Shown here piece after piece: positions 1 to 33,543 of a stretch of 33,543 nucleotides of DNA (positions are counted from its first letter, which is position 1; every line of letters begins with the position of its first letter). The DNA comes from Ramlibacter sp. Lineage in GTDB: Bacteria; Pseudomonadota; Gammaproteobacteria; Burkholderiales; Burkholderiaceae_C. Both the position numbers and the translations under genes were made by a program. The notes beneath the pieces are model-generated. The model did no database searches, was not told the origin of the DNA, and saw nothing but the letters and a program-made list of their open reading frames with translations. The stretch spans positions 1 to 33,543 of the forward strand of contig JAURKV010000185.1 of NCBI GenBank assembly GCA_030831585.1. Reading direction: 5' to 3'.

Positions 1-45
1 CCAGACGGTGACCCAGTGGCCCGTCGCAGCAAGCGGTGCGTTCAT
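1..45 (-). CDS. Start of an unidentified gene (partial, runs off the left edge)
   Basis: On the minus strand an ATG at 45 overlaps the TGA of the CitE-like gene (stop at 42-44) in an ATGA arrangement. It opens a frame of 15 codons reading MNAPLAATGHWVTVW up to the window edge. The tight coupling is the same as for the other genes of this operon, so I think it is the next gene downstream. Fifteen residues are too few to assign a family. It is probably another enzyme of the CoA-linked pathway, but that comes from position only. Confidence 0.45.
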   Translation of the reverse strand, partial: MNAPLAATGHWVTVW

Positions 46-905
46 TCCGGGAATGCCAACCAGCGGCGCGCGCGGTCGACGATGGGGCGGTCGATCATCC
101 GGCCGTCCAACAGCACCGCACCCAGGCCCGCCACGCGCGCCGCTTCATCGGCGGCGAGCACGCGTGCAGCCCAGGCCCGCTCCTGTGCCGTCGGCGAGAA
201 GCCGCGGTTGACGATGGGCACCTGCTTCGGGTGAATGCAGACCGAGCCTGTGAAGCCCATGGCCCGGCCGGCGCGCACGGTGTGCTCAAAGCCTGCCACG
301 TCGTCCACGACCGCAATGCTTCCGGCCAGGCCCCAGCAGGCCAGGCCATAGGCGTGCGCGCAGGTCAAAACCTGTTGTGCCGGCCAGGTCAGTGCCGCCG
401 GTTCGGGCGGGACGCCCAGGGCCCCAGCGTAGTCCTCGGCGCCGAAGCCCAGCGCGCACAGGGCAGGGTGGGGCGCGACTTCCGCTGCCGCCAACACGCC
501 CAGGGGGGTTTCCAGCAAAGCCGCAATGGGCGGTGGCGATTGGCCGTGGGCGGCCGCGTGGCCTGCCAGCGCTTGGGCAAAGTTATTCAGTTGGGCCAGC
601 GTCTCCACTTTGGGCAGCATCACGGCGGCAAGGTGCGCAAGGGGCATGTCCTGCAGGTCTTGCTGCCATAGCGTTGGCTCGCTGTTCACACGCAAGACCA
701 CGCTGGCACCGCGCCGGGCCAGGTTCTCTACGGCCGCTCGCGCCATTGGGCGGGCATCGGCCTTACGGTCGGGGGGGATGGCGTCTTCCAGATCGACCAC
801 CAGCGCATCGGCGCCGCGCTCGGTGGCCTTGGCCAGCAGATGGTCTGCTGTCGCAGGCAGGAAAAGCAGCGAGCGCGCCTGCCGGAGGTTGGGCCTCAAC
901 TGCAT
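42..905 (-). CDS. HpcH/HpaI aldolase / citrate lyase beta-subunit (CitE-like) protein
   Basis: CitE-like TIM-barrel enzyme of about 287 residues. Members cleave or form C-C bonds of acyl-CoA substrates (citryl-CoA, malyl-CoA, methylmalyl-CoA types) with Mg2+. Visible family features are an N-terminal RSLLFLPA strand, the metal-site segment VDLEDAIP, an RVNS strand carrying the conserved Arg, the ALLETPLGVL segment with its Glu, and the C-terminal GSVCIHPKQV motif. I chose the ATG at 905 (MQLRPNLRQ) over an in-frame start at 938 because it gives a 10-nt overlap with the upstream CoA-transferase stop and the usual family length. Lying directly after a class III CoA-transferase, it suggests activation of an organic acid to its CoA thioester followed by lyase cleavage. 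The exact substrate cannot be read from the sequence. Confidence 0.85.
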   Translation of the reverse strand: MQLRPNLRQARSLLFLPATADHLLAKATERGADALVVDLEDAIPPDRKADARPMARAAVENLARRGASVVLRVNSEPTLWQQDLQDMPLAHLAAVMLPKVETLAQLNNFAQALAGHAAAHGQSPPPIAALLETPLGVLAAAEVAPHPALCALGFGAEDYAGALGVPPEPAALTWPAQQVLTCAHAYGLACWGLAGSIAVVDDVAGFEHTVRAGRAMGFTGSVCIHPKQVPIVNRGFSPTAQERAWAARVLAADEAARVAGLGAVLLDGRMIDRPIVDRARRWLAFPE

Positions 906-2146
906 TCGACGCCCCCTTGCTGCTTGAGGCTGGCGCACTGGGCAGGGGTTGCGCCCAGTTCGCGAAGCAGTTCCTCTGTGTGCTGGCCCCGCCGCGGCGC
1001 GGTGCTTCGGATGCTGCCCGGAGTTCCTTGCAGGCGAGGTGTCACCTGGTGCATGACCGTGGGCGCGCTCCCATCACCGCTGTCCACGCGCACATAGACG
1101 CCCCGCTGCGCAACATGCGAATCGGCCATGAGCTGTGACGGCGCGTAGATCGGTCCCACCGTCACCCCATGGCTGCGGAATACCGCCAGGCATTGCGCCT
1201 GGGGGAGGCCAGCGATGAAGTCGGCCACCATGCCGTCCAGTTCTTTGTCATTGCTCAGCCGCGCGGCGTTGGTGGCAAAGCGCGGGTCGTCGAAAAGCGG
1301 GCCACGGCCAATCGCTTCGAAGACCCGGCGCGCCATGGCGTCGGTCGATCCGCTCATGGACACCCATAGGCCGTCCTTGCAGCGATAGCTGCCCCGTGGC
1401 GAGGCAATCTTGCGGCCAGGATCTCCCTCCACGCCAGTGGCGGCATAGGCGCTGACATCTGGCCCCATGATGGCCAGCATGGGCTCCAGGAGCGACAGAT
1501 CCACCACCTGTCCTCGGCCGCCGCGCACTTCTACCTCACGCAGCGCCGTCATCGTGGCGAAGGCCCCGGTGAGCCCGGTGATCATGTCGGCCATTGCCAG
1601 GTTCGGCAGTTGCGGGACGCCATCACCACTGCGGTGCTTGTGGGCAAATCCGCTGAAGCCTTCGATCAGGCTGCCGAAGCCCGGTAACTCGCGATAGGGG
1701 CCGCTCTGGCCCCAGCCAGACAGACGCACGATGACCAGACGCGGGTGTTCCGCAAGCAAGACATCGGGCCCGAGTCCCATGGCCTCCAGCGTGCCGGGCC
1801 GAAAGCTCTCAACCAGCACCTGGGCCGTACCCATGAGCCGACGCAACCAGCCTACCGCCTCTGCGTTCCGCAGGTCCAGTGCCAGGCTCCGCTTGTTGCG
1901 GGCATAGGTACGCCACCAGCCGTCAAAGCCCTGCTGGAAGTCGGCATGGGTCTCACGCCATTCGCGAAGGGTGTCGCCTGAACCGGCAGCTTCGACCTTG
2001 ATGACATCGGCGCCAAAATCTGCCAGTTGCAGCGTCAACATATTGCCCGCGACCAGCCGTGACAAGTCGAGCACCCGCACGCCCTGCAGCGGGCCGGTTG
2101 CGGCGGGCTGTAGAGGCTGTAGCGGCAGGGAGGGTTCGGTGCTCAC
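896..2146 (-). CDS. CaiB/BaiF family (class III) CoA-transferase
   Basis: Class III CoA-transferase of 416 residues, the normal family size. These enzymes move CoA between carboxylic acids through an aspartyl-CoA anhydride. The GVRVLDLSRLVAGN start, the LADFGADVIKVE strand and the NKRSLALDL and LVESFRPG segments are classical. The catalytic Asp is most likely D187 in the LAMADMITGL motif. The start is a GTG at 2146 that overlaps the stop of the upstream Bug-type gene in a GTGA arrangement, so translation is probably coupled. The binding protein, CoA-transferase and lyase together look like a small acid-uptake and activation operon. The donor CoA and acceptor acid are unknown. Confidence 0.9.
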   Translation of the reverse strand: MSTEPSLPLQPLQPAATGPLQGVRVLDLSRLVAGNMLTLQLADFGADVIKVEAAGSGDTLREWRETHADFQQGFDGWWRTYARNKRSLALDLRNAEAVGWLRRLMGTAQVLVESFRPGTLEAMGLGPDVLLAEHPRLVIVRLSGWGQSGPYRELPGFGSLIEGFSGFAHKHRSGDGVPQLPNLAMADMITGLTGAFATMTALREVEVRGGRGQVVDLSLLEPMLAIMGPDVSAYAATGVEGDPGRKIASPRGSYRCKDGLWVSMSGSTDAMARRVFEAIGRGPLFDDPRFATNAARLSNDKELDGMVADFIAGLPQAQCLAVFRSHGVTVGPIYAPSQLMADSHVAQRGVYVRVDSGDGSAPTVMHQVTPRLQGTPGSIRSTAPRRGQHTEELLRELGATPAQCASLKQQGGVECS

Positions 2147-3111
2147 TCGTCTTTCAGCCCAAGTTGGCGTACCAGCGGACTCCAGACGGCAGCTTCCTTA
2201 CCGAGCAGTTCGTTGAACGCGGGCAGGCTGACCTTGAGGGGATCGGTTTCGATGGCGGCGAAACGCTGGACGACCTCGGGGTTGGTGAGGACCTTGGTCA
2301 TTGCGGCGCCGATCCGGTCGGCGACTTCCTTGGGCGTTCCTTTGGGCGCAAAGAGTCCGCCGATGACCGCAATTTGAATGCCAGGCGCGCCGGCTTCGGC
2401 CAGCGTCGGAACGTCGGGCAGTGAGCCTTCCCGCGCAGTGTCCGTGGTGGCCAGGGCGCGCAGGCGGCCACTCTTGATGTGGGGCATGGCGGCGGTGAGG
2501 GAGTCGGTGGCAAAAAGAACTTGACCGCCCATCAGGTCGGTGAGGGCTGCGCCACTTCCTTTGTAGGGCACGTGTGTGGCCTGGATCCCAGCCTTTCGCA
2601 GCACCAGCTCGGATCCCAGGTGGGTCATGGTGCCAACGCCGGCAGACGCATAGCTTTGCGGCTTGGCGCGCACTTGGGCAACCAATTCAGCCAGGGTCTT
2701 GGGGGCCGTGGGCGTGTTGGCCACCAGCACGGCAAACGGGGCGCGCATCACCGGTGCCACCGGGATGTAGTCGGCCAGGCTGTAGCGGGCATTTGGGTTC
2801 ATGACCGGCACCACAAAGAGACCCGCCGTCGAGGTAAATAGCAGCGTGTAGCCGTCGGCTGGCGCGCGGGCTACCGATTGGTGGCCCAGGATGCCGGATG
2901 CACCGGCGCGGTTTTCGACAACCACGGTCTGGCCCAGTTGGGGGCCGAGGTAGCCGGCCAGCAGGCGCGCCATGACATCGCTGCCAGAGCCAGTGCCCTG
3001 TGTGACCACCAGCGTGATCGGCTTACTGGGGTAGTTATCGGCCTGGGCCATCGGAGCCCACGAACAAAAAATAGCCGCAGCGAGCAGGGAGCGGCGAAGT
3101 GCAGAATGCAT
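2143..3111 (-). CDS. Bug/TctC-family periplasmic substrate-binding protein
   Basis: Tripartite tricarboxylate transporter-type binding protein of 322 residues. It has a cleavable Sec signal (MHSALRRSLLAAAIFCSWAP, cleavage probably after MAQA). The mature protein starts NYPSKPITLVV and has the Bug hallmarks: GSGSDVMARLLA, VVENRAGASG, HVPYKGSGAALTDLMGGQV and a C-terminal GLFAPKGTPKEV. These proteins bind carboxylic acids in the periplasm. An AGAGGG Shine-Dalgarno sequence sits just upstream of the ATG. First gene of the leftward operon and divergent from a MarR gene. No TctA/TctB membrane subunits are in the window, which is common for Bug proteins in Burkholderiales. Confidence 0.93.
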   Translation of the reverse strand: MHSALRRSLLAAAIFCSWAPMAQADNYPSKPITLVVTQGTGSGSDVMARLLAGYLGPQLGQTVVVENRAGASGILGHQSVARAPADGYTLLFTSTAGLFVVPVMNPNARYSLADYIPVAPVMRAPFAVLVANTPTAPKTLAELVAQVRAKPQSYASAGVGTMTHLGSELVLRKAGIQATHVPYKGSGAALTDLMGGQVLFATDSLTAAMPHIKSGRLRALATTDTAREGSLPDVPTLAEAGAPGIQIAVIGGLFAPKGTPKEVADRIGAAMTKVLTNPEVVQRFAAIETDPLKVSLPAFNELLGKEAAVWSPLVRQLGLKDE

Positions 3112-3159
3112 GGAACCCTCTTTGGTGTTGGTGAACGCGCGCCCGAGAGTAAGGGAATT

Positions 3160-3177
3160 TATGTGCTAGAGCAAGTA
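3160..3177. promoter_or_regulatory. Imperfect palindrome, candidate MarR operator
   Basis: Between the divergent TctC-like gene (ATG at 3111) and marR (ATG at 3183) the 18-mer TATGTGCTAGAGCAAGTA has dyad symmetry: TGCT/AGCA arms around AG and flanking TA/TA pairs. MarR dimers usually bind palindromes of 16-20 bp in such regions. It ends 5 nt before the marR ATG, so a bound repressor could also block marR expression. The assignment to this regulator is inferred from position. Confidence 0.4.
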
Positions 3178-3182
3178 TTTCC

Positions 3183-3683
3183 ATGAAGAGCAAAAAGACC
3201 ATTTCAGTCACCCCCGCCGCTCTGCGGCGCCACCAACCGGAAGAGTTGATTACCTTCCGGGTTTCGGTGCTTTCGCAGTTGCTCTCTCGCGTGGTGGAGG
3301 GCTCGGTCAGCCAGGAATTGGGGCTGTCCAGTCGTCAATGGCGGGTGCTGATCATGCTCAATCGCTTGGGGTCCTCCACCTCAGGTCAGGTGGCAACCGC
3401 GACGCAGCTTGACCACAGCCAGGTGAGCCGGGCCAGTCACGAACTCGTGGACAAGGGCTTGATCGCGATGGACAGTGACCCTGCAGATGGCAGGCGCCAG
3501 CAGCTGTCGGTGACGGCTGCGGGCGTGGACGTGCTGCGCCAGGGCATCGTGGGATCACTGGCCCGCCAGGCGCGCCTGCGTAACTGCCTGAGCGACGAGG
3601 ACTATCGGGTTCTGGGCAAGGCGCTGGCGCTATTGTCCACCGAGGCCAAGGCCATGATCGAAGAGTCGCGAGGCGCTCGTTGA
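3183..3683 (+). CDS. MarR-family transcriptional regulator
   Basis: Winged-helix regulator of 166 residues. The core (about residues 35-115) holds the wHTH: SRQWRVLIMLNRLG, then TSGQVATATQLDHSQVSRA (recognition helix), then LVDKGLIAMDSDPADGRRQQLSVTAAG (wing with the typical D-x-R-R motif). It is divergent from the TctC/CoA-transferase/CitE operon across 71 bp, the usual arrangement for a regulator of the neighbouring catabolic genes whose ligand is the substrate or its CoA ester. No clear Shine-Dalgarno sequence precedes the ATG. Confidence 0.9.
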   Translation: MKSKKTISVTPAALRRHQPEELITFRVSVLSQLLSRVVEGSVSQELGLSSRQWRVLIMLNRLGSSTSGQVATATQLDHSQVSRASHELVDKGLIAMDSDPADGRRQQLSVTAAGVDVLRQGIVGSLARQARLRNCLSDEDYRVLGKALALLSTEAKAMIEESRGAR

Positions 3684-3764
3684 TCTCGCAGCCTTCAGTA
3701 CGGCCATCAGGGCTGACTATGATTGAACGGTATCAGCCCAGGCAGGGGCGCAGGAGGGAGATGC

Positions 3765-3980
3765 ATGACTGAAGTCAAAAAGGTCACGGGCCCCGCCTCG
3801 TACTTTCCGTCCATCGAAAAAAAGTACGGTCAGCCCATTGCGCACTGGATAGCCCTGGTCCAGAAGCAAAAAGGCATGAAGCACATGGAAATTGTTCAGT
3901 GGCTCAAGACCGAGCACGGCCTGGGCCATGGGCACGCCAATGCCATCGTTGCGTATTGCCTGGCCGCCAAGTCAGCGTGA
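3765..3980 (+). CDS. DUF4287 domain protein, 71 residues
   Basis: Small protein made almost entirely of one DUF4287 domain: SYFPSIEKKYG, then HWIALVQKQKGMKHMEIVQWLK, then the GLGHGHANAIVAYCL helix. The start at 3765 is supported by a strong GGAGGGAG Shine-Dalgarno sequence 4 nt upstream; an upstream in-frame ATG at 3723 has none. The family has no established function. It stands alone and converges with the cupredoxin gene, so neighbours give no clue. High Lys and His content, no membrane segment. Confidence 0.8.
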   Translation: MTEVKKVTGPASYFPSIEKKYGQPIAHWIALVQKQKGMKHMEIVQWLKTEHGLGHGHANAIVAYCLAAKSA

Positions 3981-4071
3981 CATGACACGGCCCGGCGGGC
4001 TGGGTACGGGTGGCCCATGCCGCCCAGTGCGCCATCACTCGGCGCTCGGTATCGCTCAGCCCGGTGATGAA

Positions 4072-5040
4072 TCAGTGCTTGTGAGCACTGTGGTCATGCG
4101 CCGCTGACGCCGATTTGCCTGGGTTCGAAGGGGGGGTGGCCCCCGCGTTCACTTGAACTTTTCCGCGCATGCCACCCTCATAGTGACCCGGAATCAGGCA
4201 GGCCATTTGCAGGGTGGAAGCTTGCGCAAAGCGCACCACCAACTCGCCGCTTTGCCCCGGAGCAAGCGCGATCGCGGCGCCACCGCCGTGGCTGTGGGCG
4301 GCATGGGGCACACCTTTCTTCATTTCGTCGGCGTGCTGCTTGATTTCTTCATCGGTGCCCAACACCAACTCGTGGGGCAACTTGCCGTCGTTGTAGACCC
4401 GTAGCTTGAGGGTTTCGCCGGCCTTCACTTCAATCTGGTTCGGGCTGAAGCGCATGTCATCGCCCATGCGGATGTCGATGCTGCGGTCCACCTTCAAGGC
4501 GGTCATACCACTGGAGGATGCGGCTGCCCCGTGGTCCTCTCCCGAGCCATGTCCCTGGGCACCGTGGGCGTGGCCTCCCAGGTATTGGGGGTTACGCTCG
4601 AGCCATTGCCAAGTGCCATAACTGCCCAGGCTGATGAGCACACCTGCCACCAGGGCGTAAAGCGTGCTGGCGGGCCGCCAGGCGCCGGAAGTGCTCAGTG
4701 CCATTGCGGGCACAGAAATGGCAAAGCCCAGGGGCACCACCCAGGCGCTGCGGGCGGGCGAATCGGGGAAATGCTGCAAGCCGCCGGTGAAAAACCCCAG
4801 GCCTACGGACAGCAGGGCGCCGAGCAGCAAGGTTTTCCAAAGTCCCTCCCGTGGCCCCGTGTCGTCCTCAAGGCGGTGCAGCATGAGCGCGCCGGCCACA
4901 AACAGCAAGATGCCCGCGGCAGCCGTCCACAGGGAGCGCTCGCCACTGAAAAAACCGTGATTGACCGCGCCCGAAATAAAGCTGATGCCGCTGTACTTCA
5001 GCAGCATGGCTGCATGTTGGTGCTGAAATGAGTCGCGCAA
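4072..5040 (-). CDS. Membrane-anchored cupredoxin-domain protein
   Basis: Fusion of an N-terminal membrane domain (about residues 13-145, four or five hydrophobic helices) with a C-terminal cupredoxin domain (about 185-298). The candidate type-1 copper ligands are all present: H223 in KLPHELVLG, and C281, H286 and M291 in the CLIPGHYEGGM loop. A His-rich linker (157-170), a His-containing insert (236-251) and a HDHSAHKH tail may bind extra metal. The start is probably TTG at 5040, with GGAG six nt upstream; the first ATG (5007) has no Shine-Dalgarno sequence. Expected role: a copper-binding or electron-transfer protein at the outer face of the inner membrane, possibly in copper handling. It stands alone and convergent with the DUF4287 gene. 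Confidence 0.8.
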   Translation of the reverse strand: MRDSFQHQHAAMLLKYSGISFISGAVNHGFFSGERSLWTAAAGILLFVAGALMLHRLEDDTGPREGLWKTLLLGALLSVGLGFFTGGLQHFPDSPARSAWVVPLGFAISVPAMALSTSGAWRPASTLYALVAGVLISLGSYGTWQWLERNPQYLGGHAHGAQGHGSGEDHGAAASSSGMTALKVDRSIDIRMGDDMRFSPNQIEVKAGETLKLRVYNDGKLPHELVLGTDEEIKQHADEMKKGVPHAAHSHGGGAAIALAPGQSGELVVRFAQASTLQMACLIPGHYEGGMRGKVQVNAGATPPSNPGKSASAAHDHSAHKH

Positions 5041-5376
5041 GGGGTGCTCCAGGGGATGAGATGGGCCTCAGGTCATGCCAAGACGGTCTTGACCGCATTG
5101 ACTGCCCCAGCCTCGTGAATCTGGCGGCTGGCAATCTCGATCGAGGGTTCATTTAGCTTGATGGCATCTATTCTCAATGGGGGCAGGCGGGGGCCATTCT
5201 TGTCGATTTCTTACCCCTTGAGGGCTGAGGGTCGAAGTGCACCACGGCCGCCATGCGCCTGCCGGCCCGGTGGCCATCAGGGGGGCTGTCACGGCGGCCA
5301 TCACTGTCCTCATCACGGTATGGGCCCGCGTCCCGCATTGATGGGCAGTGGCTCTTGAAGCGCCGCCCGGTCTGCT

Positions 5377-5391
5377 TGGCACAGCTTTTGC
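5377..5391 (+). promoter_or_regulatory. Sigma-54 (RpoN) -24/-12 promoter of the biuret/ureide operon
   Basis: The sequence TGGCACAGCTTTTGC matches the sigma-54 consensus TGGCAC-N5-TTGC exactly. The invariant GG is at 5378-5379 and the invariant GC at 5390-5391, separated by 10 nt. The predicted transcription start is near 5403. Sigma-54 control fits a nitrogen-scavenging pathway, which is usually activated by NtrC under nitrogen limitation. It implies that the in-frame ATG at 5348 lies upstream of the transcript and is not the start of the allophanate hydrolase. Confidence 0.8.
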
Positions 5392-5396
5392 GATCC

Positions 5397-5412
5397 TTCT
5401 TGTACACAAGAA
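5397..5412. promoter_or_regulatory. Perfect 7-2-7 inverted repeat, candidate GntR/FCD operator
   Basis: TTCTTGTACACAAGAA has perfect 7-nt arms around AC and contains the TNGT-N2-ACNA pattern of FadR-type GntR operators. It covers the predicted sigma-54 start (about 5403), so a bound repressor would block promoter opening or clearance. The last gene of this run (16588-17304) encodes a GntR/FCD regulator and is the obvious candidate binder, which would make it autoregulatory. Confidence 0.6.
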
Positions 5413-5425
5413 TGGATGCTTCAAA

Positions 5426-7213
5426 GTGGTGCAAGTTACTGGTTCGGTCGCTCCTGATGTCCCTGTGTTGGGGAGCCCCGACGCTGCCTGGATTTGCCGG
5501 CTGACCCCATCCCCGGTGAGCCAGGCTTCGGACGAACAGGGCGAACAGGGCGATCAGGCGCTGGCGGGGCTGTCATTCGCCGTGAAGGACAACATCGATG
5601 TCGCTGGCTTGCCCACCACGGCGGCCTGTCCGGACTTTGCGCACACGCCCACAAGGACGGCAGTGGTGGTGGAGCGTCTGCTCCGCTCTGGTGCACGCTT
5701 GTGTGGCAAGACCAACCTTGACCAGTTCGCCTGCGGATTGAACGGCAGCCGTAGCCCCTATGGCGCCGTGCCCAATGCGTTTGACGCCAGGTACGTGAGT
5801 GGCGGTTCCAGCGCCGGTTCGGCCTACGCGGTGGCCACCGGGCAGGTGGACTTCGCGCTCGGCACCGACACCGCAGGCTCCGGGCGGGTGCCGGCGGGCC
5901 TGAACAACATCGTGGGGCTCAAGCCCTCGCGCGGTTTGATCAGCACGCAGGGCGTGCTGCCGGCGGCCCAGAGTGTGGACGTGGTGTCCATCTTCGCCCG
6001 CACCGTTCCGATGGCGCTGCGCGTGCTGGCCACAGCCCTGGCGCCAGACCCTCAGGATGCGTATTCACGCACGCTGCCCCTGCGTACTGCACCGTTCGGC
6101 AATGCGTTTCGCTTCGGGGTGCCGAGCGCGCCTGATTTTTGCGGTGATGCGCTGGCTGAGGCGGAGTTTGGGGCTGCGGTTCGGCGCATGGAGTCCCTGG
6201 GCGGTACGGCCCTTGCCTTTGACTACCAGCCCTTTGCCCGGGCCGCCGCACTGCTGTATGAAAGCGCGCTGGTCGCTGAGCGCTACGCGGCAATCCGCTC
6301 ATTCTTTGACGATCACGCCGATTCGGTGATGGAGCCAGTGCGCAGCATCATTGCCCAGGGGCAAAAGTACAGTGCCGCCGATGTCTTTGACGCCCAGCGC
6401 AGCTTGCGCCTGATCGCGCAAGAAGTAGCCCCTTTGTGGGAGCGCATCGACTGCATGCTCGTGCCCACGGCGCCGACCCACTACACGATCGAGGAGATGC
6501 AGGCCGACCCGGTGGGGCTCAATCGGAACCTCGGCACTTACACCAACTTCGTCAACTTGCTCGACTATGCGGCGCTGTCGGTTCCCAGCAGCATCCGGCC
6601 CGATGGCCTGCCTTTTGGTGTCACCTTGATTGGTGCCTGCGGCAGCGACTGGGCCTTGGCGGAACTTGGCCAGCGCTATCACCAAGCGTCGGGCCTCTCC
6701 TTGGGTGCTACGGGTCAGGCGCTGCCTGCAGCCGAGGCGTTGGTCCCTGTTCCCGTCGACCCGATCGAGCCGCGCGTGCAGGTGGCAGTGGTCGGCGCGC
6801 ACCTCTCGGGGATGCCTCTGAACTGGCAACTCACCGAGCGTGGCGCGCGCCTGGTGCGCCACACCCAGACCGCAGCCGACTACCGGCTGTATGCCTTGCC
6901 CGGCACGGTTCCGCCCAAGCCGGGGCTGGTGCGCGTTCCTGAGGGAACAGGCGCTCCCATTGCGTTGGAGGTCTGGGAGATGCCGACCGCGCAGTACGGA
7001 TCCTTCGTCGCCTTGATCCCCGCGCCGCTGGGAATCGGCACGGTACGCCTGTCGGACGGCGCACAAGTGCAGTGCTTCGTCTGCGAGAGCGAGGCGCTGC
7101 GGGGCGCACGAGACATCACCCACCTGGGCGGTTGGCGCGCCTACATGCAGGCCATTGCCACAGCGTCCGCAGCCTCGGTCACGCCTGCGGCCTCAGACAC
7201 GGCGGCAGCCTGA
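5426..7213 (+). CDS. atzF: Allophanate hydrolase (AtzF-type)
   Basis: Amidase-signature enzyme that hydrolyses allophanate to ammonia and an N-carboxycarbamate that breaks down to more ammonia and CO2. The amidase domain has Lys in FAVKDNIDVAGLPTTAACP, the cis-Ser in SGGSSAGSAYA and the nucleophile in GTDTAGSGRVP: K54, S128 and S152 from the proposed start. These align with K91, S165 and S189 of Pseudomonas AtzF. The C-terminal allophanate hydrolase domain (from about VQVAVVGAHLSG at 6778) is complete through DITHLGGWRAYMQAI. The start is uncertain. An in-frame ATG at 5348 lies upstream of the sigma-54 start, so GTG at 5426 or 5429 is preferred, though neither has a good Shine-Dalgarno sequence. 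The protein therefore seems to lack most of the usual N-terminal helical segment. First gene of the operon. Confidence 0.88.
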   Translation: MVQVTGSVAPDVPVLGSPDAAWICRLTPSPVSQASDEQGEQGDQALAGLSFAVKDNIDVAGLPTTAACPDFAHTPTRTAVVVERLLRSGARLCGKTNLDQFACGLNGSRSPYGAVPNAFDARYVSGGSSAGSAYAVATGQVDFALGTDTAGSGRVPAGLNNIVGLKPSRGLISTQGVLPAAQSVDVVSIFARTVPMALRVLATALAPDPQDAYSRTLPLRTAPFGNAFRFGVPSAPDFCGDALAEAEFGAAVRRMESLGGTALAFDYQPFARAAALLYESALVAERYAAIRSFFDDHADSVMEPVRSIIAQGQKYSAADVFDAQRSLRLIAQEVAPLWERIDCMLVPTAPTHYTIEEMQADPVGLNRNLGTYTNFVNLLDYAALSVPSSIRPDGLPFGVTLIGACGSDWALAELGQRYHQASGLSLGATGQALPAAEALVPVPVDPIEPRVQVAVVGAHLSGMPLNWQLTERGARLVRHTQTAADYRLYALPGTVPPKPGLVRVPEGTGAPIALEVWEMPTAQYGSFVALIPAPLGIGTVRLSDGAQVQCFVCESEALRGARDITHLGGWRAYMQAIATASAASVTPAASDTAAA

Positions 7214-7255
7214 GTCACGCCCCACCCTGAAGCCACACCCTAGCCAAAGACGCGC

Positions 7256-7483
7256 ATGACCGACCCGCAGCTTCTTGCCTACGCGAACGCCAGCGCCGAA
7301 GCGCTTGGCATTCCCATGGACGCGGCGCGGACCCAGAGAGTCGCGGGGTATCTGCGGCTCTCTGGCAGTTTCGCGGGCCTGCTGGACGCGGTTGCGATGG
7401 GCCCGGAACTGGAGCCGGCCGAGGTGTTTTGCCCGGCGCCATTTCCCAGCGTCGACCCTGCGTCAAGTGAGGGGCAGTCATGA
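7256..7483 (+). CDS. atzG: AtzG-like small subunit (DUF4089)
   Basis: A 75-residue helical protein of the AtzG/DUF4089 type, distantly like GatC. In the cyanuric acid pathway AtzG binds AtzE and is needed for a stable, active amidase. Visible features are LAYANASAEALGIPMD followed by RVAGYLRLSGSFAGLLDAVA and the EVFCPAPFP tail that wraps the large subunit in this family. The stop overlaps the atzE ATG (ATGA at 7480-7483), as expected for coupled synthesis of two subunits. Confidence 0.85.
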   Translation: MTDPQLLAYANASAEALGIPMDAARTQRVAGYLRLSGSFAGLLDAVAMGPELEPAEVFCPAPFPSVDPASSEGQS

Positions 7484-8862
7484 CGCGCGGTAACTCCTGG
7501 TCTGGGCGCGGCCAGCCGGCGAGCGTGCGGCTGGAGGAGGCACTGGCGCGCATCGACCTGACCGACGGCCGCGTCAACGCGTTCACCCACCTGACCCGTG
7601 AGCGTGCCAGGCGCGAGGCCGGGGCTGTGGACGCCCGCCGCGCGCGCGGCGAGGCGCTGGGGCCTCTGGCGGGCATGCCGTTTGCCGTCAAAAACCTTTT
7701 TGATATCGAAGGGGTGGTGACGCTGGCGGGCTCCAAGATCAATCGTGACCATGTCGCCGCCACGGCCGATGCCGTGTTGGTGCAGCGCTTGCGGGACGCG
7801 GGTGCCGTGTTGGTGGGGGCCACCAACATGGACGAGTACGCCTACGGATTCACCACCGAGAACACGCATGAGGGCCCGACCCACAACCCGCACCGCCTGG
7901 GCTTCCTGGCCGGTGGTTCTTCGGGAGGGTCGGCGGCTGCGGTGGCGGCCAGCCAGGTGCCGCTGACGCTGGGGTCCGACACCAACGGGTCGATCCGGGT
8001 GCCCGCGTCGCTGTGCGGCGTCTGGGGGCTCAAGCCCACCTTCGGGCGCTTGTCGCGCCGGGGCACCTACCCCTTTGTCCACAGCATCGACCACCTGGGG
8101 CCCTTCGCCGACTGCGTAGAGACTTTGGCCGCGTCCTACGACGTGATGCAAGGCCCCGACCCGCTCGATCCGGGCTGCCACGCCACACGCGTGCAGCCCG
8201 TCAGCCCCACCCTGGGGCATGGCGTGAAGGGCTTGCGTGTCGGCATCCTCGGCGGGTACTTTCATGACAACGCCAGCGCAGCGGCGCGCGCCGCCGCAAG
8301 TGCCGCCGCAAATGCCCTGGGCGCGATCGGCGGGCAAGGCGAAGTGATCTGGCCCGACGCTGCGCTGGGGCGGGCCTGCGCATTTGTCATCACCGCGTCC
8401 GAGGGCGGCAGTTTGCATCTAGAGGACTTGCGTCACCGAGCGCAGGACTTCGAGCCCCTGTCGGTAGACCGCTTCATTGCCGGTGCCTTGCAGCCCGCGC
8501 ACTGGTATTTGCGCGCCCAGCGCTTTCGCCGCCGCTACCGGGACCGCGTCAACGCATTGTTTCAGCAGTGGGACCTGCTGGTGGCCCCGGCAACGCCGGT
8601 TGCCGCGCCGCCTATTGGCACCGAGTGGATCGATATTCAGGGCACGCGGCTGCCCTGCCGCCCCTCGATGGGGCTGCTCACCCAACCGATATCCGCCGCC
8701 GGCTGCCCGGTGGTCGCTGCACCGATGTGGCCGGACGGCACGGACGGTCTCCCCATGGGGGTGCAGCTGATCGCCGCCCCCTGGCGTGAAGACATCGCAT
8801 TGCGAGCGGCCTGGCATTTGCAGCAAGCCGGTGTGGCTGGACTGAAGGAGGCTGACCTATGA
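7480..8862 (+). CDS. atzE: AtzE-like amidase (1-carboxybiuret hydrolase type)
   Basis: Amidase-signature enzyme of 460 residues. With AtzG, AtzE deaminates 1-carboxybiuret to 1,3-dicarboxyurea, which loses CO2 to give allophanate. The catalytic Ser-cisSer-Lys set is present: K71 (FAVKNLFD), S147 ([10 protein letters not shown]) and S171 ([10 protein letters not shown]), each offset by three from K74, S150 and S174 of Pseudomonas AtzE. The [15 protein letters not shown] segment and the C-terminal [14 protein letters not shown] region are typical. It overlaps atzG and atzH by 4 nt each. No cyanuric acid hydrolase (atzD) is in the window, so the source of a carboxybiuret-like substrate is open; it could act on a related ureide. 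Confidence 0.87.
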
Positions 8863-9251
8863 ATTCCCCGAAATTGGACATCAATCTGCCCGAAGTGGTG
8901 CGTGAGATGACCTCCGTCTTCATGCGCTACGAGCAGGCTCTGGTGAGCAACGACGTGGCTGTTCTGGACGAGTTGTTCTGGAACGACCCGCGCACCATCC
9001 GCTATGGCGCCACGGAGAACCTGTACGGGTACGCCGCCATCGAGGCCTTTCGGTCTGCGCGCCCGTCGCAAGGCTTGGCGCGTGAGATTTTCAACACCGT
9101 CATCACCACCTATGGCCGCGACTTCGCGACCGCCAACACCGAATTTCGCCGCACCGGCAGCCAGCGCACCGGAAGGCAGTCCCAGACGTGGATGCGAACA
9201 CCTGCCGGCTGGCGGGTGGTCTCCGCCCATGTGAGCCTGCTCGATGCGTGA
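8859..9251 (+). CDS. atzH: AtzH/HpxZ-like protein (DUF3225, NTF2-like fold)
   Basis: A 130-residue protein of the AtzH/HpxZ family: [29 protein letters not shown], then the signature [20 protein letters not shown], then [24 protein letters not shown]. The NTF2-like cone fold offers a small ligand pocket. Relatives occur next to AtzE in cyanuric acid operons and next to amidases in oxalurate and purine breakdown. The biochemical role of this family is poorly defined; handling of an unstable carboxylated ureide is possible. A strong AAGGAGG Shine-Dalgarno sequence precedes the ATG, which overlaps the atzE stop by 4 nt. Confidence 0.82.
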
Positions 9252-9331
9252 CCTGAGTTCCTTGTGCAGACCGCTGGCATGAATCTCGCTCGCTTTTTTC
9301 AATGTCCCTCAACCTACCTGGAGAGTTCCTC

Positions 9332-10459
9332 ATGACTGACCATTCCATGAATCGCCGCGCCTCGCTGAAATCACTGGCTGCCCTCGGCGCAGCTGGCACC
9401 CTTGGCGGGCTGAGCTCGCTTGCCTGGGCGCAAAAGCCGCTGACCGTCGGCGTGATCTATGTCGGCCCACGCGATGACTTTGGCTACAACCAGGCCCACG
9501 CCCAAGCCGCGGCTGAACTCAAGAAGATTGCTGGCGTGAAAGTGGTCGAAGAAGAGAACGTGCCCGAGACGGCTGCCGTGCAAAAGAGCATGACCGGCAT
9601 GATCTCCCAAGACGGTGCGACGCTGCTGTTCCCCACCTCCTTCGGTTACTTTGACCCCCACATCCTGGCGCTGGCGCCCAAGAACAATGCGGTGCGCTTC
9701 TCGCACTGCGGCGGCCTGTGGACCGAGGGCAAGCATCCCAAGAACGTGAGCAGCTTCTTCGGCTACATCGACGAATGCCAGTACCTCAATGGCGTGGTGG
9801 CCGGTCATATGACCAAGAGCAACAAGATCGGCTTTGTGGCGGCCAAGCCGATTCCGCAGGTGCTGCGCAACATCAACGCGTTTTTGCTGGGGGCTCGTTC
9901 GGTCAAGCCGGGCATTACCTGCAGCGTGATCTTCACGGGTGACTGGTCGATGCCGGTCAAGGAAGCCGAGGCTACCAACAGCCTGGCCGATCAGGGCGTG
10001 GACGTTTTCACCATGCACGTGGATGGCCCCAAAGTGGTGGTGGAGACCGCAGCAAAGCGCGGCAAGATGGTGTGTGGCTACCACGCCAGCCAGGCCAAGC
10101 TGGCCCCGAACGCGTACCTCACCGGTGCGGAGTGGAACTGGCTGACCGCGTACAAGACGATCATCGACGCCGCACGTGACGGCAAGCCGCACCCCAACTT
10201 CCTGCGTGGCGGTCTGAAGGAAGGTTATGTGAAGACCTCGGCCTACGGCTCGATGGTGACCGACGCCGCCAAGAAAAATGCCGACGACATCAAGAGCAAG
10301 ATGATCGCTGGCAGCTTCGACATCTTCAAGGGCGGCACGGGTGGCCTCAAGGACAACAAGGGCAACGTGGTGATCGCCGGTGGCAAGACACTCAAGCAGA
10401 CCGATATCGAGCTCGAGAAGATGAACTACCTGGTCGAAGGCGTGATCGGTTCCATCTGA
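9332..10459 (+). CDS. BMP-family ABC transporter substrate-binding protein
   Basis: Basic-membrane-protein (PnrA-like) binding protein of 375 residues. ATG at 9332 has GGAG 8 nt upstream; an earlier ATG at 9302 has no ribosome site. The N-terminus (NRRASLKSLAALGAAGTLG) has twin arginines followed by a hydrophobic stretch, so export is probably by Tat, with cleavage near AWAQ. The mature start KPLTVGVIYVGPRDDFGYNQAH is typical of the family. Known BMP proteins bind nucleosides or related nitrogen heterocycles; here the ligand is probably a ureide, given the enzymes interleaved with the transporter genes. It precedes two permease genes. Confidence 0.9.
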   Translation: MTDHSMNRRASLKSLAALGAAGTLGGLSSLAWAQKPLTVGVIYVGPRDDFGYNQAHAQAAAELKKIAGVKVVEEENVPETAAVQKSMTGMISQDGATLLFPTSFGYFDPHILALAPKNNAVRFSHCGGLWTEGKHPKNVSSFFGYIDECQYLNGVVAGHMTKSNKIGFVAAKPIPQVLRNINAFLLGARSVKPGITCSVIFTGDWSMPVKEAEATNSLADQGVDVFTMHVDGPKVVVETAAKRGKMVCGYHASQAKLAPNAYLTGAEWNWLTAYKTIIDAARDGKPHPNFLRGGLKEGYVKTSAYGSMVTDAAKKNADDIKSKMIAGSFDIFKGGTGGLKDNKGNVVIAGGKTLKQTDIELEKMNYLVEGVIGSI

Positions 10460-10490
10460 TCGCCAAGCGCGCACGCTGGAGCCTTTTGCC

Positions 10491-11597
10491 ATGCGACAGA
10501 CGCTGATCGACATTGGACTGCCGGTGCTCGCACTGCTGGCGGCCTTGCTGATCTTCGGCGGCTTTGTCGCCATCGGTGGCGTCAATCCCCTGGAGCTCTG
10601 GGCCCTTCTGTTCAAGGGCGCCTTCGGGGACTGGTTCTCATGGCAAAACACCCTCCAGCGGGCTGCGCCGCTGATGCTCACCGCGCTGTGCGTCGCGCTG
10701 CCGGCGCGCGCTGGCCTGGTGGTCATTGGCGGTGAGGGTGCGTTGGTGCTCGGTGGCTTGGCGGGTGCGGCGCTTCCCATGGTCATGCCAGTCCCCTCGG
10801 GGTTGGCTGGTCTTTCCATGATCTGCATGGCCGGCATTGCTGCGGGCGCGCTGTGGATCGCCTTGACTGGCGCGCTGCGCGAGTACCGGGGCATCAACGA
10901 GACGATCAGCAGTCTGCTGCTGGCCTATGTGGCTATTGGCTTGTTCAAGCACCTGGTGGAGGGCCCGCTGCGGGACCCGGCCAGTCTGAACAAGCCGTCG
11001 ACCCTCCCGCTGGAAGAATCCCTTCGCATGGGCGGAATTTTCGGCTCCGAGGTGCATTGGGGCCTGGCCATGGGTGTGGTCTTGTGTGTCTTTCTGGGTC
11101 TTGGACTGCGTTTTACCGTCTGGGGCTTTTCGATCCGTGTGGTGGGCGGCAATCCGCGGGCGGCGCAGCTCGTGGGCATGCCGGCATCCCGCCTGGTGCT
11201 TCTGGCCTGTTTGCTGGGCGGGGGGTGTGCGGGCCTGGCCGGAGCGGTGGAGGTGGTGGCGGTGCACAACGCTGCCAATGCATCGTTGATCGCGGGTTAT
11301 GGCTACGCGGGGATCCTGGTGTCTTTCATTGCACGACACAACCCGATTGCCGTCATTCCGGTGGCCATCCTGTTCGGCGGTTTTGGCGCCGCGGGCAGTT
11401 TGCTGCAGCGCCGGCTGGGCTTGCCCGACGCCTCGGTGCTGGTGCTGCAAGGCATTGCCTTTGTTCTCATTCTTGCCAGTGAGGCATTGCGAGATGTCCA
11501 GTGGCGCGCTGTCTGGCGCAGGCTCTCGCAGCCTGCTGGCCCCGACCGTGCCAGCGCCATTGCGCGTGGGCAATCAGTCCCCTCGAGCTCACCATGA
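10491..11597 (+). CDS. ABC transporter permease, BMP/nucleoside (RbsC-like) type, subunit 1
   Basis: Integral membrane protein of 368 residues with many hydrophobic helices from the N-terminus (GLPVLALLAALLIFGGFVAI). The family motif VGGNPRAAQLVGMPASRLVLLACLLGGGCAGLAG is clear; this cytoplasmic loop contacts the ATPase. GGAG lies 7 nt upstream of the ATG. The stop overlaps the ATG of the second permease (ATGA, 11594-11597). It should form a heterodimeric channel with that protein, fed by the BMP binding protein and driven by the double ATPase at 14281-15912. Confidence 0.9.
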   Translation: MRQTLIDIGLPVLALLAALLIFGGFVAIGGVNPLELWALLFKGAFGDWFSWQNTLQRAAPLMLTALCVALPARAGLVVIGGEGALVLGGLAGAALPMVMPVPSGLAGLSMICMAGIAAGALWIALTGALREYRGINETISSLLLAYVAIGLFKHLVEGPLRDPASLNKPSTLPLEESLRMGGIFGSEVHWGLAMGVVLCVFLGLGLRFTVWGFSIRVVGGNPRAAQLVGMPASRLVLLACLLGGGCAGLAGAVEVVAVHNAANASLIAGYGYAGILVSFIARHNPIAVIPVAILFGGFGAAGSLLQRRLGLPDASVLVLQGIAFVLILASEALRDVQWRAVWRRLSQPAGPDRASAIARGQSVPSSSP

Positions 11598-12517
11598 CAG
11601 CTGACCAGTGGATCGCCCTTTTTGCGGCACTTGCAGGCGGTGCCCTGCGCGTGGGGGTACCTTTTCTCTTTGTGAGTCTGGGTGAGTGCCTGACTGAAAA
11701 GTCTGGGCGCATCAACCTCGGCCTCGAGGGTGTGCTGGTGCTCTCGGCGATGGCGGCTTTCGGGGGCGCCTACCTCAGTGGCTCCGCTTGGGTCGGCGTC
11801 TTGGTGGCTGCTGCTGCCGGGGCGGCGTTGGCTTGTCTTCATGCGGTGCTGTGCTCGCTGCCCCGCGTGAATGACGTGGCCACGGGCATTGCGCTCATGC
11901 TGCTCGGAATGGGCCTGGCGTTTTTTCTTGGCAAGCCCCTCATTCAGCCTCAGGCACCCCAGATTCCGGCCTTGCCTTTGGGTGATTGGAGCGACATCTC
12001 GTCGGTCCGCGCCGCGCTGCAGATCAACGCTTTGCTCCCCATCGGCCTCCTGCTGGCGGTGGCACTCGCCTGGGTATTGGGTCGAACCCGCGTCGGGCTG
12101 GTGTTGCGCATGGCCGGAGATTCAGCCAACGCGGCCCGCGCCCTGGGCTACTCGGTTAAACGTATTCGTTTATGGGCCACCATGGCCGGTGGCGCGATCG
12201 CCGGCTTGGGGGGCGCATCGCTCACCCTGTTCTACCCCGGCAGCTGGAACGAGGGCATCTCCAGCGGGCAGGGTCTGATTGCGGTCGCATTGGTCATATT
12301 CGCCCGCTGGAGCCCGCTGCGCTGCATTGCCGCAGCGGCATTGTTCGGTGGGGCTGGCGCGATCGGCCCCGCGCTGCAATCGATCGGCATCGGGTGGGGC
12401 TATCACCTGTTCAACACGGTTCCCTATGTGCTCACCCTGTTGATTTTGGTGAGTACCTGCAGGCCCGGCACGGCGTCTGCCGGCAGCCCTGGCGAACTCA
12501 CAGCCAACGCAAAGTAA
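11594..12517 (+). CDS. ABC transporter permease, BMP/nucleoside type, subunit 2
   Basis: Second permease, 307 residues, starting MTADQWIALFAALAGG. It has about eight hydrophobic helices. Family motifs are the LTEKSGRINLGLEGVLVLSA segment near the start and the coupling loop AGDSANAARALGYSVKRIRLWA. The ATG at 11594 is chosen because it overlaps the preceding stop by 4 nt; upstream in-frame codons belong to the previous gene in another frame. It pairs with the gene before it as the transmembrane part of the importer. Confidence 0.9.
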   Translation: MTADQWIALFAALAGGALRVGVPFLFVSLGECLTEKSGRINLGLEGVLVLSAMAAFGGAYLSGSAWVGVLVAAAAGAALACLHAVLCSLPRVNDVATGIALMLLGMGLAFFLGKPLIQPQAPQIPALPLGDWSDISSVRAALQINALLPIGLLLAVALAWVLGRTRVGLVLRMAGDSANAARALGYSVKRIRLWATMAGGAIAGLGGASLTLFYPGSWNEGISSGQGLIAVALVIFARWSPLRCIAAAALFGGAGAIGPALQSIGIGWGYHLFNTVPYVLTLLILVSTCRPGTASAGSPGELTANAK

Positions 12518-12529
12518 AGGAGAAGAGCG

Positions 12530-13585
12530 ATGAGCGGTCTTGGAGGCTTGAACAAATCAGCCCATGGCGTGGTGATGGGGCTGGTGCAACTGCAGCTGCC
12601 CGTGGTGGACACCCCGGTGCAACTGGCGGCGCAGGTTCAGCGCATTGTGCAAATGGTGGCCAAGGCGCGCCGCAACCAGTCCACCATGGATCTGGTGGTG
12701 TTTCCCGAGTACTCGCTGCACGGGCTGAGCATGAGCACTTCACCGGAGCTGATGGTGAGCCTGGACGGCCCGGAGGTGGCGGCCTTCAAGCAGGCCTGCC
12801 AGCAAAACAGGATCTGGGGCTGCTTCTCGATCATGGAGGCTAACCCGCATGGCAACCCGTACAACAGCGGGCTGATCATCGACGACCAAGGCGAAATCCG
12901 GCTGTACTACCGCAAGCTCCACCCCTGGGTTCCGGTGGAACCGTGGGAGCCGGGCAACCTGGGTATTCCTGTGTGCGAAGGTCCCAAGGGCAGCAAGCTG
13001 TCCCTGATCATCTGCCACGACGGCATGTTCCCGGAAATGGCGCGCGAGGCGGCCTACAAGGGCGCCGAGATCATCATCCGCACCGCCGGCTACACCGCGC
13101 CAATTCGCCATGCCTGGAAAATCACCAACCAGGCCAACGCCTTCCAGAACCTCGCCTACACCGCCAGTGTCTGCATGTGTGGCAGCGACGGTACCTTCGA
13201 TTCGATGGGGGAGGGCATGTTCTGCAATTTCGACGGCACGGTTCTGGTCGAGGGCGGCGGGCGCCCGGACGAGATCGTCACCGCCGAACTGCGCCCGGAC
13301 CTCGTGCGTGAAGCACGCAGCGGCTGGGGGGTAGAGAACAACATCTACCAGCTCTATCACCGCGGCTATGTGGCGGTGAAGGGCGGCGCCCAGGATTGCC
13401 CCTACACCTTCATGCAGGACATGGCAGCCGGGCGCTACCAACTGCCTTGGGAGGTTCAGGTGACCGACGGCACAAGCTGCGGGTTTGCGGTGCCCACACG
13501 CCACTACCGCGGCCCTGAGTCGCATCCCCTGGTGCCTGATGCAATGGCGGTTGCGGGAACCACTTCGCTCAAGAAGGCAGCCTGA
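12530..13585 (+). CDS. amiF: Formamidase / aliphatic amidase (nitrilase superfamily)
   Basis: Nitrilase-superfamily amidase of 351 residues, closest in motif to AmiF formamidase (formamide to formate and ammonia). The Glu-Lys-Cys triad is E60 ([10 protein letters not shown]), K129 (YYRKLHPW) and C162 (ICHDGMFPE). AmiF-like segments are [38 protein letters not shown] and [21 protein letters not shown] good GGAG site precedes the ATG. Its place inside a biuret and ureide operon, between transporter and hydrolase genes, suggests it works on a small amide made in or taken up by this pathway. Formamide is the family default; other short amides cannot be excluded. Confidence 0.8.
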
Positions 13586-13587
13586 CC

Positions 13588-14271
13588 ATGACCCAGCGCT
13601 TTGTGCAGGCCAACCCGTATGCCTGGCCCTGGAACGGCGACCTGCGGCCCGAGAACACCGCACTGGTCGTGATTGACATGCAAACCGACTTCTGCGGTGC
13701 GGGCGGCTATGTCGATGCCATGGGCTATGACATCTCGCTCACCAGAGCGCCCATCGAGCCGATTCAGCGCGTGATGGCGCGGATGCGTGAGTTGGGGTTT
13801 CACATCATTCACACGCGGGAAGGCCACCGCCCCGACCTGTCGGACCTGCCGGCCAACAAGCGTTGGCGCTCGCGGCAGATCGGTGCCGGAATTGGCGACC
13901 CAGGGCCCTGCGGCAAGATTCTGGTGCGTGGTGAAGCCGGCTGGGAAATCATCCCCGAGCTAGCGCCCCAAGCCGGTGAGGTGATCATCGACAAACCCGG
14001 CAAAGGGTCGTTCTGCGCAACCGACCTCGAACTCGTCTTGCGCACCCGCGCCATTGACAATCTGGTGCTGTGCGGCATTACCACCGACGTGTGCGTGCAT
14101 ACCACCATGCGCGAGGCCAATGACCGAGGCTTTGAATGCCTCATGCTGTCGGACGGCACCGCCGCCACCGACCATGGCAACCATTTGGCAGCATTGAAGA
14201 TGATCACGATGCAGCACGGCGTGTTCGGCGCCCACGCCGATTCGGCGTCCCTGCTGTCCGCTCTGGGCTAG
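13588..14271 (+). CDS. biuH: Biuret hydrolase (isochorismatase-like cysteine hydrolase)
   Basis: Cytosolic hydrolase of 227 residues that should convert biuret to allophanate and ammonia, feeding AtzF. The catalytic triad is D30 (VVIDMQTDF), K136 ([10 protein letters not shown]) and C169 (TTDVCVHTT). F35, K139 and Q209 also match. All six positions are offset by exactly six residues from the Rhizobium leguminosarum BiuH residues as I recall them (D36, F41, K142, K145, C175, Q215). Long segments typical of BiuH are visible, including the [10 protein letters not shown] start, [20 protein letters not shown] and [12 protein letters not shown]. It follows the formamidase gene after 2 nt. Biuret hydrolase is much more likely than isochorismatase or RutB. 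Confidence 0.88.
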
Positions 14272-14280
14272 AGGCCTGAC

Positions 14281-15912
14281 ATGAGCGTTGTTCGCATCAA
14301 CCCGCCGGCAGCTCCTGAGGGCGCCATGGCGCTCCAGACCTTTCTGCTCACGAAGCGGTTTGGAACCTTTACCGCGCTCGACCAGGTGTCAATCGACGTC
14401 CGGCCCGGCACGGTTCACGCGCTTCTGGGCGAGAACGGCGCGGGCAAGAGCACCCTGGTCAAATGCATCGCAGGCTTTCACACCGCCGAGGAGGGCGCCA
14501 TTCTCTGTGATGACCGCGAGCAACAAATTACCAACCCTGTGATGGCCCGCTCGCTGGGCATCGGCATGGTCTACCAGCATTTCACACTTGCGCCGGGCAT
14601 GACAGTGGCCGAAAACCTGTTGCTGGCGGGGGGGAAGGTGCCCGCCTGGATTGATTGGCGGCGCGAACGTGAGCGTCTGGCGGCGTTCATGCAGACAACG
14701 CCGTTTCGCATGGACCTTGATGCGTACCCTGGGGCGATGGCGGCTGGCCAGAAGCAAAAGCTCGAACTGTTGAAGCAGCTGTATCGGAAGCCGCGGTTGC
14801 TGATTCTGGATGAACCTACCTCGGTGCTGACCCCGCAGGAGGCGGATGAAGTCCTGGGCCATGTGCGCGAGTTCGCTCGCAGCGGTCAGTGCACCGTCCT
14901 GCTCATTACCCACAAGTTCCGCGAGGTGATGGCCTATGCCGACGATGTCACGGTGCTGCGGCGCGGCAAGGCGGTGCACCACGCTGCGGTTTCCGAGGTC
15001 ACGCCTGCGCGGCTGGCGCAGGCGATGATCGGACAAGAGGACGCGAAGGCGAGCGACGCCGGGCCCGATGCCGTTCGCACGCCGGCGGAGCCGGTTTCTC
15101 GTGCGCACGCCGTCGGCGCCGACTTTGGGGATTCGCAGGCCGGGCTTGCGGTGCGTGACCTCTGTGTGCTGGGAGACCGTGGCACGGTGGCCGTGGAGCA
15201 GGTGAGTTTTGCGGTACGTCCCGGAGAAATTTTGGGTGTGGCGGGCGTGTCCGGCAACGGCCAGCGCGAACTCATGGAGGCGATCGTCGGTCAGCGCGCC
15301 CGGCTGTCCGGGGCTGTCCAGGTTCGCGGTGTTTCCTACCAAGGTTCGCGCACCCAGAACCGGCAGCTCAAACTGCGTAGCCTGCCGGAGGAGCCGCTGC
15401 GTAACGGCTGCGTGGGCACGATGAGCGTGTCAGACAACATGGCCCTGCGCGATTTTGATGTGGCACCCCTGAGTCGCGGTGGCTGGCTGCGGCCAGGGCT
15501 GTGGCGGCAGCGCGCCCGGGAGTGGATTTCCGAGTACGGTATCAAGACGCGGGGGGAGGGCGCGCCCATCGCCAGCCTCTCTGGCGGTAACGTGCAACGT
15601 GCGGTGCTCGCGCGCGAGCTGGCCGGAGAAATTCAGGTCTTGATCGCGATGAACCCGGTTTTTGGTCTGGATTTCGCTGCGGTACGCGAAATCCATTCGC
15701 GCATCCTCGGCGTGCGCGCCAAAGGGGGTGCTATCCTTTTGATCAGTGAAGACATTGACGAACTCCTCGGCTTGGCCGACCGCATTGTGGTCATGAGTGA
15801 AGGCCGGATCGTCCACGAAACAGCGGCTGCGGACGCGCAGCGCCATGTGCTTGGCGCCTACATGGGTGGCGGGCATCACACGCAAGATCAAGAAGAAGTC
15901 GAGGCTGCCTGA
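14281..15912 (+). CDS. ABC transporter ATP-binding protein with two nucleotide-binding domains
   Basis: Double ATPase of 543 residues of the sugar/nucleoside (RbsA/YufO-like) type, serving the two BMP-type permeases. Domain 1 (about 18-255) has Walker [10 protein letters not shown], a modified signature [12 protein letters not shown] and Walker [12 protein letters not shown], then the H-loop ITHKFREV. Domain 2 (about 290-530) has a degenerate Walker A (GVSGNGQRE), signature [17 protein letters not shown] and Walker B-like [11 protein letters not shown], as usual for the weak second site in this family. A GAGG site is 6 nt before the ATG. It lies between two cysteine hydrolase genes, which ties import to hydrolysis. 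Confidence 0.92.
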
Positions 15913-16577
15913 TGCGTCTACAGGCCAACCCATTCGCGTTCGAGTTCGAGCTTTCTCGCACGGCCCTTGTCATCATTGACATGCAACGGGACTTCATTGA
16001 GCCCGGTGGCTTTGGCGAAACCCTGGGCAATGATGTCTCCCGCTTGTCTGCCATCGTGCCGGCGTGCAGGGAGGTGCTTGCGGCTTGGCGCGCCGCCGGA
16101 GCCAAGGTTTTGCACACACGCGAGGCGCACCGGGCCGACTTGTCCGACTGCCCGCCGGCCAAACGCCAGCGCGGTCAGCCCACCTTGCGCATTGGTGATG
16201 TCGGTCCGATGGGACGCATCCTGGTGGCCGGCGAGCCTGGCAGTCAAATCATCGACGTTTTGGCGCCTGCGACCGGCGAATGGGTGATCGACAAGCCGGG
16301 CAAGGGCATGTTTTACGGCACCGGTCTGCATGAGCGCCTGCAGGAGGCAGGCGTCAGCCACCTCATTTTCATGGGAGTCACGACGGAAGTCTGTGTGCAG
16401 ACCTCCATGCGTGAAGCCAACGACCGCGGCTACGACTGCTTGTTGCTCGAAGATTGCACCGAGAGCTATTTCGCGCACTTCAAGGCCGCCACCCTCGAGA
16501 TGATCCGCGCGCAGGGGGCCCTCGTGGGTTGGACCGCGCCCAGCGCTGATCTGCTGGCGACCGTCCGGGGTCATTGA
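15912..16577 (+). CDS. BiuH-like cysteine hydrolase, substrate unknown
   Basis: Second isochorismatase-like hydrolase of 221 residues. Triad D23 (VIIDMQRDF), K128 ([10 protein letters not shown]) and C161 (TTEVCVQTS); K131 and Q201 are also kept. It shares with the biuret hydrolase the layout PNPFAF-start, [30 protein letters not shown] and [17 protein letters not shown], but differs around the pocket (for example [13 protein letters not shown] instead of [13 protein letters not shown], and FYGTGLHER instead of FCATDLELV). It should therefore cleave an amide or ureide bond in a different small substrate. Stop and start overlap as TGATG with the ATPase gene. Candidates include an N-substituted urea, but this cannot be settled here. 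Confidence 0.85.
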
Positions 16578-16587
16578 GAGACCAGCC

Positions 16588-17304
16588 ATGGAAGCCATCG
16601 TCAAACCCAGCGGCCAGCGCGAGGGCTCACGCGCCGACGCGGTGTATCAGCAGGTCAAGCGCGACATCGAAAACTTTCAGCTCGTCGCCGGGGACCGCTT
16701 CACCGAAAACGAGATCTGTGAGCGCCTGGGGGTGTCGCGCACGCCAGTTCGCCAGGCCCTGTTCCGCCTGCAACAAGAGGGCCATGTGGAGGTGCTGTTT
16801 CGCAGCGGGTGGCGGGTACTTCCCTTCGACTTCGCCCGTTACGACGCGCTCTATGACCTTCGCATGCTGCTGGAGACCACCGCGGTTCGGCGCATTTGCG
16901 AGGGCTACGGCCAAGTCGACCGAACACAGATCGATGCCCTGTCACAGATCTGGCTGGTACCGGTGGCGCAGCGGAGCGGCGACTCCCATCAGGTGGCGCA
17001 ATGGGACGAAGCCTTTCACTGCGCGCTGGTCAGCGCCGCTGGAAACGCCGAAATGGCCCGCGTCCATCACGACGTGACCGAGCGGATTCGTGTGATTCGG
17101 CGGCTGGACTTCACCAAGCAGCCTCGCCTTGACCACACCTACGATGAGCACGGGAAGATCCTGCGTGCCCTCAAGGCCAAGCGAGCCGAGCAGGCAGTCA
17201 TGCTGCTCAGCGCTCACATCATGACCAGCCAGTCCGAGGTGCGAAAAATCACGCTGCACGAGATGCACATGGCGCGCCTGAAAGGGCAAGCTGACAGCCG
17301 CTAG
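16588..17304 (+). CDS. GntR-family regulator with FCD domain
   Basis: Regulator of 238 residues. The N-terminal wHTH (about 18-85) has DRFTENEICERLGVSRTPVRQALFRLQQEGHVEVL. The C-terminal FCD domain (about 92-225) carries the expected metal-site residues: D and H in WDEAFHCAL, H in DEHGKILRAL and H in LSAHIMTSQ. It is the last gene of the run, 10 nt after the cysteine hydrolase, so probably cotranscribed and autoregulated. The palindrome at 5397-5412, overlapping the sigma-54 start, fits the FadR-type operator pattern and is its likely target. The inducer is probably a pathway intermediate such as biuret or allophanate. Confidence 0.9.
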   Translation: MEAIVKPSGQREGSRADAVYQQVKRDIENFQLVAGDRFTENEICERLGVSRTPVRQALFRLQQEGHVEVLFRSGWRVLPFDFARYDALYDLRMLLETTAVRRICEGYGQVDRTQIDALSQIWLVPVAQRSGDSHQVAQWDEAFHCALVSAAGNAEMARVHHDVTERIRVIRRLDFTKQPRLDHTYDEHGKILRALKAKRAEQAVMLLSAHIMTSQSEVRKITLHEMHMARLKGQADSR

Positions 17305-17346
17305 GTCGCTTGAGTGCGGCCTCGCGCGCGGGCCCGGTGTACCCGC

Positions 17347-18588
17347 TTAGTTGTCCCCGCTGAGCGTCTCGCGGCGCCAAAGCTGGGGAAACCACCGGAT
17401 CCACAGTGCGCCGACCAGCAGACTCCCCATCGCGCCCACAGTCACCGCTCCGGCCGCCCCCAGCCCGTGGGCAGTCATGCCGGCCCGGAAGTCTCCCAGG
17501 TGGTTCGAGGCGACGATGCACACCGAATTGATGGCGCTGACTTTTCCGCGCATCTCGTCTGGCGTATCGATCTGGACCAGAGACTGGCGAATGACCACGC
17601 TCACCATGTCGGCCGCACCGCTGATCGCCAAAGCCACGACCGACAGCGCCAAGGAGTGAGAAACACCAAACACGAGCAGTGCCCCGGCATACACCACCAC
17701 GCTGCCGAACATATAGCGCCCCGCCTTGCGCTGAATGCTCCATCGCGCCAGAACCACCGACACGATGAGGGCGCCGATTGCCGGTGCACCCCGCATCAGG
17801 CCCAAGCCCCAGGAGTCCACAGCCAGAACGTCTTTGGCATAAATGGGCAGCAGCGCCGTGACGCCACCGAGCATCACCACAAAGAGATCGAGCGTGATGG
17901 ATCCCAGGATGGATGGGTGACTGCGTACGAAGCGAAAACCGCTGAACAACTCGCTGAGGGAGCGACTGCGGCTCGGCGGTGGGGTGAAGTCCGAGTGCAC
18001 GCGGCGAAAGAAGAGGGCCGAGATCGACAAGGTGATGCCGCACAGCACCAGCACCGGAAGCGCTCCCCAAATCAGCAGCAGGCCGGCGATGGCCGGGCCG
18101 GCAATGAACATGGCCTGCGAACCGGCGCTGCTCAGCGCCATGGCGCGCGGCAGCAACCTCCCTGGCACCAGGCGCGGTGCCAGCGATTGCTGAGAAGACA
18201 TGAAGAACGGCCGCAAACTCCCCAGCAGCGCGCAGAGGCAAAGAAGCATCGCGCTGGACATCCAGCCGCTGGCCTCAGCCACAATGAGCAGGACCAGGCT
18301 CAGGGCCTCGGTGACCATGACCCCGAACAGGATCAGTCTGCGGTCGACCCGGTCGGCCAAATCGCCAGCCCAAAGAAAGAACACCAGTGAAGGCAGGAAC
18401 TGAACCAGGCCGGCGATCCCCAGCAGCCAGGCGGAACCCGTTAGCTCATACAAGCGCCAGGAGATCCACAGCCCCAGCATCTGGTGGCCGGCCGTAGCCG
18501 CAATGCGACCGAACCAGTAGTTGGCAAAGGCGCGGTAGGACCAGAGCCGATCAGTGTCGGTCGCAGGAGAACTGCTCGGTTCAGTCAC
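17347..18588 (-). CDS. Major facilitator superfamily transporter
   Basis: MFS protein of 413 residues with 12 predicted hydrophobic helices. The GRIAATAGHQMLGLWISWRLY opening, the loop 2-3 motif AGDLADRVDRRLILFG and the central LSELFSGFRFVRSHPSILG segment resemble EntS-like exporters. The start is a GTG at 18588 without a clear Shine-Dalgarno sequence, 25 nt after the SsuC-type permease stop, so it may be the last gene of the leftward ferredoxin/TAXI/ABC operon. It converges with the GntR gene. Its role could be efflux of a pathway compound or additional uptake; the sequence does not say. Confidence 0.85.
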   Translation of the reverse strand: MTEPSSSPATDTDRLWSYRAFANYWFGRIAATAGHQMLGLWISWRLYELTGSAWLLGIAGLVQFLPSLVFFLWAGDLADRVDRRLILFGVMVTEALSLVLLIVAEASGWMSSAMLLCLCALLGSLRPFFMSSQQSLAPRLVPGRLLPRAMALSSAGSQAMFIAGPAIAGLLLIWGALPVLVLCGITLSISALFFRRVHSDFTPPPSRSRSLSELFSGFRFVRSHPSILGSITLDLFVVMLGGVTALLPIYAKDVLAVDSWGLGLMRGAPAIGALIVSVVLARWSIQRKAGRYMFGSVVVYAGALLVFGVSHSLALSVVALAISGAADMVSVVIRQSLVQIDTPDEMRGKVSAINSVCIVASNHLGDFRAGMTAHGLGAAGAVTVGAMGSLLVGALWIRWFPQLWRRETLSGDN

Positions 18589-18613
18589 GGTCAGTGGCAG
18601 GCCCGCCGGGCTG

Positions 18614-19372
18614 TCAAGACCACCACAGGAGGCGCCGCTCCAGCCAATCGGTCAACTTGACAAAGGCAAGCGCCAGCAAGGAGGTGTAGATCACCCAAGC
18701 GTACATGAACGAAGTCTGGAAGAACTGTGCGGTGACCGCAATCTGCTGGCCCAGGCCACCCGACGCCCCGAAGAACTCGGACACCACCACCAGAATCATG
18801 CCCAGCGTCACCCCATTGCGAAAGCCGGCCATGAGGTAAGGCATGGCAGACGGAAGCACCACTTTGTAGAAGATTTCATGGCGGCGGTAGCCAAACACCT
18901 GGGCCACTTCGAGCAGTTGCTTGGACGTCTGTTTGGCGCCCACATAGGCGTTGAACAGCATCGGAAACATCACGCCGATCAGAACGATCAGGATGCGGGA
19001 GAGGTTGCCCACGCCCATGAGCATGATGAATACCGGGTACAGCGCAACCCGTGGCATGGCTGAAAAGAACACCACATACGGGTCGACGATATCGCCAAAG
19101 CGACGCCACCAGCCCATGGCCAGTCCGAGCAATGCGCCCGCCAGGCAGCCCGCAACCACGCCCACCACGTAGATATAGGCCGACTGCCGCAGGTGCGTGA
19201 AGAATTCGCCCGACTTCATCAGGTCGTAACCCGCTGCCAGGATTTCCGTGGGTGAACTGAGGAACAGCGGGTTGATGATTTTGTAGCGTGACAGTCCCTC
19301 CCAGAGAGACAGCACCACCAGCAGGATCAGGAGGCTGTAGATCCACGCAGGAAGAGAAGTATTCTTTTTCAC
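18614..19372 (-). CDS. ABC transporter permease, SsuC/TauC type
   Basis: Permease of about 252 residues with six hydrophobic helices and the coupling motif LLEVAQVFGYRRHEIFYKVVLPSAMPYLMAG (EAA type), typical of nitrate/sulfonate/taurine importers (TauT family). I prefer the GTG at 19372, which overlaps the ATPase stop as GTGA; a TTG at 19393 is an alternative that adds seven residues. It forms an importer with the ATPase and the NMT1-like binding protein upstream. Substrates of this family include sulfonates, nitrate, pyrimidine precursors and aromatic acids. Confidence 0.87.
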   Translation of the reverse strand: MKKNTSLPAWIYSLLILLVVLSLWEGLSRYKIINPLFLSSPTEILAAGYDLMKSGEFFTHLRQSAYIYVVGVVAGCLAGALLGLAMGWWRRFGDIVDPYVVFFSAMPRVALYPVFIMLMGVGNLSRILIVLIGVMFPMLFNAYVGAKQTSKQLLEVAQVFGYRRHEIFYKVVLPSAMPYLMAGFRNGVTLGMILVVVSEFFGASGGLGQQIAVTAQFFQTSFMYAWVIYTSLLALAFVKLTDWLERRLLWWS

Positions 19373-20127
19373 TGGATTTGCAGCTTTTTCCAAATGTGCT
19401 CGCGCAGGTCCTGGAAATAGGACTGGGTTCGCACGAGCGGGGCTCGGGGCCGTGGAATGTCCACAGGGATGATTTCCATCACCGTGGCCGGACGCGAAGA
19501 CAGGACAATGATCCGGTCGCCCAGGTAGATCGCTTCCTCAATGTCGTGGGTGACCAGCAGCGCCGAGGTGTTGCCCTCGGCGACCACCTTTTGCAGGTCG
19601 TGCTGGAGCGATTGGCGGGTCATGGCGTCAACCGATGCGAAGGGCTCGTCGCACAAAAGCAGCTTGGGCTTCACCGCGATGGCACGGGCAATGCCCACCC
19701 GCTGCTGCATGCCACCCGACAACTGCTTGGGCGCAAACTGCTCAAAGCCCTTGAGCCCGACCCGATTGATAGCGTCTTGCACCCGGGCAGACTGCTCCTG
19801 GTCTGTCAGACCCAGCGTGTGCAGTGAGAACCGCACGTTTTGCTCCACGGTCAGCCAGGGCATCAGCCCCGACTGCTGAAACACCATGGAGCGCTCCGGG
19901 CCGGGGCCATCGATCTCTTGACCTTGCAGGTTCACATGGCCCTGGTTGGCCGTTTCGAGTCCGGCAATGATTCGCAGCAGGGTTGTTTTTCCCGAGCCAC
20001 TGGCACCCACGATCGTGATGAGTTCTCCCTCACGCTGGGTGAAGGAGACGCCCTCAATGACCGATAGCGAGCCCTTTGCCGTATCGAATGTCTTGTGGAT
20101 CTGGTGAACTTCAAGCAGGTCGGACAT
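19369..20127 (-). CDS. ABC transporter ATP-binding protein, SsuB/TauB type
   Basis: ATPase of about 252 residues. Walker A is GASGSGKTT, Q-loop MVFQQSGLMPWLTVEQNV, signature LSGGMQQRVGIARAIA, Walker B KLLLCDEPFASVD, H-loop LVTHDIEEAIYLGDRI. All catalytic residues are present. The ATG at 20127 (MSDLLEVHQ) fits best; a TTG at 20142 would overlap the binding-protein stop and is possible. It energises the TauT-type importer encoded on both sides. Confidence 0.92.
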   Translation of the reverse strand: MSDLLEVHQIHKTFDTAKGSLSVIEGVSFTQREGELITIVGASGSGKTTLLRIIAGLETANQGHVNLQGQEIDGPGPERSMVFQQSGLMPWLTVEQNVRFSLHTLGLTDQEQSARVQDAINRVGLKGFEQFAPKQLSGGMQQRVGIARAIAVKPKLLLCDEPFASVDAMTRQSLQHDLQKVVAEGNTSALLVTHDIEEAIYLGDRIIVLSSRPATVMEIIPVDIPRPRAPLVRTQSYFQDLREHIWKKLQIQ

Positions 20128-20134
20128 GCGCAGG

Positions 20135-21166
20135 TCAGCCAAAGTTCACGCCCAGTTCATTGAGAACGGTGCGAATGGGGTCGGCAGCCACGAGTTTTTC
20201 GCGGGGAACCTGGTTGAGGGGAACGTTCATCCCCTTGGCGGCTTTCTCGATGTCAAATTCAAAGTCGCCGCGGGACGCGTCCATGCGCATCATCCAATGA
20301 CCGCGGTGCAGTTCCCAGGATTCTTCGGCAGTCTTTGCGTCCATGCGGTAGGGTGCGGCGGTCATGACTTCCATGGTGAACGCCTTGTCCTGGCGCATGC
20401 GCAGGGTGGCCTTGACCATCGCACGCAAAAATGCGCGCACGGTGTCCGGGTGGTTTTCCAGCGTTGCGGTGCCTGTGGACCAGCCGAGGTTGGCCGCCCC
20501 GTTCTTCATGCCTTTGGACTTGCGCCAGTCGTTGTAATCGATCAGCTTTTTGAAGCCCTGCTGGCGTGCACGGCCGAACAGGCTGTCGTTCATGTTTGCA
20601 GCGTCGACCGTGTTAGAGGCCAGCGCACCAAAGCCGTCAAAGCCTTCGACGCGAACCACATCGGTCAAGGCCACGCCGGCATCGGTGAGCAACTCGTTCC
20701 AGACCAGATCGAGTGTTTCGCCAGGGCGCACAGTCTGGATACGCTTTCCCTTGAGGTCGGAGAACTTGTCAATGCCGCTGCCCGGGCGCGACCAGAAGTT
20801 GTAGGGCAGCAGGGTGGAGACCATGGCAATTTGGCGCACGGGGGCGTTCTGCCCCATCACCGCGCGGATCACGGTGTTGGCACCCAGGCCGAACACGCCA
20901 CGCTCGCTCATGGTCAGCTGCGTGACCTCGCTCCAGCTTCTGAAGTTGCTCACCGTGACGTTCAGGCCCTCGGCCTTGAACGCATCCATACGCAGGGCGG
21001 CATCGACAGCGGCGGCATGATTGAGCACTGTGAGCGGCCGCGCGATGATGATGTTGGGGCGAGAGAGGGCTTGTGCACGCACATAGGCCGGCGCAGCCAG
21101 CAATACGGCGGCCCCCAGGCCAGCCTGAATGAGTTGGCGGCGTTGTGTCTTGTTTGTGGCTTTCAT
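20135..21166 (-). CDS. NMT1/SsuA-type periplasmic substrate-binding protein (Tat signal)
   Basis: Binding protein of 343 residues. The ATG at 21166 has GGAG 8 nt upstream. The N-terminus QRRQLIQAGLGAAVLLAAP has twin arginines, so Tat export is likely, with cleavage near YVRAQA. The body follows the NMT1/THI5-like pattern: AAVDAALRMDAFKAEGLNVTV, LTMSERGVFGLGANTVIRA, and a region starting DLKGKRIQTVRPGETLDLVW. Ligands in this family range from sulfonates to thiamine-pyrimidine precursors and aromatic acids. It lies 35 nt after a zinc-ribbon enzyme-like gene, in one operon with ferredoxin and the TAXI-like protein. Confidence 0.87.
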   Translation of the reverse strand: MKATNKTQRRQLIQAGLGAAVLLAAPAYVRAQALSRPNIIIARPLTVLNHAAAVDAALRMDAFKAEGLNVTVSNFRSWSEVTQLTMSERGVFGLGANTVIRAVMGQNAPVRQIAMVSTLLPYNFWSRPGSGIDKFSDLKGKRIQTVRPGETLDLVWNELLTDAGVALTDVVRVEGFDGFGALASNTVDAANMNDSLFGRARQQGFKKLIDYNDWRKSKGMKNGAANLGWSTGTATLENHPDTVRAFLRAMVKATLRMRQDKAFTMEVMTAAPYRMDAKTAEESWELHRGHWMMRMDASRGDFEFDIEKAAKGMNVPLNQVPREKLVAADPIRTVLNELGVNFG

Positions 21167-21201
21167 GGAGTGTCTCCTCTTGGATGGTGGCTGATTGGCG
21201 A

Positions 21202-21864
21202 TCAGGAAGCGGCGCGGGCGGCTTTTTGTTCTTCTGAGTCGTTCCAGGTGAAGATGGAATAAGCGTGCGGATGAACCGTACCGCATCGCTTGCAGGTGCG
21301 CAGGCTCAGCTCGGAATTGAACACCTCAAAGGCGTCCTCCTCGACGGCATAAAAACCGGGCAGGCCCACGCGACCGGTTTCCACCTCGCGCATGTACAGG
21401 GGGTTCAGGCAACTGGTGCAAAACCAGGCGAAGCGGTCACGGCGGCCCCGCTTCGGGAAGCCCTCGATCAACACCGTGACACGCCGGGTCTCCGAGAGGG
21501 TGAGGTTCATCGCGAGCTCTTGCTCGTCGTTGATGTGCCAGAACCCATAAATGTGCTCAGAGCGGTGCGGAACCAGCGGCGGCGTGAACATCATGTGCCG
21601 GCGCGGCTCCACCGCAATCTTCCCGTCCACGATCTTGAGCGTATTGCCGTTTCGCATGCCCAGACGAGAGGGATCATTCTCGTGGAATCGCAGTCCGATC
21701 AGCATCTCTCCAACCGGGAAAAAGCTGCGATATCGAAGCGCCGCATCGTCGTCGAGCATGTCGACGACGGTCAGCGCCCCTTTGCGCCCCACGATGTCTT
21801 GCAGCAGGGCAAAGGCATCATCGGACAAGCCCGGCTTCGGGCCTGCGGAAGTGACTTGGTCCAT
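21202..21864 (-). CDS. Zinc-ribbon, cupin-like protein related to 3-hydroxyanthranilate dioxygenase (copy A)
   Basis: A 220-residue protein from ATG 21864, 13 nt after the TAXI-like gene; longer in-frame starts overlap that gene. The C-terminus has a rubredoxin-like zinc ribbon: C149-x2-C152 in FAWFCTSCLNPLY and C191-x2-C194 in CKRCGTVHP, as in bacterial 3-hydroxyanthranilate 3,4-dioxygenases. The middle segment VPHRSEHIYGFWHINDEQE holds H100, H104 and H110, candidate metal ligands (H-x5-H, where 3-HAO uses H-x5-E). It is clearly paralogous to the genes at 28957-29598 and 28376-28960. A role in oxygenation or ring cleavage is inferred and unproven; no signal peptide, so cytosolic. Confidence 0.7.
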   Translation of the reverse strand: MDQVTSAGPKPGLSDDAFALLQDIVGRKGALTVVDMLDDDAALRYRSFFPVGEMLIGLRFHENDPSRLGMRNGNTLKIVDGKIAVEPRRHMMFTPPLVPHRSEHIYGFWHINDEQELAMNLTLSETRRVTVLIEGFPKRGRRDRFAWFCTSCLNPLYMREVETGRVGLPGFYAVEEDAFEVFNSELSLRTCKRCGTVHPHAYSIFTWNDSEEQKAARAAS

Positions 21865-21877
21865 ACGGCTTCTGGCC

Positions 21878-22843
21878 TCAGGCGGCTTTCCGGCTCTGCT
21901 TGCTGTCGGCGTAGTAGCGCAGCGCGCCCTCGTGGTACTCGACGCCCGGGGTCTCAAACATGGCCTTCACGTCAATCGGGTAGATCATGGGAGAGTGCTT
22001 GATCGGCATCCAGCGGTACTGGTTTTCAATCACACGCTTTTTCTCGGCCATGACCTGCGCGACGCGGTAGGCGATTTCAGGGTCCAGGTCACGGCGGCAG
22101 ATGATCAGCCAGTCTGCCCAGTCGATGCAGTCGACGTCGCCACCGGTGTAACCAAAGGTCGCGGGAAGCTTGGCCGGACCGTAGCCGTACTCCTTGGCCA
22201 GGTGGTCGAGCAGCGCTTTGTCGAAGGACATGAAGCGCCCGCCGCGGTCGTGGATCAATTCGAACCACGGCTTGAGCATCACTGCCTCGTGAATCAGGAT
22301 GTCCGCATGGCCGTCGATGATTTTTTCAACGCCCTGGCCGGGGCCGCGGTCGAGGTGAAGCAGATCGCCACCCCATGAGCGCAGGCGATCTTGGGTGATG
22401 CCGTAGAACTTGAGGATCTCGTGGCTGGCAAAGGCCACCGATGCGCCGTCGTCCTCGAGGTCGGCGGCGATGCGCAGCGGCAGTCGCTGTGCGGCGATGT
22501 CGTGCAGGGAATTGATCTTGACGTGGCTGGCCACACCGCAGGTGAGACGATCGTCGTGCTGGAGCGCGCCCAGGGTTACCAGGTCGGGGTAGGCCGTGGT
22601 GAAGGGGCCGCGACCTTGGCGTGCGAGGTTCAGGTTTTGGGTGGGGGTGATGATGCCCAGATCAGCCTCGCCGCGCGCCACGCGGTGGATGTTGTCAACC
22701 ACGCCGTTACCGAGCTTGATGTCAAAGCGTGACTTGGGGTCGAAGTGGTCACGCAGGCCCCACATGATCCAACCCGCCACGCGAGTGAAGTTGGTGGTGC
22801 CCCAGCAGGTGGAAAAATCAAGTTCAATTTTGCGTTGTGTCAT
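21878..22843 (-). CDS. TAXI-family solute-binding-fold protein without signal peptide (copy A)
   Basis: A 321-residue protein of the TAXI periplasmic-binding-protein family, judged by DNIHRVARGEADLGIITP, the LPLRIAADLED hinge region and the C-terminal YHEGALRYYAD. It starts MTQRKIELDFSTCWGTTNF with no hydrophobic signal, and no in-frame extension could supply one. GGAGACAG precedes the ATG, which overlaps the ferredoxin stop by 4 nt. No TRAP-TAXI membrane gene is present. Segments shared with copy B (29639-30628) include CIDWADWLI, AYRVAQVM and H283 before YPID at 288-291. I infer a cytosolic enzyme or carrier. 4,5-dihydroxyphthalate decarboxylase, a binding-protein-fold enzyme, is the precedent. 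Confidence 0.75.
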   Translation of the reverse strand: MTQRKIELDFSTCWGTTNFTRVAGWIMWGLRDHFDPKSRFDIKLGNGVVDNIHRVARGEADLGIITPTQNLNLARQGRGPFTTAYPDLVTLGALQHDDRLTCGVASHVKINSLHDIAAQRLPLRIAADLEDDGASVAFASHEILKFYGITQDRLRSWGGDLLHLDRGPGQGVEKIIDGHADILIHEAVMLKPWFELIHDRGGRFMSFDKALLDHLAKEYGYGPAKLPATFGYTGGDVDCIDWADWLIICRRDLDPEIAYRVAQVMAEKKRVIENQYRWMPIKHSPMIYPIDVKAMFETPGVEYHEGALRYYADSKQSRKAA

Positions 22844-23196
22844 GCTGTCTCCTTTGAAATTTGTTGTTTGGCGGCGAGCGCCGCGGCGGCGATGGCGTCG
22901 GGATCGAATTCGTAGTCAGAGCAGTTGATGACGGTCACATCGCCCTCGGCCAGTTTGAGCTGGCAGCCGAGGCGGAACCCCTCTTGCTTGCCCCAGCCCT
23001 CAATGAACATGGCCTCACGCGGGCGAGCCGGCGCGGGCTGACCGTCCACCACGACGACCGCGCAGGTGCCGCACAGCGCCGACGAGCCGCAAAACCGGCG
23101 CCACGGCTCTCCGGCTGCCTCCGCTGCTTGCAGGAGCGATTGGGTGGGCGTTGCTTGCAGCTCAAGCTGCCGGTTCAAAACTCTAAAACAGGCCAT
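22840..23196 (-). CDS. [2Fe-2S] ferredoxin (plant/vertebrate-type fold)
   Basis: A 118-residue ferredoxin. The cluster ligands are C36-x5-C42-x2-C45 (in RFCGSSALCGTCAVVV) and C78 in GFRLGCQL. ATG at 23196 has GGAG 5 nt upstream; a GTG directly before it (23199) is an alternative. The stop overlaps the TAXI-like start as ATGA. It probably passes electrons to an oxygenase, either one acting with the neighbouring zinc-ribbon protein or the Rieske oxygenase at 31578. No ferredoxin reductase is in the window. First gene of its operon, with paired palindromes upstream. Confidence 0.88.
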   Translation of the reverse strand: MACFRVLNRQLELQATPTQSLLQAAEAAGEPWRRFCGSSALCGTCAVVVVDGQPAPARPREAMFIEGWGKQEGFRLGCQLKLAEGDVTVINCSDYEFDPDAIAAAALAAKQQISKETA

Positions 23197-23250
23197 CACG
23201 TCTCCTGGAGGCTCTTTTCTTCCAGGGATCGTAAAGTACTTTGTGGATTA

Positions 23251-23285
23251 GGAACAGCGTTCCGCCGAGGGGAACGTGTCGTTCC
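23251..23285. promoter_or_regulatory. Two adjacent GGAAC/GTTCC inverted repeats, candidate operators
   Basis: Between the stop of livF (23318) and the ferredoxin start (23196) lie GGAACAGCGTTCC (23251-23263) and GGAACGTGTCGTTCC (23271-23285). They have perfect 5-nt arms with spacers of 3 and 5 nt, and corresponding arms are 20 and 22 nt apart, about two helical turns. This is the only long gap ahead of the ferredoxin/TAXI/ABC operon, so it most likely holds its promoter and regulator sites. The regulator is not identifiable. Confidence 0.5.
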
Positions 23286-23317
23286 GGGTCTGTGTGCTGT
23301 CATCTGCGCGAGCAAAC

Positions 23318-24082
23318 TCAGACGCTCAGATAGCGCTCGGCAAGATCGCGCACATCGGCCTCGCTTACATCGCGCTGGCTGTGGACGATCTGTCCAGACT
23401 GGAGCACATGGAGGTCGTCCGCCATGCTGGCGGCCACACGAAGATTCTGTTCAAACAGCAGAACATCAATGCCGCTGTCGTTGACCTTCTTCAGGGTGCC
23501 CACCACCAGATCCACCATGATCGGTGCCAGGCCCTCGGTCGGTTCGTCCAGGACCAGGATTCTGGGGTGTCCGCTCAGCGCACGGCCAATCGCGAGCATT
23601 TGCTGTTCGCCCCCCGACAGCACCGACGCCAGCTGGCGACGACGCTCCTCGAGCCGCGGGAACAGGTCGTAAAGGGAGTCCAGCGTCCACGTGGGAGGGC
23701 TGCCATCACGTGGCGGATGCGCAGCGACTTGCAGGTTCTCCTCGACACTGAGTGAGGCAAATACCCGCCTTCCCTGGGGCACGTAGCCAATTCCCAGTTG
23801 GTGTCGGTCCCAGGTCGCGCTTGATGAAATGTCGCGTGTCCCGCCTGGCGACGCGACCGCCCCATCGGCCGCCCCATCGGCCGCAATGGTCATAGTGCCC
23901 TCGGCGGACGGACCGGTCAGCCCGAGCAGGGCCCGGGCCAGGGTTGTTTTTCCAGCGCCGTTGCGGCCGATCACCACCACCTGCCGGCCATCGCCGATGC
24001 CCAGCGTCAGTCCCTGCAGCACATGGCTGTCGCCAATGAAGACATCGAGGTCACAGACGTTCAGCTGCATGCGGCTTGTCAC
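23318..24082 (-). CDS. livF: Branched-chain-type ABC transporter ATP-binding protein LivF
   Basis: ATPase of 254 residues of the LivF class. Walker A is GRNGAGKTTLARALLGL, signature LSGGEQQMLAIGRALSG, Walker B ILVLDEPTEGLAP, and the H-loop region reads DVLLFEQNLRVAA, with Glu-Gln in place of the usual His, which is normal for LivF. An insertion around residues 70-95 (EGTMTIAADGAADGAVAS) lengthens the segment before the Q-loop GYVPQGRRVF. The start is GTG at 24082, overlapping the livG stop as GTGA; ATG at 24070 is an alternative. Last gene of the Liv-type operon. Confidence 0.9.
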   Translation of the reverse strand: MTSRMQLNVCDLDVFIGDSHVLQGLTLGIGDGRQVVVIGRNGAGKTTLARALLGLTGPSAEGTMTIAADGAADGAVASPGGTRDISSSATWDRHQLGIGYVPQGRRVFASLSVEENLQVAAHPPRDGSPPTWTLDSLYDLFPRLEERRRQLASVLSGGEQQMLAIGRALSGHPRILVLDEPTEGLAPIMVDLVVGTLKKVNDSGIDVLLFEQNLRVAASMADDLHVLQSGQIVHSQRDVSEADVRDLAERYLSV

Positions 24083-24816
24083 CCCAGGTAGATTTTTTGA
24101 ACCAGCGGGTGGGCTCTGACCTCGTCCGCAGTGCCCGAAAAGATTGCTTCGCCTAAATAAAGCACGGTGATCTGATCGGCAATCGCCAGCGCATCTTCGA
24201 GGTGGTGTTCGACCATCAGGACCGCGATGTTCTGGGACAGGTCGTCCAGGCGCCTTGCCAGGACCTGGCGCTCCTGGGCGGTCAGCCCCGCCATCGGCTC
24301 GTCCATCAGCAGCAGGGCCGGTTGGTTCGCCAGTCCAAGGGCGATCTCCAATTGCCGCTGCTCGCCGTAGGCCAGCTGACCCGCTGTCATATGCCGCTTG
24401 GCCTGCAGGCCGCTGGTCTCCAGCAGGGAGGCCATGTGGTCCTGGACCTCGGCTGCCGTACGTTTGCCCAGATGGGGCGCAGGTGCCTGCACCGCCAGCC
24501 GCAGGTTGTCTTCTACGCTCAGTTCGCGAAACAGGCTGGCCACCTGGAAGGTTCTGGCGATGCGCCTTTGTGCACGCTGGTGCGGCGCAAATCGGGTGAT
24601 GTCTTGCCCGTCGAAGTGGACAGACCCCGATGTGGGCTTGTATTGGCCGGACGCGACGTTGAAAAGTGAGGTCTTTCCGGCGCCGTTCGGTCCGATTAGG
24701 ACATGGCAGCCGGTTGGGGCGACATCCAGGTCAACCCCACGCAAAATGTCCACGCCGCCGAGCGAAAGGCGCACGCTGCGCATTGAGAAAAGAGCTTGGG
24801 CTGCCATCGTCATCAC
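24079..24816 (-). CDS. livG: Branched-chain-type ABC transporter ATP-binding protein LivG
   Basis: ATPase of 245 residues. Walker A GPNGAGKTSLFNVASG, Q-loop ARTFQVASLFRELSVEDNL, a signature changed to LAYGEQRQLEIALGLA, Walker B ALLLMDEPMAGLT and H-loop LMVEHHLEDALAIAD. The helical arm typical of LivG (DITRFAPHQRAQRRIARTFQ) is present. The start overlaps the permease stop as ATGA (24813-24816). It works with LivF on the fused LivH-LivM permease. Confidence 0.92.
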   Translation of the reverse strand: MMTMAAQALFSMRSVRLSLGGVDILRGVDLDVAPTGCHVLIGPNGAGKTSLFNVASGQYKPTSGSVHFDGQDITRFAPHQRAQRRIARTFQVASLFRELSVEDNLRLAVQAPAPHLGKRTAAEVQDHMASLLETSGLQAKRHMTAGQLAYGEQRQLEIALGLANQPALLLMDEPMAGLTAQERQVLARRLDDLSQNIAVLMVEHHLEDALAIADQITVLYLGEAIFSGTADEVRAHPLVQKIYLG

Positions 24817-26714
24817 GTCTGTTTGTCAGATCGCTCGGGGAACAGCCGGTTGAATGCGCCAGCCAGCCCGCGCGGCGCCAAGATGGCGACGGAGATGAAC
24901 AGAATGCCTTGGAGGGCCTCCCAGTGCGATGTCCAGCGCGTCACGAACTCCTCCGCGCCTACCAAGACAAGCGCGCCCAGCAGCGGCCCGACAAAAGTGC
25001 CTGCGCCGCCAAGAATGGTGATCAGCATGATCTTTGCCGAAATCACGATTCCGAGCAGCTGTGGACTTACGAAGCCGGCGTGAAACGCGAACAGGGCGCC
25101 CGCCAGACCCGTGATGGTGCCCGACAGAACGAAGGCCGCGAACTGGTACACCCAGGTGTCATAGCCCAGGGCTGAAAGGCGCCGGTCGTTGCCCTGCAGG
25201 CCCTGAAGCACTCGCTTGAAATGTGATTTGTGCAAGCGATAGAACACCACACAGACCAGGAAAAAAACCGCTGCGACGGCATAGTAGAAAGCGGAGCTGC
25301 TTTCGGCGGGGACGCCGGGCATGGAGAGTTTTGCGCCCAGGCGCATGCCATCGTCTCCGCCGGAGAAGGACCGCCACTTGAACATCACACCCCAGGCCAG
25401 TTGCCCCAAGGCGACGGTCGCCAACAGAAAGTAGACCAGCCGCGTGCGCAGAGCTAAAACGCCAAAAATTGCCGCCATGACAGTCATGCAGGCAACAGCG
25501 GCGACCAGCAAAAGCCAGGATGGTCCTTGCCAGTACTTGGCCAGCAGGGCGACTGCATAGGCGCCGCCCCCAAAAAAGGCCGCATGGCCGAAGGAGGGCA
25601 TGCCCGCGTACCCCAACAGCACGTTGAAGCCCAAGCCCACGATGGCCCAGATCAGGATCAATGTCAGTACACCCACGCCGTATGGCGACGAAAGCATGGG
25701 AAAGATCACCAGAACGGCCAGGAGTGCCAGACCTACCTTCCAAGCGGGCACCGTCCGTGCGCGCTCGACCCAGGGTTGCAAGCGGCGTGCGAACCCCTCG
25801 GGCTCCTTGCTGCCGCGGGTGTCGCGGGACACCGGCACCACATGCGTCAACACCCGGCCCGACAGGCCACTGGGCCTGAACAGCAGGATCAAAAGCAGCG
25901 GGAGGAACAGCATGAACATCGAGGCTTCGGGAAACAGGATCTTCCCGACCGAATCGATCACACCGACCAGCATTGCGGCCAGGTAGGCGCCCCCGAGCGA
26001 GCCAATCCCTCCGACCACCACCACCACCAGGGCCAGCAGAAACACCTCGAGGTCCAGGCCCGATCGGGCGCCCAGGAAGGGCGCGCCAAGCCCGCCCGCC
26101 AGCCCGGCGAGAAGGCCGCCAAGGCCGAAAATAATCCAACGCAACCTCGGAACCACCACGCCGCTGGTCTGCGCCATTTCCTCGTCGTCGACGGCGGCTC
26201 GCACGATGCTGCCCAAACGCGTGCGTTCGAGCAGCCACCACAGCGCCAATGCGACGGTGAGCCCGCATCCGATCAGGAACAGGCGGTAGGCGGGGTAGCT
26301 CATGACCCCCATGGGGACCGACCAGTCCCAAATGTCTGGCACCTGCACCACACGCGGCGTGCCGCCCCAGACCCCGTGGAAGACATCCGCGAAGATATGC
26401 AGCAGCCCCAGGGTGACCAACACCTGGGCCAGGTATTGGCCCTGCAGCCTGTACAAAAGAAAGCGCTCAGAGAGCGCGGCAACCAGTGCGGCGACGATCG
26501 CTCCGCCAGCCACGGCCACGACCATGCCGGTTCCTGCCTCGACTAGGCTGTACGTCAGATAGGCCGCAGCCAGGTAGAGGGACCCATGGGCCAGATTGAT
26601 GACCTTCAGCACGCCGAAGATCATCGAGAAGCCCGCCGCTAGGAGGAACAGGAGGCTGCCGTACGCGACTCCGTTGATGATGGAGAGGGTCCACACAGTG
26701 CTAGGGCCGATCAC
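24813..26714 (-). CDS. Fused LivH-LivM branched-chain-type ABC permease
   Basis: One 633-residue protein containing both permease subunits that are usually separate. The N-terminal half (about 1-290) is LivH-like: INGVAYGSLLFLLAAGFSMIFGVLKVINLAHGSLYL and the coupling loop RLGSIVRAAVDDEEMAQTSGV. A charged linker (about 293-325, VPVSRDTRGSKEPEGF) leads into a LivM-like half: LILIWAIVGLGFNVLLGYAGMPSFGHAAFFGGGAY and the loop HFKRVLQGLQGNDRRLSALGYD. Both halves have full helix sets, so the channel is probably an intramolecular heterodimer. The frame is open throughout, so it is a true fusion in this sequence. Confidence 0.92.
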   Translation of the reverse strand: MIGPSTVWTLSIINGVAYGSLLFLLAAGFSMIFGVLKVINLAHGSLYLAAAYLTYSLVEAGTGMVVAVAGGAIVAALVAALSERFLLYRLQGQYLAQVLVTLGLLHIFADVFHGVWGGTPRVVQVPDIWDWSVPMGVMSYPAYRLFLIGCGLTVALALWWLLERTRLGSIVRAAVDDEEMAQTSGVVVPRLRWIIFGLGGLLAGLAGGLGAPFLGARSGLDLEVFLLALVVVVVGGIGSLGGAYLAAMLVGVIDSVGKILFPEASMFMLFLPLLLILLFRPSGLSGRVLTHVVPVSRDTRGSKEPEGFARRLQPWVERARTVPAWKVGLALLAVLVIFPMLSSPYGVGVLTLILIWAIVGLGFNVLLGYAGMPSFGHAAFFGGGAYAVALLAKYWQGPSWLLLVAAVACMTVMAAIFGVLALRTRLVYFLLATVALGQLAWGVMFKWRSFSGGDDGMRLGAKLSMPGVPAESSSAFYYAVAAVFFLVCVVFYRLHKSHFKRVLQGLQGNDRRLSALGYDTWVYQFAAFVLSGTITGLAGALFAFHAGFVSPQLLGIVISAKIMLITILGGAGTFVGPLLGALVLVGAEEFVTRWTSHWEALQGILFISVAILAPRGLAGAFNRLFPERSDKQT

Positions 26715-26753
26715 CCAACCCTTTGCGGGCCAGGTTGAAGGGCTGCAGGAGGT

Positions 26754-27935
26754 TCAGCGCGCCTGCCAGTTCTGGTCGACGCCGGTGGCAATCGGCGCCA
26801 CCAGTTCGGGGATCGGCTTGCCGGCGCGATCGACGATCTTGACCGCGTAGAGGTTGAAGACGACGTTTTGCTTGTCGTCAAAGCGGAAGGGCCCTTGCGG
26901 CGTCGTCGGCAGATTCACCCGGCGCAGCGCAGCCAGCAACTCGGCCTTGTTTTCGACGCGCCCGTTGACTGCCTCGATGGCCTTCGCCAAGGCCATGGCG
27001 CCCACATAGGCTCCCGCGGTGGCGGACCCCGGTACCGACTTGTACTGTGCGGTGTAGGCGTCGACAAAGCGCTTGTTGACGTCTCCGGGCAGGTCCGGGA
27101 TGTACCAGGTGGAGACTTGGGCGCCCACCGCCGAGCGTCCCATGGCTGGCAGTAGCGGCTCGTACGTCAAACCGGCCGAGCCGGTAAGTGGGATGCGGGC
27201 CTTGAAGCCCAGCTGGTCATATTGCTTGACGAAGCCAATAGCATCTTGGCCGAGGAACATGGCCCAGACCGCGTCGACGTTGGAACTCGGGATCTGTGCC
27301 AGGAAGGGAGCGAAGTCGCTTGTGCCCAGGGGCACCATGATCTTTTTGACGATCTCGCAGCCCGCCTTCTTGTACGACTCCTCAAACGCGTTGGCCTGCT
27401 CCTGGCCCGTCACGAAGTCTGAGGCCATGATGACCGTGCGCTTGTAGTTCATCTTCTGGCAGGCGTACTGCCCGTAAGGCGCGGTGAACTGCCGGTTGGT
27501 GAAACTGGTTCTGAAGATGTACGGGCTGCCCCGGGCGGCAGTGAGGTCATTGGCGCCTGCTGCGCCCATGATCACCAGGGGCATCTGCTTTTCATGGATG
27601 TAGTCGCGTACCGCGTAGCCGACGGCGCTCGAGGTGATGCCTGTGACGACATGGACGCCCTCTCGCTCCACCAGGCGCTTGACCCGCTCCAGCCCCTGGG
27701 CTGGGTTGGACCCTTCGTCCTCCTGGACAAACTGCACCTGACGGCCGGCAATTCGGTTGCCGATCTCGTTGAAGTACATCTGGAAGCCGTTGGTGGCCTC
27801 AATGCCGGGCGTCGACAGCGGGCCTGTGGACGGGTGGATGATGCCGATCTTGATCGGGCCGGTCTGGGCCTGCGCGGCGCCAGCAGCGCAAAGGGCAGAA
27901 ACGAGCAAGGCTGCGAGGGGTTTCTTGGCTGTCAT
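26754..27935 (-). CDS. Branched-chain-type (LivK-like) periplasmic binding protein
   Basis: Type I periplasmic binding protein of 393 residues. The ATG at 27935 starts a Sec signal (MTAKKPLAALLVSALCAAG, cleavage near AQA); AAGGA lies about 9 nt upstream. An ATG at 27974 would put extra charged residues in front. The mature start GPIKIGIIHPSTGPLSTPGIE is typical, as are QEDEGSNPAQGLERVKRLVEREGVHVVTG and the C-terminal PFRFDDKQNVVFNLY. Relatives in aromatic degradation clusters bind aromatic or short-chain acids, not only amino acids. It lies 90 bp after the Rieske ferredoxin and 39 bp before the permease. Confidence 0.9.
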   Translation of the reverse strand: MTAKKPLAALLVSALCAAGAAQAQTGPIKIGIIHPSTGPLSTPGIEATNGFQMYFNEIGNRIAGRQVQFVQEDEGSNPAQGLERVKRLVEREGVHVVTGITSSAVGYAVRDYIHEKQMPLVIMGAAGANDLTAARGSPYIFRTSFTNRQFTAPYGQYACQKMNYKRTVIMASDFVTGQEQANAFEESYKKAGCEIVKKIMVPLGTSDFAPFLAQIPSSNVDAVWAMFLGQDAIGFVKQYDQLGFKARIPLTGSAGLTYEPLLPAMGRSAVGAQVSTWYIPDLPGDVNKRFVDAYTAQYKSVPGSATAGAYVGAMALAKAIEAVNGRVENKAELLAALRRVNLPTTPQGPFRFDDKQNVVFNLYAVKIVDRAGKPIPELVAPIATGVDQNWQAR

Positions 27936-28025
27936 GGGTTCGTGTCCTTTGTGGTGGGTTGCAAAGTCAATCAAGAACTGGGGGTGATCGCCACGATGCC
28001 GGCTGTGGCTTGGCTCGTGCCGCGA

Positions 28026-28379
28026 TTATTCGATGTCGACATAGACCTTGTTGTCGAGCACCTTGACCGGATAGATCTTCAATTGCATCTGGCTCTTGTC
28101 GCAGGCGACTGCGTGGCCGGTGCAAACGTCGAACCTGAAAAAGTGCCAGGGGCAAATGACCTCTCCTTCGACCACCCGGCCGAGGCGCAAGGGGCCATCC
28201 ATATGCGGGCAGCGGGTATCGAAGGCGACGATGTCGTCACTCCCTGCCGATCGCCGGGCGACCGCGATGGCGCGTCCTTCCACACGGCATGTCAAGACAG
28301 CGCCATCGGCCGGGACATCCGACCTTGCGCAGGCCAGATGGGACGGCTCGGAGCGTGGAGGCGGTGCTTGTATCGTCAT
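28026..28379 (-). CDS. Rieske-type [2Fe-2S] ferredoxin
   Basis: A 117-residue Rieske protein. Cluster ligands are C57-x-H59 (RCPHMDGPLRLG) and C76-x2-H79 (ICPWHFFRFDV), the pattern of soluble Rieske ferredoxins in ring-hydroxylating systems. ATG at 28379 overlaps the stop of the zinc-ribbon paralogue (ATGA). It is small and has no membrane anchor, so it should act in the cytosol as an electron carrier. It differs from the plant-type ferredoxin used in the other TAXI module. It may serve the zinc-ribbon protein pair or the Rieske oxygenase at 31578. Confidence 0.9.
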   Translation of the reverse strand: MTIQAPPPRSEPSHLACARSDVPADGAVLTCRVEGRAIAVARRSAGSDDIVAFDTRCPHMDGPLRLGRVVEGEVICPWHFFRFDVCTGHAVACDKSQMQLKIYPVKVLDNKVYVDIE

Positions 28380-28960
28380 GCGCCGCCCTGCAAATGCCGG
28401 CCTGACCGCATCGCCGCGGTTGGCGGGTGAACCATCTCGCAGGCGCCGCAGCGACGTGACTGCGCGTCGGCGTCGAATTCGGCAGCGGCCGCCTCGGCGA
28501 CCTTGAGCATGGCGACAAAGCCCGCGGTGGCGATCGGCACTGTGCGTGACCCGATGGCGGTACCGCAGCTCGGGCAGGTCCAATCGACGGTCGCAGTGGC
28601 GGGTTTGCCGGCGGCTCCGCCTACGGCAAGCAGCGCGTAGCGTCCGGACTCGCTGGGTGTGTCCAGCCACATGGCATCCGAGTCGAGTGTCAGCCAGTAG
28701 CCCATCAAGTTCTCGATGGTGAAGGGGGTCCCACGGCTGATCCGGTGAAACACGGGGCCGCCGTCGGCCAACTCGAGGCAAGCGACCTTTTGGCCGATGC
28801 GCTCAAGCAAGCGGTATCTTGATTCTTGGCTGGACGTTCCGCTCCAGATAGCGTACTGGCCTCTGTGCTGCCAGCCCAGGCTCGCGTCGCTAAACAGGCG
28901 CACAAATGACATGTCCGGCGCCGGAACCGCCGCAGCGGAGGGGAGGTAGCCGCGGTTCAC
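28376..28960 (-). CDS. Zinc-ribbon, cupin-like paralogue lacking the candidate metal-binding histidines (copy C)
   Basis: A 194-residue protein. The GTG at 28960 overlaps the stop of copy B (GTGA), with GAGG upstream; GTG 28963 is equally possible. It keeps the zinc ribbon (C129-x2-C132 in WTCPSCGTA; C171-x2-C174 in CGACEMVHP) and the surrounding strands. At the three His positions of copies A and B it has F80, N84 and L90 (GTPFTIENLMGYWLTLD). The simplest reading is a non-catalytic partner subunit of copy B. The N-terminal half is divergent, so family membership rests on the middle and C-terminal parts. Confidence 0.7.
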   Translation of the reverse strand: MNRGYLPSAAAVPAPDMSFVRLFSDASLGWQHRGQYAIWSGTSSQESRYRLLERIGQKVACLELADGGPVFHRISRGTPFTIENLMGYWLTLDSDAMWLDTPSESGRYALLAVGGAAGKPATATVDWTCPSCGTAIGSRTVPIATAGFVAMLKVAEAAAAEFDADAQSRRCGACEMVHPPTAAMRSGRHLQGGA

Positions 28961-29598
28961 CACAGAAACCTCGCCTCGCGCTCTTCGGGTCGGTCGGCCT
29001 GCTGCATGCCTGAATAGGCCAGCGGGTTGTGGTGCCCGCAGGTGGGGCAGATCTGGTGCTCTGGGTCGGCGTTGTAGTCGCGTACGGCGGCCAGTTCTGC
29101 GGCCCAGAACTTGTCGAAGTTGGTGGACTCTCGCATGAACAGCAGGGTCAGGCACTTGTCGCAGTACCAAGCAAACCGGTCTGTCTCATTTCCCGCTGGC
29201 ATCCCCATGATGATGAGAACCCGCCCGGGGCGGTCGCCATCGGGAGGCAGGGGGATGATGATTTCATCCTTGTCGTTGATATGCCAGTAACCAAAGACAT
29301 GCTGCGTCCGGTGCGGCGTGCCTGCGCGCGTCACGTGAGCGGAGTAAGGGATGCGCGGGACCTCGATCACGCCCTGAGGGCCAATCTCGTAGTTCTTGCG
29401 AATGGCAGGCAGGGCGACCGGAACCGTCTTCTCACCAAGCTGGGCGACAGTGGCGCGCTCGATGTTGCGTATCCCGATGATGTTGTCGCCGGTTCCCTTG
29501 AATCCGAAGAACTGGCGGATCACATCGTCTGCCAGCAGGTTCCACTGAGGGAGCGTGTCATCCAGCGGCGTGGTTAGCGCAATATCCTGATAAAGCAT
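28957..29598 (-). CDS. Zinc-ribbon, cupin-like protein related to 3-hydroxyanthranilate dioxygenase (copy B)
   Basis: A 213-residue protein; ATG at 29598 with GAGG 6 nt upstream. The central segment TPHRTQHVFGYWHINDKDE has H96, H100 and H106, aligned with H100, H104 and H110 of copy A. The zinc ribbon is C146-x2-C149 (FAWYCDKCLTLLF) and C184-x2-C187 (CPTCGHHNP). The arrangement of a ligand-rich strand followed by a zinc ribbon resembles bacterial 3-HAO. It is followed with 4-nt overlap by its degenerate paralogue, which suggests a two-subunit complex. Function (metal-dependent oxygenase, or only a structural fold) is inferred. Confidence 0.7.
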   Translation of the reverse strand: MLYQDIALTTPLDDTLPQWNLLADDVIRQFFGFKGTGDNIIGIRNIERATVAQLGEKTVPVALPAIRKNYEIGPQGVIEVPRIPYSAHVTRAGTPHRTQHVFGYWHINDKDEIIIPLPPDGDRPGRVLIIMGMPAGNETDRFAWYCDKCLTLLFMRESTNFDKFWAAELAAVRDYNADPEHQICPTCGHHNPLAYSGMQQADRPEEREARFLW

Positions 29599-29638
29599 GT
29601 GGCCTCGTAGGAAGGGGTGGGTCAGTCGAAGTTAGGCC

Positions 29639-30628
29639 TCATGCGCCCTTCATGTACCCATGCTCGCGGTAGTAGCGCTCGGCGCCAGGGTGAAGCGGCG
29701 CGCCCACACCTCTCCACATGGCGTAGGGGTCGATTGGGTAGGTCATCGCTGCATGCTCGGAGGGAAGATGCCGGTAACGCCCTTCCAACTCGGCACGCTC
29801 CTCGACCATCAAAGAGGTAATGCGGTAAGCCATGTCGTCGTCCATGTCGTCGCGCACCAAGATCGCCCAGTTTGACCAGTCGATGCACTGCACGTCTTCT
29901 GGCGCCTTGAGATAGCCCTTGGGCATGACGCCGGGCCGGAGCCCGTACTTCGACTGCAAGCGTTGCAATGCGTCCGGCTCGTAGGAAAGAAAGCGCATCG
30001 GTACTTTCTCGACCAGCTCGCGCCACTGCGGCACCACGATCGCCTCATTAATCACGGCATTGGCTTGTCCGTTGGTGACGAACGGGACGCAGATCCGCGG
30101 GAAGTCGTGCTCTAGCCACTCCCCCCCCCAGCCTTCAACCTCAATTCCATGCTCCTCCAGCACACGATCGACCGCCCACATCATCATGTTGTCTTCGGTT
30201 CGAAACGCGCTGGCCAGTTTCAGCGGAAATTTACGGTCACGCAGATCCTGCCAGGAGGTGATTCCGGTGTCTGCCCGAATGGCGAACACCAGACGGTCGT
30301 TTTGCGGCAACCAGCCGAGCGCACGCATGCCGGGCAACTGCCCGCGACCCGCGAAGTAGTGCGAGCCTGCCATCGCCCACTCGGGCGCGAGGTCGAAAGG
30401 AGTCGTGATTGCCAAGTCGACTTCTCCCGAGGCCAAAGCCTTGATGTTGTCGCCATAGCCGGTTCCGGTCTTGATCCAGAACTCTGAGTCCGGCTCTGAG
30501 CGCCAGCGCAGGTGGGCGCAGATCCAGCCCGCGATCGCATGAAAGTTGGCATTGCCCCAGTCAGCAACGATCTTGAAATTGACGCGCGGACCCACGGTGT
30601 CCTTATTGATGACCGTCTTCATATCCAT
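29639..30628 (-). CDS. TAXI-family solute-binding-fold protein without signal peptide (copy B)
   Basis: A 329-residue protein. The ATG at 30628 has GGAG 6 nt upstream; longer in-frame extensions run into the divergent tetR region and contain no signal sequence either. TAXI features are ADWGNANFHAIAGW, DNIKALASGEVDLAITTP and the very typical C-terminus PLHPGAERYYREHG. It aligns with copy A along its whole length: NDRL, WGGEWL, NAVINEA, CIDWSNWAIL, and H292 before YPID at 297-300. With no signal peptide and no TRAP permease it should be cytosolic. First gene of the operon that continues with two zinc-ribbon proteins, a Rieske ferredoxin and the Liv-type importer. Confidence 0.77.
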   Translation of the reverse strand: MDMKTVINKDTVGPRVNFKIVADWGNANFHAIAGWICAHLRWRSEPDSEFWIKTGTGYGDNIKALASGEVDLAITTPFDLAPEWAMAGSHYFAGRGQLPGMRALGWLPQNDRLVFAIRADTGITSWQDLRDRKFPLKLASAFRTEDNMMMWAVDRVLEEHGIEVEGWGGEWLEHDFPRICVPFVTNGQANAVINEAIVVPQWRELVEKVPMRFLSYEPDALQRLQSKYGLRPGVMPKGYLKAPEDVQCIDWSNWAILVRDDMDDDMAYRITSLMVEERAELEGRYRHLPSEHAAMTYPIDPYAMWRGVGAPLHPGAERYYREHGYMKGA

Positions 30629-30784
30629 GACTGTCTCCTTTTTATTCCGCAGTATGTTCTTACGGTGAAAATAGTCGGTATGCGTACTAACCCTAGAGCT
30701 CAGTTTCCAGGGGCATACTTTGTCGGCGTTCGGCAGAAGCAAGCACCAAGATGGCGACCGGAGTGCGCCTGAGCGCTGTGCGCA

Positions 30785-31447
30785 ATGGAGACGGCGAAAG
30801 TGGACAAGATCGGCAATCGACAGACCCCCAAACTGCGCACATTGCGAAGCGACCAAAAGGACGCGACGCGCGAGCAGATTCTTGAGGCCGCCACCCAACT
30901 GCTCTCCGAACACGGTTACGCGTCGCTTCGTGTAGCCGCTGTCGCCCGTGAAGCCGGCGTGTCGCTGGGTGGGCAGTTGCACCACTTTCCCAGCAAAGAT
31001 GGTCTTGTGGTGGCTGTCCTCGAGCGTTTGTCGCAACGTGTGATGCAGCGAGCCGCCGATGAAGCTTCGATAGCTTCGCTGGACGATGACCTGTTTGTCA
31101 CGCTCTCCCGAAGTGCCGAGCGTTTCTACACCGCGCCCGAGTTTCTGATCTACCTCGACATCTTTCTCTCGGTGCGCAGGCACACCCTGGTGGGTGACAC
31201 GGCCATTCGGCTACTGACCTCGCAGCGCTCTGAGACTGAGGCGCTTTGGCTGGCCCATCTCAATAAGCGTGGTATTTCGCCCAGCGAAGGCATTCTGATC
31301 ATCCGCACGATCTGGGCGCTTTCGCGCGGTCTTGCGATTTCATCAGCTGGCGAGGCGGGCAAGTCCAACAAGCAGGCCACGATCAACTACGCTATTGACG
31401 CCTTGCGCCATCGGGCTGGTCTCTCGCTAGGCCAAGCCGCACCCTGA
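30785..31447 (+). CDS. TetR-family transcriptional regulator
   Basis: Regulator of 220 residues. HTH in the N-terminus: TREQILEAATQLLSEHGYASLRVAAVAREAGVSLGGQLHHFPSKDGL, about residues 28-75. The C-terminal ligand domain is helical and not assignable. It is divergent from the TAXI copy B operon across 156 bp and lies upstream of the Rieske oxygenase, so it probably controls one or both. The ATG at 30785 has no Shine-Dalgarno sequence; a GTG at 30800 has GGAG about 9 nt upstream and may be the true start, shortening the protein by five residues. Confidence 0.9.
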   Translation: METAKVDKIGNRQTPKLRTLRSDQKDATREQILEAATQLLSEHGYASLRVAAVAREAGVSLGGQLHHFPSKDGLVVAVLERLSQRVMQRAADEASIASLDDDLFVTLSRSAERFYTAPEFLIYLDIFLSVRRHTLVGDTAIRLLTSQRSETEALWLAHLNKRGISPSEGILIIRTIWALSRGLAISSAGEAGKSNKQATINYAIDALRHRAGLSLGQAAP

Positions 31448-31451
31448 TGCC

Positions 31452-31490
31452 TTGTCGGCGTGCATTGTCGGCGAGCACTGTCGCCCGACT
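31452..31490. repeat. 13-bp tandem repeat, about three copies
   Basis: Just after the tetR stop the units TTGTCGGCGTGCA, TTGTCGGCGAGCA and CTGTCGCCCGACT follow each other with a 13-bp period; the first two differ at one base and the third is degenerate. Copies two and three also form a GGCGA/TCGCC hairpin with a 6-nt loop. There is no T-run, so a terminator function is doubtful. Confidence 0.45.
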
Positions 31491-31504
31491 GGGGCTGCGC
31501 CCTA

Positions 31505-31549
31505 GGGATATCCCGGATGCTCTTTCTTAGCCCTCGAAGGATATTCCGG
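31505..31549. promoter_or_regulatory. Paired GGATAT(C/T)CCGG sites upstream of the Rieske oxygenase
   Basis: GGATATCCCGG at 31506-31516 and GGATATTCCGG at 31539-31549 differ at one base and are 33 bp apart, about three helical turns, so both face the same side. The first lies in a perfect 10-bp palindrome, GGGATATCCC (31505-31514). They end 28 bp before the oxygenase ATG. This is the arrangement of two operator or activator sites; the cognate protein may be the upstream TetR or the downstream MarR. Confidence 0.5.
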
Positions 31550-31577
31550 TGTCCGGTTACCTGAGCACACCCACACC

Positions 31578-32900
31578 ATGATCACGCGCGAAGAAAACGA
31601 TTTGCTATGCCGCGTCGAGGGCGAAGCGCCCATGGGCCGCCTGATGCGCCAACACTGGGTGCCGATCTGCCTGAGCGAGGAGGTGGCAGATCCGGACTGC
31701 GACCCCGTGTCCGCGCGCATCCTGGGCGAGAACCTGGTGGTGTTCCGTGACAGCGATGGCCAGGTAGGCGTGCTCGACGAGGCCTGCCCGCATCGCGGAC
31801 CTTCGCTGGTTTACGGTCGCAACGAGGAGGGCGGTCTGCGCTGCCTCTATCACGGCTGGAAGATGGACGTGCACGGAAACGTGATCGAGATGGTGTCCGA
31901 GCCGGCGGCCAGCGGCTTTATGGACAAGGTCAAGCACAAGGCTTACCCGGTCAAGGAGTGGGGCGGCATGGTGTGGGCCTGGATGGACCCGCAGGTCGAC
32001 ACGCCGGAGTTCGTGCCGCCCTTGTGGGCGCCGACGGCTGATACGCGCGTGGCCATTGGCAAGGCCATCTTGCCGGTGAACTGGGTGCAGGTGCTCGAGG
32101 GCGCGATCGACTCGGCGCACAGCTCGAGCCTGCACAGCTCGGACATGGTGCCGGCACGCGTGCAGGGCGCCGAGGCCAATGACAAGAACTGGCTGCGTCC
32201 CACCACCGACAAGGCCCCGCGGATGCAGGTTCAGCGCACCGGCTACGGATTTCGCTACGCCGCCATTCGCCGGCCTATCTTCAATGCGCAGACGCACGAC
32301 TATGTGCGCACCACCGTCTTCGTCGCGCCGTTCACCGTGTTGATTCCGCCCAACAACCTGTACAACGTGGCCAACGTCAACGTGCCGATGGACGACACCC
32401 ACATGGTGTTCTACTTCATCGGCTGGGGCCACGCCGAGCAGACGCCAGACACCGCGGCATGGCGGCGCTTTCTGCATCTGACCGTGGGTGTCGACGTGGA
32501 CGAGCGCTATAGGCCGCTGCGTAACCACGAGAACCGTTTCTGGCAAGACCGGCAGGCGATGCGGGACGGCAACTTCACCGGCATTCAAGGAATCCCGAAC
32601 CAGGACATGGCCATGTGGGTGTCGATGGGACGCCTGACCGACCGGACCCGCGACAGGCTCGGTGCCAGCGACCTGGCGGTGGTGGAGTTTCGCAAACAGA
32701 TGATCGAGGCTGTGCGCGCCGTGGCAGACGGCAGTCCGGCCATCGGCACCGGCGACCACAAAGCGCCCACTGAAGTGTGCTCATTCCAGAGCGTGATTCC
32801 CAAGACCATTGACTGGCGTGCCTACGACGCCCGCCCGATCTGGCTGGGGGTGGAAGAGGCCCAGGCCGGAACCGACCAGAACTACGCGGTGAAGGCCTGA
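31578..32900 (+). CDS. Rieske non-heme iron ring-hydroxylating oxygenase, phthalate dioxygenase type
   Basis: Oxygenase component of 440 residues. The Rieske domain has C70-x-H72 (EACPHRGPSL) and C89-x2-H92 (CLYHGWKMD). The mononuclear iron site is H181 and H186 in AIDSAHSSSLHSSD, with D178 as the likely bridge to the neighbouring Rieske cluster and D343 (NQDMAMW) as the third ligand. Length and the single-subunit pattern fit the phthalate 4,5-dioxygenase and carbazole-like alpha-only group. These enzymes hydroxylate or demethylate aromatic acids using O2 and NAD(P)H-derived electrons. No reductase gene is in the window; the two small Fe-S proteins encoded leftward could be intermediates. The ATG has no obvious Shine-Dalgarno sequence. 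Confidence 0.92.
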   Translation: MITREENDLLCRVEGEAPMGRLMRQHWVPICLSEEVADPDCDPVSARILGENLVVFRDSDGQVGVLDEACPHRGPSLVYGRNEEGGLRCLYHGWKMDVHGNVIEMVSEPAASGFMDKVKHKAYPVKEWGGMVWAWMDPQVDTPEFVPPLWAPTADTRVAIGKAILPVNWVQVLEGAIDSAHSSSLHSSDMVPARVQGAEANDKNWLRPTTDKAPRMQVQRTGYGFRYAAIRRPIFNAQTHDYVRTTVFVAPFTVLIPPNNLYNVANVNVPMDDTHMVFYFIGWGHAEQTPDTAAWRRFLHLTVGVDVDERYRPLRNHENRFWQDRQAMRDGNFTGIQGIPNQDMAMWVSMGRLTDRTRDRLGASDLAVVEFRKQMIEAVRAVADGSPAIGTGDHKAPTEVCSFQSVIPKTIDWRAYDARPIWLGVEEAQAGTDQNYAVKA

Positions 32901-32939
32901 CCGCCTGGCGCCCCCAGCGCACCAGCCGCCTTCCGGCGT

Positions 32940-33455
32940 CTATTCCCCTTCGTCGCCAAGGCCGCCACTTTCCTCGGCGGCGAGGTTTTCGATCATCGAC
33001 AGCAATGACTTGCGCAGCGTTGCCGCCGCCTTGTCCGATAGCCCACGCATGCTGATGTGATTGACCTCCTCGGCCAGCGGCACCAGCTTTTTTTCCAGGG
33101 CGCGGCCAGCGGGTGTGAGGAAGACGTGCATGTTTTTTCGGTTGCCTTCGCGCTGCCGCCGCTCGATCAGGCCCATGGTCTCCATCGCCTTGACCGCACT
33201 GAAGGTGGTCGGCTCCATCACGCCGGCCAGGTCGCTCAACTCTTTCTGGGTGAGTCCGTCGCGAATCCAGAGAATGCGCAGAAAAGTCCAGTGCCCGAAG
33301 GACACGCCAAAGGGGGCCAGGCGTTGCTGCAGCGCCCGCATCTGGGCGCGGGCCACATCACGGACCAGGTGCGCCAGCCGGTCGTCGGGCACGGACTCGC
33401 GCCAGTGCTTGAGAAGTTGGTGGGTGTCGTTCGCGAGCTGGCTGGGGCTTGTCAT
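32940..33455 (-). CDS. MarR-family transcriptional regulator
   Basis: Regulator of 171 residues. The wHTH is FGHWTFLRILWIRDG, LTQKELSDLAGVMEPTTFSAVKAME and a wing RRQREGNRKNMHVFLTPAG, about residues 50-115. It converges with the Rieske oxygenase and follows another leftward gene by 14 nt, so it is probably cotranscribed from beyond the window. MarR proteins of this kind often regulate neighbouring aromatic catabolism genes in response to the aromatic acid. Confidence 0.9.
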   Translation of the reverse strand: MTSPSQLANDTHQLLKHWRESVPDDRLAHLVRDVARAQMRALQQRLAPFGVSFGHWTFLRILWIRDGLTQKELSDLAGVMEPTTFSAVKAMETMGLIERRQREGNRKNMHVFLTPAGRALEKKLVPLAEEVNHISMRGLSDKAAATLRKSLLSMIENLAAEESGGLGDEGE

Positions 33456-33469
33456 GGCGGGTCCCGAGG

Positions 33470-33543
33470 TCAGGCGGTCAAGGCCACTTGCTGGTGGAGG
33501 GAAACGGGCCCGCCTTGGAGCTGCGAGCCGAGGAAGGGCAGGC
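33470..33543 (-). CDS. C-terminal end of an unidentified gene (partial, runs off the right edge)
   Basis: On the minus strand an open frame enters from the right edge and ends with TGA at 33470-33472. The last residues read LPFLGSQLQGGPVSLHQQVALTA. It stops 14 nt before the MarR start, which fits an operon. The stretch is too short to name a family. Another minus frame is stopped by a TGA at 33478-33480, which favours this one only weakly. Confidence 0.35.
   Translation of the reverse strand, partial: LPFLGSQLQGGPVSLHQQVALTA

Follow-up and report, generated by a model that had tools for sequence, protein, structure and literature searches.

Two neighbouring gene modules of Ramlibacter sp. 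appear, judging from their sequences, to code for a hitherto unrecognised family of enzymes acting on aromatic compounds. They lie on contig C140, in the window of 33,543 nucleotides that was analysed as a whole (Table 1). The reading that explains them best, to which we give a probability of about 0.5, is that they are phthalate-linked and that each combines an importer with a multicomponent aromatic-acid oxygenase, whose terminal component resembles 3-hydroxyanthranilate 3,4-dioxygenase (HAO), and a cytoplasmic TAXI enzyme. The electron flow, metals, reaction, decarboxylation and substrate that we infer would be as follows. Each importer would probably bring in an aromatic (di)carboxylate. 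The terminal oxygenase would be the HAO-family protein, a single polypeptide in module A and a catalytic B1 with a degenerate B2 in module B. A ferredoxin reductase, none of which was seen in the window with two reductase queries, would take electrons from NAD(P)H and hand them to the [2Fe-2S] protein encoded in the same module, which is of the C-x5-C-x2-C type in A and a Rieske protein in B. From there they would reach the rubredoxin-like Cys4 site of the HAO-like protein and finally a non-haem iron, with H106, E112 and probably H96 as its ligands. O2 activated at this iron would serve either to hydroxylate the ring of the imported acid or to break one of its aryl bonds. The signal-less TAXI protein, a putative cytoplasmic enzyme of periplasmic-binding-protein type and most likely a decarboxylase like OphC/Pht5, would act on the product, and the products would then enter the phthalate 4,5-dioxygenase route.

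All genes named in an earlier, sequence-only reading of this DNA were found, on the minus strand, and modules A and B lie within a single co-directional run of 15 genes, in which 118 nt separate the LivF-type gene from the module A ferredoxin gene. The 4-nt overlaps ascribed to the core genes occur at three of the five junctions (B1/B2, B2/Rieske and ferredoxin/TAXI-A), but the other two are gaps of 40 and 13 nt. The module A ferredoxin, described as plant-type, is indeed a [2Fe-2S] protein (PF00111), but with the spacing C-x5-C-x2-C.

Table 1 Genes of the two modules and their neighbours, with the evidence for each assignment
Feature	Positions	Strand	Evidence
Phthalate 4,5-dioxygenase (oxygenase component) by sequence	31578-32900	plus	PF19301 E 2e-157; 7fjl E 3e-228
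TetR-type regulator, divergent from TAXI-B	30785-31447	plus	ORF; named by likeness
TAXI-B, signal-less TAXI/NMT1_3 protein	29639-30628	minus	PF16868 E 2e-23; TIGR02122 81.0 bits; N-terminus
HAO-like B1, proposed catalytic subunit	28957-29598	minus	PH-x9-H-x-N-x3-E and Cys4
HAO-like B2, second subunit	28376-28960	minus	GTG start; 4-nt overlap with B1
Rieske [2Fe-2S] ferredoxin, module B	28026-28379	minus	PF00355 E 3e-16; CPH...CPWH in translation
Liv importer as a whole, module B	23318-27929	minus	
LivJ-type substrate-binding protein	26754-27929	minus	PF13458 E 3e-74
Fused LivHM-type permease	24813-26714	minus	ORF; named by likeness
LivG-type ATPase	24079-24816	minus	ORF and relatives; named by likeness
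LivF-type ATPase	23318-24082	minus	ORF and relatives; named by likeness
[2Fe-2S] ferredoxin, module A	22840-23199	minus	PF00111 E 1e-11; C-x5-C-x2-C
TAXI-A, signal-less TAXI/NMT1_3 protein	21878-22843	minus	PF16868 E 3e-13
HAO-like A, putative single catalytic protein of module A	21202-21864	minus	NF009763 E 5e-9; model; Foldseek
SsuABC-type importer as a whole, module A	18614-21166	minus	
SsuA/NMT1-type substrate-binding protein, signal-like N-terminus	20135-21166	minus	PF09084 E 8e-19
SsuB-type ATPase	19369-20127	minus	ORF and relatives; named by likeness
SsuC-type permease	18614-19393	minus	ORF and relatives; named by likeness
MFS transporter, end of the co-directional run	17347-18588	minus	

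The proteins first described as zinc-ribbon cupin-like are present, but what was read as a zinc ribbon corresponds to the Cys4 part of HAO: by profile comparison and a structure model, they are relatives of HAO, which cleaves a ring in the degradation of tryptophan. When the model of HAO-like A (pLDDT 81.6) was searched against the PDB with Foldseek, the first 22 matches were HAO and the next had an E value of 0.03; the TM-scores of the HAO matches stayed low, at 0.30-0.45 by query and 0.29-0.56 by target. Alignment of the HAO-like profile with HAO by hhalign gave 98.6%, mainly in the C-terminal half, and the PDB profile match to HAO had an E value of 1e-8. By model search and Cys4 count, these proteins share with HAO (NF009763/TIGR03037; PDB 1yfu, 1zvf) the fold and the C-terminal Cys4 site, as well as the cupin H-x5-E. 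Unlike HAO, they score far below the curated NF009763 cut-off of 220 bits (A 36.4, B1 25.1, B2 16.5), and their third His is out of the HAO order in types A–C. These low TM-scores and the changed ligand order count against our reading, as does the fact that HAO itself is not known to need external electrons.

We surveyed 25 loci from about 14 lineages, 10 of type A and 15 of type B/C, several of which end early at contig ends. The H/H/E motif (H96, H106 and E112 in B1) was present in all 25 catalytic subunits, L021 having LH instead of PH; a script counted 23, and the L016 type A protein, which it had misframed, was intact on reading. None of the 15 second subunits of types B/C carried the motif, and they retained the Cys4; B2 accordingly lacks H106 and E112 and keeps the four cysteines (C146, C149, C184 and C187 in B1). 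By script, Cys4 was complete in 24 of 25 catalytic and 14 of 15 second subunits, the misses being the misframed row and a contig end. The H-x5-E aligns with that of HAO through the profile of the type D relatives (see below), which holds only four sequences. HAO has H-x5-E and then a His; types A–C have no conserved His between H-x5-E and Cys4 and an invariant one upstream, whereas type D keeps its His downstream.

Related gene sets were found again in distant Proteobacteria, the co-occurrence that the sequence-only reading had proposed to look for. Because the same neighbours recur in other families and classes, around homologues of ~30-70% identity, the arrangement goes beyond chance. SsuB-type ATPase relatives in type A loci are 59-63% identical, and fused LivHM relatives lie near B1/B2 in L089-L092, L094 and L095. 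Core genes are paralogous between the modules, as claimed (TAXI-A/B and HAO-like A/B1 are each 36% identical), and one reaction type with differing redox partner and importer remains a fair reading, but neither TAXI as part of an invariant core nor the idea that the whole module was duplicated locally is supported. In the trees, HAO-like A and B1 each cluster with genes of their own type from other genomes (100/100 for type A, 99/97 for type B), and TAXI-B joins L030 (93/95) and not TAXI-A, which has no supported placement; the two modules look separately assembled rather than duplicated in place. The constant core is the HAO-like protein plus an electron donor, whose gene lies within 1.4 kb in 24 of the 25 loci. 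The donor tracks the type: a Fer2 [2Fe-2S] ferredoxin in 10/10 type A loci and a Rieske ferredoxin in 14/15 type B/C loci, the exception being the decayed L021. Such a donor gene and the degenerate second subunit of types B/C set the family apart from HAO, and no kynurenine genes were noticed on reading the loci.

Matches to the two reductase queries lay near only four of the 25 loci, all of type B/C (4/15): L017, where the reductase is part of a phthalate block, L018, L019 and L085. Three-component Rieske oxygenases (AndA, HcaEFCD) likewise have a Rieske ferredoxin beside a two-subunit component, and the L019 ferredoxin reductase resembles AndAa/HcaD, below the cut-off. By contrast, the putative terminal component here consists of the HAO-type Cys4 and a cupin, with PF00355, the Rieske domain, absent from HAO-like A, B1 and B2. 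An MhpA-like flavin monooxygenase gene lies ~6-7 kb from B1 in L018 and L019, and L019 also has a fragment of a Rieske oxygenase at a distance of 7.8 kb; together with the few reductase matches, we count these against our reading.

A bolder reading, which we hold only tentatively, is that these proteins form a new class of multicomponent aromatic oxygenases. HAO-fold terminal oxygenases would be fed by a ferredoxin or reductase, with Cys4, a site that has no known role in HAO, as the electron entry port. The second subunit would be a duplicated copy without metal ligands, donors would be freely exchanged (C-x5-C ferredoxin, Rieske ferredoxin, PDR reductase, flavodoxin), and the signal-less TAXI branch would be the second transport binding protein, after OphC, turned catabolic enzyme, here a decarboxylase. 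The last two donors come from type D. On Sphingobium plasmid pANTQ-1, the order is a homologue of OphC (4,5-dihydroxyphthalate decarboxylase), D1, D2 and a PDR/VanB phthalate-dioxygenase-type reductase; on Phaeobacter pGal_C110, D1/D2 occur with flavodoxin genes and a ferredoxin-reductase-like protein. The anthraquinone/phthalate genes of Sphingobium sp. AntQ-1 (PMC9836352) share with the family a luciferase-like monooxygenase (LLM; 58% identical to that of L092), a hydrolase (~62% identical to that of L017/L084) and this HAO-like pair beside the OphC homologue; the pair goes unmentioned in the part of that paper's text available to us. Since type D scores no higher than true HAO against the family HMM, it may be a separate offshoot. 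That scoring counts against our reading, as do L024 and L027, where the D pair has no identified donor at its side.

The main rival is extradiol cleavage with ferredoxin repair. HAO-like proteins would then be ordinary extradiol dioxygenases of a carboxylated catechol or aminophenol, with the ferredoxin re-reducing their iron, as XylT does for the oxidised iron of catechol 2,3-dioxygenase, and alpha/beta hydrolases taking the cleavage products. This would suit the HAO relationship, the alpha/beta hydrolases of type A loci, which are weakly PcaD-, MenH- or BphD-like and all below cut-off, and the Fer2 gene that adjoins catechol 2,3-dioxygenase on pANTQ-1, possibly as a reactivation pair. However, a repair ferredoxin would hardly belong to a different family for each enzyme type, and repair would hardly need the ferredoxin reductases of L018, L019 and L085 or the PDR reductase of pANTQ-1. 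The HAO ligand order is also altered in types A–C. We consider this rival unlikely.

TAXI, earlier placed in the invariant core, proved recurrent but optional (11/25 loci). Among type A loci it occurs in 3/10 (the window, L016 and L029, all of one lineage), and 8/15 type B/C loci have it within 8 kb; its absence from within 8 kb in 14/25, several of them cut by contig ends, counts against our reading. The claim that it is signal-less agrees with what we saw by eye and with a hydropathy window: 16 residues precede the first domain strand in TAXI-B and ~4 in TAXI-A, and both look cytoplasmic. Both exceed the PF16868 cut-off and fall below that of TIGR02122 (81.0 and 37.5 bits for TAXI-B and TAXI-A, cut-off 84.35). 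They appear to belong to the same family as the TAXI binding proteins of TRAP transporters (TIGR02122), including TAXI-GltS (PDB profile E 7e-15 to 4ddd). Unlike these, they show no signal peptide and have no TRAP membrane gene nearby: the genome has eight matches to DctM, the TRAP permease, none of them on C140. D111, E195 and W202 are invariant in 13/13 signal-less TAXI proteins and absent from the three exported ones compared; E195 also occurs in L066, whose N-terminus looks signal-like.

A precedent for a decarboxylase of periplasmic-binding-protein type is OphC/Pht5 (PDB 9jp7), which, as proposed for TAXI, has no transport role and shares some neighbourhoods with it; OphC-like proteins occur near HAO-like genes in L017, L026, L028 and pANTQ-1. 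By this analogy, TAXI is perhaps a decarboxylase. Nevertheless, TAXI-A and TAXI-B lie outside the OphC sequence family, in the TAXI/NMT1_3 branch (PF16868) and not that of OphC (PF09084), and hhalign gave 83.9% over 80 columns, a distant likeness only. We count this against our reading, together with the presence of both OphC and TAXI in L017 and L084. It is rather improbable that TAXI is instead a cytoplasmic substrate carrier or ligand sensor, sensing the imported acid with TetR. TAXI-B does adjoin a TetR gene in the window and six loci (L016, L017, L018, L019, L021 and L084), and a TAXI-TetR pair lies ~32 kb from B1 in Bradyrhizobium. However, no such TetR gene was found beside TAXI-A or type C TAXI, and the invariant D111, E195 and W202 also speak against a sensor.

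The Rieske oxygenase beside the modules is, by sequence, a phthalate 4,5-dioxygenase, a likeness that the sequence-only reading overlooked along with the HAO relation and the degenerate second subunit. Its closest solved relative, 7fjl, is listed merely as a Rieske domain protein; we take it to be the phthalate dioxygenase of Comamonas testosteroni KF1. The match to 7fhr, named putative phthalate 4,5-dioxygenase, has an E value of 3e-65. The substrate residues given for the KF1 enzyme in the part of the paper available to us (S182, R207, R244 and I256; PMC12445078) stand at identical numbers in the Ramlibacter protein. Close phthalate-dioxygenase genes lie within 8 kb of only 4/25 anchors, which counts against our reading. 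Could the HAO-like proteins be rubredoxin-like electron carriers or assembly partners, with a non-catalytic cupin, for this dioxygenase or for LLMs? The presence of Cys4 in every complete sequence, also of second subunits, would fit, as would LLM genes within 8 kb of 6/10 type A and 2/15 type B/C loci. However, one subunit always has H/H/E and its partner has lost it, as is typical of a catalytic/non-catalytic pair, the L019 genes between TAXI and the second MFS gene encode no other oxygenase, and in L016 and L029 the phthalate dioxygenase has its own OphA1-like reductase nearby; we regard this as quite improbable. Least probable by far is an exported TAXI working with a distant TRAP permease: DctM-type permeases exist on other contigs and TAXI-TRAP systems are proposed or reported as phthalate importers in other bacteria (PMC6362003, PMC13040137, in the parts available to us), but there is no room for a signal peptide, and a separate TAXI with a signal-like N-terminus is encoded on contig C54.

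If our reading is true, O2-activating multicomponent enzymes would have a further scaffold besides the Rieske, diiron, P450 and flavin types, sitting in loci for the breakdown of phthalate and perhaps of oxy-PAHs. The iron site that Cys4 forms in the HAO of bacteria and yeast, a puzzle so far, would gain a testable function. Genes annotated as hypothetical proteins or TAXI transporter subunits would be explained, and signal-less binding proteins in catabolic operons would call for caution, as they can be enzymes.

The zinc-ribbon cupin-like proteins of the window (HAO-like A, B1 and B2) matched no Pfam family above its cut-off. Their C-terminal third resembled 3-hydroxyanthranilate 3,4-dioxygenase (HAO) in NCBIfam, with matches (E 5e-9 for A, 1e-5 for B1 and 6e-3 for B2) far below the curated cut-offs; a profile built from 28 relatives found HAO structures at E 1e-8, and hhalign gave 98.6% against HAO, chiefly across the C-terminal half. 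In a Foldseek search with the AlphaFold model of HAO-like A (pLDDT 81.6), the 22 top-ranking matches were all HAO chains. The best of these (E 6e-6, 193 columns, 19% identity) had TM scores of 0.45 (query) and 0.56 (target), the other HAO matches were no higher, and the match that followed them was unrelated (E 0.03). This second model, from a larger alignment, was made because that of HAO-like B1 was weak (pLDDT 66); the first 21 matches of the B1 model were also HAO, with TM scores of 0.32-0.45 (query) and 0.28-0.54 (target). By the tests used, sequence comparison and predicted structure place the HAO-like proteins as relatives of HAO and not as its members.

We compared 25 catalytic HAO-like genes, window included: type A (n=10), in which the protein is single, and types B/C (n=15), in which a catalytic subunit (B1/C1) is joined by a degenerate second one (B2/C2). 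The catalytic subunit carries PH-x9-H-x-N-x3-E and a C-terminal four-cysteine site (Cys4). The two His and the Glu were kept in 25/25, of which 23 were scored by script, the L016 type A copy, put in the wrong frame by that script, proved intact on separate reading, and the decayed L021 has LH instead of PH. The motif was absent from all 15 second subunits. Fourteen of them kept Cys4, and the fifteenth is truncated where its contig stops; C2 retains the first His and has lost the second His and the Glu. An early idea, that the iron motif of HAO is wholly absent, was revised after alignment through the type D pairs (D1/D2), in which a bridging profile of only four sequences aligns H-x5-E with the HAO cupin motif. 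The histidine that follows H-x5-E in HAO has a counterpart in D1, after H-x-N-x2-D-E, and none in types A-C, where an invariant histidine precedes the motif and may replace it.

Neighbours were counted within 8 kb of the 25 genes, the loci coming from a genome scan (14 loci) and from 7 genomes with matches among 298 of one family, that of a Beijerinckiaceae-titled MAG (G917). Type A was accompanied by a [2Fe-2S] ferredoxin (Fer2) and an SsuA-type importer in 10/10 cases each. Types B/C had the second subunit in 15/15, a Rieske ferredoxin in 14/15 (missing in the decayed L021), LivJ in 8/15, TAXI in 8/15, and a ferredoxin reductase or FNR in 4/15. No type A locus gave a Rieske-ferredoxin match, and no B/C locus a match to the module A ferredoxin, except the window and L016, both of which carry adjacent A and B modules; the phthalate block of L017 holds a different Fer2 protein. 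TAXI-A lay within the type A locus in 3/10 (window, L016 and L029, one lineage). The 25 rows are not independent and amount to about 14 lineages by eye: the window and L016 are near-identical, each counted once for A and once for B, and close groups are L092/L094/L095, L089-L091, L018/L019, L024/L025/L027, L026/L028 and window/L029. At several loci, including L016 (A), L021, L022, L025, L029 and L094, the sequence extends less than 8 kb to at least one side, and an absence at any such locus carries little weight. Outside the 25 stand the type D rows and L062, which were found later.

Twelve hand-picked control loci (179,255 bases, among them loci retrieved for TAXI and two stretches beside L018/L019) matched neither the module A ferredoxin nor SsuA; a Rieske-ferredoxin match occurred in one, SsuB/SsuC in one and ferredoxin reductase in three, and the one HAO-like match, in L011, turned out to be type D. 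The order search matched 6/300 genomes, five of them with weak HAO-type matches, the family search with a TAXI query 2/250 and the phylum search 3/398, own genome included; a B1 query against plasmids gave no match. Of the invariant core proposed in the sequence-only reading, the HAO-like protein with an electron donor is constant and TAXI is only a frequent accessory; the importer varies among loci, as that reading had held for the two modules. All types pooled, four kinds of electron donor accompany HAO-like genes, the strongest argument that these proteins would accept electrons.

All the genes named for both modules were found in the window, on a contig (C140) whose assembly is given as 81% complete. 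The tight coupling by 4-nt overlaps held at three of five core junctions, the other two having gaps of 40 and 13 nt. A TetR operator or promoter was sought: three gaps held no inverted repeats of at least 7 nt, and no promoter-like sites turned up.

Features of the window and of loci in other genomes and plasmids
Locus	Positions	Strand	Content
Window	42-2146	minus	genes for CitE-like lyase and CoA-transferase
Window	5348-16577	plus	biuret/allophanate-type island: allophanate hydrolase, AtzE-type amidase, formamidase, biuret amidohydrolase BiuH (all above cut-off); second BiuH-like gene (below cut-off); BmpA-type binding protein and ABC genes
Window	30628 down to 17347	minus	15 genes in one direction
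Window, module A		minus	[2Fe-2S] ferredoxin, TAXI-A, HAO-like A, SsuABC importer, MFS gene
Window, module B		minus	TAXI-B, HAO-like B1, HAO-like B2, Rieske ferredoxin, Liv importer
Window, past module B	31578-32900 (oxygenase)	plus	TetR gene, then Rieske oxygenase
L011, Phaeobacter gallaeciensis pGal_C110	16362-17645		type D HAO-like pair, annotated hypothetical proteins; separate TAXI-TRAP pair nearby
L102, Sphingobium sp. AntQ-1 pANTQ-1	12779-16218		HAO-like pair between OphC homologue and PDR/VanB reductase
L102	11219-12085		nadC-like quinolinate phosphoribosyltransferase
L017	13193-14062		nadC-like quinolinate phosphoribosyltransferase
L056	12735-13592		nadC-like quinolinate phosphoribosyltransferase
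L024, Defluviicoccus	14167-15471		type D pair, besides type A; AntQ-1 hydrolase relative nearby
L027, Defluviicoccus	9852-11342		type D pair, besides type A; AntQ-1 hydrolase relative nearby
L062, Defluviicoccus genome also with type A	1498-3955		third type C set: HAO-like pair and signal-less TAXI
L021, Candidatus Burkholderia humilis	5743-9653		B module, apparently decayed; TetR, TAXI and ferredoxin frames broken
L023, record titled Bordetella parapertussis MAG			type A locus; species label may be wrong
L026	6812-9025		tandem SsuA-type binding proteins, two per importer operon
L028	8634-10727		tandem SsuA-type binding proteins, two per importer operon
L030	9820-10788		signal-less TAXI gene, ~50% identical to TAXI-B

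The family HMM found further pairs (type D) on pGal_C110 and in two Defluviicoccus loci. Type D scored E 1e-10 to 3e-5, no better than true HAO (1e-11 to 3e-8), and hhalign related D1 to types A-C at 97.6% and to HAO at 96.5%, so type D is a bridge between the two or else an offshoot of HAO in its own right. A search of 357 genomes of the G908 family, run without a positive control, found no type D. The Phaeobacter pair neighbours two signal-less TAXI genes, a ferredoxin-reductase-like FAD oxidoreductase and flavodoxin genes; beside the Defluviicoccus pairs (L024, L027) no electron donor was identified. The pANTQ-1 locus runs from nadC, on the opposite strand, through a small gene to a homologue of OphC (4,5-dihydroxyphthalate decarboxylase), D1 and D2 (sphantq_RS22755, RS22750) and the PDR/VanB reductase. 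Its OphC homologue shares 78% identity with the L017 copy, which in turn is 80% identical to a pCAR3 protein annotated 4,5-dihydroxyphthalate decarboxylase. The nadC-like genes lie in or beside sphingomonad phthalate clusters, where an NAD role is not obvious.

Midpoint-rooted trees of 29 HAO-like and 21 TAXI proteins, which carry long-branch warnings, lend no support to a local duplication of the module; HAO-like A and B1 each cluster with genes from other genomes. The HAO-like tree keeps A, B1 and C1 apart from one another and from the second subunits, among which B2 joins C2 at 99/98. In the TAXI tree, where 8 of the 18 inner branches lack resolution, TAXI-B groups with L030 (93/95) and TAXI-A has no firm place. 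The modules look like old paralogues assembled next to each other rather than the product of a recent duplication.

TAXI-A and TAXI-B are both PF16868 proteins, and a profile search (E 7e-15) links them to structures of exported TAXI proteins; their N-termini leave no room for a signal peptide. N28, D111, E195 and W202 were invariant in 13/13 signal-less TAXI proteins; the last three were missing from three exported ones compared, and E195 is present too in L066, whose N-terminus resembles a signal. No HAO-like match lay within the 19 kb examined around the L030 TAXI gene. OphC offers a precedent for a decarboxylase of binding-protein type (PDB 9jp7), distantly alike to TAXI only; by this analogy TAXI might decarboxylate, a guess weaker than the oxygenase proposal. 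The idea of TAXI as a plain OphC replacement is weakened because L017 and L084 carry both genes. Export and pairing with a distant TRAP permease was looked for, with DctM genes sought genome-wide and the N-termini examined, and the evidence did not favour it. TAXI-TRAP import of phthalate has been proposed or reported (PMC6362003, PMC13040137), and a TAXI protein that is exported and works with GltS in place of TRAP is known (PMC12344293).

The plus-strand oxygenase matched PDB 7fjl at E 3e-228, which we take to be the phthalate dioxygenase of Comamonas testosteroni KF1. It keeps S182, R207, R244 and I256, all named for the KF1 enzyme in PMC12445078. Downstream of the oxygenase gene, L016, which extends further, has a Gfo/Idh dehydrogenase and a FAD-NAD-Fer2 reductase. 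Oxygenase homologues more than 50% identical lay within 8 kb of 4/25 anchors (window B, L016 B, L017, L029) and farther than 8 kb in Bradyrhizobium L084; most other loci gave no such match. In AntQ-1, according to PMC9836352, growth on anthraquinone induces an alpha/beta hydrolase along with a luciferase-like monooxygenase, and phthalate is a product. The hydrolase is ~62% identical to that of L017 and L084, and the monooxygenase 58% identical to that of L092.

Overall, the sequence-only reading was half right, its observation itself standing. The picolinate four-component monooxygenase was considered as a precedent, and nothing usable was found; searches of a literature collection with few subscription papers and no supplements turned up neither an HAO-like enzyme fed with electrons nor a TAXI enzyme of the cytoplasm. 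Sequence and context predict, as the most likely reading and at roughly even odds, a multicomponent oxygenase on the HAO fold. Given the phthalate genes nearby and the AntQ-1 relatives, aromatic keto-acids and phthalates would be its first candidate substrates.
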